A stretch of DNA of 64,000 bases from Aureimonas sp. AU20. GTDB lineage: Bacteria; Pseudomonadota; Alphaproteobacteria; Rhizobiales; Rhizobiaceae. The notes beneath the pieces were generated by a model. The model was not told the DNA's origin. It was given only the letters and a program-made list of their open reading frames with translations, and ran no database searches. The translations under genes and the position numbers were made by a program. The stretch is taken from the NCBI RefSeq assembly GCF_001442755.1, contig NZ_CP006370.1, positions 124,001 through 188,000 of the forward strand, read 5' to 3'. This document shows, one piece after another, positions 1 to 64,000 of this stretch (position 1 is its first letter; each line of letters begins with the position of its first letter).

Positions 1-402
1 CAGCTTGTGGACGAGAACGCCGTTCACGGCGCCGAACGCCGCCCCGCCGAGCGCGGCCAGAACGAGGATGACGGGCATGGGCATGCCCGGCACGACATCC
101 ACCACCAGCATGGTCAGCGCATACATGACGAAGGCGGCGATGGCGGTAAACGACACGTCGATGCCGCCTGCCGCCAGGACCACCAGCACCCCCATGGCGA
201 AGAGGCCGCGCACCACCGAGGCGCGCAGGATGTCGAAGAGATTGTTCATCTGCAGGAAGTCGGGATTGGCGGCGACCACGACGAGGCAGGTGAGGACGAC
301 GAGCGCCAGCGTGAAGAGCTCCGGCCGCCGGATCATCTGGTCGCGCAGGCGCGCGCCGAGCCCGGAGCGCGCGGCGGTGGGGGCGGACAGCGTGTCGGTC
401 AT
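1..402 (-). CDS. CUT2 sugar ABC transporter permease (partial)
   Basis: N-terminal 134 residues of an inner-membrane permease; the rest lies beyond the window edge. After a cytoplasmic leader ending near RRPELF there is a hydrophobic helix, then the family signature region with GGIDVSFTAIAAF, the conserved GGxDLS-like motif of RbsC/XylH/LsrC permeases. Its ATG overlaps the stop of the upstream ATPase in an ATGA junction, so the two are translationally coupled. It would form the channel with the permease at 3202-4185. Substrate unknown; family assignment is firm. Confidence 0.88.
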   Translation of the reverse strand, partial: MTDTLSAPTAARSGLGARLRDQMIRRPELFTLALVVLTCLVVVAANPDFLQMNNLFDILRASVVRGLFAMGVLVVLAAGGIDVSFTAIAAFVMYALTMLVVDVVPGMPMPVILVLAALGGAAFGAVNGVLVHKL

Positions 403-1964
403 AGAGAAGGGCCTTTCCCGGTGCCGGCCATCGCCTGGTAGATCGCGTCTTCGCTGAACGCCTCGGCGGCCCGCTCGGCGACGATCGCGCCCTGGCGCAT
501 GACCATGATCCGGTCGCAGTTCTGCAGGAGCTCGGGCAGGTCGTCGCTGATGATGAGCACGGCCATGCCGCCGTCGGCGAGGCGCTGGATGATGCGGAAG
601 ATCGTGTCCTTGGAGCCGACATCGACGCCCACGGTCGGCCCGTGCAGGATGAGAAGACGCGGCTCGATGGTGAGCCAGCGCCCGATCAGCACCCGCTGCT
701 GGTTGCCGCCCGACAGCGACTGGACGCGGCGCGAAACGTCAGGCGTCGCCACCTGAAGATCGGCGACGCTCGCCTCCGCCAGCCGCCGCGCGCGCCGGGC
801 GCTGACCATGCCGAAGGCGCCGCGCAGCCGGTCCAGCACGGGCAGCACGATATTGTCCTGGATCGGCTTTTCCAGAAACAGGCCCTCGGTCAGGCGGTCC
901 TCCGGCACGTAGCCGATGCCGGCAGCGATCGCCTCCGAAGGCGTTCGCGGGTGGATCGGCTGGCCGTCCAGCCGGATCGAGCCTTGCGTGGCGGGCGCGA
1001 CGCCGGCCAGCGCCAGCGCCAGCTCGTTGCGCCCGGAGTCCATCAGGCCGGTAAAACCGAGGATTTCGCCGCGCCGGATGCCGAAGGAGAGATCGCGAAA
1101 GCCCGCCGCGCCGAGACCCTCGACCTCGAGCAGCGGCGCGCCGAGCTTGGGATCGGTGCGATAGCGCGCCTCGCTGATCTCCCGGCCCGTCATCAATGCC
1201 GCGAATTCGGACTTGGTGGTTTGGGCCACATCGAGCTCGCCGACCTTCAGCCCGTCGCGCAGGATGATGGCCCGCCCGCCGATCGCCTTGCACTCGTCGA
1301 GCTTGTGGGTGACGAAGAGAACGGCGACGCCCCCCGCCCGCAGCCGCTCCACGACGGCCAGAAGGTTCTCGACCTCCTGGCGCGTCAGCGAGGTGGTCGG
1401 CTCGTCCATGATGACGAGGCGCGCCTCGGCCGCGATGCCGCGCGCGATGGCGACGAGCTGGCGCGTGGCGAGCGGCAGCGTGTCGGTGCGCCGGGTCAGG
1501 AAGGCGCGGGTCGTCGGGAGATGCACCTTTTCCAACGCCCGGCGGGCCGTCTCGTGAAGAGCGGCAACGTCGAGCCGGCGCGCCAGACGGCCGGAGGCGG
1601 CGACGAGCTGGCCGGTCAGCGCGACATTCTCGGCAACGGAGAGATTGGGCAAGAGGGAGAGGTCCTGATAGACGGTTTCGATCCCGGCCTTCAGCGCGCC
1701 GATCGTGCCGAGATCGCCCGCGCGCTCGCCGGTCGGCTCGCCGTCGATCAGGATCTGGCCGCTATCGGCGGTCTGCGCGCCGGAGATGATCTTGATCAGC
1801 GTGCTCTTGCCGCAGCCGTTCTCGCCCATGAGGTGGTAGACGCGCCCGGCCTCGATCGTGAGATCGACCTCCTTCAAAGCATGGACGCCGCCGAAGGACT
1901 TTCGCACCTTTCGGATTTCGAGAAGCGGCGCCGCGCGGGGCGGCAAGGACGCATCGACCTGCAT
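399..1964 (-). CDS. CUT2 sugar ABC transporter ATP-binding protein (RbsA/LsrA-like)
   Basis: A 521-residue tandem ATPase that energises import of a sugar or similar ligand. The N-terminal half has a clear Walker A (GENGCGKST, near residue 50) and Walker B (LVIMDEPTTSLT). The C-terminal half has the degenerate Walker A usual for this family (GFTGLMDSGRNEL) and a good LSGGNQQRV signature. The N-terminal signature is unusually eroded (LPLATRQ where LSxGQ is expected), more so than in the second ATPase of this window. It follows the binding protein at 2128 in the same operon and overlaps the next permease by 4 bases. No strong ribosome binding site is visible before the ATG. Confidence 0.93.
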   Translation of the reverse strand: MQVDASLPPRAAPLLEIRKVRKSFGGVHALKEVDLTIEAGRVYHLMGENGCGKSTLIKIISGAQTADSGQILIDGEPTGERAGDLGTIGALKAGIETVYQDLSLLPNLSVAENVALTGQLVAASGRLARRLDVAALHETARRALEKVHLPTTRAFLTRRTDTLPLATRQLVAIARGIAAEARLVIMDEPTTSLTRQEVENLLAVVERLRAGGVAVLFVTHKLDECKAIGGRAIILRDGLKVGELDVAQTTKSEFAALMTGREISEARYRTDPKLGAPLLEVEGLGAAGFRDLSFGIRRGEILGFTGLMDSGRNELALALAGVAPATQGSIRLDGQPIHPRTPSEAIAAGIGYVPEDRLTEGLFLEKPIQDNIVLPVLDRLRGAFGMVSARRARRLAEASVADLQVATPDVSRRVQSLSGGNQQRVLIGRWLTIEPRLLILHGPTVGVDVGSKDTIFRIIQRLADGGMAVLIISDDLPELLQNCDRIMVMRQGAIVAERAAEAFSEDAIYQAMAGTGKGPSL

Positions 1965-2086
1965 CGTGGTGACATTCCTGAGGGAATTGGGCTGGGCCTT
2001 GACCGCGTTCGGCCCGGAAGCGTTCGGCTCGCAGGCCGAAAAGGCCGGCGCCCCTGGAGGGCGCGGGCCAAGCTCGCGATGGCGCC

Positions 2087-2107
2087 GGGCAGGCGAAGAG
2101 CCTGCCC
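2087..2107 (-). terminator. hairpin downstream of binding-protein gene
   Basis: Perfect 8-bp stem GGGCAGGC/GCCTGCCC with a 5-nt loop, starting 20 bases after the stop of the binding-protein gene and before the ATPase gene. No T-run follows, so it is more likely an mRNA-stabilising or attenuating hairpin that raises binding-protein expression than a full terminator. The other two transport operons here have hairpins at the equivalent place. Confidence 0.5.
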
Positions 2108-2127
2108 AAAGCGCTTCAGAGCCGGTA

Positions 2128-3126
2128 TCAGAACGGGTAGTTCTTGTAGCTCGACTTGTCGACGTCCACCCAGGCCTGGCCCTGCACGATCACGCCCTTA
2201 CCTGCGCCCTTGGTGACGGAGACCTTGTCGTAGCCAGGCACGCCGAGATCCATGCCGTCGGTGATCTCCTTGCCGTCGAGCACCATGTTGGCGACGACGT
2301 TCATGACATAGCCGGCGTCCTTCGGATCCCAGAAGAAGATCTCGTCCACCGCGCCGCTTTCGAGATAGGGGCCGGTGTCCTTGGGCAGGCCGAGGCCGTA
2401 GACGCAGGTCTTGTCCTGCAGCCCGGCTTCCTCCACCGCGCGGCCGATGCCGATCACGTCGATGGCCGAGGAGCCCTGGAAGCCCTTGATGTCGGGGTAA
2501 CGGCGCAGAATTTCCTTGGCTTTCTCATAGGCGCGGTTGGCGTCGTTGAAGGATTCGTTCTTCGCCGCCACCAGCTCCATGCCGGGATATTTCTTGGCGT
2601 TCTCCGCGCCGGCATCGACCCACTGATTGTGCGTCAGGCTGCCGAGCGAACCGACGAAGCTCGTCCACTTGCCGCTCTGGCCCATGCAGGCGGCGAGCTT
2701 TTCGTTGATCCGCGCGCCGAAGGCCTTGTTGTCGAAGGCCTCGATATCGACCGCCGTGTTGACCAGGCTGTCGCCCTCGTGGGTGATGACCTTGATGCCG
2801 CGCTGGCCGGCGCGGCGAAGGACGCCCTCCAATGCCGTCGGGTCCATCGGCACCACGGCGATAGCCGAGACGTTCTTGGCGACGAGGTCCTCGATGATGC
2901 GGGACTGCTGGGCGGCGTCCGCCTTGGCCGGGCCGATCTGGCTGGCGGCCACGCCGGGATGGTCGGCCCCGTAGGCCTTCACGCCCTCGTTCATGCGGAT
3001 GAACCAGTTTTCGCCGGTGACCTTCACCACCGTCGTGATGGTCGGCTTGTCCGCTGCCAGCGCCGTGCCGGCGGCGAGCGTCGCGGCAAGGGCCGCGCAT
3101 GTGCAGAGTTTCGAGATCGCGCTCAT
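2128..3126 (-). CDS. periplasmic sugar-binding protein (LsrB/RhaS-like)
   Basis: A 332-residue solute-binding protein of the type I periplasmic fold, delivering ligand to the flanking permeases. The export signal is clear (basic start, then AALAATLAAGTALA followed by ADKPTITT). The start at 3126 has GGAGG six bases upstream; an in-frame upstream start lacks one. Motifs such as ENWFIRMNEGVKAYG, the MDPTALEGVLRRA hinge region and the THEGD strand resemble the autoinducer-2/rhamnose binding subgroup (LsrB, RhaS), but the ligand cannot be read from sequence. It lies between the first permease and the ATPase. Confidence 0.92.
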   Translation of the reverse strand: MSAISKLCTCAALAATLAAGTALAADKPTITTVVKVTGENWFIRMNEGVKAYGADHPGVAASQIGPAKADAAQQSRIIEDLVAKNVSAIAVVPMDPTALEGVLRRAGQRGIKVITHEGDSLVNTAVDIEAFDNKAFGARINEKLAACMGQSGKWTSFVGSLGSLTHNQWVDAGAENAKKYPGMELVAAKNESFNDANRAYEKAKEILRRYPDIKGFQGSSAIDVIGIGRAVEEAGLQDKTCVYGLGLPKDTGPYLESGAVDEIFFWDPKDAGYVMNVVANMVLDGKEITDGMDLGVPGYDKVSVTKGAGKGVIVQGQAWVDVDKSSYKNYPF

Positions 3127-3201
3127 GAAATCCTCCCTCAAGATGGTCGAAGTCGTCGCACCGCGTCGCCCGCTCCTCCCGAGCCGGCGCGCGGAGTGTC
3201 G

Positions 3202-4185
3202 TCAGGCCCTGGGCCGCAGCCAAAGGCCGAAATCGAGCCGCGCCGAGGCCAGGAGCGCCAGAAGCAGCACCCCCCAGGCGAGGTCGCGGAAGAAGTTCGA
3301 AATGTCCATGAAGTTGAAAAGGCTGGACAGGATCTGCAGCGCCGTCGCCGCGAGAAGCACGCAGCTCACCTTGCCGTAGCCGCCTTCCGGCTTCACCCCG
3401 CCCATCACGGCGATCAGCACCGCGATCAGGACGTAGGAGCCGCCATAGTCCCATTTCACCGAGGCGTTGCGCGAGGCGATGACGATGCCGGCAATCGCCG
3501 AAAGAACGCCGCTGATCGTGTAGGTCAGCGTGATCATGCGGTTCTCGGCGATGCCGCCGTAGCGCGCGGCCTTGGCGTTGCTGCCGAGCAGCATGAGCTT
3601 CAGGCCGAAGGGCGTGAACCGGAGGACGAAGCCGAGAACGCCCGCCACCAGGAGGAACAGCGCGAAGCAGAGCGGCACGCCGAGCACCGGCGAATTGCCG
3701 AAATCGTCGAGCGGCGGGATGTAACCGAGGCTGATGGCCGAGCCATTGGTCAGGAACACCGCGCAGCCGGTGAAGAGAAGCTGGGTGCCGAGCGTCGCGA
3801 TCAGCGGCGTCAGCTTGGCGTGGGCGATCAGCAGCCCGTTGGCGAGCCCGCCGATCAAGCCGACGACGAGCGCGAAGGCGGCGAAGACGAAGGAAAAGAG
3901 AAGCGGCGCCTCCTCGGCCGAGACGAGCCCGCCGGCCAGGAGAAAGGCGGTGATGCCGGCGAGATTGGCGAGCGCGATGCCCGAAAGGTCGATGCCGCCA
4001 TTGCCCGAGCTCATGGCCAGCATGACGCCGAGCGCGAGAAGGCCGAGTTCGGGAACCTGCGCGGCCATGGACTGGAGATTGTAGCTGTCGGTGAAATTGG
4101 CCCCGGCCAGCACCGCGCCCGCCGCCAGCACGGCGACGTTCAAGCCGGCCAGCGCCAGTCCCTGCCGATCGACACCGGAACCCAT
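3202..4185 (-). CDS. CUT2 sugar ABC transporter permease
   Basis: A 327-residue inner-membrane permease with about nine hydrophobic segments and the family motif GNGGIDLSGIALANLAG. The start is chosen by GGGAGG seven bases before the ATG. It is the promoter-proximal gene of the first transport operon, preceding the binding protein by 75 bases; in most related operons the binding protein or ATPase comes first. It should pair with the partial permease at 1-402 as a heterodimer, as LsrC and LsrD do. Confidence 0.92.
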   Translation of the reverse strand: MGSGVDRQGLALAGLNVAVLAAGAVLAGANFTDSYNLQSMAAQVPELGLLALGVMLAMSSGNGGIDLSGIALANLAGITAFLLAGGLVSAEEAPLLFSFVFAAFALVVGLIGGLANGLLIAHAKLTPLIATLGTQLLFTGCAVFLTNGSAISLGYIPPLDDFGNSPVLGVPLCFALFLLVAGVLGFVLRFTPFGLKLMLLGSNAKAARYGGIAENRMITLTYTISGVLSAIAGIVIASRNASVKWDYGGSYVLIAVLIAVMGGVKPEGGYGKVSCVLLAATALQILSSLFNFMDISNFFRDLAWGVLLLALLASARLDFGLWLRPRA

Positions 4186-4274
4186 GTCGCACCCTCCCCA
4201 TGGCCGATGCGGACCGCCTGTGCGGCCGGAGCGGGTCTCCCTCCCGTCATCCAGCCAGCGCCGTCACCGACTTT

Positions 4275-4286
4275 TGACATTTGTCA
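4275..4286. promoter_or_regulatory. candidate operator palindrome
   Basis: TGACATTTGTCA, 5-bp arms around a 2-bp centre, 90 bases upstream of the first transport operon. Further TGTC/GTCA half sites follow nearby. The regulator is not identifiable in this window. Confidence 0.3.
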
Positions 4287-4611
4287 CGACGATCTGTCTC
4301 CTGTCAATTCTGGACGGAAGGTTCGGAGTTCAAGCCGTGAGGCGGGGTTTGGGGAGCGGCTTCAGCGCTGAGAACGCAGGCAGCCGGCTGATGGGATGGG
4401 GTTTGTGGAGAGACGCTTGCGAGCCTGCCTGCTCCCGAACCACGCGGCCTTCGGAGTGTTGCAAACGGTTGTTCTTCAAACGCGGGACACCGACCAAGAC
4501 TGTTGTCCGGCGGGGCGGTGAAGCGCGTCCACGAAGTCAGCAGCGGGCGGGCAGGTCTTCTGGAAGGCGTTCAGACGACACGCTCATCAAGCGCTGCCCT
4601 CCAAAAACTTG

Positions 4612-4640
4612 CGGCGTTTCGAAAGACTGAAAATACGCCG
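4612..4640 (-). terminator. candidate terminator of second transport operon
   Basis: On the minus strand a short stem CGGCGT/ACGCCG with a long loop is followed within about five bases by TTTTT. It lies some 70 bases after the stop at 4709. The small stem makes it moderate evidence only. Confidence 0.4.
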
Positions 4641-4708
4641 AGAACCGGCCAACACACCCCACAATGCTTGCAGCGACGCGGCTCTCCTCCTCCGCTGGCA
4701 ATCCCCGC

Positions 4709-6262
4709 CTATTCCGCCGCCACGCCATGGTGCGTGCCATCGGCCTCGGCGCGATGGATGAAGCCCATGATCGCCTCGCTCATGTGCTCGTAGACGCCGT
4801 CGTTGCGGATTTCGCCGCGCAGCCGGTAGCCGTCCATGACGAGGATGCGGTCGGCGAGCGAGATCATCTCCGGCATGTCGCTGGTGATCACGATCACCGC
4901 CGTGCCCGCATCGGCCAATTCGCGAAGAAGATCGTGGAGATAGGCCTTGGTCTTGATGTCGATACCGACGGAAGGCTCGTCCACGATCAGGATCTTCACC
5001 CCCGCCGCCAACCACTTGGCGACGCTGATCTTCTGCTGATTGCCGCCGGACAGGTTGCCGACCGTCTGCGACAGGCTCGGCGTCTTCACCTCCAGCTTGG
5101 AGATGAAGGGCTGGACGGCGCGGCGCACGCGCCCGTCCGTCAGGAAGCCGAAGAGCCCCGAGAGCGGGCGCCACACGGCGATGCCCGCGTTGTCGAGAAC
5201 GGAATGGGCGAGAACGAGGCCGTTGCCCTTGCGGTCCTCGCTGACATAGCCGATCCGGTGGCGGTGGATCGCCTCGGCAACATTGCGGATCGTCACGGCT
5301 TCGCCGGCGACTTCCACCGTTCCGGCCGTGATGGTGGACTGGCCCATGATGCAGCGGGCCAGCTCCGTGCGGCCCGCGCCGACGAGGCCATAGAGGCCGA
5401 CGATCTCGCCCGCCCGAACATCAAGGTCGATGTCGCGATGCCCCAGCGCCGTCGCGACGCCGGAAAGGCGAAGGGCCGGCGGCTGGGACGTCTCGACGGG
5501 CGCCGCGAAGCCGCGCGACGCGCCGCTTTCGGCCCGGCCGATCATCATGCGAACGAGGTCCTGGCGGCCGAGCCCTTCCATCGAGCGGCTTTGCGATGCG
5601 TTCTCGCCGTCGCGCAGAACCGTGACGCGGTCGCAGATCTCCTGCACCTCCTCCAGCTTGTGGCTGACGAAGAGGAGGCTCGCGCCCTGATCGCGCAGGC
5701 GCTTGAGGAAGGTGAAGAGCCGGTCGGTCTCGTTGGAGGTGAGCGAGGCCGTCGGCTCGTCCAGCAGCAGGACCTTGGAGCGCAGCGACAGCGCTTTCGC
5801 GATCTCGACCATCTGCATCTGCGCGACGCTGAGGCGCGAGACCGGCGTCCGGGGGTCGATGTCGAGGCCCAGCATTTCCAGCCAGCGCGCGGCCTGCTCG
5901 TTCAGCGCGGCATAGTCAACCGGCTTCACCAGAAATCCCGCGATCTGTTCGAGATGAATGTTCTCGGCCACGGAAAAGCGCGGGATCAGGTTGCGCTCCT
6001 GATGCACCACACCGATCCGATGCGCGATCGCCTCGCGCGGATTGCTGAACGAGACCGGCTTGCCTTCGAGGGCGAGCGTGCCCGCGTCCGGACGGTGGAC
6101 GCCGGTCACGATCTTGATGAGCGTCGACTTGCCCGCGCCGTTCTCGCCGAGAAGGGCGTGGATGGAATGGCTCTCCAGCGTCAGGGAGACGCCCTTCAGG
6201 GCCTTCACGCCGGGAAAGGACTTCTCGACGCCGCGCGCTTCGAAAATGGCGGTCATCGTCAT
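4709..6262 (-). CDS. CUT2 sugar ABC transporter ATP-binding protein
   Basis: A 517-residue tandem ATPase. Domain 1 has GENGAGKST near residue 43, the variant signature RLSVAQMQMVEIAKAL and Walker B LLLDEPTASLT; domain 2 has GLYGLVGAGRTEL and LSGGNQQKISVAKWL with Walker B ILIVDEPSVGID. The open frame extends upstream, but the start at 6262 is chosen because its ATG overlaps the stop of the preceding permease (ATGA); a second ATG lies six bases on. Last gene of the SBP-permease-permease-ATPase operon 9365-4709. Confidence 0.93.
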   Translation of the reverse strand: MTMTAIFEARGVEKSFPGVKALKGVSLTLESHSIHALLGENGAGKSTLIKIVTGVHRPDAGTLALEGKPVSFSNPREAIAHRIGVVHQERNLIPRFSVAENIHLEQIAGFLVKPVDYAALNEQAARWLEMLGLDIDPRTPVSRLSVAQMQMVEIAKALSLRSKVLLLDEPTASLTSNETDRLFTFLKRLRDQGASLLFVSHKLEEVQEICDRVTVLRDGENASQSRSMEGLGRQDLVRMMIGRAESGASRGFAAPVETSQPPALRLSGVATALGHRDIDLDVRAGEIVGLYGLVGAGRTELARCIMGQSTITAGTVEVAGEAVTIRNVAEAIHRHRIGYVSEDRKGNGLVLAHSVLDNAGIAVWRPLSGLFGFLTDGRVRRAVQPFISKLEVKTPSLSQTVGNLSGGNQQKISVAKWLAAGVKILIVDEPSVGIDIKTKAYLHDLLRELADAGTAVIVITSDMPEMISLADRILVMDGYRLRGEIRNDGVYEHMSEAIMGFIHRAEADGTHHGVAAE

Positions 6263-7260
6263 GCTCCGTTTCGGCCCGCCGCGAGACGGGCCTCGCGCAG
6301 GCGGTTGAGCCCGACCGCCGCCAGGATCATCGTGCCGAGCACGATCTGCACCAGGAAGGGATCGATGTTGAACAGCACCAGAAGCTGCGTGATGATGGCG
6401 ACCACGGCGACGCCGAAGAGGGTCGCGGCGACGCTGACATGCCCGCCGGCCAGAACCGCGCCGCCGATCACCGGGGCGGCGAAGGAGAGGATCAGCCAGT
6501 CGTCGCCGATCGTCGGCTGACCGATCTGAAGCCGCGCCACGAGAAGGATGCCGGCGAGACTCGCCAGGAACCCCGACAGGGCGTGGGCGAAGACCACCGT
6601 CATGCCGACCGAGACGCCGGACAGTTCGGCCGCATGGGAATTGCCGCCGACCGCCAGGATGAAGCGGCCGATCGGCATGCGCGAGAGCATGTACCAAAGG
6701 CCGATGGCGACGAGGATCGTCGGCACCGCGAGCCAGGGCAGCGGCCCCAGAACCTGCGCCTGCCCGAAGGCCTTCACGCTGTCGGCGATGCCGTAGAAGG
6801 GTTCGGCGCGGGTGATGCCGAGATTGATGCCCTTGAAGATCGAAAGGCTGGCCAGCGTGATGACGAAGGCCGAAATGCCCGTCCAGACGATGAAGAGCCC
6901 GTTCAGCATGCCGCAGGCGACGCCCAGCGCGAGCGCTGCCACGGCGGCCACCGGAGCGGGCAGGCCGAAGCCCTGCATCAATCCGGCGAAGGTGATGGCG
7001 GCCAGGCCGCCGATGGCGCCGACCGAAAGGTTCATCTGGCCGATCGCGATGATGATCATCTGCGAGAAGGCGATCAGCGTGTTGACCGCGATCGCCAGCG
7101 CCAGAACCTCGAGATTCAGCGGCGAAAGGAACGAGGGCGACAGGATTCCGGCGACCGTCATGGCGACGACAGTGACCGAGAAGGGGCCGAACCAGTCGTT
7201 TCGCAGAAGGCGCGTCGTCAGGCTGTCGGAGGCGGCGGGCGCTCGTGTGGTGAGGCTCAT
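6259..7260 (-). CDS. CUT2 sugar ABC transporter permease
   Basis: A 333-residue polytopic permease with the family signature GQMNLSVGAIGGLAAI and a conserved AAELSGVSVG loop that contacts the ATPase. It starts at the ATG overlapping the previous stop by 4 bases, and itself overlaps the next gene by 4 bases. The open frame continues upstream into the other permease gene but that part is a shadow. It forms the channel together with the permease at 7257-8276. Confidence 0.92.
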   Translation of the reverse strand: MSLTTRAPAASDSLTTRLLRNDWFGPFSVTVVAMTVAGILSPSFLSPLNLEVLALAIAVNTLIAFSQMIIIAIGQMNLSVGAIGGLAAITFAGLMQGFGLPAPVAAVAALALGVACGMLNGLFIVWTGISAFVITLASLSIFKGINLGITRAEPFYGIADSVKAFGQAQVLGPLPWLAVPTILVAIGLWYMLSRMPIGRFILAVGGNSHAAELSGVSVGMTVVFAHALSGFLASLAGILLVARLQIGQPTIGDDWLILSFAAPVIGGAVLAGGHVSVAATLFGVAVVAIITQLLVLFNIDPFLVQIVLGTMILAAVGLNRLREARLAAGRNGA

Positions 7261-8276
7261 GCGAGATTCCTCCGGGCCAGGAACGACCGGCGCGACTTGT
7301 CGATCAGCACCGCCAGAAGCAGGAGCAGGCCGAGAAAGGACTGGATCCAGAACTCGCCGAGCTGCAGCAGCAGGAGACCGTTGGTCAGAAGGGCGACGAG
7401 CAGCGCGCCGAGCGCCGTGCCGAGCACCGAGACCTTGCCGCCGTTCAGAAGCGTGCCGCCGAGCACGGGGCCGAGAAAGGCCGGCAGGAGCCAATCCTGG
7501 CCGAGCTGCCCGGCCATGGAGGGAATGGCCGCGCCGTTGCGCGCCACCATCATGACCGCCGCCACCGCCGCCAGAAAGCCGGACAGGACGTGGCAGAGGA
7601 TAAAGATGCGATCGACCCGGATGCCGGAAAGCTCGGCTGCCTCGGGCCGCGCGCCGGCGGCCAGCATTTCGCGGCCGAGCGCGGTGAAGCGATAGAGATA
7701 GACGAGCGCCAGCATGACGACGAGCGTGACGAGAAGCAGCGGCGAGACGACGCCGCCGATCTTGGCCCGGCCGATCGTGGTGAAGGCGGCGGGCAGCGCG
7801 CGGTAGGATTCGGCGCGCGTCAGAAAGATCATCGCGCCGAAGAAGATGCTCATCGTCGCGAGCGTGATGATGAAGCTGTGCAGGCCCGTGCGAACCACCA
7901 TCCAGCCGTTGACCCAGCCGAGCGCCGCGCCGACGGCGAGCCCGGCGACGACGCCGAGCGGCCAGGGCATGCCCAGCACCTCGATGGCGTAACCGCAAGC
8001 CATGGCCGCGCAGACGCCGATGGCGCCGACCGCGAGGTTCAAGCCTCCCGTCGCGATCACCGCCATCATCGACAAGCCAATGACGATGCTGACCGCCACC
8101 GTGCGCCCCAGCGTGAAGAGGTTGAAGGGCGACAGGAATCCGCCCGCAAGCGCCGCGAAACCGGCACCGAAGAGGAGGATGAGAACGATGAGGCCGAACT
8201 CGTTGGTCAGAAGGAGACCGGCGCTGGGGGCCGCCCTTCGAGGGCTCGAGCTGGCGGGCGCTTCGTCAAGGGCCAT
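7257..8276 (-). CDS. CUT2 sugar ABC transporter permease
   Basis: A 339-residue permease with a charged N-terminal leader of about 25 residues, then hydrophobic helices and the GGLNLAVGAIGVCAAMA motif. A cytoplasmic PEAAELSGIRVDR loop is the ATPase contact. It follows the binding protein at 8346 after a 69-base gap that holds a strong hairpin, and overlaps the next permease by an ATGA junction. Confidence 0.92.
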   Translation of the reverse strand: MALDEAPASSSPRRAAPSAGLLLTNEFGLIVLILLFGAGFAALAGGFLSPFNLFTLGRTVAVSIVIGLSMMAVIATGGLNLAVGAIGVCAAMACGYAIEVLGMPWPLGVVAGLAVGAALGWVNGWMVVRTGLHSFIITLATMSIFFGAMIFLTRAESYRALPAAFTTIGRAKIGGVVSPLLLVTLVVMLALVYLYRFTALGREMLAAGARPEAAELSGIRVDRIFILCHVLSGFLAAVAAVMMVARNGAAIPSMAGQLGQDWLLPAFLGPVLGGTLLNGGKVSVLGTALGALLVALLTNGLLLLQLGEFWIQSFLGLLLLLAVLIDKSRRSFLARRNLA

Positions 8277-8311
8277 GACGCGCTCCTGATGGGTCGGATT
8301 TCGGGCGGGTC

Positions 8312-8337
8312 GGCCGGCGCGCCACCGCGCGCCGGCC
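8312..8337 (-). terminator. hairpin downstream of binding-protein gene
   Basis: Perfect 11-bp stem GGCCGGCGCGC/GCGCGCCGGCC with a 4-nt loop, directly after the binding-protein stop (8346) and before the permease start. No T-run; probably an mRNA stabiliser or attenuator within the operon. Confidence 0.55.
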
Positions 8338-8345
8338 CGCGTTGT

Positions 8346-9365
8346 TCAGGGGCAGGTCAGATAGGTGGTGTCGAAGCCGGCGAGCAGCTTCTTGGTTTCG
8401 TCGCGCATCGCGTCGACATAGGTGTCCACCTTGTCGCTTCCGACGAAGATCGTGCCGGAATCGATGAACTTGGCGGTCAGCGCGTTGGACTTGAACGGCG
8501 CGTCGGCCTTCACGGTGCAGCCCTTGCGCAGCTTGTCGAGCGCGAAGGCGCCGACATAGCCCTGCCCATAGGGGTTCTGCAGCATGGTGCCGGACACGAA
8601 CCCGTCCTTGATCGCCTTCAGCACCACCTCGTCATGGTCGATGCCGACCATCTTGATGCGCTTGTCGCCGATCTTGCGCAGCGCGTTGGCGGACACGACG
8701 GCAGGCACCCAGGCGGTGGTGACGATGCCGTCGATCTCGCCGGCATGGGCGGCGAGATAGGCGTTGATCTTCTCTTCGGCGGGCTCGGGCGCGTCGATAT
8801 CGGCGATGACCTGCACCACCGTCGCTCCGCCTTCCTTGGCCGCCCGCTCCACCGCGTCGATGCGCAGCTGCGTGTTGGGATCGACCAGGAAGCCGGTGAA
8901 ATGGGCGATGCGCTTGCCCTGGCCGAGGACCTTCAAGAGCTCCTTGGTGCCGAGATAGGCCGAATTGCCCGTGTCGGTGCCAAGGCAGAAGGCCGCTTCC
9001 GAGGGGTCCTTGAGGCAGCCGGCGCCGGTGACGACCGGCGCGCCGTTGCCCACGATCTCGGACACGGTGGAAACCGTGCCGACGCTGTCGCCGGGGAAGA
9101 TGAGGAAGCCGTTATAGCCCTGGCTGAGCATGCTCTCCAGAAGCTGGTTCTGCTGCGTCAGCTCCCACTTCTGCGGGACCTTGTAGTCGGCGCCGGCCAG
9201 CCCGAAGTCGCGGACCGCGTCCTTGGCCGCCTGATCCCAGGCCGCGAAATAGGGATGGGGCCCGCCGGGGACGAGGCCGACCCGCGTGTCGTCGGCGGCA
9301 TGGGCGCTGCTTCCGACCGAAACGAGAAGAGCCGCCCCCATGAGGCAGCGAGTGAAATGGCGCAT
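8346..9365 (-). CDS. periplasmic sugar-binding protein
   Basis: A 339-residue type I solute-binding protein with a signal peptide (RCLMGAALLVSVGSSAHA before ADDTRVG). The start at 9365 is supported by GGGAGG eight bases upstream; the longer frame upstream has none. Motifs include GPHPYFAAWDQAAKDA and a two-cysteine segment AGCLKDPSEAAFCLG that could form a disulfide. First gene of the second transport operon, divergent from the GntR regulator at 9504. Ligand unknown; the dehydrogenases downstream of that regulator suggest a sugar, sugar alcohol or sugar acid. Confidence 0.92.
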   Translation of the reverse strand: MRHFTRCLMGAALLVSVGSSAHAADDTRVGLVPGGPHPYFAAWDQAAKDAVRDFGLAGADYKVPQKWELTQQNQLLESMLSQGYNGFLIFPGDSVGTVSTVSEIVGNGAPVVTGAGCLKDPSEAAFCLGTDTGNSAYLGTKELLKVLGQGKRIAHFTGFLVDPNTQLRIDAVERAAKEGGATVVQVIADIDAPEPAEEKINAYLAAHAGEIDGIVTTAWVPAVVSANALRKIGDKRIKMVGIDHDEVVLKAIKDGFVSGTMLQNPYGQGYVGAFALDKLRKGCTVKADAPFKSNALTAKFIDSGTIFVGSDKVDTYVDAMRDETKKLLAGFDTTYLTCP

Positions 9366-9463
9366 GGTGATCCTCCCTGACCGTCGATGCCGAGTGGACC
9401 GTCTTCCCCGTTTTGAAAGCTGCGGGGTTTCGGCCAAGCTGACTTGCGCATCGTCCATCAAGG

Positions 9464-9483
9464 CTAGTATACTTGTATCCAAG
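9464..9483. promoter_or_regulatory. candidate GntR operator
   Basis: Two overlapping palindromes, CTAGTATACTTG (one mismatched pair) and CTTGTATCCAAG (perfect 4-bp arms), 20 bases before the GntR start and about 100 bases upstream of the divergent binding-protein gene. TATAC-centred palindromes are common sites for GntR/FCD repressors, so control of both transcripts is plausible. Confidence 0.45.
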
Positions 9484-9503
9484 CCGCAACGGGAATTTCT
9501 CCA

Positions 9504-10250
9504 ATGCCCCCACCAGCCAGCAGTCTCGGCGCGGACCAGCCCTCAAACGCCCCGGAGGAGCGCGGTCTCGGCGGGCTCGTTCTCAAGCTCGACCGGCGCC
9601 TCTCGGTCGCAGATCAGGTTCACGCCGCGCTTCGCGAAGCCATTCTGGCGGTGGATCTTCCGCCCGGCGCGGCGATCAGCGAGAACTCGATCTGCCGGCA
9701 GTTCTCCGTGTCACGCACGCCCGTTCGCGCCGCCATCCAGCGCCTGTCGGAAGAAGGGCTGGTGGACGTCTTCCCCCAGCAGGGCAGCTTCGTCTCGCGC
9801 ATCAAGATTGGCGGCATCCACGACAGTCATTTCGTTCGCCGCACGCTGGAGATCGCGCTGGTCCGCGAGGCGGCCCTGCGCTGGACGCCGGAGGCCGGGC
9901 GCCGGCTCGCGGAGACCCTGGAGGCACAGTCGACCGACATCGCGCGCGGCGACGTCGATGCCTTTCACCGGGACGACGAGCGCTTTCACCAGCTGATCGC
10001 CATCCAGGCCGGGCACGAGGGTGTCTGGCCGAGCGTCATGGCCGCCAAGATGCAGCTGACGCGCTTCATCCGCTTTTCCGGCAATTCGGAGCGCCTTCCG
10101 GTCGTGGTCGAGGAGCACAGGGCCATCATGGACGCGCTCGATCGCGCGGACGCCGATGCGGCCGAGACCGCGCTGGTCGTCCATCTCGACAAGATCTTCA
10201 TCCTGTTCGAGGGCATGCCCGCCGAAGAGCGCCGGCATTTCGAGCCCTGA
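9504..10250 (+). CDS. GntR family transcriptional regulator, FCD domain
   Basis: A 248-residue repressor-type protein. Residues about 30-95 form the winged helix (SVADQVHAALREAILAVDLPPGA, then NSICRQFSVSRTPVRAAIQRLSEEGLV). The C-terminal all-helical FCD domain carries the likely metal/ligand residues (D..H in DDERFHQLI and H in VVEEHRAIMDAL). It is divergent from the transport operon at 9365 and heads a gene pair encoding two dehydrogenases, so it most likely senses the transported compound or a metabolite. Confidence 0.92.
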   Translation: MPPPASSLGADQPSNAPEERGLGGLVLKLDRRLSVADQVHAALREAILAVDLPPGAAISENSICRQFSVSRTPVRAAIQRLSEEGLVDVFPQQGSFVSRIKIGGIHDSHFVRRTLEIALVREAALRWTPEAGRRLAETLEAQSTDIARGDVDAFHRDDERFHQLIAIQAGHEGVWPSVMAAKMQLTRFIRFSGNSERLPVVVEEHRAIMDALDRADADAAETALVVHLDKIFILFEGMPAEERRHFEP

Positions 10251-10257
10251 CCCCCCG

Positions 10258-10299
10258 AGACTTACGCCCCAAGACTTACGCCCCAAGACTTACGCCCCA
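10258..10299 (+). repeat. three tandem copies of a 14-bp repeat
   Basis: AGACTTACGCCCCA repeated three times without a mismatch, then a decayed fragment (AGAGAATTACG). It fills the gap between the GntR stop and the SDR start, ending some 30 bases before the ATG. Function unknown; copy number could vary by slippage. Confidence 0.9.
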
Positions 10300-10330
10300 A
10301 GAGAATTACGATTCACGAGGACGACGCGAC

Positions 10331-11071
10331 ATGGAATTCAAGGACAAGACGGCCGTGGTGACCGGCGCCTGCGGCGGCATCGGGCGCGCCGTGGTGCAGG
10401 CGCTGGCGGCCAAGGGGGCGCGGCTGGCGCTGATCGACCGGAACGAGGCCGCGCTGAACGAGCTTTGCGGCACGCTGGAAACGGACTGCGCCGGTTTCGC
10501 GATCGATCTTGCCGATGCCGAGGCCGTGCGCGCGGGCGCGGACGCCATTCTCGGCCGCTTCGGCCGGGCCGACATTCTCGTCAACAATGCCGGCATTCTC
10601 TCGCCCGACAAGCTGGCCGCGACCAAGCTCGAGGATTGGCGCGCGCTGATGGCCGTCAATCTCGACGCCGCCTTTCTGCTGACGCAGGCCTTCGTGCCCG
10701 GCATGAAGGACGGCGGCTGGGGCCGGCTCGTCAACATCTCCTCCTATGCCTGGAAGTCGGGCGGCCTCACCGCCGGGACGGCCTATGCCGTGTCCAAGGC
10801 GGCGCTGGTCGGGCTTACCTTCTCCTCGGCGCGGGAACTGGCCGGCACGGGCATCACCGCCAACGCCATCGCGCCCGCCTATGTCGTCTCGCCGATGATC
10901 CTCGATCAGCTGAGCCCCGCCGATCTGGAGCGCCAGCGAAGCGCCATTCCGGTCGGCCGTCTCTGCGAGCCCGAGGAAGTGGCCCATGCCGTGTCGTTCC
11001 TCGCCTCGCCGCTCGCCGGCTTCATCACCGGCGAGGTGATCGACATGAACGGCGGCCTGCAGTTCGGCTGA
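10331..11071 (+). CDS. SDR family NAD(P)-dependent oxidoreductase
   Basis: A 246-residue classical short-chain dehydrogenase. It has the cofactor glycine motif TGACGGIG (11-18), NNAG (85-88), catalytic Ser137/138, Tyr152 and Lys156 (YAVSK), and a C-terminal GGLQFG typical of sugar and polyol dehydrogenases. Asp36 after the second strand suggests NAD rather than NADP. It lies between the GntR regulator and the mannitol-dehydrogenase-family gene, so it likely oxidises the transported sugar or a derived polyol; the exact substrate is not readable. Confidence 0.93.
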   Translation: MEFKDKTAVVTGACGGIGRAVVQALAAKGARLALIDRNEAALNELCGTLETDCAGFAIDLADAEAVRAGADAILGRFGRADILVNNAGILSPDKLAATKLEDWRALMAVNLDAAFLLTQAFVPGMKDGGWGRLVNISSYAWKSGGLTAGTAYAVSKAALVGLTFSSARELAGTGITANAIAPAYVVSPMILDQLSPADLERQRSAIPVGRLCEPEEVAHAVSFLASPLAGFITGEVIDMNGGLQFG

Positions 11072-11115
11072 CCGCCCGCCCTTTCCACCCTCTTCTCGCC
11101 AACCGGGTTCCCAGC

Positions 11116-12591
11116 ATGTCCCAGCCTCCCCGCCTCAGCGCCGCCACGCTCGATCGCCTGCCGCCCGCCATCGCGCGGCCGGGCTACGACCGGTCCACCG
11201 CCCGCGCGGGCATCGTGCATCTGGGGGTCGGCGCCTTCCATCGCGGGCATCAGGCCGTGTTCGCGGACGATGCGCTGGCGCGGGGCGAGGCGGGCTGGGG
11301 CATCGTCGCGGCCTCGCTCCGCTCGCCCGACACGCGCGACGCGCTGGCGCCGCAGGACGGTCTCTACACGTTCGCGTTGCGCGATCGCGGGTCGATCGAG
11401 GCGCGGGTGATCGGCTCCATCCTCGCCCTCATCGTGGCGCCCGAAGACCCTGAGGCGCTGATCGCGGCGATCGCCGATCCCGCAATCAAGCTCGTGACGC
11501 TCACCGTGACTGAAAAGGGCTACGGGATCGACCGGGCGACCGGTGGGCTGGACAGGAGCGATCCCGCCATCCAGGCCGACCTTGCCGCGGGCGCCGTGCC
11601 ACGCACCGCGCTGGGCTTCCTGGCCGCGGGCATCGACCGGCGCCGCCTCGCCGGCGCGCCGCCGCTGACGGTGATCTCCTGCGACAACCTTTCCAAGAAC
11701 GGCGAGATCCTGCGCACCGTGCTCGCGGAGTTCGCCTCGCTGAAGAGCGAAGCGCTCGGCCGCTATGTCAGTGACGAAATCGCCTTCCCCTCCTCCATGG
11801 TGGACCGGATCGTGCCGGCCAGCACGGAGGCGGACCGGGCGACGATCGAGGCCATGCTGGGCGTTCGCGACGCTTGGCCCATCCTGGCCGAACCCGCCTT
11901 CGACTGGATCATCGAGGATCGCTTCGCCGGCCCGCGCCCGCCTTTCGAGGCGAGCGGCGTGCGCTTCGTGGCCGATGTCGAACCCTACGAGCACATGAAG
12001 CTGCGGCTCCTGAACGGCGCGCACACCGCCATCGCCGCCATCGGCCTGCTCGCGGGCTTTGCCACGGTTCCCAAGGCCGTCGCCGACCCGTCCGTCGGCC
12101 GCTTCCTGAACCGCTATTGGGACGAGACGGAACCGACCCTGTCAATCGAGCCGGTGGTGAGCCGGGCCTACCGCGACGCGCTTTTGCCGCGCTTTTCCAA
12201 TCCCGACCTGCCCCATCGCACGTCGCAGATCGCCACCGACGCCTCGCTCAAGGTGCCCCAGCGCTTGCTTGCCCCGCTGCGCGAGCGGCTGGAGCGCGGC
12301 GAAAGCGTCGACGCCCTCGTCTTCGCCGTCGCGGCTTGGCTGCGCTCCTGCGCGGGCGTCAGCGACGCGGGCGTTCCGTTCGAGATCAAGGACCCGGCGC
12401 TCAGCGCATGGGCGGGCCGGCCATCGGCGCCGCTCCCTCCTTCCGCCGAGACCGAGGCGTTTCTTAGCTTCGAGCCTGTCTTCGGACGGGACCTGCCGCA
12501 GCATCCGCGCTTCGTCTCGGAGCTGAGAGAAGCCGTCGCCGAGATCGCCGATCAGGGCGTGCTCGCAGCGATGAAACGCCGCTTCGGCTGA
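11116..12591 (+). CDS. mannitol dehydrogenase family protein (polyol dehydrogenase or fructuronate reductase)
   Basis: A 491-residue long-chain dehydrogenase. The N-terminal Rossmann part has GVGAFHRGHQAVF. The catalytic motif is intact, with Lys295, Asn300 and His303 in KLRLLNGAH, the same positions as in the Pseudomonas mannitol 2-dehydrogenase. The family covers mannitol/arabinitol/sorbitol dehydrogenases and the hexuronate enzymes UxuB/UxaB; sequence alone does not separate them with certainty. It is 44 bases downstream of the SDR gene and presumably cotranscribed. Confidence 0.92.
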   Translation: MSQPPRLSAATLDRLPPAIARPGYDRSTARAGIVHLGVGAFHRGHQAVFADDALARGEAGWGIVAASLRSPDTRDALAPQDGLYTFALRDRGSIEARVIGSILALIVAPEDPEALIAAIADPAIKLVTLTVTEKGYGIDRATGGLDRSDPAIQADLAAGAVPRTALGFLAAGIDRRRLAGAPPLTVISCDNLSKNGEILRTVLAEFASLKSEALGRYVSDEIAFPSSMVDRIVPASTEADRATIEAMLGVRDAWPILAEPAFDWIIEDRFAGPRPPFEASGVRFVADVEPYEHMKLRLLNGAHTAIAAIGLLAGFATVPKAVADPSVGRFLNRYWDETEPTLSIEPVVSRAYRDALLPRFSNPDLPHRTSQIATDASLKVPQRLLAPLRERLERGESVDALVFAVAAWLRSCAGVSDAGVPFEIKDPALSAWAGRPSAPLPPSAETEAFLSFEPVFGRDLPQHPRFVSELREAVAEIADQGVLAAMKRRFG

Positions 12592-12613
12592 GGGAAAAGG
12601 TCGAGGCATTCGA

Positions 12614-12644
12614 GGCGAAGGGGGCGGCGCCCGCTCCCTTCGCC
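12614..12644. terminator. candidate bidirectional terminator
   Basis: Stem GGCGAAGGG/CCCTTCGCC (9 bp) enclosing a GC-rich 13-nt centre, between the convergent genes ending at 12591 and 12671. No T-run on either side, so intrinsic termination is uncertain. Confidence 0.45.
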
Positions 12645-12670
12645 CATTCCAATTGCAATCGCCGCGCCGG

Positions 12671-13531
12671 TCAGGCTGCGGTCAGGCCGTAGGTCCGCGC
12701 AGTGTTGTCGCGATAGAAGCGGCGCAGGTCCTCTTCCGACACGCCGGCGAAGGCGTCATCGAGAAGCGCGACCCAGGCCTCGTAGTTCGCGGCGAGATTG
12801 ACGACCGGCCAGTCGCTGCCGAAGAGACAGCGCTCGAAGCCGAAGCATTCGACCGTGTGGTCGATGAAGGGCCGGACGTCCTCTGGCCGCCACTCGGCAT
12901 GGTCGGCTTCGGTCACAACGCCGCTGATCTTCACCACGACGTTGGGCAGCTCGGCCATCGCCCGCATCGTGCTGGCCCATGGCTCCATCGTGCCCTCCAC
13001 GATCGGGGGCTTGGCGATGTGATCCAGCACGAAGGCGACGTCGGGGCAGCGGCGCACGAGTTCGACGGCCTGGGCGAACTGCCAGTGCCGAATGCAGATG
13101 TCGAAGCTCATCCCGGCCCGGCCGACCTCGCGCACGCCCTCTAAGAAGTTCCCCGACAGGCAATAATCGGGGTCGGCATGGTCCTGGATCAGGCGTCGCA
13201 CGCCGCGCACCAGCCCAACCTCACGCAGGCGCCCGAGATGCTCGGCGACGCCGGCTCCCAGTTCCACCGGCGCGCTGGCGACGATGCCGGTGATGCGGGG
13301 GTCTTCGGCGGCGAGTTCGGCTACGAAATGAGCTTCGTCCTCCTCCCGGCCGGGCGCCGCGTCCACCTCCATGAAGACGATGCCGTCCACCTCGACCTCG
13401 CCGCGCGCTCGATCGAAATCTCCGGGCAGGAAGGCACCGGCAATGGCGGGAGCGGACGCGAGCCAGGGATAGTCGATCCGGGCGGGATCGTAGAGATGCA
13501 CATGTGCGTCGATGATCGGAAAGTTCGGCAA
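12671..13531 (-). CDS. amidohydrolase family protein (sugar lactonase-like)
   Basis: A 286-residue TIM-barrel hydrolase of the amidohydrolase-2 group. Features are the N-terminal HxH motif in IDAHVHLYDP, the histidines in FDICIRHWQF and FVLDHIAKP, and the C-terminal Asp in LFGSDWPV. This group includes L-fuconolactonase and L-rhamnonolactonase, so with the SDR at 10331 it could act in a dehydrogenase-lactone-acid route. No ATG precedes the essential motif; a TTG at 13531 with GAGG nine bases upstream is preferred, another TTG lies at 13540. It converges on the mannitol dehydrogenase gene. Confidence 0.86.
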   Translation of the reverse strand: MPNFPIIDAHVHLYDPARIDYPWLASAPAIAGAFLPGDFDRARGEVEVDGIVFMEVDAAPGREEDEAHFVAELAAEDPRITGIVASAPVELGAGVAEHLGRLREVGLVRGVRRLIQDHADPDYCLSGNFLEGVREVGRAGMSFDICIRHWQFAQAVELVRRCPDVAFVLDHIAKPPIVEGTMEPWASTMRAMAELPNVVVKISGVVTEADHAEWRPEDVRPFIDHTVECFGFERCLFGSDWPVVNLAANYEAWVALLDDAFAGVSEEDLRRFYRDNTARTYGLTAA

Positions 13532-13668
13532 GACGCTCAACCTCGATTCGGGTGGGACGAGCCAATGAACCGGCTTCCCTATCGCGAGGCAAGTGACCTC
13601 TCGGCACGCGCCTTGTCCAACACGGGACGAAAGAAATCGCGCCGAGACGCGCCGCGCGCAAACGAAAA

Positions 13669-13699
13669 CGCCCTTGCCGGGGGAGGACCGGCAAGGGCG
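13669..13699 (-). terminator. Rho-independent terminator of the DUF1127 gene
   Basis: Perfect 12-bp stem CGCCCTTGCCGG/CCGGCAAGGGCG with a 7-nt loop; on the minus strand it is followed by TTTTCGTTTG. It lies about 85 bases after the stop at 13785. Confidence 0.8.
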
Positions 13700-13784
13700 C
13701 GGAGGCAAACCGAGGGTGGGAGGAACCGCTCGGTTCAAGCGCTTCAGATGGGGGAGGACCAGCCGAAGCGAAAGGGGGGAAGGG

Positions 13785-13928
13785 TCAGCGGACCGACTGG
13801 CGGGCGACCGCCGGGATGTCGGCGCGCGAGAGGCCGAGATCGTTGAGTTCGCGGGCGGTCATGCTGTTCAGTTCGCGAGCCACGCGGCGGAACTGGCGGC
13901 GATCTTCGAAGTAGCGAGCGAGGGACAT
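13785..13928 (-). CDS. DUF1127 small protein
   Basis: A 47-residue arginine-rich protein of the DUF1127/YjiS-like family: MSLARYFEDRRQFRRVARE, then a conserved LNSMTARELNDLGLSRADI core and a short basic tail. Family members in alphaproteobacteria affect phosphate and carbon metabolism and RNA turnover; in Agrobacterium small DUF1127 proteins are needed for normal growth. Known family data; no specific role is visible here. It is a monocistronic gene with its own terminator at 13669-13699. Confidence 0.9.
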   Translation of the reverse strand: MSLARYFEDRRQFRRVARELNSMTARELNDLGLSRADIPAVARQSVR

Positions 13929-14217
13929 CGTGTCTTCCTTGTCTGTCCGGCCTCTCGTCGGTGGTGGCCGGTGGTTTCCTGTTCTCTCAATAAGGGAACC
14001 CTACGCCTCGCCCCCAACATTGAGGAGCGCAAAGGTCGAAGGGGAGCCCTGCGCCTTATCGCTATCTCCCGCTCGCACGCCCCGTATGCGAGTGGCGCAT
14101 GGGGACAGAGCCGACCTCGCGGCCTGTTCGCCCGCGATCGGGACAGGATGGCGCGGGATGCCGGAACGTCTGTCCGGGTGGAACCTTCCTTTCCCATATG
14201 TCCTGAAAGGAAACGCC

Positions 14218-14457
14218 ATGTCGAAGATCACCACGCCCCTCGCCTCGCCCGACCGCCCCGTGACGGCGCCCGATGCGAAAGCCTCAGAAGCGGTTCGGTC
14301 CGGCGAGCAGGCCCAGACGGAAGGCCGCGAACTGACCGAGACCGAAAAGGTCGCCATCGAGGAAAACAAGCTCGCGAGCGGCGGCGTCGCGCCCGAATAC
14401 AAGGAAGCGGAAGCCGAGGGCGAGGCTGGCACATCCGCCACCTGGGCCGGGTCCTGA
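14218..14457 (+). CDS. small acidic hypothetical protein
   Basis: A 79-residue, strongly acidic, low-complexity protein rich in Glu, Ala and Thr (for example ELTETEKVAIEENKLASG and EYKEAEAEGEAG). No cysteine, no membrane segment and no domain I recognise; it is probably disordered or a helical stress-type protein. AAAGGA lies six bases before the ATG and a perfect 13-bp hairpin follows the stop, so it looks like a real single gene. Confidence 0.7.
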   Translation: MSKITTPLASPDRPVTAPDAKASEAVRSGEQAQTEGRELTETEKVAIEENKLASGGVAPEYKEAEAEGEAGTSATWAGS

Positions 14458-14460
14458 CAC

Positions 14461-14493
14461 GATCGAGCCCCGCTCTGGCGGCGGGGCTCGATC
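14461..14493. terminator. candidate terminator
   Basis: Perfect 13-bp inverted repeat GATCGAGCCCCGC/GCGGGGCTCGATC with a 7-nt loop, three bases after the stop at 14457 and before the convergent gene ending at 14526. There is no T-run on either strand. Confidence 0.6.
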
Positions 14494-14525
14494 ACCAAGT
14501 CATAAGGGGCAAAGTCCAACGGCTG

Positions 14526-14780
14526 TCAGGGGCGATCGCCGAGATAGGAGGCGATGGCGCTCTGGATCGTCGGCTCCCGCAGCGGTGGCGAGGACTCCCG
14601 GCGCCAACTGTCGATGATGTTGAGCATGGCGGCGGCATCCCGCGCTTCCTCGATCGGCATGGCGACGAGGATGCGGTCTCTGACGGTCGCCGGAAGCTCG
14701 GTTTCGAGATCCAGGACATTCCAGGTCCCGGCCTCGTCTCTCTGGATCGTGTAACGGTCGGCTGGCGGGGAAAAGCTCAT
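14526..14780 (-). CDS. hypothetical protein
   Basis: An 84-residue protein of unknown function, starting MSFSPPADRY with a probable two-strand N-terminus (TIQRDEAGTWNVLDLETELP) and helical C-terminus (PIEEARDAAAMLNIIDSWRRE). The ATG is one base after the stop of the gene at 14782, so the two form a coupled pair. No domain recognised. Confidence 0.6.
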   Translation of the reverse strand: MSFSPPADRYTIQRDEAGTWNVLDLETELPATVRDRILVAMPIEEARDAAAMLNIIDSWRRESSPPLREPTIQSAIASYLGDRP

Positions 14781-14781
14781 G

Positions 14782-14976
14782 TCAGAACAGAACAACGCCG
14801 GCGCTCACGCCCTCTTCCCGCAGCACGTCGGCGACGAGATCGAGGGTGAGCGGAGCTGGCATCCCGTCCTCCAACAAGGATCGAGCCGTATCCTCGATCC
14901 GCAACGGCGCGCCTTCGTTCGAGGCGTCGGAAATCGCGTCCGCGATGCCCACGGCTATGTCGAGATGTGTAACCAT
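14782..14976 (-). CDS. hypothetical protein
   Basis: A 64-residue protein (MVTHLDIAVGIADAISDASN...) of unknown function, predicted mainly helical with a hydrophobic C-terminus (EGVSAGVVLF). The ATG at 14976 is chosen; the frame stays open further upstream but that part reads as noncoding. It lies immediately upstream of the gene at 14526 with one base between them. An AT-rich stretch at 15060-15095 may hold their promoter. Confidence 0.5.
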   Translation of the reverse strand: MVTHLDIAVGIADAISDASNEGAPLRIEDTARSLLEDGMPAPLTLDLVADVLREEGVSAGVVLF

Positions 14977-15513
14977 TCGGTGCCCCCAGAAGGCGCTAGG
15001 CTTCCGCGACGGTAAGCCGCGCCTTTCGACCTTATCGTCAGTGACGGCAAACGCTGGGGTTATGTTCCCATACTTTTTAATTGATTTGTTAGGGAACTCA
15101 GGTCTTACGGCCAACATTGGGCGGGCCGCCTTCAGGTCCGCGAGTCAGGCCGTGACGGAAGCCGGGAGCCGCAGACGTTCACCCCCATGCGGAGATGGGA
15201 AAAGCCGAGCGCGCACCAGGCGACGGCCCATCGGCAGGCGGCCGGGATGACCCAGTCGCCCACCGCCTGCTCGTCGTGGCTGCCGTTGACGGAGCGCAGG
15301 AACGCGCCCGGCAGGAGCAGCCGTGCTGGGGATGCTGGCAGCGGATCAACGCCACGGCGCCCACCGGCGCGCGGTCCTTCAGGCGCGCCTGCGGCTGGTA
15401 ATGCGGAAAAGGTCAATCTTCCGTCCCGCGAACGCCCCGCCAGCACGCGATAGAATAACGCACCACTTGTTCACGAGCCGAGTTTCGCTGCCGCTCGCAG
15501 GCAAAAGCTGGAG
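14977..15513. other. gene-poor region
   Basis: 537 bases. The left 120 bases are AT-rich for this genome (around 15060-15095) and fit a promoter for the minus-strand pair at 14526-14976. The remainder shows short overlapping open frames on both strands with no ribosome binding site or recognisable domain; I cannot support a gene. Confidence 0.5.
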
Positions 15514-16716
15514 CTATTTTTCGACCCGCAGATTCTGACGCACGAGGTCGTTGGCGAGGCTGGAGAGTTTCTCGCTGGCCTGCTTGGAGTCGGTGGCGAG
15601 ATAGTGCAGGCCGGGCGAGGCGCAGGCGTCGAGCTGCGGCGTGATCGAGGTGTAGAACGGCGCGACGCGGCTGAGGAAATAGCCCTGATAGTCGAGGTCG
15701 TAGATGTACTTGATCTCCAGGACGGCGACCTTGAAGCCCTTGTCCTTCAGCGCCGTGCAATAGCCCTGGTTGATCGTTCCGAACGTCCAGGACGGCTCGT
15801 CCTTGACGCCGTCGGTGATGATCACCGCCACCTTCTCTGGTTTGGTCTGGGCCGAGCCGTCGGCTTGGCCGCCCATCATGTCGCTCAAGCCTTGAAGCGC
15901 CAGCGTGTAGGTCGTGTGTCCGTTGGCGACCGTGAAGTTGCGGATGGACTTCTTGAGCTCCACCGCGTTCGTGCTGGCGGTCAGGCCTTTTTCGAAGGCC
16001 GAACTGAAGCCAGCGGTCGAGATGCGGATGGTCAGGTTGTCGCTCTTGGCGTTCACAGCGAGAAGATTGTCCACCGTCGTGTCGAACGCGTCCTGAAGAA
16101 CGTCGATGCGCAGCTTGGCCTTGTTGGCGCCGGCCTCCTGATTCATCTGGTAGACCGATTTGGGGCTCCAATAGGGCTCCACCTCGTGGCAGGCGAAGGC
16201 GCAGGGGCGATTGTTGGCGGCCTTGGTGGTGGCCTGCAGCTTGGCCCGCTCCGTCGCGTCCGCCGCGATGTTCATGGATTCCGAGACATCCAGCAGGAAG
16301 TAGAAGTCCATATAGCCGTTGCGCTTGATCGTGGACTGCGACTGGCGCGAATAGGTCAGCGCGTCGGTGTGAGCCAGCGAGAGAAACGCTGTCTTGTAGC
16401 TTCCCGAGATGGTGACGGAGACGAGCCCGTTCGCCGTGTCGATCGCACTGGCGATGGTGGCGGACTTCAGATCGTCGGGCAGGTTGGCGGTCGCCACCGA
16501 ATTGATCATCGCGGTGGCGTCGCTGGCGGTGCCGGTTTCCATTCGCTTGGCGCCCGCCAAGGCCGCCGCGTCCGCCGCCGCCTGCGCCGCGCTTGCATCG
16601 CGCGACAGCATGCTGACATCCACCGCGCCGCCGATGGCGATGGCGAGCATGATCAGGACGCCCGCCGCCATGACGGCGAAGTTCCCCCGACGGTCGAACA
16701 GGAAACGCTTGAGCAT
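15514..16716 (-). CDS. TadG-like pilus-assembly/vWA domain protein
   Basis: A 400-residue protein with a Flp-pilus TadE/TadG-type N-terminus: a short basic start, RRGNFAVMAAGVLIML with one membrane helix (about 11-33), then the conserved DAAALAGA segment (49-55). Residues about 138-370 form a von Willebrand A domain with the metal-site motif DVSES (143-147) and IITDGVKDE later. Such proteins are membrane-anchored minor components of Tad secretion systems, but no other tad gene is in the window. Four cysteines in the periplasmic part may form disulfides. Confidence 0.88.
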   Translation of the reverse strand: MLKRFLFDRRGNFAVMAAGVLIMLAIAIGGAVDVSMLSRDASAAQAAADAAALAGAKRMETGTASDATAMINSVATANLPDDLKSATIASAIDTANGLVSVTISGSYKTAFLSLAHTDALTYSRQSQSTIKRNGYMDFYFLLDVSESMNIAADATERAKLQATTKAANNRPCAFACHEVEPYWSPKSVYQMNQEAGANKAKLRIDVLQDAFDTTVDNLLAVNAKSDNLTIRISTAGFSSAFEKGLTASTNAVELKKSIRNFTVANGHTTYTLALQGLSDMMGGQADGSAQTKPEKVAVIITDGVKDEPSWTFGTINQGYCTALKDKGFKVAVLEIKYIYDLDYQGYFLSRVAPFYTSITPQLDACASPGLHYLATDSKQASEKLSSLANDLVRQNLRVEK

Positions 16717-17295
16717 CGGAGCTACCGTTGATGCCGATATCGGGGGAAACTGGGTCGTGGCATTCTCTCCGGGACTATGGGTCGCGGACGTTCGAATCCC
16801 GTTAATGGACCCACTATCTTTGGTTATGTCCTCCGATCATCGTCGGGCTGTTTCCGAGGTCCATGACGATAGGGTTCAATAAGGGTCGTTCCGTGCCTCT
16901 CAACCCAATCGGAGAGTTCGTCCAAGCCCAATCAGGCTCAAGTGCGGGGCGATCTTGAACGGAAGTTCTGACTTGCTTTGACCCCGCTAGGGCGGGACTT
17001 CGTCGGGTTGAACGCTTCCGGCACTACGGCGAGGAACTCGCCAGTCCCGCCTCTACAACTGTTTCTTCCCAGGTGCGAATGCGGCATCGGACGGTGCTTT
17101 TCCTCCACCGTCCGCCAAGTGACGTAGCGCAAGCAGCATAATAACTCTAGGTTTTATATTCAGCCGTCTACCATGACTTGCGCATGTAAAATGCCGAGGC
17201 TCATCCCTGTCCCCTCAGCCGGCGATCGGCAAGCCCGAAACGACCGGCCGCTCGGCCCGGCGCTCGGCGTCTACAGCCCGGCAGCACCCCGCCCG
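16717..17295. other. intergenic region without a supported gene
   Basis: 579 bases separating the TadG-like gene from the isochorismatase-like gene. It contains a perfect 9-bp hairpin at 17088-17114 (CGGACGGTG/CACCGTCCG) and an AT-rich patch near 17137-17165. A 64-codon minus-strand frame at 16938-17132 has no recognisable domain. The promoter for the TadG-like gene must lie at the left edge. Confidence 0.5.
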
Positions 17296-17883
17296 TCAAA
17301 GCGCGTCGCCGCTCCTTGCCAGGGCTTCGATCACATCCCGCGCCTGAAACACCCGGCAGAACTCGCCGTCGAGATTGGCGAGGCTCATGGCGTGGATGTC
17401 CTCGGCCGCATGGAGGCGACCATCCGGGCCCGCGCGGTCGAAGGTCCAGGTGGCGTCCGCGACGAGGATCGCGTCGTAGCCGAGATTGCCCGCCATGCGC
17501 GTCGTGGTCTCCACGCAATGGTTCGTCGTGGCGCCGACGATCACCAGGGTCGAAAGCCCCATGCCTTTCAGCCGCGTGTCGAGATCGGTTCCGATGAAGG
17601 CGCTGTTGACGTGTTTCACCAGAACGGGCTCGCCGGGATGTTCGCGCGCGTCCTCGCGCACCGCGTATCCCGTCGCCTGTGGGTGGAAGCGCGAGCCAGG
17701 GTCGGTGTTGGCGTGCCGGATATGGATGACCGGCGCCCGGGCGGCGCGGAAGGCGGCGAGAAGATCCGCGATGCGCGCCGGCGCCTCGGGATTGTTCCGC
17801 TTCGCGCCGGCCCGCTCCATCTCGTCGAAGGCCTGCTGCACGTCGATGACGATCAAAGCCGTGTTCTCGAGGATAAGACGCAT
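17296..17883 (-). CDS. isochorismatase-family cysteine hydrolase
   Basis: A 195-residue alpha/beta hydrolase of the isochorismatase-like superfamily, with the catalytic triad in place: Asp14 (VIDVQQAF), Lys90 (VKHVNSAF) and Cys123 (TTNHCVETT). Family members hydrolyse amides, ureas or isochorismate; substrate not determinable. The gene is 49 bases downstream of the isonitrile-hydratase-like gene on the same strand, which suggests joint handling of nitrogenous small molecules. Confidence 0.9.
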   Translation of the reverse strand: MRLILENTALIVIDVQQAFDEMERAGAKRNNPEAPARIADLLAAFRAARAPVIHIRHANTDPGSRFHPQATGYAVREDAREHPGEPVLVKHVNSAFIGTDLDTRLKGMGLSTLVIVGATTNHCVETTTRMAGNLGYDAILVADATWTFDRAGPDGRLHAAEDIHAMSLANLDGEFCRVFQARDVIEALARSGDAL

Positions 17884-17932
17884 GGTCCCTCTTTCCTAAA
17901 TCTAGGCTACCGCCCGTTAGGCGGACGGGCTC

Positions 17933-18595
17933 TCAAGCCCGGAGAAGCGCTTCCCGCTCTCGCCTCGACCCTGCCATGCGGGCCTTCGCGGCCGCGACGA
18001 CCGCCGCCGGAGCGGTGTCGGGGCGCCCGGCGTCGAAGGGCGGAGCCGGGGCGTATTCCAGCGACAGCTGGATCGTCTCCGCCTCCTCGCGGCCGAGAAG
18101 TTCGGCCACCACCGCCAGACCGAAGTCGATGCCGGATGTGACGCCGCCCGCGGTGATGAGCGAGCCGTCCTGCACGACGCGTCGCTCCGCCGGGATCGCG
18201 CCGAACCGGGGCAGGAAGTCCAGCGCGTTCCAATGCGTCGTCGCGCGCCGGCCCTCCAGAAGCCCGGCCTGCCCCAGAACCAGCGACCCCGTGCAGACGG
18301 AGGTGAGGAAGCGGGCGCGCGACGCCTTGTCCCGGAGAAAGGCCAAGACCTCCTCGTCGCGCAGCAGCGCGTTGACCCCGCTGCCGCCGGGCACGCAGAG
18401 CACGTCGAAATCGGGCGCGTCGGACATCAGCGTGTCGGGCTGCAGCACCAGCCCGGTCGCCGAGCGGATCGGCTGGAGGTCCTTCCAGACGAGATGGACG
18501 CTCGCCCCCGTCGCCGAGGCGAAGACCTCGTAAGGTCCGGTCAGGTCGAGCTGCTGAACGCCGGGAAAGCAGAGGATGCCGAATCGAAGGCTCAT
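17933..18595 (-). CDS. inhA: isonitrile hydratase-like DJ-1/PfpI protein
   Basis: A 220-residue DJ-1/PfpI-fold protein. Sequence and spacing closely match the Pseudomonas isonitrile hydratase InhA: PGVQQLDLTGP with Asp17, the VCTGSLVLG nucleophile elbow with Cys101-Thr102, RATTHWNALDFL and the C-terminal LEYAPAPPFDAG. That enzyme converts isonitriles to N-substituted formamides. The start at 18595 has GGAG seven bases upstream; the longer frame runs into the divergent regulator. Annotation as a true hydratase is by family resemblance only. Confidence 0.88.
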   Translation of the reverse strand: MSLRFGILCFPGVQQLDLTGPYEVFASATGASVHLVWKDLQPIRSATGLVLQPDTLMSDAPDFDVLCVPGGSGVNALLRDEEVLAFLRDKASRARFLTSVCTGSLVLGQAGLLEGRRATTHWNALDFLPRFGAIPAERRVVQDGSLITAGGVTSGIDFGLAVVAELLGREEAETIQLSLEYAPAPPFDAGRPDTAPAAVVAAAKARMAGSRREREALLRA

Positions 18596-18638
18596 GGGTC
18601 GCTCCTGTCTTGACGCGGCAAATCTATCGCGCGACGAC

Positions 18639-18654
18639 TTGGCCATTGCGCCAA
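18639..18654. promoter_or_regulatory. candidate operator between inhA-like gene and GlxA regulator
   Basis: TTGGC/GCCAA inverted repeat with a 6-bp centre in the 73-base divergent gap. Placement fits autoregulation by the GlxA-type regulator; weak evidence by itself. Confidence 0.3.
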
Positions 18655-18668
18655 TCATCGCTCGGATC

Positions 18669-19640
18669 ATGCCAATCGCCCCCGCCCCTCCCCACCGCGT
18701 CGAGATCCTCGGCTTTGCCGGTGCCCAGATCCTGGACATTACGGGGCCGGCGCAGGTCTTCGCCACGGCCAACGACCTGACGCCGAGCGGAGCCGAGAAG
18801 CCCTACGAGATCGCCTTGGTGGCGCTGGGACCAGAGATTGCGACGAGTTCCGGTCTCGTCCTCCAGGCCGAGCGGGCGGAAAGCTGCGAGCGCGACCCCG
18901 GCACGCTGATCGTCTCGGGCGGATACGGCGTGGACGCCGCGCGCGAGGACGATGCGTTAATCGGCTGGATCAAGCGGCGCGCGCCCCGCGCCAGGCGCAC
19001 GGCCTCGGTGTGCAGCGGCGCGCTTCTTCTGGCCGAGGCCGGGCTGCTCGACGGGCGCCGGGCCGTGACCCATTGGCAGCGCTGCGCCGAGTTCGCCTCC
19101 CGCTATCCCGCCGTGCGCCTCGAACCCGATCCCATCTTCGTTCGCGATGGATCGATCTGGACCTCCGCCGGCGTCACGGCGGGGATCGATCTCGCGCTCG
19201 CCATGGTGGAGGCGGACGGGGGCCGCGCGCTGGCCCTCGCCGTGGCGCGCCAGCTCGTCGTCTTCCTGAAGCGCCCGGGCGGCCAGTCGCAGTTCAGCGC
19301 GCCGCTGGCGCTCCAGGCGAGCGACGCGCGGTTCGAAACCCTGCATGGCTGGATCGCCGCCCATATCGACCGCGACCTTTCGCTCGCGGCATTGGCCGAC
19401 CAGGCCGGCATGAGCCTTCGCACCTTCTGCCGCCGCTACCGCGAGGGAACCGGCCGCACGCCCGCCGAGGGGGTCGAGATGATCCGCGTCGAGAGCGCGC
19501 GGCGGCATCTGGAGGAAGGCGCCAGCGTATCGCGCGCGGCGACGCGCTGCGGCTTCGGCTCCACCGAGACCATGCGACGCGCCTTCCTGCGCCAGATGGG
19601 CGTCGGCCCCAACAGCTACCGCGCCCGCTTCCACGGCTGA
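18669..19640 (+). CDS. GlxA family transcriptional regulator (DJ-1/PfpI plus AraC HTH)
   Basis: A 323-residue regulator. Residues about 9-190 are a DJ-1/PfpI domain (VEILGFAGAQILDITGPAQVF; elbow TASVCSGALLLAEAGLLDG), and residues about 220-320 are an AraC-type double helix-turn-helix (LSLAALADQAGMSLRTFCRRY; VSRAATRCGFGSTETMRRAF). It is divergent from the inhA-like gene, whose product is homologous to its sensor domain, so it likely senses a related ligand and controls that gene. Confidence 0.92.
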   Translation: MPIAPAPPHRVEILGFAGAQILDITGPAQVFATANDLTPSGAEKPYEIALVALGPEIATSSGLVLQAERAESCERDPGTLIVSGGYGVDAAREDDALIGWIKRRAPRARRTASVCSGALLLAEAGLLDGRRAVTHWQRCAEFASRYPAVRLEPDPIFVRDGSIWTSAGVTAGIDLALAMVEADGGRALALAVARQLVVFLKRPGGQSQFSAPLALQASDARFETLHGWIAAHIDRDLSLAALADQAGMSLRTFCRRYREGTGRTPAEGVEMIRVESARRHLEEGASVSRAATRCGFGSTETMRRAFLRQMGVGPNSYRARFHG

Positions 19641-19683
19641 CGGGCTCGGGCGAGCCGGAGGCTGTCCCAGGGTTCGCCCGCTT

Positions 19684-20760
19684 TCAGGCGACCGGCTGTC
19701 GCGTCTCCACGGGCGGGGTCGCGGCCAAGTCGCCCCCGGCGCGTCGATAGGCGCTGGGCGTCGTCGCGGTGACGCGCAGGAATTCGCGGTTGAAATTCGA
19801 CTTCGTGCCGAACCCGGCATCGAACATGATCTTCGTGACCGGCTCCCCCGTCTCTCGCAACAGGCGGCAGGCCCGTTTGACGCGGTGCGTGTTCACATAT
19901 TGCGAAACGCTCATCGCCTGCGTCCGGTTGATGGCGTTCGACACGTCCCGCGCGGGCAGACCCAGCTTGCGGGCGATCTTCTCCAGGTTCAGATCGACAT
20001 CGCGATAAAGCTCCTTATCCCGCATCAGCGTCTCGATCGCGTTGGCGATCTCCAGATCCGCCTTGGTCGGCAGGCTGGCGACCGTGCGGTCCGGCGCGGG
20101 CTCGGTGGCGTTCGCCTCGGCCTCCACCGAACTCGAACTGGCGACCGACGCCGCCGCCCCCAGAACCAGGAGCGTCGCGACATTTCCGACCGCGACCATC
20201 GCGCCGGAATGCGTGCCGCCGCTGACCGCGAAATCCAGGCTGACGAGAATGTCCGTCGCGGCGGAGGCCAGGAGCGCGACGCCGGTGATCTGCAGGGCGC
20301 GGTGGGATCGCAGGACGCCGTCGAGGCGCGATGCCACGAGGCCGTCGGGGCCAAGCCGCGCCCGCCAGAGAAGCGCGGCGCCGTAGCCCGCGAAGGTCGC
20401 GGCGATCACCGCCCCGACCGGATCTGGCCAAAGCAGTATGAGGGCCACCACGAGCGCGAACGGCAGAAGATGCGGCGCGATCGCCGCGAGCCTCAGGGGC
20501 GGATCGTCCCGCGCCAGACTGTCGAAGCTCAGCCAGGCGAGCGGCGCGATCAGCGCTGCCAGCGGCGACATGACCGGCAGAACGGCGCGCAGATCATAGC
20601 CCCAACGCAGGCCGACGAGGATGGATTGCAGGGCATAGGCCGCGATCAGGGCCGTGAAGAGAGGGTTGGCGCGAAACCCGTCCCCATCCCGCCGAAGAGC
20701 CTGGAACAGGATGGTGACGAGCAGCAGAGACACGAGGAAGGGAAGCGGAACGAGAATCAT
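19684..20760 (-). CDS. membrane-bound AraC family transcriptional regulator
   Basis: A 358-residue protein with about seven hydrophobic segments in the first 220 residues (MILVPLPFLVSLLLVTILF at the start) and a cytoplasmic C-terminal AraC helix-turn-helix domain (LNLEKIARKLGLPARDVSNAI; VTKIMFDAGFGTKSNFNREF). Membrane-anchored AraC regulators of this design sense envelope or extracellular signals. The start at 20760 begins directly with the first helix. It is divergent from the secreted protein at 20914, with a 40-bp inverted repeat between them. Confidence 0.88.
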   Translation of the reverse strand: MILVPLPFLVSLLLVTILFQALRRDGDGFRANPLFTALIAAYALQSILVGLRWGYDLRAVLPVMSPLAALIAPLAWLSFDSLARDDPPLRLAAIAPHLLPFALVVALILLWPDPVGAVIAATFAGYGAALLWRARLGPDGLVASRLDGVLRSHRALQITGVALLASAATDILVSLDFAVSGGTHSGAMVAVGNVATLLVLGAAASVASSSSVEAEANATEPAPDRTVASLPTKADLEIANAIETLMRDKELYRDVDLNLEKIARKLGLPARDVSNAINRTQAMSVSQYVNTHRVKRACRLLRETGEPVTKIMFDAGFGTKSNFNREFLRVTATTPSAYRRAGGDLAATPPVETRQPVA

Positions 20761-20811
20761 GGAAAGGGGTCGAACGGTTGGGGTCGGGCGGGTTGGGCGC
20801 CCCATCCTTGC

Positions 20812-20851
20812 CCTTGATCGCGATCCGGATCGACCTCGATCGCAATCAAGG
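20812..20851. promoter_or_regulatory. 40-bp inverted repeat, candidate AraC operator
   Basis: CCTTGATCGCGATC at 20812-20825 is repeated in inverted orientation at 20838-20851 with one mismatch, around a 12-bp spacer. It sits midway between the divergent starts at 20760 and 20914. Long paired sites suit dimeric AraC regulators; a transcript hairpin is the alternative. Confidence 0.55.
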
Positions 20852-20913
20852 TCGCCGGCTTCCCGCGTTTTTGGCGAGGTTCGCCCGTCTCAACCCCTCG
20901 ACGGAGCCGCCCG

Positions 20914-21639
20914 ATGAACGCCCGACCGCTCGCCCTGCTTCTGCTCGCCATACTCTTGCCGGCCCTGCCCTCGCTCGCTGCGGCGGAGGACGGGACCCAA
21001 CCCGGCCAGACCCTCGACATTCCCGGTGTGACCGCAATTCGCGTCATCGGCGAAGCCGCGTCGATCCACGTGACCACCGGCGAAAGCGATGCGCCGCGCG
21101 CGACGCTGGGCGGTCGGCGCACGGGATGGTTCGCGAACTGGTATTCGAGCTGGTTCTTCAACGACTGCCGAACGCAAAGCCGCATGCGGATCGAGGACGC
21201 GGTGCTGACCGTCGAGGCAGGCCCGTCCTCCTGGCTGGAGCCGTCGGACTGCGAGGTCACGCTCGATGTGACGACCCGCAAGGGGGTCTCGGTCGACATC
21301 CGCCAGGCCGCCTCGCAGGTCAGGCTGGCCGGGGAATTCTCGACCGTCTCGCTCGAAACCAAGGCGGCGGATTTTACCTTGGAAGGGCATGCGGAGACGG
21401 TCCGGCTGACCTCGGACGCGCTCCGCTCCCGCCTCAACTTTGATCGAACCGAGGAGAACGAGACGATCGCCATCGCGGCCCGCGCCCTCGACACCGCGCT
21501 CGGCTTCACCGCCGGCACGCGCATCAGCTACGACGTGCAGGCCGCGGCGGCCCTGGTGGACAGCGCGCTCCCCAACACCGCCGGTGCGAAGCCTTCGGTC
21601 GCGATCAAGGCGGATTACGTTCGAGCCGTCATTCGCTAG
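20914..21639 (+). CDS. exported hypothetical protein
   Basis: A 241-residue protein with a clear signal peptide (RPLALLLLAILLPALPSLAAA). The mature part is dominated by predicted beta strands with repeating TLEVTxxxGVSVDI-like patterns (CEVTLDVTTRKGVSVDIRQAASQVRLAG), reminiscent of the stacked-strand DUF4097-type adhesin fold, and has two cysteines. No enzyme motif. Its divergence from the membrane AraC regulator suggests it is that regulator's target. Function unknown. Confidence 0.75.
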   Translation: MNARPLALLLLAILLPALPSLAAAEDGTQPGQTLDIPGVTAIRVIGEAASIHVTTGESDAPRATLGGRRTGWFANWYSSWFFNDCRTQSRMRIEDAVLTVEAGPSSWLEPSDCEVTLDVTTRKGVSVDIRQAASQVRLAGEFSTVSLETKAADFTLEGHAETVRLTSDALRSRLNFDRTEENETIAIAARALDTALGFTAGTRISYDVQAAAALVDSALPNTAGAKPSVAIKADYVRAVIR

Positions 21640-21669
21640 GGAAGGCTGCGTCCAAGCCGCCTTCCAGGG

Positions 21670-21702
21670 CGCGGCGAAGCCGGTGCTTCCGGCCTCGCCG
21701 CG
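21670..21702. terminator. candidate bidirectional terminator
   Basis: CGCGGCGA/TCGCCGCG continued by GCCGG/CCGGC after one mismatched pair, 5-nt loop, between convergent genes ending at 21639 and 21713. No T-run. Confidence 0.55.
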
Positions 21703-21712
21703 TCCGGGCTTC

Positions 21713-22297
21713 TCAGGCGGGCAGCGCCATTTCGACTTCGCGGCCGCGCTTCAGCTCGCGCATCCACTGGCCGTATTCCGGCTTGTGCTTCAGCTGGTGG
21801 CCGTAGTGGCGGCGAAGGGCCTCGACCAGCCGTCCGCCCCGGCCGAGCTTCTCGTCGGCATAGGCGATCATCACCGAGTTCGGCCAGGCCTTGCTGCGGA
21901 TCTGACGAAGGCGCTCGAACAGCTCCTCCTCGCCGGCAGTCGGGTCGCCCTGCGCCATCAGCGTCACCATGGCCGCCGTGGAGCGCGAGATTCCCATGTG
22001 GCAATGGACGAGAAGATGCCCGGCCGTGCCTTCCACCGCGCCCTTGTCGAGCTGGTCGCCGAAGGCGAGAATGGCGCCGACATGCTCCTTGGCCGGCATG
22101 ATCTGCCCCGGCAGCGGGTCGATGATGTCGTGGAACCGAAGCGTCGTGCGCAGATGCTTGGAAAAGGCCTCGAAATGGTGGATGTCGGGATGGCCGGGGT
22201 CGATGATCGACAGGACATGCGTCACCCCCGTCTCGCTATGGGCGGGCAATTCCTCGATACCGCAGATCGTGCGCGACGAGATCGCTAGGGTCTTCAT
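21713..22297 (-). CDS. tyrosine/dual-specificity phosphatase-like protein
   Basis: A 194-residue cytoplasmic protein with the protein-tyrosine-phosphatase loop HCHMGISRS (Cys99, Arg105), fitting HCxxGxxRS. The N-terminal THVLSIIDPGHP and the C-terminal helix-rich part match the small tyrosine-phosphatase group found in alphaproteobacteria. The start at 22297 has GGGAGG six bases before the ATG. It lies downstream of the PspA-YiaAB genes on the same strand but is separated by a strong hairpin, so it probably has its own promoter. Substrate unknown. Confidence 0.85.
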   Translation of the reverse strand: MKTLAISSRTICGIEELPAHSETGVTHVLSIIDPGHPDIHHFEAFSKHLRTTLRFHDIIDPLPGQIMPAKEHVGAILAFGDQLDKGAVEGTAGHLLVHCHMGISRSTAAMVTLMAQGDPTAGEEELFERLRQIRSKAWPNSVMIAYADEKLGRGGRLVEALRRHYGHQLKHKPEYGQWMRELKRGREVEMALPA

Positions 22298-22415
22298 GAA
22301 GGTCCTCCCGGCTGGCAAAGTCGCCCCCTGCTTACGCTTCCCGCAGCGGGCTCACAATGACCGCGCGGCGGCAAATCGACCGCCGCGCCGCCGGCCCCGG
22401 CCGCGAGCCGGGCAG

Positions 22416-22447
22416 GCGCCCGCCGGGCCTGAAGGCCGGGCGGGCGC
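22416..22447 (-). terminator. terminator-like hairpin after YiaAB gene
   Basis: GCGCCCGCCGGGCC/GGCCGGGCGGGCGC (14-bp stem, one mismatch) with a TGAA loop, ten bases after the stop at 22457. Very stable, but without a T-run. Confidence 0.55.
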
Positions 22448-22456
22448 GGAGCGGCG

Positions 22457-22741
22457 TCAGACCCGGGCGCCGCGATCGACGTCCATCAGCAGCTTCTCGG
22501 TTCGGGCGTCTTCCAGCCGGTTGATGAAGCGCGAGGATTCCTCGATGTCGCGCAGCGTCTTGGTGACCGTGATCGAGGTGTGGACGAGCATGATCGAGGC
22601 CATGGCGTAGAAGCCCTTGGCGGCGAAGCTCGCCTCCAGCGACCAGATGCCCGCCGCCATCATGCCGGCTGCGATAAGGAAGCTGGCGATGCTGAAGGTC
22701 TTCCAGGCGGAGGTGTGCTTGGGGGTCTGAAGCTCGTTCAT
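22457..22741 (-). CDS. YiaA/YiaB family inner membrane protein
   Basis: A 94-residue protein with two adjacent membrane helices (FSIASFLIAAGMMAAGIWSL and FYAMASIMLVHTSITVTKTL), matching the YiaAB two-helix domain, and a charged C-terminus (RFINRLEDARTEKLLMD). It is 60 bases downstream of the PspA homologue and presumably in the same transcript under the TetR operators. The pairing suggests a role at the inner membrane in envelope stress; the biochemical role of YiaAB proteins is not established. Confidence 0.88.
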   Translation of the reverse strand: MNELQTPKHTSAWKTFSIASFLIAAGMMAAGIWSLEASFAAKGFYAMASIMLVHTSITVTKTLRDIEESSRFINRLEDARTEKLLMDVDRGARV

Positions 22742-22801
22742 GGGTTTTCTCCGGTTGGGTTCGGGTTGTTCGAAAAAAGAGTCGGATCAGTTTGGAAAGG
22801 G

Positions 22802-23491
22802 TCAGGACGCGCGGGCGGCGCGGCGCTCAGCGAGGCGGCGCAGCACGGCATCCGCTCCGCCCGCCGGTGGCTCGCCGCAGCCGGCTTCGGCCAGCTTGGC
22901 GAGGATCGTGGCGGGGTCGTTCGCCTGGCCCATCGTGTCGAGAAGGTCCTCGGCCGCCTCGCCTTCGCGCTGACGGCCGCGCAGCCGGTCCAGCGTGTGC
23001 TCGGCTTCGCTGAGCGTGGCTCTGAGGTCGCCCGGGGCGGTGGAGCGAAGGCGCTGCACGCTTTCGCCCGCTTCCAGAAGGCGCAGTTCGAGGCGAAGCT
23101 GGCGCAGACGCTGCTCGGCCTGCACGGCGAAGCGCTGCAGCTTGTCGACCTCGCCCTGCAGGCGGGCCAGCGCGCCTTGCGAGCGGTCCCGCTCCTCCTC
23201 CAGGCCGGCGATGGCGCTGGCCGCCTCGCGGGCGAGATCGCCCTTGTCCTGGTCGAGCGCCGCGATCGTGCGGGTTTCCAGATCCGCGATGCGGGCGCCG
23301 AGTTCGGCCAGACGCTGCTCTTCCTCCCGGTTGCGGATCGTCGCCACGGCGATGTCGCGTCGCGCCACCTGAAGCGATCCGGCGCAGTCGCGGATCTGCT
23401 GCCGGAGGATCGTCAGCGCGTGACGATCGGTGATCGCCTCCGCCCGCTCGAAGGCGCGACCCCGGGTCAGCGCCGAAAACTGTTTCCACAT
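22802..23491 (-). CDS. PspA/IM30 family membrane-stress protein
   Basis: A 229-residue protein that is almost entirely coiled coil (residues about 45-190, heptad-rich with many Glu, Arg, Leu), as in PspA/IM30/Vipp1 proteins that polymerise on damaged inner membrane. The start at 23491 (MWKQFSALTRGRAFERAEAI) matches the family's N-terminal amphipathic helix region. The C-terminus is short and basic. Expression is probably controlled by the divergent TetR protein through the sites at 23508-23576, one of which lies 17 bases from this start. Confidence 0.88.
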   Translation of the reverse strand: MWKQFSALTRGRAFERAEAITDRHALTILRQQIRDCAGSLQVARRDIAVATIRNREEEQRLAELGARIADLETRTIAALDQDKGDLAREAASAIAGLEEERDRSQGALARLQGEVDKLQRFAVQAEQRLRQLRLELRLLEAGESVQRLRSTAPGDLRATLSEAEHTLDRLRGRQREGEAAEDLLDTMGQANDPATILAKLAEAGCGEPPAGGADAVLRRLAERRAARAS

Positions 23492-23507
23492 GCCCTCGAC
23501 CTCTCTA

Positions 23508-23576
23508 TGAACGTTGTTCATAGCCGAACGTCGCATAGCTCTGAACGTTGTTCAAGCTAAAAATGAACGTCGTTCA
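23508..23576. promoter_or_regulatory. array of TetR operators
   Basis: Palindrome TGAACGTTGTTCA at 23508-23520 and 23542-23554, and TGAACGTCGTTCA at 23564-23576. A degenerate fourth site, with an intact left half CGAACGT, is centred at 23531, exactly halfway (17 bp) between the first two. The array fills the gap between the divergent PspA and TetR genes, so the regulator most likely represses both. Confidence 0.85.
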
Positions 23577-23594
23577 AAAATTTTTGGAGGGACT

Positions 23595-24209
23595 ATGGCG
23601 ACGAGAGACGACAAGCGGCAGGATCTGCGCACTCGCATCATCGAGGCCGCCGAAGCGCGCATCGCGGCGGACGGCGTGCAGACGCTGCGGGCGCGCGATG
23701 TGATGAGCGATGTCGGCGCGGCGCTGGGCGGGCTCTACAACGCCTTCGAGGATCTGGACGACCTCGTCCTGCGCGTCAATTCGCAGACCCTGGCGCGGTT
23801 GAAGGTGGTGTTGCAGGCGGCGATCGCCGGCAACGGCGATCCGCGCGCGGCGCTGAAGGTGCTGGCGCTCGCCTATCTCGGCTTCGCGCAGGACAATCCC
23901 CGGCTCTGGTCGGCGCTGTTCGAGCATCGCTATGCGCCGGGCAAGTCGATCCCCGACTGGCACCTCGCGGAGCAGACCGAACTGCTCGCCTATATCTCGG
24001 CCGCGCTCCGGCCGCTCCAGCCGAGCCTGACGGACGCTGCCCTCACCTTGAGGGCGCGAACCTTCTTCGGCGCCATCCACGGCATCGTCGCCTCTTCGCT
24101 GGCCGGGCGCTTCGTCGGCGTGTCCGGCGGCGACCTCGCGCGGGAGATCGCGGAGTTCCTCGACCTTCTCGTGTCGGGCATGGCGGAAAAGGAGGAGGAG
24201 CGAGGCTGA
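23595..24209 (+). CDS. TetR/AcrR family transcriptional regulator
   Basis: A 204-residue repressor: N-terminal helix-turn-helix (RTRIIEAAEARIAADGVQTLRARDVMSDVGAALGGLYNAFEDLDDLV) and a helical C-terminal ligand domain resembling the TetR_C group with AEQTELLAYISAAL. The start at 23595 has TTGGAGG four bases upstream; the open frame before it lies within the operator array. It is divergent from pspA-yiaAB, with operators between. The inducer is unknown. Confidence 0.92.
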   Translation: MATRDDKRQDLRTRIIEAAEARIAADGVQTLRARDVMSDVGAALGGLYNAFEDLDDLVLRVNSQTLARLKVVLQAAIAGNGDPRAALKVLALAYLGFAQDNPRLWSALFEHRYAPGKSIPDWHLAEQTELLAYISAALRPLQPSLTDAALTLRARTFFGAIHGIVASSLAGRFVGVSGGDLAREIAEFLDLLVSGMAEKEEERG

Positions 24210-24236
24210 CGCGGCACCCGCCGGACATCGCGCCGG

Positions 24237-24851
24237 TCAGCGCTCGCCGGATCGGGCGGAAATGCCGCTCGCTTCGGCGAGCGCGTCCAACAGTTCCACC
24301 AGTTGCGGGCTGGGGCAGGCGGAGCCGAAGGCGTGGCGCGCCTCGTCCGCGTCGAGCAGCACCACGCTGCACAGCGCATCCGTCCGGTCCGGCGGTGCGG
24401 GCGGGCTCCGGCCCTCGTCCGCCCAGACCCGGTTGGCCGCAAGAATGACGGCGCCGAGATCGGCGTCGGTGAGGGTGCCGCTCGCCTCCTGCTCGATGAC
24501 GCTCGCCGTGGGATCGTCGCTCGTCCCGGCCCGGAGCCGCGTCACCGCCCGGCGCATCGTGCCCGAATCCAAATCGACGATGAGCCAGTTCGCCAGCGGC
24601 GAGAGGATGTTTCCCCGAGCGACGAGGACGCCATGGGCCGGCAGGGCGCCGGGAAAGGCCAGAGAAAGTTTGGCCCGCTCCGTTCGATACGGCGAGTCTC
24701 GCTTGTCCTGAGCGTAGGGGTGCGATGTCACCGCCTTCCGCTCGGCCGCGACACCCGGCATAGCCGCGACGCAGAACAGCAAGACACTTGCGGCGATCAG
24801 GCCGAGGAGACGGATGCGCGGAATAGAACTTCGCAGGGACTGAGCGTCCAC
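24237..24851 (-). CDS. exported hypothetical protein
   Basis: About 204 residues with an N-terminal membrane/signal segment (LLGLIAASVLLFCVAAMPGVAA) and a mature part without a domain I recognise. A cysteine pair in LCSVVLL and SACPSPQ could form a disulfide. The start is uncertain: GTG at 24851 is chosen because it precedes the signal peptide with a reasonable leader; GTG at 24875 is an alternative and neither has a good ribosome binding site. It converges on the TetR gene. Confidence 0.6.
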   Translation of the reverse strand: MDAQSLRSSIPRIRLLGLIAASVLLFCVAAMPGVAAERKAVTSHPYAQDKRDSPYRTERAKLSLAFPGALPAHGVLVARGNILSPLANWLIVDLDSGTMRRAVTRLRAGTSDDPTASVIEQEASGTLTDADLGAVILAANRVWADEGRSPPAPPDRTDALCSVVLLDADEARHAFGSACPSPQLVELLDALAEASGISARSGER

Positions 24852-25032
24852 GACATGAGAAAGGCGGAGACGCACCCGCCATCGGCCACTCTGGGGCGGG
24901 ACATCACCTCTACCGCCACGCGGCAGCCCTTCGATCCCGCGCGCCGAGGTCAAGGGCGGCTCGCTCCCCACTCGAAACAGCGAAACCCGGCGCGACCGAT
25001 CGCCCGGGTCTCGCCTCCGATATAGGCCGAAT

Positions 25033-26634
25033 TCAGAGCGCGTCCTTGGCGGGCGGCTCGTCGCCCGTCGTCTCGTCCAACGGCGCGTCCTCTTCCAGCC
25101 CTTCGGGATCGGTCGCCTCGTCCGGGCCCTTGATCATCGTGCCGTTGATCTTGATCGAGCCATCGGCGGCGGCCTCGATCAGCCATTCCAGGCGCCCGCC
25201 ATCCTTGGGCTTCGACAGGCCCTTGGCGAATTGCAGCATGCCCACGGCCTGATGGAGGCTGGGATCGTCCGCCGCCGCGCCCTGGAGCGTGCCGATCACC
25301 GTGTCGAGACCGGCCGCGTCGATGGCCAGCTTCGCGTCGGGGGCGCCGGACGCGAACGACATGTCGCCGCTGAAGGCGATGTCGAGATCGCGCGAATGGA
25401 TGCGGCTCGGCTTGATCCGCGCCTGAATGCGCTCGGGCGCGAAAGCGGCGGCGGCCTTCGCCTGGGCTTCCGGCGACAGCGGCGGGTCCTGCGTGAAATC
25501 CGCCTCGTCGAGAGCGATGGCCACCGGGGTCGCGAGATCGGCGCCCGATACGGCAACGCCGATCTCGATCAGGTCGGGCGAGAGCGAGGCGCCCCAGGGC
25601 GGCATGAACGGCGTCTCGATCGCGATGCCGCGCAGCGCCAACTCCATGTCCATGGTCGAGTCCGTCGCCACGCCGCTGAGGCGCAGAGACTGGCTGGCCT
25701 CCTCGGCGCGGAACTTGCCCTGGGACATGGCGAGGGACACGTCCTTGGCGGTGGCGCCGCCTTCGAGGCTGGCCCAAAGCGGCAGGATGGCGCGGAGCTT
25801 GTCCTTGAGCTCGGTTCCGAACGGGCCGGCGAGCGTCGCCTTCGCGTCGTGGTCCAGCGCCTCCACATTGGCGATGACCAGCGTGTAGAGATCGAGCAGC
25901 GGACGGGTTCGGGCGGCCTTGGCCGCGCCGCGCGTCTCGATCTCCTTCGCGCCCATATCCATTGTGAGCGACAGGGGCTCGCCGTCTTCTCCGGCGGGAA
26001 TGGTGAAGCTCGTCGCCTGGGTGACGGTGTCGTAGACCTGCGTGAACGCGATGTCGGCCGCGCCGTTTCCGGCGGGCGCACCGTCGATCTTGATCCGCGT
26101 CTGCGCGATCTTGGTGTCGCTGGTCGTGTTGACGGCGTCGGACTGATGGGTCGTGGTCGCCCCCGCCTGCCCCTCGGCCGACAGGAAGGTGGCAAGCTCC
26201 GGCGAGTAGATGCCCTTGATGAGCTGCGACTCCTGCCGATAGGCGAAGCTCTCCGCTTGGCCCCCCACATCGTAGGTGGTCGAGAAGGCGACGGGATCGG
26301 CGCCGAAGACGTTCCAGGTGCCGTCCGGCCGCTCGCTGACGATGAACGACAGGGGCGCGAAGGTGATCTTCACGCCCTGCATCTCCGACAGGGCGGCGGC
26401 AGGGTCGATCGTGATCCGCTGCCCGTTCGGATCGGGCTCGACGCGCAGGATGCGCTTGTCGAACGGCAGGTTGGTCAGGAGGGCGGCGAGCGAAGACTTC
26501 AGCCGCGCGGCGCTCACGGTGGTGCCGGCCTCGGCCGGAGCGGGTTGCGTGGCCCCATCCAGCGCGAAGGCCGGCGCGACGAGCGCGGTCGACAGACCCA
26601 GAGCGATCGCCGGACCCATGAAGTGATGACGCAT
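25033..26634 (-). CDS. exported hypothetical protein (possibly DUF2125-like)
   Basis: A 533-residue protein with a signal peptide (GPAIALGLSTALVAPAFA) and no cysteine or membrane anchor afterwards. The mature part is rich in beta-type segments about residues scoring FSGDMSFASG and LEWLIEAAADGSIKINGT, a pattern that recalls the DUF2125 periplasmic proteins of alphaproteobacteria; this is from memory and tentative. The acidic C-terminus ends PAKDAL. AGGAGGT sits five bases before the ATG at 26634, fixing the start. It is downstream of the PBP1C gene only on the opposite side of a 92-base gap. Confidence 0.75.
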   Translation of the reverse strand: MRHHFMGPAIALGLSTALVAPAFALDGATQPAPAEAGTTVSAARLKSSLAALLTNLPFDKRILRVEPDPNGQRITIDPAAALSEMQGVKITFAPLSFIVSERPDGTWNVFGADPVAFSTTYDVGGQAESFAYRQESQLIKGIYSPELATFLSAEGQAGATTTHQSDAVNTTSDTKIAQTRIKIDGAPAGNGAADIAFTQVYDTVTQATSFTIPAGEDGEPLSLTMDMGAKEIETRGAAKAARTRPLLDLYTLVIANVEALDHDAKATLAGPFGTELKDKLRAILPLWASLEGGATAKDVSLAMSQGKFRAEEASQSLRLSGVATDSTMDMELALRGIAIETPFMPPWGASLSPDLIEIGVAVSGADLATPVAIALDEADFTQDPPLSPEAQAKAAAAFAPERIQARIKPSRIHSRDLDIAFSGDMSFASGAPDAKLAIDAAGLDTVIGTLQGAAADDPSLHQAVGMLQFAKGLSKPKDGGRLEWLIEAAADGSIKINGTMIKGPDEATDPEGLEEDAPLDETTGDEPPAKDAL

Positions 26635-26726
26635 GCGTGACCTCCTGGTCGAACTCTCTTCAACACCGTGATTCGCCCGAGCGGACAATTTGCCGCAACG
26701 ATGGCGGGTATGGACATACCCAATTC

Positions 26727-28847
26727 TCACTGGAGAAACACCCGCGTCGAGGCGGCGGCGCCGGTGGAATCGACCACCGAAATCTCCACGAAGCCCGGTT
26801 CGCTCGGGCGCCAGGCCGCTTGGCGCTCGTAAAGACCGCGCAGCGCCAGATGCCCGTCGACATACCAGGCGAAGGGCGGCTTGCCGTTGCGCACCTTGAG
26901 GCTGAGATCGCTCTCTCCGCTGGCCGGGGCGTCCGGCCCGAGCCCCAGTTCCACCCGCGCGTCCCTCGGCGGGAAGACGATCTCGGGCGCATCGGCGAGC
27001 GCCGTCGGGCCGCCGGCGCGAAGCCGCCGCATGGCCGGCGGCAAGGCGCGCGAGCCGGCGGCGGAGAGAATGCCCGGCGGCGGCCCGGGCAGGCGAACCG
27101 GCGGGCCGATACGCGCAAACACGTCGCGCATCACGGGCGCGGCCGAATCCTGGCCCACGAGGCCCGCCACCGGCGCCCCGTCCGGTCGCCCGAGCCAGAC
27201 GCCCACGACATGGCGCCCGTCATAGCCGACGGTCCAGGCGTCGCGGTAACCGAAGGAGGTGCCGGTCTTGTAGGCGATCGTGCCCGGCGGCCCCTTGGCC
27301 GTGGTCGGCGCGCCGGCGAGGATCGACGTGACGTACCACGCCGCCTGCTCGCTCAGGATGCGGCGGCCGGCGGCGGCCGGACCGCCCGGCGGCGCGTCCG
27401 CCTCGATGCGCAGCGGGCGCGCAACGCCGCCATTGGCGAGGCCGGCATAGATCCGCACGAGGTCTTCCAGCGAGATGCCGAGCCCGCCGAGGCCGATGGC
27501 GAGGCCCGGCAGGGTGCGGCTGCCGAGTTCGGGCTCCGCCCCGGCGCGGCGCATCCGCTCCACCAGCCGCGAGGGGCCGACGGCCGCCAGAAGCTCCACC
27601 GCCGGCAGGTTGCGCGAAAGCTGCAAGGCGCGGCGCACGGTGAGAACGCCGGTGAACTCGCTGTCGAAATTCTGCGGGGTGTAGCCGGCAAACGCCGTCG
27701 GCCGGTCGTCGATCAGGCTTTCGGGATGAGCGACGCCGCGCTCGAAGGCGAGCCCGTAGATCAGCGGCTTCAGCGTCGAGCCCGGCGAGCGCAGCGCCTT
27801 GGTGAGATCGACATATCCCTGCCGGCCTTCGTCGAAGAGATCGGGCGAGCCGAGCGAGGCGAGGATCTCGCCGGTCGTGTGGTCGGCGACGAGAATGGCG
27901 AGGCTCTGCGGCTTGGGGCTGCTCGCCATCTTGTCACGCGCATAGGCCTCGATGCGTCTTTGCAGCGCGGCGTCGATGGTGAGCCGCAGGCGCCCCCGCG
28001 CCCCGCCGGGCTTGATCGCCCGCGCGCGGGCCTCGCTTGCCGCGTGCGCGGCCAGAAGGGGCATGTCGAGGCGGCGGGTAGGAGTCGGCTCGCGCCGGGC
28101 GCGCTCGGCCTCCGCCGCGTCGAGAAGGCCGAGCTCGGCCATGCGGGCGAGAACGCGGTCCCGCGCGGCGCGCGCACGCTCTGGGTGCAGGTCCGGCCGC
28201 AGCCGCTCGGGTGCCTGCGGCAGGGCGACGAGCAGCGCGGCCTCGCCCGCGGACAGGCGCCGGGGCTCGTGGCCGAACCAGACGAGGCTCGCCGCGCGCA
28301 CGCCCTCGATATTGCCGCCATAGGGCGCGAGGCGCAGATAAAGCGACAGGATTTCCGGCTTGGTGCGCGCCCGCTCCAGCGCCAGCGCGCCCAGGAACTG
28401 CTCGCCCTTGGCGGCCACGCTGCGGGTCGGCAGGCGCTGGAGAAGCCGCGCCACCTGCATGGTCAGCGTCGATCCGCCGGACACGGCCCGCCCGTGCCAC
28501 ACCGATTGCAAAAGCGCGCGGGCGAGCGCTTGCGCGTCGATGCCGCCATGGGTCTCGAAGCGCTTGTCCTCCCAGGCGGAGAGCATGGCGAGAAAGCGCG
28601 GATCGACATCGCCGACCTCCGCCTCCAGCCGCCAGCGCCCGTCGCTCGCCGCGAAGGCGCGCAGGATCTCGCCGTCGCGCGCCTCCACCACCCGGCTCGT
28701 TTCGGGCTCGCGCAGCGCCGCGACGCGGGCCTCCACCGCGCGCTCCAAGGCGGCATGGCCGGCAATGGCAGCGACCATAACCAGCCCCATCGCCGCCAGG
28801 GCGGCCAGCGCGCGGCGCCGCCCCGCCAGGGCGCGCGGCGGTTTCAC
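26727..28847 (-). CDS. pbpC: penicillin-binding protein 1C
   Basis: A 706-residue bifunctional peptidoglycan synthase. One N-terminal membrane helix, then a GT51 transglycosylase domain (about 60-230: SAWEDKRFETHGGID with the catalytic Glu, GGSTLTMQVARLL). Next comes a transpeptidase domain with SxxK in PGSTLKPLIYG, SRN in LSRNLPAV and KTGTS. It ends with the PBP1C C-terminal BiPBP domain (about 615-706). The GTG start overlaps the stop of the alpha-2-macroglobulin gene (GTGA). Slightly shorter than the Escherichia coli protein. PBP1C is linked to A2M in many Gram-negatives. Confidence 0.95.
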   Translation of the reverse strand: MKPPRALAGRRRALAALAAMGLVMVAAIAGHAALERAVEARVAALREPETSRVVEARDGEILRAFAASDGRWRLEAEVGDVDPRFLAMLSAWEDKRFETHGGIDAQALARALLQSVWHGRAVSGGSTLTMQVARLLQRLPTRSVAAKGEQFLGALALERARTKPEILSLYLRLAPYGGNIEGVRAASLVWFGHEPRRLSAGEAALLVALPQAPERLRPDLHPERARAARDRVLARMAELGLLDAAEAERARREPTPTRRLDMPLLAAHAASEARARAIKPGGARGRLRLTIDAALQRRIEAYARDKMASSPKPQSLAILVADHTTGEILASLGSPDLFDEGRQGYVDLTKALRSPGSTLKPLIYGLAFERGVAHPESLIDDRPTAFAGYTPQNFDSEFTGVLTVRRALQLSRNLPAVELLAAVGPSRLVERMRRAGAEPELGSRTLPGLAIGLGGLGISLEDLVRIYAGLANGGVARPLRIEADAPPGGPAAAGRRILSEQAAWYVTSILAGAPTTAKGPPGTIAYKTGTSFGYRDAWTVGYDGRHVVGVWLGRPDGAPVAGLVGQDSAAPVMRDVFARIGPPVRLPGPPPGILSAAGSRALPPAMRRLRAGGPTALADAPEIVFPPRDARVELGLGPDAPASGESDLSLKVRNGKPPFAWYVDGHLALRGLYERQAAWRPSEPGFVEISVVDSTGAAASTRVFLQ

Positions 28848-31800
28848 CGCAGCGGGCCGATCACCGAGACATGCGCCTCGGCCGTCTGGCCGCGCCGCTC
28901 CGGCCGGTACATGTCCTCCACCGTGGCGGCGGGGTGCACGAACTCGCCGGGCGACAGCGCCCGGACGATATAGGCAAAGCGCAGCCTTTTCAGATCGTTG
29001 GCCGGCTTGTCCACCGCCGCGAGAAAGCGCTCGGCACGAAACTCGGTGTGGGTGGCCTCGCCGGAGAGTTCGAGGAAGTCCAGCGCCGCCACGTCCCCGC
29101 CGCGCAGGATGGCGGGATTGTCGATGGCGAAGCCCGCCGGCAGCGGATCGTCGATCATCAGCCGCGCCGGAGCGGTATCGACCGGCAAGACGTCGACCAC
29201 CGCCACCAGACGCGAGCCTTGCGCGATGTTGGCCGGGTCGGCCTCCTCGCCTTCCAGCGTGTAGTAGCTTCGGGTGATCTCGTAGCCTGAGCTCATCGGC
29301 GGCAGCGGCACGCTCGGCACGCCGGCCATGGTCAGCGAGGCGGCGACCGGCGCCGCGCCCCGGTTGCCGATCACGAGACCGGGGGTCAGCGCCGCCTCGT
29401 CCAGCGTGCGGGCGAGCACGCCGTCGCGCGGCGTCCCGTCAACGGTCAGCTTGGGCGGTGCGGCGGTCAGCGCGGCGTGGGCGGCGAGCAGCGACCAGAC
29501 GTCTTCCTGCGTCGAGGTGTAGCGCTTGGCCGCGCGCTCCTGCCCGACCTTGCGCGCCAGCGGCGCGAGATCGAGCCCGTCGACCCCGGTTTCGAGCGCC
29601 AGCGTCGTGACGGCCGCGCCGTCGCGCAGCGCGGTGCCGTAGTCGCTCCGGCTCGGCGCATCGCCCGCGCCGCCCGCGGCCTGCGTCACCGCCGTTCGGA
29701 ACAGCGCCTCGGCGCGCACCCGGTCGCCATAAAGGGCGAGCGCGCCGGCCAGCTGCGCCTGCGAGAGCGGCGTCTTGAAGCCCGCCGCCTCGTTGTCGGC
29801 GGTGTAGCGCAGGTCGCCGATCGCGGCGCGGCCGTTGCGCGCCAGCACGTAATAGGCATAGGCCGCCTTGCTCCAGTCCGGCTGGTCCGGCAGGTAGGCG
29901 AGCTGGTTGCGCAGATTGTCGAGCGCCAGCGTGAAGCCCTCCGCCGGCACGTCGTAGCCCGCCTCCCGCGCGCGGGTGAGGAAGTCCGTGACATAGGCGT
30001 CGAGCCAGAGATCGCCGCTGCCCGGTGCCCAGAGGCCGAAGGCGCCGCTGGAATCCTGGTTGGCGAGAACGCTCTTGATCGCGCCGTCCACGCGCTCGCG
30101 CACCGTCTTCGTCTCGCCAGCGCGCGCTTCATCCGGCCGCGCGGCGAGCCCGGCGGCCAGCACCGTCTCGTCGAGATAGAGGAGCGGCAGGGCGCGGCTG
30201 GTGAGCTGTTCCGTGCAGCCATAGGGATAGGTATCGAGCGCGGCGACGACGCCCGCCAGATCGAACCCGCCAAGCGGCGTGACGGCCAGCGTCGCGCGCG
30301 CCGTGCCGGGCCGGAACTCCGTCAAGAGATCGGAGCCGAGCGAGAGCTGGCCCCCGGCGGCGATCTCGAAGCGGCTCTTGCGCACGGTGCGCGGCTGGAT
30401 CGATCGCACGGGCAGCGCGAAGCTCTTGTGCAGCACCGTCCCGTCCGGGGTCGTCAGGGCGAGTTCGAGCGCGCCCTCGCCCGGCCCGATTGCCTCCACC
30501 GGCACGAGCAGCCGCGCGCGGCCGCCCTCGGTGAGGTCGAGATCGGCCGAGGCGTTGGCCGCGATGCGCAAGGCGCCCTCGCCGCCGGCGAGCGCCAGAT
30601 GCACCCGGCCCGCCGGCCCTTCGACATGGTTGAGGTCGATCGCGATGCGCGAACTGTCGCCGGGGCTGAGGAACAGCGGCCGGCTGACCTGCGCCACGAT
30701 GGGATCGCGGACCAGGAGATCGGTCGAGTCCTCGCCGACGCCGGTCTTCGACCAGGCGATCGCCATCAGCTTCAGCGTGCCGTTGAAGTCGGGCACATCC
30801 AGCGTGACATGGGCCCGCCCGTCCGCCCCCACGGGAACGACGCCGGAAAACAGCGCCACGAGCTGGTCCATCGGCGGCAGGGAAACGCCGCTCGCCCCCG
30901 CGTCGCCGCCCGAACGCACCGAGCCCGGTGCGCCCTGCATCCGGTCGATCAACCGGCTGTAGAGATCGCGGATCTCGACGCCGAGCCGGCGCTGGCCGAA
31001 ATAATGGGTCTTGGGCGAAGGCGGCGCGAAGCCGGTAACGTTGAGAATGCCGGCATCGACGGCCGCGAGCGTGACGAAGGCGCTCTCCCCCGGCTTCACG
31101 CCGGCAAGCTGGAGATCGATCCCCACCGGGCCGCGCGGCGCGATGCGCTCCGGCGCTTCGATCGCCACTTGGAGCGCCCGCTCGCCCGGCTCCACGCTCG
31201 CATGGGCAAGACCCAGCGCGCGACCGGGCATCTGCTTGGCGGCGATGTCCATCGGCCGGTAGAGCACCGCCGCGACATAGGCCCCCGGCCCCCAGTCGCG
31301 CGTCACCTCCAACGTCACGTCGCCGCCGCCCAGCGGAATGTCGGCGGTGGTCACGGCGACGACGCGCTCGTCCATCACCAGCACCTGCGCCTTGCCGGCA
31401 AAGCGCGGCTCGATATGCACCACGGCCTTGTCGCCGACGCTGTAGCGCGGCTTGTCGAGTGCAATTTTCAGGATGTCCGGCGTTTCCAACGCGCGCGCGG
31501 AGACACTCCAGCCGGCGGAAAAGGCGATGCTCGCGGGCAACGCCGCCCCGGCGGGATCGGTCAGCACCAGCTCGTAGCTGCCCCAGTCGACGGGGAGCGA
31601 AAGCTTGGCCGGCGCATCGGCCGTCAGGTCGAGCGCACCGCTACTGACCCGCGCGACACGGCGCACCGGCTCGTAGTTCCAGCGCCCGTTGGAGGAATAC
31701 CACGTGTAGTCCGTCGAGATGTGGTTCAGCACCCATTGCGCGGCCTTGAGATCGACCCGCGCGCCGTCGGGGCCGACCGCGACAACCTCGAACCCGCCCT

Positions 31801-34399
31801 CGCCGCCCTGACCGAGCGCGCCTTCGAAGAGCGGGCGCAGGCCGATGCGCGGCTTCGTGCCTGCCAGGGGCCGGGTCGCCGTGCGCTCCACAGGGCGCCC
31901 GCCGGCGTCGGTGACGCGCACCTGCACCGTGGCGCTCATCGGCTTGGTGGTGGCCGGCGCCTCGAACGGCTCCAGCGAGACCTTAGCGGCGCCGTCCTCG
32001 CCGGTCGGCTCGGCCTCGAAGGGCAGGCGAACGGCGGTGGGCTTGTCGTCCGCAAGGCCGAACTGCACGCCGGGATAGCGATCGAGCCCGTCGACGGCGC
32101 TCAGCACCGTTTCGCCGGAAACGCCCAAGCCCGCCGCCGGCGCGCCGAAGAGGTAGCGCACGGCCAGATCGATCGGCGGCGGCGCGGCGGGGTCGATCGG
32201 CCCTTCGGGCAGCGCGAGGTCGAAGTCGATCTTTTCCGGCTCGAAATCCTCGACGCGAAGGCTGGTGCGGGCGAGCGCGGGCTGCTTGGGGTCGGTGAAG
32301 AGGGCGACCGTCCAAAGCCCGCGCATGGCGCCGGCGGGAAGCGCGAGATCGGCGGCGAGACCGCCGGCCTGATTGGCCTTGAGGGCCAGGCGCCGATCCT
32401 CCACCCCGTCCGGCCGGGTGAGAATGCCGGTGAGGTCGAGATCGTCCACCGCCTCTCCCCCGGCGTCGCGCACCAGGGCCGTCAGATGCACAATGTCCCC
32501 GGCGCGGTAGATGCCGCGCTCGGTGGTCAGGAACACGTCCATCGCGCGCGCGGGCTCGCGCCCCTCGACGCCGCGATCGGTGAGGTCGAACGGGGCCGCC
32601 GTCATGTCGAGGAAGGAGAAGTCGCCGCCTTGCGGATCATCGCCCGGCTTGGCGGCCATCAGCACGGCGGGCCGGTCTCCACCCGCGCCTTTAAGGAGGC
32701 CCGGCGCGAAGCGGGCATGGCCGCTGGGGTCCGTCTCCGCCGTGCCTAGAATCTCGTTGTTGACCGCCACCAGTTCGAGCTTGGCGCCGGGAAGGGGCTC
32801 GGCGGTGGCCAGCGAGCGGGCGAAGACGTGGAACCCGTCCTCGCCGGCAAAGCTGGTGAGGCCGATATCGGTGACGACGAACCATTGCGTCGCCAGCGTT
32901 TCCTCGTCGCTGCGGGCGTTGGCCGCCTTGGCCGCCAGAACATAGACGCCGGGCCGGCGCTCCTTCAGGAGAGCGGCGACCGGAATGGCCGTCACGACCT
33001 CCTCATTCGCCACGCGCTTCACGTCCACGAAGCCCTTCCACAAAGCCTCGCCGTCGCTCTGCGTCACGGCGTCGAACTCGTAGGAACCCATCTGGCCGAG
33101 AAAGCGACTGTCGCCCATCGTGCGCGCCAGCGACCGGTCGCCGATGCGAAGCAGGCGCGCCTCCACGACGTCGGTGTTGACGGTGGTAACGGGCATGGTG
33201 GCATCGCCGCCCGCCGGCAGGACATAGGCATTGCCGGACAGGCGCACCGAGGGATCGCGGTCCCGCACATAGACCGAGACATCGGCCGATTTCGCCAGCG
33301 TCTCGCCACTCGCGGCCGGAACGCCCTTGCGCACCACCAGCCGGTAGCGCGCGCCATGGCGCACGCCGTCGACGCAGATCTGAGATCCGCTGGCGCTGGC
33401 GGGAAGCGTGTCGCCGCCCTCCACCGACAGGAAGTCGCCGGCGGTTTCGGACGCGGTGACGGCGGGGCTCAGCGGCTCGGAGAAGTTCAGGCAGATGCGC
33501 GGGCGCGCCGCGTTGTTGTCGACGCTGTTGTCGACGATGCGGAATCCGTGTTCGGCGACGGCAGCGTCCAGCCGCTTGCGCGCGTCGGGCCGCTCCTCGA
33601 TCGCCAGGCTCGCGCGCCAGGTGCGGATGGCGTCCTTCCATTCCTCGGCCGCCGCCATGGATTGGGCCAGGAAGTCCAGCGCCGCTGCCTTGGACCTGAT
33701 GTCCTTGGCCGAGAGATAGGCGTTGATCGCGGCCGGGGCGCGCAGGGCGGTGTTTTCGTCCAGCGCCTGCGCATCGTCGGAGGTGAAGGACAAGGCGGAC
33801 AGGGCGAGGCCGAGCCAGGCGCGGCCGGACTCGGGGTCGCGCCTCAGCGCCTCGCGATACAGCGGGATCGCCGCGCCGAAATCCCGCTGCGCCAGCGCCG
33901 CGTCCGCCGCCTTCCACAGGGCCTCGCCCGCCGGAACGGCGGCGTCGCGCTCCTCTTCGGCAAGGCCAAGGCGAAACTGGCGGGCCTCGTCGAGGCGGGT
34001 CTTGGGCAGGAAGACAAGCTCCGCCATTCGCTCGCGCAGCGCTTCGTCGCCGCTGGCCTTGGCCGCGCTGGCGCTGGCGGTGCCGATGCGGCCCGACACG
34101 ACGCCGGAGGCCGCGCGCAGCTCGCCCACCTCGGCCTTCAGAAAGCACCAGCCCTTGGCGGTGTTGAAGGTGAAGGCGCGGCATTGATTGTCGGCGAGGC
34201 AGGCCGTCTCGCAGAGATTCTGGTCGGCATCCTTCAGGATGTCGTAGTCGTGCCCGTAATAGTCGGCGTCGGGCGCGGGGACGATCGTCCGTTCGCCCTC
34301 CTGCGCCAGCGCTGCGCCCGTTAGGGAGAAGGCTCCCGGCGCGAGAGCCATAAGCCCCGCGAGCAAAAGACCCGCGAATCGGTTTTCGCGCCGTGCCAT
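28844..34399 (-). CDS. yfhM: alpha-2-macroglobulin family protein with PAN/Apple domain
   Basis: A 1851-residue periplasmic protease-trapping protein. It has a signal peptide (LLLAGLMALAPGAF...), then a PAN/Apple-like domain near residues 35-100 (ADYYGHDYDILKDADQNLC, ACLADNQCRAFTFN, four cysteines), a TPR-like helical stretch, MG domains, and the intact thioester motif GCTEQ near residue 1390. The second of two ATGs is chosen because GGGGAG lies six bases before it; the first ATG (34405) almost touches that site. Unlike E. coli YfhM, no lipobox is evident. Thought to guard the envelope with PBP1C. Confidence 0.94.
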   Translation of the reverse strand: MARRENRFAGLLLAGLMALAPGAFSLTGAALAQEGERTIVPAPDADYYGHDYDILKDADQNLCETACLADNQCRAFTFNTAKGWCFLKAEVGELRAASGVVSGRIGTASASAAKASGDEALRERMAELVFLPKTRLDEARQFRLGLAEEERDAAVPAGEALWKAADAALAQRDFGAAIPLYREALRRDPESGRAWLGLALSALSFTSDDAQALDENTALRAPAAINAYLSAKDIRSKAAALDFLAQSMAAAEEWKDAIRTWRASLAIEERPDARKRLDAAVAEHGFRIVDNSVDNNAARPRICLNFSEPLSPAVTASETAGDFLSVEGGDTLPASASGSQICVDGVRHGARYRLVVRKGVPAASGETLAKSADVSVYVRDRDPSVRLSGNAYVLPAGGDATMPVTTVNTDVVEARLLRIGDRSLARTMGDSRFLGQMGSYEFDAVTQSDGEALWKGFVDVKRVANEEVVTAIPVAALLKERRPGVYVLAAKAANARSDEETLATQWFVVTDIGLTSFAGEDGFHVFARSLATAEPLPGAKLELVAVNNEILGTAETDPSGHARFAPGLLKGAGGDRPAVLMAAKPGDDPQGGDFSFLDMTAAPFDLTDRGVEGREPARAMDVFLTTERGIYRAGDIVHLTALVRDAGGEAVDDLDLTGILTRPDGVEDRRLALKANQAGGLAADLALPAGAMRGLWTVALFTDPKQPALARTSLRVEDFEPEKIDFDLALPEGPIDPAAPPPIDLAVRYLFGAPAAGLGVSGETVLSAVDGLDRYPGVQFGLADDKPTAVRLPFEAEPTGEDGAAKVSLEPFEAPATTKPMSATVQVRVTDAGGRPVERTATRPLAGTKPRIGLRPLFEGALGQGGEGGFEVVAVGPDGARVDLKAAQWVLNHISTDYTWYSSNGRWNYEPVRRVARVSSGALDLTADAPAKLSLPVDWGSYELVLTDPAGAALPASIAFSAGWSVSARALETPDILKIALDKPRYSVGDKAVVHIEPRFAGKAQVLVMDERVVAVTTADIPLGGGDVTLEVTRDWGPGAYVAAVLYRPMDIAAKQMPGRALGLAHASVEPGERALQVAIEAPERIAPRGPVGIDLQLAGVKPGESAFVTLAAVDAGILNVTGFAPPSPKTHYFGQRRLGVEIRDLYSRLIDRMQGAPGSVRSGGDAGASGVSLPPMDQLVALFSGVVPVGADGRAHVTLDVPDFNGTLKLMAIAWSKTGVGEDSTDLLVRDPIVAQVSRPLFLSPGDSSRIAIDLNHVEGPAGRVHLALAGGEGALRIAANASADLDLTEGGRARLLVPVEAIGPGEGALELALTTPDGTVLHKSFALPVRSIQPRTVRKSRFEIAAGGQLSLGSDLLTEFRPGTARATLAVTPLGGFDLAGVVAALDTYPYGCTEQLTSRALPLLYLDETVLAAGLAARPDEARAGETKTVRERVDGAIKSVLANQDSSGAFGLWAPGSGDLWLDAYVTDFLTRAREAGYDVPAEGFTLALDNLRNQLAYLPDQPDWSKAAYAYYVLARNGRAAIGDLRYTADNEAAGFKTPLSQAQLAGALALYGDRVRAEALFRTAVTQAAGGAGDAPSRSDYGTALRDGAAVTTLALETGVDGLDLAPLARKVGQERAAKRYTSTQEDVWSLLAAHAALTAAPPKLTVDGTPRDGVLARTLDEAALTPGLVIGNRGAAPVAASLTMAGVPSVPLPPMSSGYEITRSYYTLEGEEADPANIAQGSRLVAVVDVLPVDTAPARLMIDDPLPAGFAIDNPAILRGGDVAALDFLELSGEATHTEFRAERFLAAVDKPANDLKRLRFAYIVRALSPGEFVHPAATVEDMYRPERRGQTAEAHVSVIGPLR

Positions 34400-34525
34400 C
34401 GCCATCTCCCCCGCCTGTCCCCTGCGCCGGAATCTAGAGGAAGAGCTGTTCTCCCCACAAGCGCCGGTTTAAGGATCTATCAGGTGATTGCGCAGCGCGG
34501 ACGACGGACGGACCGCGCCGGCGCC

Positions 34526-35995
34526 TCAGGCTTCCACCGCCACCCGCGCCTCGGCCGCGACCGGCCGGGGCACGAGAAGCGCCAGGGCGAGCGTCGCGGC
34601 GGCGATCAGGAACACGCCCCAGAAGGTGAGATGCAGCGAGGCGCCGAGCGCCAGACGCGCGGCCCCGTCGGCGGCGAGAGCCCCGGTCTCGCCGAGCAGG
34701 CGCCGGATTTCCTCGAAGCCGCCGGCAGGCCCCGTCCCGCCCAGCAGCGACAGGCTGAACACGGCGCCCAGCGCGCTGGCGCCCAGCGTCGAGCCGAGAT
34801 TGCGGGCGAAGACGTTGGAGGCGGTGGCCGCGCCCCGCTCGCTCCAGCCGACGCTGCCCTGGATCATCACGATCGCCGCCGTGTTGAGAAAGCCCATGCC
34901 AAGCCCCATCACCACCGAGCCCAGCGCCGGCACGGCGGGCGACATGCCGGGCTGCAGGATCAGGAATGGCAAAGCGCCGATGGGCAGGAGAACGGCGCCG
35001 AAGAGCAGCGTCGGCCGCAGGCCGAAGCGCGTGAAGTTGCGCGCCGCCAGCGTCGCGCCGATCGGCCAGCCCAGCACCATGGCCGTCAGCGTGAAGCCCG
35101 CTACCAGGGCGGACTGGCCGAGCACGCCCTGCACATACATGGGCAGAAAGGTGGTGAGGCCGATCACCGACATGCCGCTGAACAGCGTCGCGGCGTTGAC
35201 GGTCAGGATCGAGCGGCGCGACCAGAGCGCCATGTCCATCATCGGGTCGGCGGCGCGCCGTTCCTGCGCGAAGAAGAGCACGGAGGAAAGCGCGAAGACG
35301 AGGCAGGCGCCCCCCGCCACCGACCAGTCCCGCGTGCCCGCCTCGGTCAGGGCGACCATGAGCGCGGCGACGGCGACGGCGAAGAGCCCGGCTCCCAGGC
35401 CGTCCACCGTCCGGCGCTCGCGCGCCACGTCCTCCTTCAGGAACATCGTGAAGCCGGCGAAGGCGAGAAGGCCGATCGGCAGGTTGATCCAGAACACCCA
35501 GGCCCAGCTGAGATGCTCCACGATCACCCCGCCGGCGAAGGGGCCGACCACGGAGGACACGCCCCAGACGCTGGCGAGAAAGCCCTGGATCTTGGCGCGC
35601 TCCTCCATCGTGTAGAGATCGCCGATCACGGTGAGGCCAACGGGTTGGATGGCGCCCGCGCCCAGCCCCTGAACGAAGCGGAAGGCGATCAGGCTCGTCA
35701 TCGACCAGGCGAAACCGCAGAGGATGGAGCCGACCAGAAACACCACGATGCCGAAAAGCAGCACCGGCTTGCGGCCGAACGTGTCGGCCAGCTTGCCGAA
35801 GACCACCGTCGTGGCGGTTTGCGTCAGGAGAAAAGAGGAGAAGACCCAGGCATAGAGCTGGAGATCGCCGAGCTGGCCAGCGATCTGGGGCATGGCGGTG
35901 GAGACGATGGTCGCCTCGATCGCGATCATGGCCATGGAGGCCATCACGGCCGCCAGGATCAGGGGCCGGCGGCGGAGGGTGGAGTCGGCATTCAT
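34526..35995 (-). CDS. MFS transporter, DHA2 (EmrB/QacA) family
   Basis: A 489-residue, 14-helix drug:proton antiporter type protein. Motif A is in GKLADTFGRKPVLL, motif C-like glycines in GVSSVVGPFAGGVIV, and an acidic residue in helix 1 (AIEATIVSTAMPQIA) is typical of DHA2. The gene follows the LysR gene at 36173 by 177 bases on the same strand; that regulator may control it. Exported compound unknown. Confidence 0.92.
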   Translation of the reverse strand: MNADSTLRRRPLILAAVMASMAMIAIEATIVSTAMPQIAGQLGDLQLYAWVFSSFLLTQTATTVVFGKLADTFGRKPVLLFGIVVFLVGSILCGFAWSMTSLIAFRFVQGLGAGAIQPVGLTVIGDLYTMEERAKIQGFLASVWGVSSVVGPFAGGVIVEHLSWAWVFWINLPIGLLAFAGFTMFLKEDVARERRTVDGLGAGLFAVAVAALMVALTEAGTRDWSVAGGACLVFALSSVLFFAQERRAADPMMDMALWSRRSILTVNAATLFSGMSVIGLTTFLPMYVQGVLGQSALVAGFTLTAMVLGWPIGATLAARNFTRFGLRPTLLFGAVLLPIGALPFLILQPGMSPAVPALGSVVMGLGMGFLNTAAIVMIQGSVGWSERGAATASNVFARNLGSTLGASALGAVFSLSLLGGTGPAGGFEEIRRLLGETGALAADGAARLALGASLHLTFWGVFLIAAATLALALLVPRPVAAEARVAVEA

Positions 35996-36172
35996 GCAGG
36001 GTCAACCGATCGACGGGGCGCGGGGAGAGGCGCGGGAGAACAGGACCCGGGCCGGCGACAGGGTCGGTCGGCGGGGATCGTCAGGCACGCAAACTAATCC
36101 GCTTCACGTTCTCGCGAAAGGGTGAAGTCAGCAGCCGCGACGCGCCTTCGCAGGGGCTGAGACGGCAGGCGC

Positions 36173-37072
36173 TTACACCCTTGATCCCGCACAATAGGCG
36201 CCAAAGGCCGCAACGAGATGGGTGAACACGGCGTCGATGCGGGCGCTTCGCCTGAGGTCCTCGTGCGCCACGATCCAGGTGTCGAGCTCGTAGACCACGA
36301 CATCCGGCAGCACTCGGACGAGATCGCGCTGGCCGATCGGAACCTGGGCGACGCCGATGCCGAGGCCGGCGCGGACGGCGGCGAGTTGCGCGGGGTGGTT
36401 GTCGGTTCGAAGCGCGAAGCGGGCCGCCACGCCCTCACGGGTCAAAAGGGCGTCCACCACCGCGAGTTCAGCCGGCGAGCGATCGGGGCCGATCAGCCGA
36501 TGCCCCTCCAGATCCTTCATGCTCTGCGGCAGGCCCCGCGCCTCGACATAGGCCGGCGCGGCGAAGAACCCGACCGGAATGCGCCCGACATGGCGCATCA
36601 CCAGCGCATCCTGCCGGGGCGGATGCATGCGCACAGCGATATCGGCTTCCTGATGCAGGAGGTCGGCCGAGGCGTTGCTCAGAACCAGCTCGACGTCGAG
36701 ATCGGGATGGCGCTTGCTCAGCGCGCCCAGCATGGGCGGCAGCACTTCGACGCCGACGAAGTCTGGAACGCTGAGGCGCACCGACCCGGCAACCGACCCC
36801 GCCTTCTCCGACGCGGCCCGGCCGAAGGCTTGCGAGGCGAAACCCATGCGCCGGACATGCTCGGCCAGCGCCCGCGCGTGCTCGGTCGGCGCAAGGCCGT
36901 TCACGCCCCGCGCGAAGAGCGGCTGGCCGATCGATCGTTCGAGATCTTCCACGCGCCGCCGAACCGTCGGCTGGGTGAGACCCAGCGCGCGGGCTGCCGC
37001 CGAAAGGCTGCCCGTGTCCACCACGGCGAGAAAGGCGCGCTGGTCGTCCCAGCCGGGTTCGGATTGGCTCAT
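36173..37072 (-). CDS. LysR family transcriptional regulator
   Basis: A 299-residue regulator with the N-terminal winged helix (WDDQRAFLAVVDTGSLSAAARALGLTQPTVRRRVEDLE) and a periplasmic-binding-like effector domain. It is divergent from the NAD(P)-binding protein at 37163 (90-base gap), the usual arrangement for LysR and a target; the MFS gene downstream is a second candidate target. A ribosome binding site is weak (GAAAAG). Confidence 0.92.
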   Translation of the reverse strand: MSQSEPGWDDQRAFLAVVDTGSLSAAARALGLTQPTVRRRVEDLERSIGQPLFARGVNGLAPTEHARALAEHVRRMGFASQAFGRAASEKAGSVAGSVRLSVPDFVGVEVLPPMLGALSKRHPDLDVELVLSNASADLLHQEADIAVRMHPPRQDALVMRHVGRIPVGFFAAPAYVEARGLPQSMKDLEGHRLIGPDRSPAELAVVDALLTREGVAARFALRTDNHPAQLAAVRAGLGIGVAQVPIGQRDLVRVLPDVVVYELDTWIVAHEDLRRSARIDAVFTHLVAAFGAYCAGSRV

Positions 37073-37162
37073 CGCTTTTCGATGAACGGCCTGTCGCTTC
37101 TCGTCAATTCCTCACTGGCTCCTGCGGCCTTAAATTTCGTTTCAGCAACAGGAGACGGACCC

Positions 37163-38116
37163 ATGAGCAAGACAATTCTCGTTCTCGGCGCGACGGGCGG
37201 CATCGGCGGTGCTCTGGCGCGCGAAGCCTTGACGCGCGGCTGGACGGTGCGCGCGCTGGTGCGCGATCCCGCCAAGGCCGCGCGCGACTGGCAAGGCTCG
37301 CCCGCCCCCGAGTGGGTTCGGGGCGACGCGATGGTGCGCGCGGATGTCGTCGGCGCGGCCGGCGGCGTCGCGGCGATCGTCCACGCCGTGAACCCGCCGG
37401 GCTACCGGAACTGGTCGCAGCTGGTGCTGCCGATGATCGACAACACGATCGCCGCCGCCCGGGCGGCGGGCGGCGCCCGCATCGTGCTTCCCGGCACGAT
37501 CTACAATTACGACGCGGCCTCGACGCCCATCGTGGACGAGCGGACGCCGCAGCAGTCCAAAGGGCGAAAGGGGCGCATCCGCACCGAGATGGAACGGCGC
37601 CTCGCCGATGCCGCGCCCGACGTGCCGAGCCTCGTCGTGCGGGCGGGCGACTTCTTCGGCCCCGGCGCCCAGCAGACGTGGTTCGCCCAGGCCCTAGCCA
37701 AGCCCCCGCTGGAGCGCATCGTCTCGCCCGGCCGCGCCGGCGTCGGCCATGGCTGGGCCTATCTGCCCGATCTGGCGGAGGCGATGGTGCGGCTGATGGA
37801 CCTGCCGGCGGGGGCGCTGGCCCCGGCCGAGCGCGTGCAGTTCGGCGGCGTCTGGGATGGCGACGGCAGCGGGATGATCTCGGCGATCCGCCGCGCGGCG
37901 GGTCGACCGGACCTTCCCGTCAAGCGGTTTCCCTGGTGGCTGATGCGGCTTCTCGCGCCGTTCGGCGGCTTCCCGCGCGAGGTGGTGGAGGTCAGCGGCT
38001 TCTGGCGCCATCCCGTCCGGCTCGACAACGCCCGCCTCGTGACGCTGCTCGGCGAGGAGCCGCACACGCCGCTCGACACGGCGGTCGCGGCTGCCCTTCA
38101 GGACATGCGGCCGTGA
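37163..38116 (+). CDS. NAD(P)H-binding / NAD-dependent epimerase-like protein
   Basis: A 317-residue atypical extended SDR. The Rossmann motif GATGGIGGALA lies at residues 9-19. NAD(P)-binding and substrate regions follow (LPGTIYNYD, then VVRAGDFFGPGAQQTWF), but the canonical YxxxK is replaced by a KGRKGRIRTEME segment, so it may be a reductase or regulator-like NmrA relative rather than a classical epimerase. GGAG precedes the ATG. It is divergent from the LysR gene. Confidence 0.85.
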   Translation: MSKTILVLGATGGIGGALAREALTRGWTVRALVRDPAKAARDWQGSPAPEWVRGDAMVRADVVGAAGGVAAIVHAVNPPGYRNWSQLVLPMIDNTIAAARAAGGARIVLPGTIYNYDAASTPIVDERTPQQSKGRKGRIRTEMERRLADAAPDVPSLVVRAGDFFGPGAQQTWFAQALAKPPLERIVSPGRAGVGHGWAYLPDLAEAMVRLMDLPAGALAPAERVQFGGVWDGDGSGMISAIRRAAGRPDLPVKRFPWWLMRLLAPFGGFPREVVEVSGFWRHPVRLDNARLVTLLGEEPHTPLDTAVAAALQDMRP

Positions 38117-38123
38117 CCTCCCC

Positions 38124-38906
38124 CTAGCGAACCGCCAGCCCGGCGTGCAGCCCGCCATCGATCAGGAAGTCGGCGCCCGTGACGAAGCCCGCCTTGTCGG
38201 AGGCGAGATAGGCGATCATCTCGGCGACCTCCTCCGGCTCGCCGATGCGTCCCAGCGGATGGGCCGCGCCGAAGCGGGCGAAGGCCTCCTCTTCCGAAAC
38301 GCCCTCGCCGCCATAGGTGCGGGCGGCGAGCGAGAGGATCGGCGTGCGCACCGAGCCGGGCGAGACCGAATTGACGCGCACCTTATCGCCCGCATGGTCC
38401 AGCGCCATGGCCCGCGTCAACGCGTGGATCGCGCCCTTGGTCGCGACATAGGCCGCGACGTTGGGCTGGCAGTTGTGGCCCTGCACGGAGGAGACGTTGA
38501 CGATCGCGCCGCCGCCGCGCCGGATCATGTGCGGAATGGCGAAGCGCCCGGTGAGATAGATCGAGCCGACATTCACCGCCATGCAGCGCGCCCAGTCGGC
38601 GGCCGCCGTCGTCACCACCGTGCCATAGGGATGGACGGCGGCGGAGTTCACGACGATGTCGATTCCACCCCCAAGCTCGGCGCATTCGGCCACTGCCGCC
38701 TCGACCTCCGCCTCGTCCGACACGTCGGTCAGGCGGGTGCGCAGCGCGAGCCCCCGCTCGCTCGCCAGCCGGTCGAGCGCCGCGTTGGCGGCGGGGTCGA
38801 TGCCGCAGACGAGGACGCTCGCCCCGCCCGAGGCGAGCCTCACCGCCGCTGCCGCTCCGATGCCCGAGCTTCCCGTGACGAGCGCGACCTTGCCGGCGAA
38901 ATCCAT
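38124..38906 (-). CDS. SDR family oxidoreductase (candidate fructuronate reductase)
   Basis: A 260-residue classical SDR with TGSSGIG (11-17), NSAA, catalytic Ser139/140, Tyr153 and Lys157 (YVATK) and a C-terminal FLIDGGLHAG. It is 12 bases downstream of the FadR-type regulator and close to mannonate dehydratase (39781). In Bacillus and others an SDR replaces UxuB as D-mannonate oxidoreductase, so reduction of fructuronate to mannonate is a reasonable inference, not shown by sequence. It ends eight bases from the convergent gene at 38116. Confidence 0.9.
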   Translation of the reverse strand: MDFAGKVALVTGSSGIGAAAAVRLASGGASVLVCGIDPAANAALDRLASERGLALRTRLTDVSDEAEVEAAVAECAELGGGIDIVVNSAAVHPYGTVVTTAAADWARCMAVNVGSIYLTGRFAIPHMIRRGGGAIVNVSSVQGHNCQPNVAAYVATKGAIHALTRAMALDHAGDKVRVNSVSPGSVRTPILSLAARTYGGEGVSEEEAFARFGAAHPLGRIGEPEEVAEMIAYLASDKAGFVTGADFLIDGGLHAGLAVR

Positions 38907-38918
38907 GACTGTCCTCGT

Positions 38919-39650
38919 TCAGTTCGTTTGCGTTTGCGTCTGCTCGCTCGCGGCGATGAAGCGCAAGCCGTAGCTGAGATGGCGCCCGATCAGATAGGCA
39001 TAGGCGACCCGGTCGCGCTCGCGCAGGGCCGCCACGATTTCGAGATGCGCCGCATGCGTGTCGACCTCCACGATGCGCGCCTCCTTGCCGACGCGCATGA
39101 GGTTTTCGATCGCCGGCCTCAGCATTCGAAACGTGGCGCGTGCGGTGCCGTTGCCCGACAGCGCGATCAGCGCCTCGTGGAACTCGTAGTCCGCCCGCGC
39201 CAGTTCCGCGACGCCGCCAGCGCCGAGGATTTGGTCGTTCACGGCCTGGAGATGGTCGAGATCGGCCTCCGAAGCGTGGAGGATGATGTGGTCGCCGACG
39301 CCGGTCTCCAGAATGCGGCGAAAGCCCTGAACGTCGCGAAACCCTTCGGCCGAGACGCCTTGGTGGAAGGAGAACAGCCGCTCTACCGCCGCCGCGTGCC
39401 CATCGGAGACGATCGCGCCGCTTTTGGGCCGGGTCTCGATCAGGCCGAAGGCGCGAAGGATTACCAGCGCCTCGCGAACCGTGTTGCGCGAGGCGCCCAG
39501 GATCTCGCAGAGTTCGCGCTCGGTGGGGAACGGATCGCCCGCGCGAAGGCCGCGCACCGCCAACAGCTCGCGGATCTCGTCCACCAGCCGGTTCACCACC
39601 GACCCGGACCCGGCCTCCGTCTGTGCTTTCGGATTCGCGACCTCTTTCAT
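38919..39650 (-). CDS. GntR family transcriptional regulator, FadR/FCD type
   Basis: A 243-residue repressor. The winged helix spans about 18-80 ([48 protein letters not shown]), followed by an FCD domain with candidate metal residues in DYEFHEALI and the final HLS. The start at 39650 is chosen over an in-frame upstream codon that overlaps the operator. It is divergent from uxuA, with two TGGTnnnACCA sites between, the pattern for UxuR/ExuR-like FCD repressors that sense hexuronates. Confidence 0.92.
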
Positions 39651-39667
39651 GCGGAGAAGACTAGCCG

Positions 39668-39680
39668 TTGGTTGGACCAA
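39668..39680. promoter_or_regulatory. GntR/FCD operator 1
   Basis: TTGGTTGGACCAA, perfect 5-bp arms around a 3-bp centre (TTGGT-N3-ACCAA), 18 bases before the regulator start. Typical of FadR/UxuR-type FCD proteins. Confidence 0.75.
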
Positions 39681-39742
39681 ATTCAATCATTCCAGTCCGG
39701 ATGGATTGATTCCGAAGTCGATCGGCGGCAATCTCCACGCAT

Positions 39743-39755
39743 CTGGTCCAACCAA
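39743..39755. promoter_or_regulatory. GntR/FCD operator 2
   Basis: CTGGTCCAACCAA, containing TGGT-N3-ACCA, 26 bases before the uxuA start and centred 75 bp from operator 1. The spacing would allow looping or independent control of the two divergent promoters. Confidence 0.75.
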
Positions 39756-39780
39756 AACGTGCACGAAAGGGTGCCTGCCC

Positions 39781-40980
39781 ATGAACCCGATGAAGGAATG
39801 CTTCCGCTGGTACGGGCCGAACGATCCGGTTCCGCTCGCCCACATCCGCCAGGCGGGCGCCACCGGCATCGTCACGGCGCTGCATCAGATCTACGACGGC
39901 ACGGCCTGGCCCGAACAGGCCATCCGCGAGCGCAAAAGCCTGATCGAGGCCGGCGGGCTGGAATGGGCGGTGGTCGAGAGCATCCCGGTCCACAATTCCA
40001 TCAAGCTCGGCTCGGGCGAGCGCGACCGCTATATCGGCTGGTACAAGGACACGCTGAAGGCGCTGGCGGCCTGCGGCATCCAGACGATCTGCTACAATTT
40101 CATGCCCGTTCTCGACTGGACGCGCACCGAACTTCGCCACCCCATGCCCTCCGGCGCGCTGGCCCTGCGCTTCGACGCGGTGGATTTCGCGGCCTACGAC
40201 CTTTTCGTCATCCAGCGGCCCCATGCCGAGGGCGACTACAGCGAGCAGACGATCGCGCTTGCCAAGGCCCGCAAGGCCGAGATGAGCGAGGAGAAGGCCG
40301 CCCTCATCGAGCACAATCTGATCGCCGGCCTGCCCGCCAGCGAGCGGCAATACGACCGCAAGCTGTTCCTCCAGGCGCTCGGCGACTATGCCGGCCTCGG
40401 CCGCGACGAGCTGCACGACAATCTCGCCTATTTCCTGCGCGCCATCGTTCCGGTGGCGGAGGAGCTGGGCTTGCGTCTCTGCATCCATCCCGACGATCCC
40501 GCCTTCCCGCTCTTCGGCCTGCAGCGGATCGTCTCGACCTCGGACGACGCCCGGCGCATCCTAGCGGCGGCCGACAGCCCGGCGAACGGGCTCACCTTCT
40601 GCACGGGCTCCTACGGCACGCGCGCCGACAACGACCTGCCCGCCATGGTGCGCGAGTTCGGGCCGCGCATCCACTTCGCCCATCTTCGCAACGTGACGCT
40701 GGAGCCGGACGGCTCCTTCCACGAGTCCGACCATCTCGGCGGCACGGCCGACATGCCGGCGGTGATCGTGGCGCTCCTGGAGGAGCAGGCGCGGCGGGAG
40801 GCGGAAGGGCGGGCCGACTGGCAGATCCCGTTCCGCCCGGACCACGGCCATCTCATGGCCGACGATCTCGCCAAGGACCGCATCAACCCCGGTTATTCCC
40901 TGATCGGTCGCCTGCGCGGTCTCGCCGAAATTCGCGGCGTCATGCAGGGCGTGGCCGTGGAGCGCCGCTTGAGGGCCTGA
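39781..40980 (+). CDS. uxuA: mannonate dehydratase
   Basis: A 399-residue metal-dependent TIM-barrel enzyme that dehydrates D-mannonate to 2-keto-3-deoxygluconate. Family hallmarks: [20 protein letters not shown] at the start, [44 protein letters not shown] and RPDHGH near the C-terminus, with the metal-binding His, Cys and Asp residues present. Length is normal. A second ATG three codons in is an alternative start. Divergent from the FadR-type regulator; a hairpin follows the gene. Confidence 0.96.
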
Positions 40981-41004
40981 GGCCTGAACCTCGGATCGCA
41001 TCGA

Positions 41005-41035
41005 TCGCGCAGGCTGCCGCTGGCGGCCTGCGCGA
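41005..41035 (+). terminator. candidate uxuA terminator
   Basis: Perfect 10-bp stem TCGCGCAGGC/GCCTGCGCGA with an 11-nt loop, 24 bases after the uxuA stop; a short pyrimidine-rich tract follows. It also lies between the convergent genes. Confidence 0.6.
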
Positions 41036-41081
41036 CGCTTGGGCCTTTCGAAATCTTGAGGCGCCGGCGGCTCGTCGCCCG

Positions 41082-42059
41082 TCACGCCCCGCGTGAGAAA
41101 CGATCCGCCTCGAACAGGAGGCTCGCCGCGCCGACCAAGCCTGCATTGTCGCCGAGGCGAGCGGCCACCAGCGGCACGGCGCGAAAGGGCGCGAGCGCCG
41201 CACGGCGCATGGCCGCTTCCACCAGCGGGCCGAGACGCGCGAACTGCCGCGACATGCCCCCGCCCATGACCAGGATCTGCGGGCTGTAGAGATGGAGAAG
41301 GCTGGCGAAGCCGAGGCCGAGAAGCTCCGCCTCCTCCTCGACCAGTCGCCCGGCCAGCGCGTCGCCGGCCTCTGCCGCCTCGAAGACCGACGCCGCCGAC
41401 AGCGCGCCCTCGCTCGCCTGGAGGCGGGAGGGTGGATCGCCCGCCGCCGCCTCGCGCGCCCGGCGCAGGAAGGCCGTGCCGGAGGCATGGGCCTCGAAGC
41501 AGCCGCGATGGCCGCAGGCGCAAAGCGCGCCGTCCCGGACGATCGTCATGTGGCCGATATGGCCGGCCATGCCCATGCGCCCGCGCAGGACCCGCCCGTC
41601 GGAGACGATGCCGCCGCCGATGCCCGTGCTGACCGTGGCGTAGACCATGTGATCGGCGCCCTGCCCGGCGCCGAAGCGCCATTCGCCGATCGCGGCGGCA
41701 ATGCCGTCGTTTTCCAGAAGGACCGGCAGGCCGCTCCGCGCTTCCACGGCGCGGGCGAGCGGGAAGTCGGTGAAGCCAGCGATCGTCGGCGTCGCCAGCG
41801 CGATGCCGTTGGCAGCGTCCAGCGGCCCCGGCGCGGACAGGCCGATGCCGAGGACCGGACTCGGCGCCTCGCGGGACATCACCCCTGCCAGATCGGCGAT
41901 CTGCGCCACCACGGCCTCGGCGCCCTCCGTGGCCGCCGTCGCCATCACCGCGCGATGCAGCACGGCGCCCGTCTCGTCGATCAGCGCGCCGCGAATTTGC
42001 GTCCCGCCGAGATCGATGCCGACGGCAAGGCGCGGGGATGGGCCGATGTCAGAGCCCAT
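41082..42059 (-). CDS. ROK family sugar kinase
   Basis: A 325-residue ROK protein without a DNA-binding domain, hence a kinase. ATP motif GIDLGGTQIRGAL (14-26), substrate/catalytic region LLENDG, phosphate loop STGIGGG, and the zinc motif H...CACGHRGCFEAHASG. The start at 42059 overlaps the end of the epimerase gene by 11 bases. Together with the Rpe-like epimerase it resembles the AlsK/AlsE pair for D-allose, but glucose, fructose or manno-type kinases look alike. Last gene of the five-gene operon. Confidence 0.9.
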   Translation of the reverse strand: MGSDIGPSPRLAVGIDLGGTQIRGALIDETGAVLHRAVMATAATEGAEAVVAQIADLAGVMSREAPSPVLGIGLSAPGPLDAANGIALATPTIAGFTDFPLARAVEARSGLPVLLENDGIAAAIGEWRFGAGQGADHMVYATVSTGIGGGIVSDGRVLRGRMGMAGHIGHMTIVRDGALCACGHRGCFEAHASGTAFLRRAREAAAGDPPSRLQASEGALSAASVFEAAEAGDALAGRLVEEEAELLGLGFASLLHLYSPQILVMGGGMSRQFARLGPLVEAAMRRAALAPFRAVPLVAARLGDNAGLVGAASLLFEADRFSRGA

Positions 42060-42756
42060 GCAGCCAGGCCGTGCGGGCGGCGAGGTCCGGCGCGTTGAAG
42101 GCGAGCGAGCCCAGCACAACGGTCTCGGCCCCCGCCTCGCGCAGGAGCGGAACGGTGTTTTCGCGAATGCCGCCATCGGCGGCGAGCACGATGCGATGCG
42201 GCGCATTCGTGGCGTCGATCAGTGCCTTGGCTTCGCGCAGCCGCTCGCCCGCCGCCTCGTTCAGGCTCTGGCCCTTCACGCCGATCGCGGTGCCGAGCAG
42301 CGTCAGGAAGCGCAGGCGCGGCAGAAAGCGAGCGACATCGCCGACCGGCGTTTCCACCCGCAGCACCATGCCGGCGGCAAGGCCCAGCGCCTCAAGCCGG
42401 TCCAGCGCCGCATCGGCCATCGCGGCGTTCTCGACATGCAGGCTGACGAGATCGGCGCCCGCCTCGGCAAACTGCTCGATCTGCGACAGGACCACGGCAT
42501 CGGCCACCATGAGATGCACATGGATCGGCTTTTGCGATGCTTTGCGAAGCGCCGCCACGAGATCGGGAAAGAACAGGAGCGCCGGCGCGAAATGCCCATC
42601 CGCGACGTCGACATGCAGAATGTCGGCATGCGGATCGATGCGGGCCATCTCGTCGGCGAGGCGCACGAGATCGGCCGACCAGACGGAATATTCCGCGATC
42701 AGGCGGTCGGTGGGCAGCTGGTCGATCCAGCCGCCGTCGCGAAGGTTCGAGCTCAT
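42049..42756 (-). CDS. ribulose-phosphate 3-epimerase family protein (AlsE-like)
   Basis: A 235-residue TIM barrel of the Rpe/AlsE family: EYSVWSADLVRLADEM, the first metal-site region HVDVADGHFAP, HVHLMV, and VLAADGGIRENT with the second metal Asp and phosphate-site glycines. Slightly longer than Rpe, with an N-terminal extension. Beside a ROK kinase it may act on a hexulose 6-phosphate (such as allulose to fructose 6-phosphate) rather than ribulose 5-phosphate; this is inference. It overlaps the upstream hydrolase by ATGA. Confidence 0.88.
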   Translation of the reverse strand: MSSNLRDGGWIDQLPTDRLIAEYSVWSADLVRLADEMARIDPHADILHVDVADGHFAPALLFFPDLVAALRKASQKPIHVHLMVADAVVLSQIEQFAEAGADLVSLHVENAAMADAALDRLEALGLAAGMVLRVETPVGDVARFLPRLRFLTLLGTAIGVKGQSLNEAAGERLREAKALIDATNAPHRIVLAADGGIRENTVPLLREAGAETVVLGSLAFNAPDLAARTAWLHGL

Positions 42757-43568
42757 CGGGGCAACTCCAGAAGAAAGCGGGAAAGGGCGGCGTGAAGATC
42801 GGCGACATAGCGCGCGCGATCCACCGCCTTGGGCGTGATCTCGACCATTGCGGCGCCGGGAACGAGCGCCGCGAGGGCCTTGGCATGGGCCAGCGGATGA
42901 ACCACGTCCCGCTCATGGCCGACGACGAGTGTCGGGACACGCAGCCGGGCGACCGCCTCGGCCGCGACGCCGGGCCCGTCCACCGAGATCGCGCGCAACA
43001 GGGCGGATGTGACGGAAAGCGGCTCGCGCGCGAAGAAGCCGCGCAAGGAAGCGAGATTGTCCGGCGCCTCCAGCGCCAGCCGCCGGGCGGTGCCGCCCGC
43101 CTCGAACAATCCGCGCGCCTCCTCGCCACTATGGGCAGCGATGAGCTCGCCGACCTCGGCATTGGGCCGCATGTTGCGCGGCGCGCGCTCCAGCACCCAG
43201 GCGGGGCGCACCAGCGCCAGACCGCGCACGAGATCGGGCCGCAGCACGGCAAGGCGCAGCGCGATGGCCGCGCCCATGGAAATGCCGCCGAGCGCGACCG
43301 GGCCGGCGCCCAGCCGCTCGATCGCCGCGATCAGATCGTCGGTGAAGGTCGCGATCGACAGGCGCGACAGGGCGCCGGGCTCCGAGCGCCCATGGCCGCG
43401 CATTTCCAGCGTCAGCCGGCGCAGCCCGGCCTCCGGCGGAAACCCCTCGCGCGTCTGCCCGGCATCGCCGCAGAGCCCGTGCTGGAAGAAGACCGGCGCG
43501 CCGGCCCCGCCGGCATCGTCGAGATGCAGCCGAACGCCGTCCGCCGTCTGGAAGCTTTCCACCGTCAC
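42753..43568 (-). CDS. alpha/beta hydrolase
   Basis: A 271-residue alpha/beta-fold hydrolase with oxyanion region FFQHGLCG, nucleophile elbow GGISMG (Ser97), and a later Asp (GHERDVVHP) and His in the expected order. Substrate unknown; in an operon of sugar enzymes a sugar ester or lactone is the natural guess. It overlaps both neighbours by 4 bases. Confidence 0.88.
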   Translation of the reverse strand: MTVESFQTADGVRLHLDDAGGAGAPVFFQHGLCGDAGQTREGFPPEAGLRRLTLEMRGHGRSEPGALSRLSIATFTDDLIAAIERLGAGPVALGGISMGAAIALRLAVLRPDLVRGLALVRPAWVLERAPRNMRPNAEVGELIAAHSGEEARGLFEAGGTARRLALEAPDNLASLRGFFAREPLSVTSALLRAISVDGPGVAAEAVARLRVPTLVVGHERDVVHPLAHAKALAALVPGAAMVEITPKAVDRARYVADLHAALSRFLLELPR

Positions 43569-44416
43569 GCGTTCTGCTCCACCAGTCCGGCGTCAGCGAG
43601 TTGCGCGCGCAGGAAACGCGCCACAGCGGGCGCCTCCGCCGCCTCCAGCCCATGCGTCACCAGAGCGCCGCGAAAACCGATCGCGCCGAGGCAGCGGAGA
43701 TAATGCGGGTAGTCGAGCACGCCCTTTCCGGCCGCGACGAAGGCGCCGTCCGGCGCGCGGTCCTTGGCGTGGCCCATCGCGATCCGGTCGCCCAGGAGAT
43801 CGACGGCTTCGGACACGAGGCGGCGCTGCCCCTCCCCGCTCGCGATCTCGAAGAGATTGGCGGGATCGAGAACGATGCGAAGGCGCGGGCTGCCCAGCTC
43901 GTCGATCAGCCGGCGCGCCTTGGCCGCGCCGTCCACGACATTGGCGAGTTCGGGCTCGATGCCCAGGTCGATCTCGTGACGCTCCGCGATGGCGAGCGCC
44001 GTTTCCATGGAGCGCAGAAGATCGCGCCAGGCCTCGGGCGAGCCGTTGTCGGCGTGGCCGCGCCACTGGTCGTCGGGGTCGCGCGTGCCCGTGCAGAGCG
44101 TGACGAGCCGCGTGCCGAGGGCGGGCGCGGCGGCGGCCAGCGCCTCCAGGCGACGATGCCCTTCCTCGCGCCGGGCGGGGTCGGGATGGATCATGTTGTA
44201 GGTGCCCGACAGCGCCACGAGCCCGACGCCTGAGGCCCGCGCGGCCCTCGCCACCCGCTCCGCCTCAGCCGGGGAAACGGCGTCCGGCATGGCGGGCAGG
44301 CCGGAACAGGCCATGTTGTATTGCGCGGCCGAGAAGCCGGCTTCCCGCACGCTGGCCAGAACCGCGTGCGGATCGGTGCCGGAAAAGGTCTTGGCGAAGA
44401 TGCCGAGGCGCATCAC
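43565..44416 (-). CDS. sugar phosphate isomerase/epimerase family protein
   Basis: A 283-residue xylose-isomerase-like TIM barrel. Metal residues are expected in GIEPELANV, RIVLDPANLFE, GHAKD and the late THGLE segment. Proteins of this type often work with Gfo/Idh dehydrogenases on 3-keto sugars or inositol derivatives, which fits the upstream dehydrogenase. It overlaps both flanking genes by 4 bases. Exact reaction unknown. Confidence 0.88.
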   Translation of the reverse strand: MMRLGIFAKTFSGTDPHAVLASVREAGFSAAQYNMACSGLPAMPDAVSPAEAERVARAARASGVGLVALSGTYNMIHPDPARREEGHRRLEALAAAAPALGTRLVTLCTGTRDPDDQWRGHADNGSPEAWRDLLRSMETALAIAERHEIDLGIEPELANVVDGAAKARRLIDELGSPRLRIVLDPANLFEIASGEGQRRLVSEAVDLLGDRIAMGHAKDRAPDGAFVAAGKGVLDYPHYLRCLGAIGFRGALVTHGLEAAEAPAVARFLRAQLADAGLVEQNA

Positions 44417-45492
44417 ACGCCTCCCGACACGTCGGCCAGCGCCACGCGCCGCCCGCCGCTCTCGACCGACCGGGCGATCGCCACCATGCCGCGCACCGAG
44501 GCCAGCCCGTCCGCCACGCTGGCGCCGGTCATCTCGGCGCCGTCCAGAACGGTGCGCGCGAATCCTTCCAACTGACGGCGATAGAAATGCCCGTCGGCGC
44601 CAAGCACCCGGTGCGTCGCGCCGTCCGCCTCGCGAAAGATGTCGACCTCGCTCGACTTGTAGTACCAGGGGTTGAAGGTCTTGCCGACGACGCTGCCGTT
44701 CCGGCCGTAGATCTGGAAGCCCTCGTGCCAGTCCATCCGCACCGCGACGGTGAGATCGAGATGGCCGAGCGTGCCGCTAGCGAACTCCACGTCCACGAAC
44801 CAGCACCACATCCCGCCGCGCTCCGACAGGCGCGCCTCGACGGCCACGATGTCGCCGGCGAAATAGCGCGCGGTGTCGATGAGATGGCAGCCATGCGCGA
44901 GCATGTAGTAGCGCCGCAGATCGGCCTTGGGGTTCTCGGCCGGCTTTCGCGCCCGCGCGCTGGTGACCACCAGCGGCTGCACGGCGTCGGTCATGGGATA
45001 GCGATGGGTCGAGTCGCAATACCAGGCCTTGAGCGCGACGAGCTCGCCCATCTCCTCGGTGATGAAGCGCTTGGCCGCCTGAAGCCCGGCGTCGTAGCGC
45101 TTCATGTGGCCGACCTGAAACACGCGGCCGGACGCGGCGACAGCGGCCTGCAGATGCTCGGCCTCCTCCACCGTCAGACCCACGGGCTTCTCGCACAGGA
45201 CATGCTTGCCCGCTTCCAGCGCGCGGATCGAAGCCGGCACGTGAAAGGCGTCGGCGGTGGCGATGATGACGGCCTCCACCTCCGGGTCGGCCAGCATGCC
45301 GTCGTAGTCGGCGAAGGACTTGGCCGCGTCGTGCGTCACCACCATGCGCTCGCGCAGGTCGTCCGCCACGTCGCAGATGGCGAAGAGATCGGCGTTCGCG
45401 GCCTTGGTGCAGCTTTCGAAATGGGCGGCCTGCGCGATCTGGCCGGCGCCGAGAACGCCGACGCGAAGACGCCTGTCTTCCTTCTGGGGCAT
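44413..45492 (-). CDS. Gfo/Idh/MocA family oxidoreductase
   Basis: A 359-residue NAD(P)-dependent sugar or cyclitol dehydrogenase. Rossmann motif GVLGAGQIAQAAH (12-24), the conserved EKPVGLTVEEAE with the catalytic Lys, and a GCHLIDTARYF active-site segment with His and Asp. First gene of the five-gene overlapping operon 45492-41082, divergent from a ROK regulator that likely controls it. Confidence 0.92.
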   Translation of the reverse strand: MPQKEDRRLRVGVLGAGQIAQAAHFESCTKAANADLFAICDVADDLRERMVVTHDAAKSFADYDGMLADPEVEAVIIATADAFHVPASIRALEAGKHVLCEKPVGLTVEEAEHLQAAVAASGRVFQVGHMKRYDAGLQAAKRFITEEMGELVALKAWYCDSTHRYPMTDAVQPLVVTSARARKPAENPKADLRRYYMLAHGCHLIDTARYFAGDIVAVEARLSERGGMWCWFVDVEFASGTLGHLDLTVAVRMDWHEGFQIYGRNGSVVGKTFNPWYYKSSEVDIFREADGATHRVLGADGHFYRRQLEGFARTVLDGAEMTGASVADGLASVRGMVAIARSVESGGRRVALADVSGGV

Positions 45493-45626
45493 GGAATGGG
45501 TCCTGACGGGAAAGCGAAACGGAAAACGAAGACAAGCGCCGCGTCGGCCCGGCGCAAGCCGGCGGCTGAGCCGTGCGCGGCCGAACGAGACGGCCCCTCC
45601 CCGGCCTTGTCCCTTCGACGCGCGAC

Positions 45627-45647
45627 TTTGTTTGGATTGAAAACAAA
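45627..45647. promoter_or_regulatory. candidate ROK-regulator operator
   Basis: TTTGTTT and AAACAAA arms around a 7-bp centre, in the 221-base divergent gap between the Gfo/Idh operon and the ROK regulator. ROK repressors bind comparable A/T-armed palindromes; the site is strikingly AT-rich for this region. Confidence 0.5.
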
Positions 45648-45713
45648 CAGCGAAGCGGGTTAGCTGTCAAGCCGTCTCAAGGGTGCTCGGTGCGCCTTCC
45701 GGAAACTTTGCCC

Positions 45714-46907
45714 ATGTCGATGCCCAAGGCCGTTCGGCACATCAACGAGAAGCGCGCGCTGGCCGCGCTGGCGCGTGAAGGCGCCCTCAGCCGGGCCGAT
45801 CTCGCGCGCCAGCTCGGCCTCACCCGATCCACCGCGAGCAGCATCGCGGCGGGCCTAATCGAGGCGGGAATGCTGCGAGAGGCGGCCTCCCCGGACGGAG
45901 GGGAGGCGGCGCGCATCGGACGCCCTGGCACCCGCCTCGCTCTGAACGGCGGCTACGGGACCTTCGTCGGCGTCGATCTCGGCATCGGCCATCTGCATCT
46001 GGTGGCGATGGACTTCGCGGGCGCCTCGCTCGCCCGGCACAGCGAGCCGCTCGACCCCGGAGCCTTGGGGCCGGAGGGCACGATGGACCGGCTTCTCTCG
46101 CGGCTCGGCGCGTTCCGCCGCCGGCTCGACCCCGGCGCGCCACTGCGCGGCATCGGGCTTGCCGTGCCGGGCATCGCGACCCCGGAGGGGAGCGTGCTGC
46201 GCCTGCCCATCCTTGGCTGGACGGATTGGCCGGCGGGGGCGCAGCTGCGCCGTGCTTTCCCCGATGTCGGCGAGATCGCGGTGGAAAACGACGCCAAAGC
46301 CTTCGCCTTCGCGGAAGCCGCATTGGGGGGCGCGGCCTTGAGGGGGCGCACGGTCCATCTCCTGCTCGATGCGGGCGTCGGCGGGGCCATCCTTCAGGAT
46401 GGAGCCTTGCAGCGCGGCGCGCGGGGCTATGCCGGCGAAATCGGCCATATGCCGGTCGGCGAGCGCGGCTTTCTGGAAGGGGCCGCCCTGCCGGGCTCGC
46501 TGGAATCCTTCGTCGGCCGCGAGGCGATCCTCCAGCGCTATCGCCTGGAAGGGGGCGAACCGACATGGCCGGCGCTTCTGGCGGCCCTGGAGGCCGACGA
46601 GCCGGCGGCGCGGCGCACCCTTTCCGCCTGGAGCCATTATCTCGGCCGGGGGCTCGCCTCGATCACGGCACTGCTCGATCCCGACGAGATCGTTCTCGCC
46701 GGCCCGGTCTGCGCCCTGTTCCAGCGCGGGGAAATAGAAGTGCGCGAGGCGTTGGCCAAACATCTCCTGCCCGGCCAGCCCCTGCCCCGGCTTTCAGCCT
46801 CGCGCCTTGGGCCGGACGGCGCGGCGCTCGGCGGCGCCCGACTGCTGCAGCGCCGCCTCCTCTCGGTGGACGAGGATTTCGTTCTCGGTCGCTTAGAGAC
46901 TGTTTGA
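45714..46907 (+). CDS. ROK family transcriptional regulator (NagC/XylR type)
   Basis: A 397-residue regulator with an N-terminal winged helix (INEKRALAALAREGALSRADLARQLGLTRSTASSIAAGLIEAGML) and a ROK sugar-sensing domain (FVGVDLGIGHLHLV; VENDAKAFAFAEA; DAGVGGAIL). The usual ROK zinc motif CGxxGC is absent: the corresponding region reads MPVGERGFLEGAALPGS. It is divergent from the Gfo/Idh operon. Its last three codons and stop (E-T-V-stop) are supplied by the inserted element at 46896-47131. Confidence 0.92.
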   Translation: MSMPKAVRHINEKRALAALAREGALSRADLARQLGLTRSTASSIAAGLIEAGMLREAASPDGGEAARIGRPGTRLALNGGYGTFVGVDLGIGHLHLVAMDFAGASLARHSEPLDPGALGPEGTMDRLLSRLGAFRRRLDPGAPLRGIGLAVPGIATPEGSVLRLPILGWTDWPAGAQLRRAFPDVGEIAVENDAKAFAFAEAALGGAALRGRTVHLLLDAGVGGAILQDGALQRGARGYAGEIGHMPVGERGFLEGAALPGSLESFVGREAILQRYRLEGGEPTWPALLAALEADEPAARRTLSAWSHYLGRGLASITALLDPDEIVLAGPVCALFQRGEIEVREALAKHLLPGQPLPRLSASRLGPDGAALGGARLLQRRLLSVDEDFVLGRLETV

Positions 46908-47131
46908 CAACTCGGCGGCGGAGGGCCGCCGAGTGATTTTTCGTCGGTCGCGAGGCGCCAACCGCAGTCGATACGAGGGCGCATCGGCGAGGATTGGCAA
47001 ATGTCCGTGCGGACGGGCGAAACATCGGCCGCGCTTGCGCAGCACTGCTGCGCTTGCGCGGCGTGTCTCGCCCTGGGGCGGCGGCGGAAAAGCACCGGCG
47101 GGCCGACCCGACAAGGTTGTCGAACCGTCTC
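46896..47131. mobile_element. candidate 236-bp MITE (IS5-family-like ends)
   Basis: Terminal inverted repeats GAGACTGTTTGACAAC (left) and GAGACGGTTCGACAAC (right, reverse complement) match at 14 of 16 positions. The element is flanked on both sides by TTA (46893-46895 and 47132-47134), a 3-bp target duplication of the TNA kind known for IS1031-type IS5-family elements. No transposase gene inside. A strong hairpin lies next to the left end. It sits between convergent genes and reads into the end of the ROK regulator. IS5 kinship is from memory of end sequences. Confidence 0.72.
46910..46941 (+). terminator. Rho-independent terminator inside the element
   Basis: Perfect 10-bp stem ACTCGGCGGC/GCCGCCGAGT with a 5-nt loop, followed by GATTTTT. 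It starts two bases after the ROK regulator stop, so the inserted element provides both stop codon and terminator. Confidence 0.75.
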
Positions 47132-47142
47132 TTAGGCCCTGA

Positions 47143-48090
47143 TCAAAGCGCCTCGGCCTCAATCCGATAGTGGGTTTCCCAAGGCTCTCCGGCGCGAAAA
47201 GCCTGCGCCGTTCCCTCGCGAAACGCCGCATGACGGATCAGATCGCCCCGGTCGAAGGCCGAGGCGATGGGCTCGACGCCGAGACCCCGGAACCGGCCGT
47301 TCCAGGGCGCGGCGTCGCGGCCGCCCTGGCTCACCCAAAGGAGGCAGTGGGGAAAGGCCGCCGGGTCCCAGGTGAAGCGAACGCGCGTTGCCGCCGCCGT
47401 GTCCTCGAGGCTCATCGCGCCCTCGCAGCGCCAAAGCTGGACCAGCTCTTCGCCAAGGCCCGGCGCCGGCAGGGCGGCGAGCGAGGCACGGTCTCCCTCC
47501 ACAGTATCGATCGCATCGAGCCGGTCGAACAGGGCGTTCGGGCGAAGGCGCGAGACATCGCGCTGGAAGGTCTCGGGGAAAACCTGCCCTTTGGCGAAGG
47601 GCGCGGGCTCGACCCGCAGACCCGCCGTCTCGGCCGGCAGGCGGAAGATCGGATGAAGGCCGATCGGCAGCGTGCAGTCGACGCGCGTCACGACCCGAAG
47701 GGTGAACTCGACCGCCGCCTCTCCCTCCACGGCCCGGATTTCGCGCTCCAGCCGCTCTACCGCATGGCCGGCGGGAAAGTCGCAGGCGAGCCGCAAGTGT
47801 CGCTCGCCCCGCTCCACCAGTTGCCAGTCGGCGTTGGAGCCGTGGCCGTGATGGGCCGGGTCCGCCTCGCCCGTGCCGAAGGGCACGCAGGGCCACTCCC
47901 CGCCGAGGGTGCGCAAATGGGCGGGAAAGCGCGTGTCGCCGAGGACGTCGGGCTCACCGTGCCAGGGCGCCTCCGCAAAGGGCTCGACCACGCGCCCGTC
48001 CGCCAGCCTCAGCTGGAGATGATGCGCCATGCCGCCGGTCGGGATGGCCAGGACGCGGCCCCGGTCCCATTCGATCGTCCAACCGTCCAT
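47143..48090 (-). CDS. aldose 1-epimerase family protein
   Basis: A 315-residue mutarotase-like protein with the beta-sandwich motifs GHGSNADWQLVE, LPIGLHPIFRLP (catalytic His region), a WRCEGAMSLED segment and C-terminal glutamate in GLGVEPIASAFDRG. ATG at 48090 has GAAGAGG upstream; a TTG further up is less likely. It lies downstream of the FrcBCA-like operon on the same strand but beyond a terminator, and is convergent with the ROK regulator across the MITE. It probably interconverts anomers of the imported sugar. Confidence 0.87.
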   Translation of the reverse strand: MDGWTIEWDRGRVLAIPTGGMAHHLQLRLADGRVVEPFAEAPWHGEPDVLGDTRFPAHLRTLGGEWPCVPFGTGEADPAHHGHGSNADWQLVERGERHLRLACDFPAGHAVERLEREIRAVEGEAAVEFTLRVVTRVDCTLPIGLHPIFRLPAETAGLRVEPAPFAKGQVFPETFQRDVSRLRPNALFDRLDAIDTVEGDRASLAALPAPGLGEELVQLWRCEGAMSLEDTAAATRVRFTWDPAAFPHCLLWVSQGGRDAAPWNGRFRGLGVEPIASAFDRGDLIRHAAFREGTAQAFRAGEPWETHYRIEAEAL

Positions 48091-48150
48091 CTGCCTCTTC
48101 CCCGCCAATTCCGGCGCGCTCTCCTTGGCGCGGCCTCGTCTCTAAGCAAA

Positions 48151-48174
48151 ACGGCGCCCTTGAACAGGCGCCGT
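48151..48174 (-). terminator. terminator of the FrcBCA-like operon
   Basis: Perfect 8-bp stem ACGGCGCC/GGCGCCGT with an 8-nt loop; on the minus strand it is followed directly by TTTTGCTT. It lies 27 bases after the ATPase stop. Confidence 0.8.
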
Positions 48175-48200
48175 CTGCCGATCTGAAGAGTCTAGGAGGA

Positions 48201-48950
48201 TCAGCCGCCGACCATCAGCTTCACCACCTCGTCATGGGTGGTGTCGGCGATGCGGCGCTCGCCAGCCAGCACCCCGCGCCGGAGCACGACGATACGGTCC
48301 GACACGGCGAAAATGTCCTGCAGATTGTGCGAGATGAAGATCACCCCGCGCCCCTGCGCCTTGAGCTGGTGGATCAGCGAGATGACCTTGCGCTGCTCGG
48401 GCACGCCGAGCGCGGCGGTCGGCTCGTCCATGATGAGGAGCCGAGCGTTCCAGTAGACCGCGCGGCCGATCGCGACCGCCTGCCGCTGGCCGCCCGAGAA
48501 GTTCGAGACCGGGGCCTCCATGCGCGAGACGTGGAAGTCCAGAAGCGCCATCGTGTCGCGCGCCGCGTCCGACATCTTCTTGCGGTCCAGCACCGGCAGG
48601 AAGCCGAACTTGCGCTTCATCGGCTCGCGCCCGAGGAAGATGTTGCCGCCGATCGACAGATTGTCGGCCAGAGCCAGGTCCTGGTAGATCGTTTCGATGC
48701 CGCTGTCGCGCGCCTCCTGCGGGGTCGAGAAGTGGACCGGCTTACCCTCCAGCCGGATCTCGCCCGCCGTCGGCTTGAAGACGCCCGAGATCGCCTTGAT
48801 CAGCGTCGTCTTGCCGGCTCCGTTGTCGCCGGCGAGAGCCACGACCTCGCCGGGGGCGATGGTCATGGAGAAGTCGTTCAAGGCCCGCACCGCGCCGAAA
48901 TGCTTCGACAGATTCTTGATTTCGAGAATGGGCTCGGCGGCTCTACTCAT
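48201..48950 (-). CDS. frcA: sugar ABC transporter ATP-binding protein (FrcA-like)
   Basis: A 249-residue single-domain ATPase: Walker A GDNGAGKTT (about 41-49), signature NFSGGQRQAVAIGRAV, Walker B LLIMDEPTAALG and switch His in FISHNLQDIF. Unlike the two tandem ATPases earlier, it carries only one nucleotide-binding domain, as FrcA of the rhizobial fructose transporter does. It overlaps the permease stop by 8 bases. Fructose/mannose/ribose specificity is inferred from family likeness. Confidence 0.9.
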   Translation of the reverse strand: MSRAAEPILEIKNLSKHFGAVRALNDFSMTIAPGEVVALAGDNGAGKTTLIKAISGVFKPTAGEIRLEGKPVHFSTPQEARDSGIETIYQDLALADNLSIGGNIFLGREPMKRKFGFLPVLDRKKMSDAARDTMALLDFHVSRMEAPVSNFSGGQRQAVAIGRAVYWNARLLIMDEPTAALGVPEQRKVISLIHQLKAQGRGVIFISHNLQDIFAVSDRIVVLRRGVLAGERRIADTTHDEVVKLMVGG

Positions 48951-50043
48951 CGATGCGTCCTCCGCTGAACCGGCGCTGCGCCTGGTCGATCAGAACCGAG
49001 ATGATGATGACGATGCCCACGCTGATGAACTGCCAGAAGGGTTCGACATTCACGAAGACGAGGCCGTACTGGATCACGGCGATCACGAAGGCGCCGGCGA
49101 CCGTTCCAAGGATCGTGCCCGATCCGCCGAAGAGGCTGGCGCCGCCGATCACGACCGCGGCCACGCAGTCGAGCAACAGCGGCTCGCCGGCCTGCGCCGC
49201 GCCGGCGTTGAAGCGCGCGGAGTAGACGACGCCCGCCAGCCCCGCGCAGAAGGCCGAGAGCATATAAAGGCGCAGAAGATGCGACTTCACGTCGATGCCG
49301 GAGCGGCGGGCCGCCTGAACATTGGCGCCGATGGCGTAATTGTGCTGGCCGAAGCGCGTCTGGCTGAGAATATAGTGCATCACCAGAACGAAGGCGGCGG
49401 TGATCAGGATGATGTAGGGCACGCCCAAGATGCGCCCGTTGCCGATCGTGGCGAAGAAGGAATTGCTGATCGGAACCGTGGTGCCGCCGGCCAGAAGGAA
49501 GGCGACGCCGCGCGCCACGCCGAACATGCCGAGCGTGCCGATGAACGGGGGAACCCGCAGGCGCGAGACCAGAAGCCCGTTGATGAAGCCGGGAATGCCG
49601 GCGACGAGCACGGCCACCAGCGTTCCCACGAGAACGCCCATCGGCAGGCCGAGGCCGGGCGTGGCATAGTTGATGACATGCGCCGCCACCACGGCGGCGA
49701 GGCCCATGATGAAGCCGAGCGAAAGGTCGATGCCGCCCGAGATGATGACGAAGGTCTGGCCCGTGGCCAGGATCAGCGGCGCGACGGCGAAGATCGCGAT
49801 CGACTGGATGTTGAAGGAATTGAAGATGAAGGTGCCGCCGAACTCGGCCCGCGCCCAGGCTTCGAAGCCGAGCGCCAGCGCCAGAAGAAAGAGCCAGGCG
49901 CGAAGGTCGGCGATGCGCTGAAGAAGCGTCTTGGCCTTATCGGCGTGGTCGGCCTCCGGCTTCACATGGGGGGCGGAGGCAAGGCCCGGCGCCGGAGTGG
50001 GAGACGGGCCGGGAAGCGGCGCGTCCGTCGCGGATGCTGTCAT
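48943..50043 (-). CDS. frcC: sugar ABC transporter permease (FrcC-like)
   Basis: A 366-residue permease with a proline/alanine-rich cytoplasmic leader of about 45 residues, then some ten hydrophobic helices, the family motif SGGIDLSLGFIMGLAAVV and ANVQAARRSGIDV coupling loop. It lies between binding protein and ATPase as in frcBCA. A hairpin at 50111-50147 precedes it in the transcript. Confidence 0.9.
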   Translation of the reverse strand: MTASATDAPLPGPSPTPAPGLASAPHVKPEADHADKAKTLLQRIADLRAWLFLLALALGFEAWARAEFGGTFIFNSFNIQSIAIFAVAPLILATGQTFVIISGGIDLSLGFIMGLAAVVAAHVINYATPGLGLPMGVLVGTLVAVLVAGIPGFINGLLVSRLRVPPFIGTLGMFGVARGVAFLLAGGTTVPISNSFFATIGNGRILGVPYIILITAAFVLVMHYILSQTRFGQHNYAIGANVQAARRSGIDVKSHLLRLYMLSAFCAGLAGVVYSARFNAGAAQAGEPLLLDCVAAVVIGGASLFGGSGTILGTVAGAFVIAVIQYGLVFVNVEPFWQFISVGIVIIISVLIDQAQRRFSGGRIDE

Positions 50044-50110
50044 GGTGTCACCTTGCCCGGCGGCGGTTCCGCCTCTCGTGGCTGAAAAGGTCGAGATGGG
50101 AAGAGAGAAG

Positions 50111-50147
50111 AGGCCGGCCCCGCCTCTCGCGGGCGCCGGGCCGGCCT
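50111..50147 (-). terminator. hairpin downstream of binding-protein gene
   Basis: AGGCCGGCCC/GGGCCGGCCT (10-bp perfect outer stem) with a further GC-rich inner stem, a few bases after the binding-protein stop at 50155 and before the permease. No T-run: likely transcript stabiliser or attenuator, as at the other two binding-protein genes. Confidence 0.55.
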
Positions 50148-50154
50148 TGCCCCG

Positions 50155-51150
50155 TTATTCGGAGTAGACGTATTTGGCGACGTTCGGATCAGAGACGTTC
50201 GCCTTGTCGATCACCGTGAAGCCGGTGCCGATCGTGGTAGGAATCGACTGGCCGGTGAGATGGGCATAGGCGGAAACGACGCCGTAATAGCCGATCTCGG
50301 CCGGGTGCTGGGCGATCGCGGCGTCCACGAGGCCGGACTGGATGTTGCCGACGATCGAGCCCGGCGCGTCGAAGGCGACGACCTTGACGTTGCCGGTCTG
50401 GCCGGCCTGCTGCACGCCGTTGCCCGCGCCGATGGCCGAGAAGAGATTGGCGCCGAACACGCCCTTGAGGTCCGAGTTGCGGGCGTAGACCGCCTGCAGC
50501 TGGCTCGCCGCCTTGTTGGCGTCGTTCTCGTTGAACTGCGTGTCGAGAACAGTGATCTTGGGGAAGTTCTCCTTCATCTCCGCCTTGAAGCCGGCTTCGC
50601 GCTGGTCGGTGGTGGAGATGCCGGGCTTGACGTTGGAGACATAGACCTTGCCGCCCGCATCGCCGATCGCCTTGGCAAGCGCGCGTGCCGCCATGCGGCC
50701 GCCGAGCACGTTGTCCGAGGCGATGTAGGAAAGCGGGAAGTCGGCGTCGCCCGAGCCGGTCTGGTACTGGCCGGTGCCGATGAACGTGTCGACGGTGATC
50801 ACCGCGATGCCGGCGTCCTGCGCCTTGCGCAGCGGCTCGACCAGCTGGGTCTTGTCGGTCGGCGCGATCAGGATGGCGTCCGGCTTGCGCGCGATGGTCG
50901 CGTCGAGCACCGGCACCTGGACCACGGGGTTGAACTCCGGCCCGCCCTGGAACACGAGGGTCACGCCCAGCGCGTCGGCGGCGGCCTGCGCGCCCTTGCG
51001 CATCGTGATGTAGAAGGCGTCCGTGGTGAGGCCCGGAATCAGGGCCACGGTGTATTTCTTGTCCTGCGCATGGCCGGGGCCGGCGGACAGGCCGATGGAT
51101 GCGGCCACGGCAAAGCCGGCCGCCGCCTTCAGGATCGAACGACGCTGCAT
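50155..51150 (-). CDS. frcB: periplasmic sugar-binding protein (FrcB-like)
   Basis: A 331-residue solute-binding protein with a signal peptide (MQRRSILKAAAGFAVAASIG...GHAQ) and the type I binding fold (VALIPGLTTDAFYITMRKGAQAAADALGV; DAILIAPTDKTQLVEPLRKA; AVITVDTFIGTG). The start at 51150 has GGGAGG six bases upstream. First gene of the FrcBCA-like operon. A 20-bp palindrome lies about 150 bases before it, and the SorC regulator gene is next upstream. Confidence 0.9.
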   Translation of the reverse strand: MQRRSILKAAAGFAVAASIGLSAGPGHAQDKKYTVALIPGLTTDAFYITMRKGAQAAADALGVTLVFQGGPEFNPVVQVPVLDATIARKPDAILIAPTDKTQLVEPLRKAQDAGIAVITVDTFIGTGQYQTGSGDADFPLSYIASDNVLGGRMAARALAKAIGDAGGKVYVSNVKPGISTTDQREAGFKAEMKENFPKITVLDTQFNENDANKAASQLQAVYARNSDLKGVFGANLFSAIGAGNGVQQAGQTGNVKVVAFDAPGSIVGNIQSGLVDAAIAQHPAEIGYYGVVSAYAHLTGQSIPTTIGTGFTVIDKANVSDPNVAKYVYSE

Positions 51151-51296
51151 GTTTTTCCTCCCTGGGATGAGCCAAGGGTTCCCGACATGCGCTCCCACAC
51201 ATGTTCCGATCGGGGTCCGGCCCGGATGTCTCATCCGCTCGCCGGCAGCTCACCTGTGCCTATGATTTCTGCGTGAGCGGCCTTCCGTCAAGTGCA

Positions 51297-51316
51297 AATT
51301 GTTTCTGAAAGCAATT
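51297..51316. promoter_or_regulatory. candidate SorC-regulator operator
   Basis: AATTGTTTCTGAAAGCAATT: 20 bp, seven of ten base pairs symmetrical, in the promoter region of the FrcBCA-like operon. A related string CTGAAAGGAATT (minus strand, 52330-52319) lies at the presumed start of the SorC gene, suggesting a shared site. Confidence 0.45.
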
Positions 51317-51350
51317 TCATGTCACTTTTCCAACGTCGCGGGCGGAATGT

Positions 51351-52313
51351 TCACCCTTTCGCAGCCTCTTCCAGAACCGCTTCGGCCGTGCGCGGGTCGG
51401 TCGCCAGGGCCGAGATCAGGCCGGAGCGGGCCGCGCCCAGAATCGCCGCGGCCTTCGCCTCGCCCACCGCGACGCCGATCACCAGCGGCGTGCGGCGCAG
51501 CTGCTCGGCCGACATGGCGATCATCCGCCCCTCGCCCTCCCAGTCCGTCACGCTGCCGTCCCGCCGGACATAGTGGCGCAGGACGTCCCCCACCGCGTCG
51601 CGAAGCGCGCGCTCTCCGGGGGTCGCGGCCGTTTCGTCCGGCGAGTTGGTGGCCGGCGAATGGATGGAATGCGGCAGGCCGATGCCGACCACGGCCGCCG
51701 CCGTGCGCTCCCAGAGCGAGACGCTTCCGGCGATCGTCGGATCGGCCAGGAAGGCCTCCCGCGCCCCGGCCGAGGGCAGGTAGGGCGCATGCAGGAAATG
51801 CGGCGCGCCGCCCATGGTCTCGGCCGCAAGCCGCGCGAATTCGTTGATCTGGAAATGCGGGGCGTGCTGCTGCATGCCGCCCGTGGCGGGCACGGTGAGA
51901 ATGCCGGGAATCGCCGGCAGGCCGGTTTCCACCACGGCGCGAATCGCCCGCCCCCAGCCGATCGCGACCACAGAGCCGGCCCGCAGGCCGCAACTCAGCA
52001 GCATCTGTCCGACGGGCGCGGCCAGCGCGCCCGAGCTCGGCCCAGGCGGCACCTCCACCACGGCGGCCTGCTTCAGTCCCAGCCTTTCGACGAGGTCCCG
52101 CCCCAGCGCGTCGGGCGAAACGAGATCGCGCACCTCGATGCGCACGATCCCCTCCGCGCGCGCGCGTTGCAGAAGCCGGGAGATCGTCGCGGTCGAGAGG
52201 CCGAGGCGCTTGGCGATGTCCACCTGGCTCAGCTCGGACTCGTAATGCAGCTTGGCGACCGTGTGGATCAGAGCCCGCGACGCGGTTTGGTCGGACGAAG
52301 GTGAAGAAGCCAG
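51351..52313 (-). CDS. SorC/DeoR-type sugar-binding transcriptional regulator
   Basis: About 320 residues: N-terminal helix-turn-helix (KLHYESELSQVDIAKRLGLS then TATISRLLQRARAEGIV) and a C-terminal sugar-phosphate-binding domain of the SorC family (AVVEVPPGPS; VAIGWGRAIRAVV; TPLVIGVAVGEAKAAAILGA). The first standard start (GTG at 52223) would cut off half of the helix-turn-helix, so translation must begin upstream. The in-frame CTG at 52313, with AAAGGA eight bases before it, is my choice; an in-frame stop lies just beyond. Likely senses a phosphorylated sugar from the neighbouring aldolase/kinase route. Confidence 0.82.
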   Translation of the reverse strand: MASSPSSDQTASRALIHTVAKLHYESELSQVDIAKRLGLSTATISRLLQRARAEGIVRIEVRDLVSPDALGRDLVERLGLKQAAVVEVPPGPSSGALAAPVGQMLLSCGLRAGSVVAIGWGRAIRAVVETGLPAIPGILTVPATGGMQQHAPHFQINEFARLAAETMGGAPHFLHAPYLPSAGAREAFLADPTIAGSVSLWERTAAAVVGIGLPHSIHSPATNSPDETAATPGERALRDAVGDVLRHYVRRDGSVTDWEGEGRMIAMSAEQLRRTPLVIGVAVGEAKAAAILGAARSGLISALATDPRTAEAVLEEAAKG

Positions 52314-52442
52314 CTTGCAATTCCTTTCAGCAATATGTTACCGAGCTATATCAGCGAATGGAAACATGCAAGCGACCGGGCCGCAACCCGCCTTTCCGGC
52401 GGGCCACCGAACCCTGGCGCATCCTTGGGAGGAGGACTTCGC

Positions 52443-53357
52443 ATGGCACGGATGACCACGGCGGAACTGCGCGGCTATCACCAGATCTGCGGACCGGACG
52501 GGGCGATGATGGTCATCGCCTGCGACCAGCGGGGCGGCATGCGCACCCTCCTGGCCAGCGACCCGGCCGAGCAGGCCAAGATCGGCAACGACGTTCTGGG
52601 CCTCACCAAGGCCGACATCACCCGCCATCTCGCCAGCCAAGCGAGCTGCGTCCTGGTCGACCCGATCTGCGCGGTGCCGCAGCTGGTGGACGACGCGGTG
52701 CTGGAGCGCGGCACCGCGCTTCTGATCGGCCTCGACGCTTCGGGCTGGGACACCTCGCCCGAGGGCTACCGCCTGTCGAAGCTGGTGGACGGCGTCGATG
52801 CCCGGCGGGTGCGCGCGCTTGGCGGCACGGGCGGCAAGATCATGGTCTATCTGCGCTCCGACACGCCGGCCGCCAACACGCACAATATCGACATTCTGGA
52901 ACGGGTGATCGCCGATTTCGCCCGCGAGGACCTTCTCCTCGTGGTGGAGTTCCTGACCTACGCGCTGGAGGGCGAGAGCCCGGAGGCCTACAAGGCCAAG
53001 ATCCCCGAGCTGATCCAGGGCGGCACGCGGATCTGCCTCGATCTCGGCTCGAAGGTCCTCAAGCTTCCCTATCCCGGCTCGCCCGAATCCTGCGCCGCCG
53101 TCACGAAAATGTCGGGCGACGTGCCCTGGGCGGTGCTGTCGGCGGGCGTCGATCACGAGACCTTCCTCGGCCAGGTGGAGATCGCCATGGCGAACGGCGC
53201 TTCGGGCGTCATCGCCGGGCGCTCGCTCTGGAAGGACTGCATCTCGCTCGACCGCACGGAGACGCGCAAGCGGCTGGAAAGCGTCGCCGTTCCCCGGCTT
53301 CGCGAGATCCAGGCGGTGATCGCCCGCCACCGCGCCCCGGCCGCCAAGGTGGCCTGA
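52443..53357 (+). CDS. LacD/YihT-type class I aldolase
   Basis: A 304-residue TIM-barrel aldolase related to tagatose 1,6-bisphosphate aldolase (LacD) and sulfofructose-phosphate aldolase (YihT). Motifs are ACDQRGGMRTLL, ASCVLVDPICAVPQL, the strand GGTGGKIMVYLRSD with the probable Schiff-base Lys, VVEFLTYALEGE, LDLGSKVLKLPYPGS and SGVIAGRSLWKD phosphate site. GGGAGGAGG precedes the ATG. It is divergent from the SorC regulator and five bases before the ROK/P-loop fusion gene, so it probably cleaves the bisphosphorylated ketose that system makes. Confidence 0.87.
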   Translation: MARMTTAELRGYHQICGPDGAMMVIACDQRGGMRTLLASDPAEQAKIGNDVLGLTKADITRHLASQASCVLVDPICAVPQLVDDAVLERGTALLIGLDASGWDTSPEGYRLSKLVDGVDARRVRALGGTGGKIMVYLRSDTPAANTHNIDILERVIADFAREDLLLVVEFLTYALEGESPEAYKAKIPELIQGGTRICLDLGSKVLKLPYPGSPESCAAVTKMSGDVPWAVLSAGVDHETFLGQVEIAMANGASGVIAGRSLWKDCISLDRTETRKRLESVAVPRLREIQAVIARHRAPAAKVA

Positions 53358-53362
53358 ACGCC

Positions 53363-54796
53363 ATGGCGGGGCGGAACGCCATCGGCATCGACATCGGCGG
53401 CACGCACATCCGCGCCGCCCGCGTTTCGCCCGAGGGCGAAATCCTCGAAAGGGCGCGCGTTGCGAGCGCGCCCGATCCGCAGGTCGTGCTCGGGCGGATC
53501 GAGACGCTGGTGGCCGAGCTCGACGACGGCAGCGTCTCAGCTCTCGGCCTCGGCGTGCCGGGCCGCGTGGATTTCGCCGCGCGGCGCGTTCTCTCCGGCG
53601 GCTATGTCGATCTCTCCGGCCTTCCCCTCGCCGACCATCTTGAAGCCCGCTTCGGCTGGCCAGTGGTGGTGGACAACGACTGCTCCATGGCGCTGGTGGC
53701 GGAAACCCGCGTCGGCGCCGCCAAGGGCGCCGAGAATGTCGTGATGCTGACGATCGGCACCGGCATCGGCGGCGCGATCCTGGAGCGCGGGGCGATCCTT
53801 CGCTCGCGCGGCACGGCCGGTCAGCTCGGCCATCTCAATGTCGATCCCGCCGGCGAGCCCTGCCTTTGCGGCAAGCGCGGCTGCGTGGAAACGGTGAGTT
53901 CGGGCACCGCGCTCGGCCGCCATATCGCTCGCGCCGGCCTGCCCCAGACGACCACGGCCGCCGAGTTGCTTCAGCGCCGCGGCGAGGACGACGAGACGGC
54001 GCGCGCCGTGCTGCACGCCTGGGCCGCGCCGCTGCGCATCGCGGTGGACGATCTCGTGGCGGTTCTCGATCCCGACCTCGTGCTTCTGGGCGGGGGCCTC
54101 GGCGAAGCCGCCTTCGCGGCCCTGGCCGGCATCGAAAAGCAGGCCTCCTGGTACGACAGCCCCGTTGCCCCCGCGCGGCTGGGCGACGATGCGGGCGTGA
54201 TCGGCGCGGCTCTGGCCGCGCTTCCCGCGCGCGCGGCGTCCAAGCGCCTCGTGCTCGTCAACGGCGTTCCGGCCAGCGGCAAGAGCGGCGTGGCGCGGGC
54301 GCTGTCGGACGCGACGGGCTGGCCGATCCTTTCGCTCGACACGATCAAGAACCCGTTCCTCACCGAGATCGAAGGCGTCGATCGTCCCTTCAATCGCAAG
54401 CTCGGCCGCGCCAGCCTGCGCGCCATGTTCGCCCTGGCGCGGGAAGCGCCGGCGGGCACGACCTTGATCCTCGATGCCTGGTTCGGCTTCCAGCCCGCCG
54501 AGTTTCTGGCCGAACTCCTCGGCGAAGCGGGCATCGACACGGTTGCCGAACTCTGGTGCTCGGCCCCGCCCGAGCTCATCGGCGCGCGGTACGGCGCACG
54601 CGTGAATGAGCGCCCGCCCGGCCATCCCGGTCTCGACTACGTGCCCGAACTCGTAGCCCTCGCCGCAAGGGCGCGCCCGCTCGATCTCGGCCCCCGGCTC
54701 GATGTGGACACGACGGAGCGGTTCGACCTGATGCAAACGCGGCATTGGCTTGCGTCCGCTCTGGCCGACAAAGCGCCGGCCAGTCTGGCGGCCTAG
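53363..54796 (+). CDS. ROK family kinase fused to a P-loop kinase-like domain
   Basis: A 477-residue two-domain protein. Residues 1-288 are a complete ROK sugar kinase: DIGGT (10-14), VDNDC with catalytic Asp106, GTGIGGA loop, and zinc motif His157, Cys167, Cys169, Cys174. Residues 294-470 form a separate P-loop domain of the AAA_33/zeta-toxin/chloramphenicol-phosphotransferase kind: Walker A GVPASGKS (301-308), LSLDTIKNPF, TLILDAWFG and an Arg-rich lid region (RYGARVNERPPGHPG). This architecture is unusual. It follows the aldolase by five bases and is closed by a terminator. Confidence 0.9.
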   Translation: MAGRNAIGIDIGGTHIRAARVSPEGEILERARVASAPDPQVVLGRIETLVAELDDGSVSALGLGVPGRVDFAARRVLSGGYVDLSGLPLADHLEARFGWPVVVDNDCSMALVAETRVGAAKGAENVVMLTIGTGIGGAILERGAILRSRGTAGQLGHLNVDPAGEPCLCGKRGCVETVSSGTALGRHIARAGLPQTTTAAELLQRRGEDDETARAVLHAWAAPLRIAVDDLVAVLDPDLVLLGGGLGEAAFAALAGIEKQASWYDSPVAPARLGDDAGVIGAALAALPARAASKRLVLVNGVPASGKSGVARALSDATGWPILSLDTIKNPFLTEIEGVDRPFNRKLGRASLRAMFALAREAPAGTTLILDAWFGFQPAEFLAELLGEAGIDTVAELWCSAPPELIGARYGARVNERPPGHPGLDYVPELVALAARARPLDLGPRLDVDTTERFDLMQTRHWLASALADKAPASLAA

Positions 54797-54918
54797 AGGC
54801 AGGCGGCATTCGCCGGCATATCGGGAAGGAGGCAGGCCGAAAGCCCCTCCTCCGTCTATGGAGTTCGTTCGTCGGCGCCCTACGTGTCGCCGATCTCGAA
54901 AGCCCATCTGCAAGGCTT

Positions 54919-54948
54919 AAGGACGGGTGCGCCGCAGCGCCCGTCCTT
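54919..54948 (+). terminator. Rho-independent terminator
   Basis: AAGGACGGG/CCCGTCCTT stem with a 12-nt loop, followed by TTGCTTCTTCTCTTC. Ends the aldolase/ROK-fusion transcript. Confidence 0.75.
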
Positions 54949-55030
54949 TGCTTCTTCTCTTCGCCTCGCGCCACCGTTTCGAACGTTTCCGCGTCCGAAG
55001 GGTTGTAGGGGGGTAAGATGGGAGGTTCGA

Positions 55031-55273
55031 ATGGATATGACCGACAGCGAACGCGAGTTCTGGCGCGGCATGCGTGCCCTGACCATGACGACCGAAGGGC
55101 ACGAGGCGTTCGTGGGCCTCGACCCCGGCGAGAGCGAAACCTTTCTGGACCTTACCCGGCGCAACGAGTCCGGCGAGGACATGAACGGTTCGCAACTCTA
55201 TCTCACGCTGCGCGAGAAGCACGAGGCGGCGCGACAGGCCATCGTCAAAGGCGAGGCGGAACTCGACGCCTGA
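55031..55273 (+). CDS. small hypothetical protein
   Basis: An 80-residue acidic protein (MDMTDSEREFWRGMRALTMT...), predicted helical with DPGESETFLDLTRRNESGED in the middle and LREKHEAARQAIVKGEAEL at the end. No domain recognised. GGGAGG seven bases before the ATG makes the start convincing; the frame continues upstream through the terminator and that part is not coding. Confidence 0.7.
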   Translation: MDMTDSEREFWRGMRALTMTTEGHEAFVGLDPGESETFLDLTRRNESGEDMNGSQLYLTLREKHEAARQAIVKGEAELDA

Positions 55274-55460
55274 GGGCTGGTCCGGCGACACGGTTGCGCC
55301 GTGTCTCCGCGGCTACCGGCCGTTGCCTAACTCCAGATGGTCAGCGCTCTAGATCGCGCGACGACACGATAGCCGGAACACTTCTAGCCGAGACGAATTG
55401 TCGAGTTCCCGTCGGCATCTTGGTTAAAGAGCCTACCTCAGCAGCTTCGTGGCACTCGTA

Positions 55461-55661
55461 TCAAACGGCTCGGCGCCAGTTGGGCGCGGCGACGTCGTCA
55501 AAGCCCTGATGCCAGGCGATGCCGTCCGCGCTGCCGGAACGATAGGGGTTGTCATGCCGGTTCATGTTCTTCTCGGCGGCCGTACGGCCTTCGAGTTGAA
55601 CGCTCTCGTTGCGGGTCATCGGATTGCCGCCGGGAGCGGTCGAAGCGCGGGGCTGAAGCAA
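55461..55661 (-). CDS. small RMF-like hypothetical protein
   Basis: A 66-residue protein whose C-terminal part NPYRSGSADGIAWHQGFDDV resembles the ribosome modulation factor core (NP-Y-x-x-G-x-x-x-G....W..G..D). It would bind ribosomes or RNA if the likeness is real. The TTG at 55661 is chosen because GAGGAGG lies five bases before it; the ATG at 55727 upstream has no ribosome binding site. Tentative. Confidence 0.5.
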   Translation of the reverse strand: MLQPRASTAPGGNPMTRNESVQLEGRTAAEKNMNRHDNPYRSGSADGIAWHQGFDDVAAPNWRRAV

Positions 55662-55968
55662 AGCGTCCTCCTCTTGATCTTTGACGATAAGTCTTGCTCG
55701 CAAATCTTGATCAGACCTGAAGGGCATTTGGTGCGCTGCGCTCGGTTAATCCCTTCAACTTCGCAGTCACATCCGAAACATTGCTTTGCAAAATCATTCG
55801 GCAGCATTCCGCAAGCTTGAACGGACCCGGCCGGGCGCCGGCGCCCATCCCGTCGAAATTGACGGTTTCGCCGGCGCGCAACGGCAGATTTCCAGCTCCT
55901 CCGCAAGGCCTCGCCCCGAGGACATGCGCCAGCGCGGGTTCGTCGCGTTCGCCTCGATCAGTGATGCA

Positions 55969-57069
55969 TCACGACGCTATGCGCTCTGGCGCCCTCGCGT
56001 CCTCGGGAAGCCAGGAGCGGTAGAGCGGATGATCGGCGGTGATGGGAAGCACCGTCGGCTGCCCGCTTCGCTGCGAGGCGTAGGCGGCGGTCACGAGTTC
56101 GAGCGAGTTGCGCGCGTCCTGCAGGGTCACGGGCGGTTCCGCACCGGAGAGGATCGCCGTGTGGAAGAGCTCGAACTGCCGGGTATAGCCGTCCTCCCGC
56201 CCCTCGTAGCCCGCCAGCGCGGCGTCGACGCGCGCCTGATGCTCGGGCGTTCCCGCCACGAAGCTCCAGGGATCGCGCCCCATCGTGTAGGGCTCCAGAA
56301 TGCTTTCGGCGACGAGGTCGTGGAAGCAGAAGCGCAGGCGCGAGATTTCCCGCCGCGAGCCGAGCGTCATGGAAAGGCTCGCCAGCGAGCCGTTCTTCAT
56401 GCGCACGGAAAGCGCGGCCGTGTCCTCCACCTCGATCGGGTTCACCAGCGTCGCGCCATAGGCGAAGACATCGGCGCAGTCGCCATGGACGTAGTTGAGC
56501 ATGTCATGCGCGTGGATGGCATGGCCGAGCAGGCCGCCGCCCAGCTCCGACCGCCACTTGCCGCGCCAGGGCACCTCGTAGTAGTCCCGCCCGCGCCACC
56601 AATGCGTCTCGATCGTGGTGAGGAAGGGCCGGCCCGTCAGCCCCTTCTCGATCAGAAGCTTCAGCTTCTGAAGGCCCGTGCCGTAGCGATACTGGAAGAT
56701 CGGCATGAGCTTGGGGCCGTTCGCGCGCGCGACGATGGCGGCCATCTCGTCCACCTCCGCGACGGAGCCGAAGAGCGGCTTCTCGCAGACGACGTGCTTG
56801 CCCGCCTCGATCGCCCGGCGGCACAAGTCGAAATGCGAATCCGGCGGCGTGCAGATGTCGATGATGTCGAGATCGTCGCGCCGCAGAAGCGTCTCGACAT
56901 CCTGCGTGTAGTCGGCAATCTCGTATTTCGCGCAGAGATCGCGGCCGCGTCCTTCGTCCAGCGAGCACAGGACGGGCACCTCGAACAGGTCCTTGTTCCA
57001 GCCGTAGCCGGCCAGATGCCGTTCGGCGATCCCAGCTCCGACGACGCCGACGCGCAGTTTCCGGGTCAT
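55969..57069 (-). CDS. Gfo/Idh/MocA family oxidoreductase
   Basis: A 366-residue dehydrogenase: Rossmann motif GVVGAGIAERH (8-18), CTPPDSHFD, EKPLFGSVAEVDEM with catalytic Lys, and the C-terminal substrate domain with GGGLLGHAIHAHDMLNYV (His/Asp). The start at 57069 has AAGGAGG eight bases upstream. It is 14 bases downstream of a second Gfo/Idh gene; paired members commonly act on consecutive or stereochemically opposite sugar oxidations. Substrate unknown. Confidence 0.92.
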   Translation of the reverse strand: MTRKLRVGVVGAGIAERHLAGYGWNKDLFEVPVLCSLDEGRGRDLCAKYEIADYTQDVETLLRRDDLDIIDICTPPDSHFDLCRRAIEAGKHVVCEKPLFGSVAEVDEMAAIVARANGPKLMPIFQYRYGTGLQKLKLLIEKGLTGRPFLTTIETHWWRGRDYYEVPWRGKWRSELGGGLLGHAIHAHDMLNYVHGDCADVFAYGATLVNPIEVEDTAALSVRMKNGSLASLSMTLGSRREISRLRFCFHDLVAESILEPYTMGRDPWSFVAGTPEHQARVDAALAGYEGREDGYTRQFELFHTAILSGAEPPVTLQDARNSLELVTAAYASQRSGQPTVLPITADHPLYRSWLPEDARAPERIAS

Positions 57070-57083
57070 GTCCCGCCCCTCCT

Positions 57084-58094
57084 TCAACGATTGCCGATGC
57101 GCACGGCCTTCGCCTGCGCTTCCAGCGACAGGCGGCAGACCTCGTAGACATGGGCCTGCGGCATGGCCGTCTCGGTGCGCGCGCGCACGTCTTCAGCAAA
57201 GGCCTCGAAGTAGATCAGCTTTTCCGCGCTGCAGTCGATGTGCGTGTTGGTCGTGCCGTTCACGAGGAAGAGGTGGTCCTTCCCCGGTCGGCCCGAAATG
57301 TCGATATATTTGCGAAGCTCGATATAGCCTTCGGTGCCAAGAATCGTCAGCCGCCCGTCGCCCCAAGTGCCGAGCGCGTCGGGCGTGTACCAGTCCACCC
57401 GCACGAAGCCCGACGCCTTGTCGGAGCGCAGCGTGATGTCGCCATAGTCCTCGAAGCGCGGGCGGTCGGGCATGGCGAAATTGCCGATCGTGCTCGCCAC
57501 CACCTCGGCCGTGTCCGAGCCGGTGTAGAACAGGAACTGGTCGATCTGGTGCGAGGCGATGTCCACGATGATGCCGCCGAACCGGTCGGGATCGAAGAAC
57601 CAGTCCGGCCGCGTGGCAAGCTGAAGCCGATGCGGCCCCATGCCCATGGTCTGCACCACTTGGCCGATGGCCCCCTCGCGCACGAGCTGCCCGGCCTTGA
57701 CGGCGGAGCGCACGCTGTGGCGCTCGGTGAAGCAGACCGAGAAGATGCGCCCGGTGCGCTCGGCCGTGCGTCGCACCTCGTCCAGCTGGGCGAAGGTGGT
57801 GACGCCGGGCTTGTCGGTCATCACGTCCTTGCCCGCCTCCATGGCGCGCACGGCAAGGCCTGCCCGGTCGCAAGGGATGGCGGCGATGCAGATGATGTCG
57901 ATCGTGGGATCGGCCAAGAGCGTCTCGCGGTCCACCTTCGGGGCGTCGGGATAGTCGGCCTCGATCGCCGCCAGGACGCCTGGCGCGGTGGTCTTGGGGC
58001 AGTAGCCGGCGAACTCGCAGCCCGCCGCGATCAGGCCCTTGATGTGATCGAAAATATGCCCGTGGTCGATGCCAATGGCTGCGAATCTCAGCAT
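57084..58094 (-). CDS. Gfo/Idh/MocA family oxidoreductase
   Basis: A 336-residue protein of the same superfamily but a different branch: FAAIGIDHGHIFDHI replaces the canonical GxGxxG (the second and third glycines are absent), DKPGVTTFAQLDEV carries the catalytic Lys, and GGIIVDIASHQIDQFLFY is the active-site segment. The weakened nucleotide motif may mean altered cofactor handling. First gene of the two-gene Gfo/Idh operon. Confidence 0.9.
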   Translation of the reverse strand: MLRFAAIGIDHGHIFDHIKGLIAAGCEFAGYCPKTTAPGVLAAIEADYPDAPKVDRETLLADPTIDIICIAAIPCDRAGLAVRAMEAGKDVMTDKPGVTTFAQLDEVRRTAERTGRIFSVCFTERHSVRSAVKAGQLVREGAIGQVVQTMGMGPHRLQLATRPDWFFDPDRFGGIIVDIASHQIDQFLFYTGSDTAEVVASTIGNFAMPDRPRFEDYGDITLRSDKASGFVRVDWYTPDALGTWGDGRLTILGTEGYIELRKYIDISGRPGKDHLFLVNGTTNTHIDCSAEKLIYFEAFAEDVRARTETAMPQAHVYEVCRLSLEAQAKAVRIGNR

Positions 58095-58354
58095 GTCCGA
58101 CTGCCCCTCCCGTCACGGATCGCCGCGCAAATGCTCCCAGTGCGCGACCCCGGTCAGACCCGATACAGGGAGGGAGTGCTTGTCAAGGCGCCGCCGGGCG
58201 GGCTTTCGGACAGTTTACCGAACGACATCCGGAACGAGCCAGAACGCTGGTAAGACCAGAGACGCGCGTCCTACAGCGCGATGAAGCCGAGCCGCTTCGC
58301 GCCACCGAGAGCAGCGGCCGTCACATCCATATGCAAGCCGGCGCCGCGTCGCGC

Positions 58355-58804
58355 CTATGGCGTCTTGGCGGCTTCGTCCAGCAGCGCGGCGAAGGTGGCC
58401 TGGGCTTTGCCGGGGTGCTTCACGGCCCGCGCCGCGTCCAGCTTGGCGGGCTTGCCCACCACCACCAGCGCCACCATGCCCATGCCGTAATGCGGCGTAC
58501 ACTTGATGCCGTAGAGCCCCTCGGAGCCGACGGTCAGCGTGTAGGGCTTGTTGAAGCCGCTCTTGAAGGGCTCGACGCCCTCCGGCCAGATGTCCTTGAC
58601 GGACTCGGCGTTGTGGCCGGGCTGTGTCGGAACGAAGGTCACGGTGTCGCCGGGCTCGGCGCGCACGAAATCCGGCTCGAAGACCATCGAGCCCTTGGCG
58701 CCGACATTCAGCATCTTCACCACATGGTCCGCCGCCTCCGCGCCCGAGGCGAAAGCGAGGAGACCGGCGGCGAGGACGAGGCGAAGATGGGATCTGTTCA
58801 GCAT
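58355..58804 (-). CDS. pseudoazurin
   Basis: A 149-residue periplasmic blue copper protein with a signal peptide ([18 protein letters not shown]). The type 1 copper ligands are His64, Cys102, His105 and Met110, with exactly the spacing of characterised pseudoazurins. These usually donate electrons to nitrite or nitrous oxide reductase, but no denitrification gene is near; the neighbours are a GMC dehydrogenase and its subunit, for which it could be an electron acceptor. The hairpin at 58929 suggests its own promoter. The start at 58804 places the signal peptide correctly. Confidence 0.94.
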
Positions 58805-58928
58805 GTCGAGCCGTCCGCGTTGGATCAAGGGAAAGAAGGCGGGCGCATCCGGGGAGAAGGACGCCGGAGCTTGAAGCATTTCCCAGGCGAAGCGGACAGG
58901 CCTTGCCGGGACATTAAAGAGGCCGAGA

Positions 58929-58960
58929 GCCTTCGAACCGCCTCACGCCGGTTCGAAGGC
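58929..58960 (-). terminator. terminator of the GMC dehydrogenase operon
   Basis: Perfect 12-bp stem GCCTTCGAACCG/CGGTTCGAAGGC with an 8-nt loop, 45 bases after the stop at 59005; a short TCTTTAA tract follows. Confidence 0.65.
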
Positions 58961-59004
58961 CGGGGGATGAAGACCGGCGCGCGATCGGCACGCGCCGGCT
59001 GGCG

Positions 59005-60573
59005 TCAGAGTTCGCCGCGCGACATGCGACCGGCGATGTGATCGGCCTGTCGCAGAGCCAGCGCGACGATCGTCAGGGTCGGGTTCTCCGCCGCGCCGGT
59101 GGTGAACTGCGAGCCGTCCGAGACGAAGAGGTTGGAGATGTCGTGCGTCTGGCCGAACCGGTTGACGACGCCGTCGCTCGCCTTCTCGCTCATGCGGTTG
59201 GTGCCGAGATTGTGGGTCGAGGGATAGGGCGGGGTGTGGATGGTGCGCAGCGCGCCCACCGCCTCGTAGATCGCCGAGCCCTGCTTGTAGGCGTGGGCGC
59301 GCATCGCCGTGTCGTTCTCGTGATCGTCGAAATGGACGGAGGCGACGGGCATGCCGAAGGCGTCCTTCTCCTCCGCCAGGGTGATGCGGTTGTCCTCGCG
59401 CGGCATGTCCTCGCCCACGATCCAGAGCCCGGCGAGGTTTTGGTAGTTGTCGAGCGCGCTGGAAAAGTCGCGGCCCCATTTCTGCGGGTCGAGAAAGGCG
59501 GCCATGAAGGGCAGGCCGAGCGACAGCGTCTCGAACTCGTAGCCGCCGGCAAAGCCCCGCTTGGTGTCGTGATGCGCCTCGTCGCGCACGATCCCGGCCA
59601 TGGTCGTGCCGCGATACATGTGGACCGGCTTGTCGAACACGCCGTAGACCGAGCCCGTCGTGTGGCGCATGTAGTTGCGCCCGACCTGGCCGGAGGAATT
59701 GGCGAGCCCGTCCTTGAAGAGGCTGGACTGCGAGTTGAGAAGGAGGCGCGGGCTCTCGATCGAATTGCCCGCGACGGCGACCGCCCGCGCCTTCTGCCGC
59801 TGCTCCACGCCGTTGGCGTCGGCATAGACGACGCCCGTCACCTTGCCCGCCGCGTCGTGCTCGATGCGCAGGACCTGGCATTCCGGCCGCACTTCCAGCT
59901 TGCCCGTCGCCTCGCCCTTGGGGATTTCGGCGACGAGGGTCGACCATTTGGCGCCCGACTTGCAGCCCTGGAAGCAGAAGCCGAGCTGCATGCAGTAGCC
60001 CCGGTCGTCGCGCGGCTCGGAATTGATGGCCATGCGGCCGGTGTGGACTTCCTTGTAGCCGATCTTCTTGGCGCCCGCTTCCAGCACCTTGAAGTTGTTG
60101 TTGCCGGGCAGGCCGGGAATGCCGTTGGTGCGCGTCACGCCCATGCGGTTTTCCGCCTCGGCGTACCAGGGCTCCATTTCCTTCAGGTCGATCGGCCAGT
60201 CCAGGAGATTGGCCCCGGCCATCTCGCCGTAATGGGTGCGGGTCTTGAACTCGTGCTCCTGGAAGCGCAGCGAGGCGCCCGCCCAGTGGACGGTGGAGCC
60301 GCCGACCGATTTCACGATCCAGGCCGGCAGGTTGGGAAAGGTGCGCGAGATGTCCCAGCTTCCCGAGGTCATGCGCTTGTCCGTCCAGGCGAGCTGGCTG
60401 AACGAGTCCCATTCGTCGTTGATGAAGTCCCAGGTCTCGTGCCGCTTTCCTGCTTCCAGGATGACGGTGTCGATGCCCTTCAGCGCGAGCTGCGTGCCGA
60501 GCGTGCCGCCGCCCGCGCCCGAACCCACGATGACGAAGACGCTGCCGTCGTCGAGATCATAAGGTGCTGCCAT
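59005..60573 (-). CDS. GMC family oxidoreductase (gluconate/sugar dehydrogenase large subunit type)
   Basis: A 522-residue FAD enzyme. FAD-binding VIVGSGAGGGTLG (14-26), the GMC signature region GGSTVHWAGAS, and C-terminal catalytic THNLGTNRM (His) and ENPTLTIVALALR. A cysteine-containing segment GYCMQLGFCFQGCKSG is typical of the membrane-bound gluconate/sorbitol dehydrogenase flavoprotein subgroup that works with a Tat-exported small subunit. That subunit is encoded immediately upstream (60676). No cytochrome c subunit gene follows. No signal peptide; export by hitch-hiking is expected. Confidence 0.93.
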   Translation of the reverse strand: MAAPYDLDDGSVFVIVGSGAGGGTLGTQLALKGIDTVILEAGKRHETWDFINDEWDSFSQLAWTDKRMTSGSWDISRTFPNLPAWIVKSVGGSTVHWAGASLRFQEHEFKTRTHYGEMAGANLLDWPIDLKEMEPWYAEAENRMGVTRTNGIPGLPGNNNFKVLEAGAKKIGYKEVHTGRMAINSEPRDDRGYCMQLGFCFQGCKSGAKWSTLVAEIPKGEATGKLEVRPECQVLRIEHDAAGKVTGVVYADANGVEQRQKARAVAVAGNSIESPRLLLNSQSSLFKDGLANSSGQVGRNYMRHTTGSVYGVFDKPVHMYRGTTMAGIVRDEAHHDTKRGFAGGYEFETLSLGLPFMAAFLDPQKWGRDFSSALDNYQNLAGLWIVGEDMPREDNRITLAEEKDAFGMPVASVHFDDHENDTAMRAHAYKQGSAIYEAVGALRTIHTPPYPSTHNLGTNRMSEKASDGVVNRFGQTHDISNLFVSDGSQFTTGAAENPTLTIVALALRQADHIAGRMSRGEL

Positions 60574-60675
60574 GATTGCTTGCCTCCCGCCCCATCGCGA
60601 ACGCGCTTCGTCTTGGCGCGAAGCGTCGGCGTACCCGGGGCCTCTCCATCGGGTTGAAACGCTGCGTGCGGCGGG

Positions 60676-61218
60676 TCAGGCCAGCCAGTCTATGTCGTTG
60701 AAGCCGCGTTCGAGATAGCCGCCCTTGTCGAAGGAGGAGCCCTCGTAGCCGAAGAGGGGCCAGAGGTCCTTCTGGTTGTAGAGACCGACCACGAGATTGC
60801 CGCGAACCTTCTGGAAGAAGGGCGAAGGCTCGATGGCTTTCAGCAGCGCCACCCGGTCCGCCTCGGCCGCCACGCGGGCATAGGGCGCGCCATGGGCGCT
60901 GGCGGCGGCGCGGTTCAGCGCGGCCATGCCGTCTTCCAGAAGGGTCAGCTGGTCGGGCGAGCCGCGCGCGGCCTCGTCCAGGATCTCGACGGCGGTGGCG
61001 TAGTGCTTGTCCTCGATCCGGTCGTGCGGGTAGCAGTCGCGCGACATCTGGACCAGCGAGGCGAAGGTCTCGGGCTTGGTGGCCTTGGGCATCTGGGCCC
61101 AGGCGCGGCCGTGCACGAGCCCGCTCGGCAGGATCGTCATGGCCAGCAGCGTCGTGCCGGCCCCCCTCAAGAAGACACGGCGGGACAGGCCCGCCGCAGC
61201 GATGGACTGCGTCGTCAT
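60676..61218 (-). CDS. gluconate 2-dehydrogenase subunit 3 family protein
   Basis: A 180-residue Tat-exported subunit. It has the twin-arginine signal SRRVFLRGAGTTLLAMTILPSG (first 20 residues shown in part: SRRVFLRG motif at about 12-19), then a helical domain with RDCYPHDRIEDKHYA and a C-terminal LWPLFGYEGSSFDKGGYLER. It assists maturation and export of the GMC flavoprotein encoded 102 bases downstream. Start at 61218 with GGGAGG six bases upstream. Confidence 0.92.
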   Translation of the reverse strand: MTTQSIAAAGLSRRVFLRGAGTTLLAMTILPSGLVHGRAWAQMPKATKPETFASLVQMSRDCYPHDRIEDKHYATAVEILDEAARGSPDQLTLLEDGMAALNRAAASAHGAPYARVAAEADRVALLKAIEPSPFFQKVRGNLVVGLYNQKDLWPLFGYEGSSFDKGGYLERGFNDIDWLA

Positions 61219-61319
61219 TCGTTCCTCCCATCTTGACCCGGCCACCGCCCCTCGTGCCTCCCAGCCCGGAACGGTGACCTATCCCCTCGGTCCGCCGCGT
61301 GTTTTCCCGGCGGCATGCC

Positions 61320-61715
61320 TTATCGGAAGCGCCAGCTCCGTTCCAAAACCTCGATCTTGTATCCGTCGGGATCTTCGATGAAGAAGAAGCGCGCGGCGTT
61401 TCCGTCCGGCGTCTTCAACTCCTTGATGTCCTTGGGCGCGAGGCCGGCCGCTTTCAGCCGCGCGTGCTCGGCCTCCAGCGCCTCGACTGAAACCGCGAGA
61501 TGTCCATAGCCGGTGCCGAGGTCGTAGGGCCCGGACTGGCCTTTGTTGACCGTCAGCTCCAGTTCGAAACCGCTTTCCGCGTTCTTCATGTAGATCAGCG
61601 TGAAGCTGTCGAAATCGATCCGATCGGCCACGGCGAGGCCGAAGGCCGTCTCGTAGAAGGCCCTTGAGCGTTCCTCTTCGAGAACGCGGATCATGGAATG
61701 AATGAGTCTCGCCAA
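61320..61715 (-). CDS. gloA: VOC family protein, lactoylglutathione lyase type
   Basis: A 131-residue glyoxalase I-like metalloenzyme that isomerises the glutathione-methylglyoxal adduct to lactoylglutathione. Both beta-alpha-beta-beta-beta halves are present; metal residues His6, a Glu near 53, His72 and Glu122 are at positions close to those in E. coli GloA (5, 56, 74, 122). Methylglyoxal detoxification fits a region of heavy sugar metabolism. It lies 101 bases upstream of the dehydrogenase small subunit gene. Confidence 0.88.
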   Translation of the reverse strand: MARLIHSMIRVLEEERSRAFYETAFGLAVADRIDFDSFTLIYMKNAESGFELELTVNKGQSGPYDLGTGYGHLAVSVEALEAEHARLKAAGLAPKDIKELKTPDGNAARFFFIEDPDGYKIEVLERSWRFR

Positions 61716-62027
61716 GCCTCGCCCCCAAGCGGTCCGTCAGCTGCCAAATCAGCTTTGGAATGATTCTTAAGACGATTGCGGAGGCAAGGGGTAGTAAGGG
61801 GTTAGGACAGGGCGCACGGCCCTGGAAAAACGTGCGGCGAGCGCGGCTCGAGACAGCTTGCCGCAGGATTTCGGCCCGCCCGGCCGTGCCGCTTTTCCAA
61901 GGTTCGAGAACCTTCGGTCGAGCCGCGCGGGCGCGTCCCCGAGCTCAATCGAGCAGGGTCCGACCGGCAGATGCCGGCTATTGCAATGGAAGCCGGCGCC
62001 CTCTCCCGTTCGAGGGCGCCGATGCGA
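61716..62027. other. intergenic region
   Basis: 312 bases between gloA-like and ribbon-helix-helix genes. It must contain the promoter of the gloA-like gene at its left end and the terminator hairpin of the gene ending at 62028 at its right end. Nothing else is supported. Confidence 0.6.
61994..62021 (-). terminator. candidate terminator of ribbon-helix-helix gene
   Basis: Perfect 10-bp stem CGGCGCCCTC/GAGGGCGCCG with an 8-nt loop, six bases after the stop at 62028. No clear T-run. Confidence 0.6.
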
Positions 62028-62435
62028 TCACAGCATGTATTTCTGGCTCTTGCGGGGAACGGGCACCGGCACGGCGGCCCGCTTCATCTCGCGCCGCCGG
62101 TTGGCCTCCGCTTCAAGGGCCAGGATGTCCTCCGCCGCTCGCGTCTCGCCTGTCCCGCGCGGGATCAGCCCTTGCAGCTGCAGGTTGAGAAAGCGAAGGC
62201 AGCAGACGCGCAGAAACGAGGTGAAGTTTCCGAGATCGTGCCCCTCGTCGATCGACTCGTTATAGAGCTGGTGAAGGAGTTGCGGGATGTTGAGATCGTC
62301 CTTTTCGGCGATCTCTTCGAGCACCGTCCAGAACATCTTCTCCAGCCGGACGCTCGTCACCATGCCGTCCATGCGGATGGACCGGGTCTGGCTTTCCCAC
62401 AAGTCGGCGCTCGCGCCGACGAACAACCTGCACAT
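62028..62435 (-). CDS. ribbon-helix-helix domain protein
   Basis: A 135-residue protein with an N-terminal ribbon-helix-helix domain (MVTSVRLEKMFWTVLEEIA as strand and first helix, then DDLNIPQLLHQLYNE), matching the RHH_4-type domain of alphaproteobacteria, and a basic C-terminus (RRREMKRAAVPVPVPRK). Probably a small DNA-binding regulator. AGGAAG lies five bases before the ATG at 62435. Target unknown; it is downstream of the PLP-enzyme gene by 126 bases. Confidence 0.82.
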   Translation of the reverse strand: MCRLFVGASADLWESQTRSIRMDGMVTSVRLEKMFWTVLEEIAEKDDLNIPQLLHQLYNESIDEGHDLGNFTSFLRVCCLRFLNLQLQGLIPRGTGETRAAEDILALEAEANRRREMKRAAVPVPVPRKSQKYML

Positions 62436-62561
62436 GGCTCTTCCTCCCGCTGAAGCCGCCCTCTCCCAAGCCGGCGGCCGGATGTCTCCCGCCGCGATCT
62501 TCCGCGCGCGCGCCTCCGGCGACAAGCCCCTTTCCCGCCGAGAGGCCTCCGCCGCGAGCCG

Positions 62562-63758
62562 TCAGTCCGGCCAGTTGTTGATGGCCCGGCGCTTGCGACG
62601 GGCCGCGAAGTCGCTGCTGATGATGTCGTTGGAGCGGCGCGCGATGTCGAGTTCCTCGCGCAGGCGCTCCGCAACGATCTCCGCCTGACCGGGATGAAGG
62701 TTGCAGGGGTCGAGATAGAAGTGCCCGTGCTCGACCTCGTGATCGCGCACGATGACCGGGTGCGTGCCGTTGCTGGCCAGCGCGTCGGCGAGGTCCCAGG
62801 CCGTGATATGCGCCTCCGCCGGGTTCACGTGGACCTTCAGCCGGTCGAGCGGATTGTCGGTCGGATCGGGATCGATCGCGGCCTCCACCCCCGCGAAGTC
62901 GGCGAGCGTGCGCTGCCAGACATCCAGCGCTTCGCTCTCGCGAGCGCGAATGCCGGCGTGATCGCGGACCTCCCAGGCTTCCAGCGCGGCGATCGTGCCG
63001 ACGATCCCTTCCTTCCCGACCTTCATGCCCCGGCCGATGCCGTTGTTCTGGAAATAGGCGGCGCGCACGAGATCGCGGCGCCCGGCCACGATGCCGCCCG
63101 TCGGCCCGCCGAGAAACTTGTGCGAGGAGTAGAGCACGAGATCGGCCCCGGCTTCGAGAAAGCGGCGCAGGTCGTATTCCGACGCAGCGTCCACGATCAC
63201 CGGCACGCCGCGCGCATGGGCGACCTCCACGAACTCGGCAAGGCCCATCTGGCCGACCTGGACCGTGTGATGCGAGACGACGAAGAGCGCGGCGGCCGTG
63301 CGCTCCGTGATGGCGCCTTCCATCTGATAGGCCATGACGCTGGTCGCCTGCCCGACCGGCACGACCTTGGCGCCGGACAGGCGCACGCCCTGCTCCACCG
63401 GCGAGCCGTAGCCGACCATGTGCCCGGCCTGGATCAGCACCTCGTCGCGCGCGAGGCGGTCGGTCTGCGGCAGGCGCTCGATCGCCGCGAGATCGTCTCC
63501 CGTCATGGCGCCCGCGACCGCGAGCGTGATCGCGGCGGCGCAGGAGGCCGTGACGAACCCGGCCTCGCCGCCCGTCAGCCGGCTGATCGTGCGGCTCGCC
63601 AGCTTCTGAAGAGCGCCGATCTCGATGAATTGCGGCAGCGCTGCCGTCACGGCCTCCACCGCCTGCGGCACGACGATCGAGGCGCCGAGCGAGGTCATCG
63701 TCCCCGAGACGTTGATGACCGGGCGCAGGCCGAGGCGAATGCGAATGTCGTCGTTCAT
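62562..63758 (-). CDS. PLP-dependent SelA/DgaE-like protein
   Basis: A 398-residue fold-type I PLP enzyme of the SelA-like family, with the PLP Lys214 in [13 protein letters not shown] and Asp190 in [10 protein letters not shown]. It lacks the SelA N-terminal tRNA-binding extension, which fits the D-glucosaminate-6-phosphate ammonia-lyase (DgaE) and related deaminase branch acting on amino sugars acids. Starts [20 protein letters not shown], a usual family beginning. Divergent from an IclR regulator, typical for catabolic use. No selenocysteine gene is near. Confidence 0.88.
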
Positions 63759-63883
63759 GCGGTGGGGTCCTTGGGTTTGGTTCGCGGTTCGGTTCGAGGC
63801 TTTGAGCCGGGGTGGTTTCAACGGCCGGGCCGGATGGGTATGGTCGGGGCCGGATGAGCAGGCCTCGATCGGATGAGACGACA

Positions 63884-64000
63884 ATGGCAAGAGGAGCGAT
63901 CGCCCCGGCCAAGGACGGCGGAGCGCAGGAGGCGGCGGGCGCGGCCCGGCGCTCGCGCGTCAGCGGCATCGACCGCGCGCTGCAGATCTTCGACCAGCTG
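63884..64000 (+). CDS. IclR family transcriptional regulator (partial)
   Basis: The first 39 residues of a protein that continues beyond the window: an alanine-rich leader, then [16 protein letters not shown], the usual opening of the IclR winged-helix domain. Divergent from the PLP-enzyme gene 125 bases away, so probably its regulator. Start at 63884; no in-frame alternative is better. Confidence 0.8.

Follow-up and report, generated by a model that had tools for sequence, protein, structure and literature searches.

What does a sugar kinase gain from a second kinase domain fused to its carboxy-terminus? In Aureimonas sp. AU20, a ROK kinase and a P-loop kinase domain share one polypeptide, encoded just behind an aldolase gene. 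An earlier note proposed that the fusion phosphorylates one sugar at two positions and hands a ketose bisphosphate to the aldolase. The features of the locus are listed below, with coordinates referring to the window, the whole stretch of 64,000 nucleotides that was analysed.

48201..48950, minus strand: ABC ATPase (PF00005), single domain, 249 amino acids; from Pfam
48943..50043, minus strand: ABC permease (PF02653); from Pfam
50155..51234, minus strand: periplasmic sugar-binding protein (PF13407), close relative of PDB entry 5dkv; from Pfam and structure match
51302..51316, minus strand: second copy of the operator-like element, AATTGCTTTCAGAAA, upstream of the binding-protein gene; seen by eye, then counted
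51351..52313, minus strand: SorC-type regulator (PF04198), divergent; from Pfam, with a probable CTG start at 52313 assigned by eye
52319..52333, plus strand: operator-like element AATTCCTTTCAGCAA, in the SorC/aldolase divergent region; seen by eye, then counted
52443..53357, plus strand: DeoC/LacD-family class I aldolase, 304 amino acids; from Pfam and alignment
53363..54796, plus strand: fused ROK kinase and P-loop (AAA_33) kinase, 477 amino acids; from the open reading frame, Pfam and relatives
53381..54217, plus strand: ROK domain, residues 7–285, with D106, QxGH (Q154) and the zinc motif CxCGxxGC; from Pfam and alignment
54242..54772, plus strand: P-loop kinase domain, approximately residues 294–470 (Pfam match 296–417); from Pfam and alignment

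The open frame of the fusion begins with the ATG at 53363, contains zero internal stops and ends with the stop codon closing at 54796. PF00480 (ROK) covers residues 7–285 with 181.6 bits (cut-off 22.9) and PF13671 (AAA_33) residues 296–417 with 33.3 bits (cut-off 27). The earlier description of one chain, with neither stop nor frameshift between its halves, is thus borne out, and Asp106, the zinc motif and the Walker A sequence are located where they had been placed. The amino-terminal half is a ROK kinase by its Pfam score, its catalytic aspartate and its zinc motif, the zinc-type residues being H157, C167, C169 and C174. The carboxy-terminal half is an AAA_33 P-loop kinase by its Pfam score, its Walker A sequence (GVPASGKS, residues 301–308) and its conserved aspartates; it also features D326, K329, D371 and an arginine-rich stretch formed by R409, R413 and R417 followed by GHPG. 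Its best solved relative is PDB entry 2rhm. The ROK half scores below the NCBIfam curated cut-offs for named specificities (glucokinase, NanK, AlsK and fructokinase), the best match being TIGR00744 with 162.9 bits against 260.35. The ExGH motif of ROK kinases reads QxGH in the ROK proteins of the module. Position 154 is a glutamine in all 87 distinct module ROKs and a glutamate (15), histidine (10) or aspartate (1) in the 26 other ROKs of the fetched loci (135 hits, from which 21 duplicates and one too-short row were left out). This glutamine may be a sign of a distinct sugar.

The aldolase frame runs from the ATG at 52443 to the stop codon at 53355–53357 and is separated from the ATG of the fusion by the five bases that the earlier note had counted. 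It matches PF01791 (DeoC/LacD) with 54.8 bits against a cut-off of 23.8, and has the catalytic lysine of that family: K207, unchanged in all 14 aldolases compared, is by alignment presumably the Schiff-base lysine. The stretch GASGVIAGRSLW, which we read as a probable phosphate-binding motif, is identical in the same 14 sequences except at S261 (13 of 14). The protein does not reach the cut-off of any NCBIfam tagatose-bisphosphate model listed; its scores are 52.4 against 432.2 bits for TIGR01232 and 155.2 against 184 bits for PRK12858. The best solved relative of the aldolase profile is the sulfofructose-phosphate aldolase YihT (PDB entries 7ag7, 7ne2 and 1to3; 96.1 bits), which differs in its substrate, a 1-phosphate with a sulfonate at C6. 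Characterised relatives of the module aldolase release dihydroxyacetone phosphate, so they need a phosphate at C1 beforehand.

Relatives of the fusion number 1436 proteins at E ≤ 1e-3 (7995 candidates scored). Among the matches listed, both Pfam domains are called in one chain in 117 of 120, a figure that includes the query's own protein and agrees with the domain architecture claimed earlier; in the other three (P0020, P0044 and P0071) ROK is called and AAA_33 is not. The closest named relatives among the matches listed are from Aureimonas, with 82% identity. A relative of the fusion is encoded by 277 stretches of genome contigs, of which the best 80 are the loci analysed here; they are mainly from Aureimonas, Mesorhizobium, Rhizobium, Agrobacterium vitis and Rhodobacterales, and represent several families. 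A single fused open frame is present in 80 of these best 80. None of the 80 loci deviates at D106, Q154, H157, C167, C169, C174, K307, D326, K329, D371, R409, R413 or R417, whereas S305, S308, R341 and R345 are kept in 79 each, and D340 and G420 in 78 each. The two domains are about equally conserved with respect to the window protein (mean identities of 61% and 59% over the 80 loci). On these comparisons the fusion is real and old. Because the catalytic residues are kept in both domains, K307, D326, K329 and D371 without exception, the P-loop domain is not degenerate in the orthologues, and the doubt that the earlier note had raised on this point does not overturn the reading. In an alignment of P-loop domains, K329, R341, R345, R409, R413, R417 and H421 are identical in 27 of 27 rows; this set of a lysine, arginines and a histidine would suit a phosphorylated substrate. 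Co-occurrence of the aldolase and the P-loop domain over 385 class-level genomes was uninformative, since with the cut-offs chosen neither query had a match outside the source genome.

The importer and the SorC regulator that the earlier note had placed alongside are identified by PF02653, PF00005, PF13407 and PF04198. In the 80 loci, the aldolase is found beside the fusion in 79, the SorC gene in 78 and the binding protein, permease and ATPase in 77; aldolase, SorC and all three importer genes occur together in 77, as the neighbourhood comparison suggested earlier now confirms. Three loci are incomplete. L069 is a 4.3-kb contig, in L061 a contig end is located 1.7 kb away from the fusion, and L056 alone has no importer within its full 19-kb stretch. 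Fusion, aldolase, SorC regulator and importer make up one conserved module that is apparently co-regulated. None of the three importer proteins reaches the cut-off of any NCBIfam family listed, the listing for the ATPase covering 25 of 196 families. The SorC frame contains no ATG, GTG or TTG between the upstream stop codon and the helix-turn-helix, so CTG is the probable start. The gene at 47143–48108, epimerase-like by eye, was considered as a further part of the module and rejected: it recurs, weakly, in one of the 80 loci and has no Pfam match at E ≤ 1e-8.

The operator-like element was first spotted by eye in the two window promoters and tested afterwards. In the form AATTSCTTTCAGMAA it has zero-mismatch copies in both promoter regions (51302–51316, minus strand, and 52319–52333, plus strand), a perfect match that is circular since the element was picked from those sites. 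The second copy is the core of a dyad, AAATTG-N10-CAATTT; a blind search for exact dyads common to both promoters yielded no useful result. With up to two mismatches allowed, the window contains three matches, against 0.07 expected. The telling tests are the genome-wide count and the other loci. The extended element occurs twice in the whole 5.2-Mb genome, both times at the module, and its reversed control zero times. With one further position relaxed to W and up to two mismatches allowed, the element is present in the SorC/aldolase region of 79 of the 80 loci and about 350 bases or less upstream of the binding-protein frame in 52; elsewhere in the 1.45 Mb of these loci there are 11 matches. 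Conservation of the divergent copy may partly reflect the presumed SorC ribosome-binding site, with which this copy overlaps; the binding-protein copy has no such overlap. We regard the element as a putative shared operator that links both promoters and to which SorC may bind.

Fusion is one of several arrangements of these domains. Six relatives' loci were fetched for split forms, and in four of them (L111, L112, L113 and L115) two neighbouring genes encode the ROK and P-loop kinases, with their order and the aldolase ahead of them unchanged; in L114 and L116 they are fused. Within the 18 kb fetched for each split locus, L111 is without an importer and L113 without a SorC gene, and at two mismatches the operator-like element is absent from L113 and L115. 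In a midpoint-rooted tree of P-loop domains (30 of the 83 fused rows, 4 split and 7 stand-alone), the split forms are one clade within the fused forms. Fission and repeated fusion are both compatible with this tree, given the midpoint rooting and the meeting of two long-branched split rows.

Stand-alone homologues of the P-loop domain are also found, the named ones including Brenneria, Biostraticola and Pectobacteriaceae. In a sample of 398 genomes from across the phylum, 11 have the domain at E ≤ 1e-15, and 7 of these do not belong to the class of the window; in one such family it is present in 37 of 198 genomes. The neighbourhoods examined were 39, namely all 7 loci from the phylum sample and the 32 of the 37 not already included; we call them gammaproteobacterial, a name extended to the remaining loci from the named relatives and the same-phylum label. 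A PTS IIC component, similar to the EIIC-GAT/ascorbate type, is encoded together with IIA and IIB in 39 of 39 loci. A ROK relative of more than 40% identity is present in 0 of the 39, the one distant ROK (29%) being in L193. In all 39, the P-loop protein retains its Walker A, D..K and DAWFG motifs. The aldolase varies, with 20 loci of LacD type and 19 of class II, as judged by scanning curated families for L128 and L131 and assigning the other loci by similarity to these two. The class II aldolase of L131, the one scanned member, passes the ketose-bisphosphate aldolase cut-off. Ten of the 20 LacD-type loci (L128 and L170–L178) have a SorC gene and no phosphofructokinase (PFK) relative above 40%; they share with the window the SorC gene, the LacD-type aldolase, the P-loop family and the operator-like element, located between SorC and aldolase in 10 of 10, and differ from it in having PTS IIA, IIB and IIC for the ABC importer and the ROK kinase, and a P-loop protein that stands alone. 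One of these loci, L176, has a diverged PFK relative (28%) without the TIDND stretch. The other ten LacD-type loci have a PFK relative and no SorC, and all 19 class II loci have a PFK relative as well.

A PTS delivers its sugar already phosphorylated. In the gammaproteobacterial loci it replaces the ROK kinase, with the P-loop kinase and an aldolase of bisphosphate type retained, and this exchange is consistent with the sugar being phosphorylated a second time ahead of cleavage. Where the PTS is present ROK is missing, the P-loop protein remains and non-homologous aldolases are swapped behind it; on the simplest account, ROK or the PTS would phosphorylate first and the P-loop kinase second. 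The PFK-like kinase complicates this account: it is present in 29 of the 39 loci, its TIDND catalytic stretch kept in 29 of 29, and the second phosphate there has another candidate source. What the P-loop gene does in these loci is left unexplained by a two-kinase scheme, which counts against the scheme. When the PFK-like protein of L131 is aligned to PfkA, it is found to lack the arginine of MGR and the histidine of GHIQRGG, motifs whose residues have established roles in PfkA.

We consider it probable that the locus encodes a two-kinase route for a ketose with the D-lyxo arrangement at C3–C5, most likely D-mannoheptulose and possibly D-tagatose, in which the ROK half, the P-loop half and then the aldolase act in turn. 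Such a ketose would be imported and then phosphorylated by the ROK half at the end away from the keto group, i.e. at C7, or at C6 in a hexulose. The P-loop half, perhaps taking over the product within the same chain, would phosphorylate C1. The LacD-type aldolase would then split the 1,7- (or 1,6-) bisphosphate into dihydroxyacetone phosphate and erythrose 4-phosphate (or glyceraldehyde 3-phosphate), and the SorC regulator would control both transcription units via the shared element. The positions assigned follow the known chemistry of ROK kinases and LacD-type aldolases. In the tagatose 6-phosphate route of Gram-positive bacteria (LacC/LacD), a ketose phosphate is likewise converted to a bisphosphate and cleaved by a class I aldolase of the same Pfam family. 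The second kinase, LacC, is of the PfkB type there and of the P-loop type here, and the window aldolase stays below the TIGR01232 cut-off. Two-position phosphorylation, as the earlier note had it, has gained comparative support from the intact P-loop domain, the conserved module and the ROK-to-PTS exchange; what has changed is the sugar, the common ketohexoses now being less likely than mannoheptulose, with tagatose second.

The sugar is suggested by the binding protein. Its best solved match by far is PDB entry 5dkv (515 bits; the next scores 122), which we take to be Avi_5339 in complex with alpha-D-tagatopyranose, and in A. vitis CG78 (locus L085) the binding protein is about 98% identical to 5dkv over 302 residues. 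According to the main text of PMC5507952, Avi_5339 of A. vitis binds mannoheptulose, cited there as an unpublished observation, and mannoheptulose resembles D-tagatose. The same two-kinase mechanism may hence be imagined with D-tagatose, the ROK half making tagatose 6-phosphate and the P-loop half tagatose 1,6-bisphosphate for a true tagatose-bisphosphate aldolase, a version that is possible and somewhat on the unlikely side. The membership of the aldolase in the DeoC/LacD family and the presumed tagatose ligand of 5dkv speak for it, and tagatose is kept in play by the genes beside the module: a tagatose-kinase-like (TagK-like) gene in 23 of the 80 loci and GatZ in 17. Both are present in 16, and the source genome itself has a tagatose kinase above the curated cut-off (TagK, 433.8 against 420 bits) adjoining GatZ, 52 kb outside the window. 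A second tagatose route through the fusion would be redundant, and for this reason mannoheptulose, the ligand named in PMC5507952, is preferred and tagatose is kept as the alternative.

Unlikely, to our mind, is a P-loop domain that acts after cleavage, on free dihydroxyacetone or a small aldehyde released from a monophosphate. Such an activity would explain why the gene persists in loci with a PTS, including those that also encode a PFK-like kinase; against it stand the C1 phosphate needed by characterised relatives of the aldolase, the conservation of GASGVIAGRSLW and the use of class II aldolases in 19 of 39 loci, with the L131 member passing the ketose-bisphosphate cut-off. Improbable, and ranked below it, is a regulatory or transport-affecting P-loop domain comparable to FrcK. 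In Sinorhizobium meliloti this P-loop protein is encoded beside the fructose ABC importer FrcBCA; the substrate of FrcK is unknown, and an frcK mutant takes up about half as much fructose (PMC10433430). Sugar transporter genes do accompany the P-loop domain here as well, an importer in 77 of the 80 alphaproteobacterial loci and a PTS in all 39 of the others, but its fusion to, or adjacency with, the ROK and aldolase genes points to a pathway rather than a transporter. FrcK is moreover pantothenate-kinase-like and the consulted text mentions no ROK fusion (PMC10433430), whereas the domain here is AAA_33, with 2rhm as best solved relative; the fructose-importer parallel is kept only as a rival because FrcK belongs to another P-loop family. 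A chance fusion or a sequencing artefact is refuted by the uninterrupted fusion frame in all 80 loci, which come from several families, and by the 117 of 120 matches listed that have both domains.

We therefore return to the two-kinase route for a D-lyxo ketose, which the earlier note had called possibly undescribed. It had been predicted: in 2017 a hypothetical mannoheptulose pathway was proposed for a locus of Rhodobacteriaceae bin08 with the same gene kinds, i.e. an ABC importer with an Avi_5339-like binding protein, a COG3684 aldolase, a ROK kinase (COG1940) and a COG0529 kinase, proceeding from a 7-phosphate through a 1,7-bisphosphate to glycerone phosphate and erythrose 4-phosphate (PMC5507952). 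That proposal concerns two kinases in one genome and includes no PTS variant; the word "fused" does not occur in its main text, and the consulted text describes no experiment on the locus; the second kinase is assigned to COG0529 there and to AAA_33 in the window, gene kinds having been matched here by Pfam. We infer that the bin08 locus and the window module may belong to the same family. Among the papers listed by a literature search to which most subscription journals did not contribute, we found no activity test of the proposed route, no tested bacterial pathway of mannoheptulose catabolism and no description of a ROK/AAA_33 fusion. New here are the conserved fusion, its split and PTS-fed counterparts with the ROK-to-PTS exchange, the QxGH signature and the operator-like element. 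Fusion, split forms and PTS-fed relatives are three natural versions of apparently one pathway, so the role of each kinase is directly testable.

A bolder reading, for which we would give somewhat less than an even chance, makes the P-loop domain the founder of a ketose-phosphate 1-kinase family with no relation to PfkA, PfkB or 1-phosphofructokinase. It would be a plug-in second kinase, which in the course of evolution was fused to a ROK first kinase in alphaproteobacteria and, in gammaproteobacteria, combined with a PTS, and the bifunctional chain of the window would convert D-mannoheptulose to its 1,7-bisphosphate. If true, this one-chain enzyme would be specialised for the consumption of a plant sugar with seven carbons. 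According to the consulted text of PMC6606701, mannoheptulose is one of the main sugars that avocado transports and stores, and it inhibits hexokinase competitively.

Among the best 80 of the 277 genome stretches encoding a relative of the fusion, a single full-length locus (L056) has the aldolase and the fusion but lacks the importer; its SorC gene lies in the opposite orientation. In the window, the SorC frame contains no ATG, GTG or TTG between the upstream stop and the helix-turn-helix, and at 52311–52333 a CTG with a clear ribosome-binding site ahead of it seems to be the start codon.

In 29 loci with a stand-alone P-loop kinase (L129–L134 and L179–L201), the operon combines a PFK-like kinase, a PTS, an aldolase and the P-loop kinase with a small protein roughly 90 amino acids long. 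When the PFK-like protein of one of these (L131:4670–5659) is aligned to PfkA, the TIDND motif is kept, while residues are altered at the positions of MGR and GHIQRGG, hinting at another sugar phosphate.

Besides the module, the window contains a further sugar cluster (41082–46907), comprising:

ROK kinase, whose ExGH motif has a histidine in place of the glutamate
xylose-isomerase-like TIM barrel
Gfo/Idh oxidoreductase
divergent gene, resembling a ROK-type regulator in appearance

In two loci with split kinases (L112 and L113) and one with the fused form (L116), ROK genes of a similar distance are likewise found in the vicinity of the module.

Elsewhere in the same genome, about 52 kb before the window, a stretch (L146:9843–15081, G000:C4) probably encodes, judging by its gene content, a galactitol/tagatose route:

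tagatose kinase (NF049991, above cut-off)
GatZ/KbaZ homologue (TIGR02810, above cut-off)
L-iditol 2-dehydrogenase-type SDR
LacI regulator (assigned by eye)
alcohol-dehydrogenase-like gene (assigned by eye)

The window also encodes a bacterial alpha-2-macroglobulin-like protein of 1853 amino acids (28844–34405), containing MG2, bMG3, bMG5, bMG6, bMG10 and bait-region domains.
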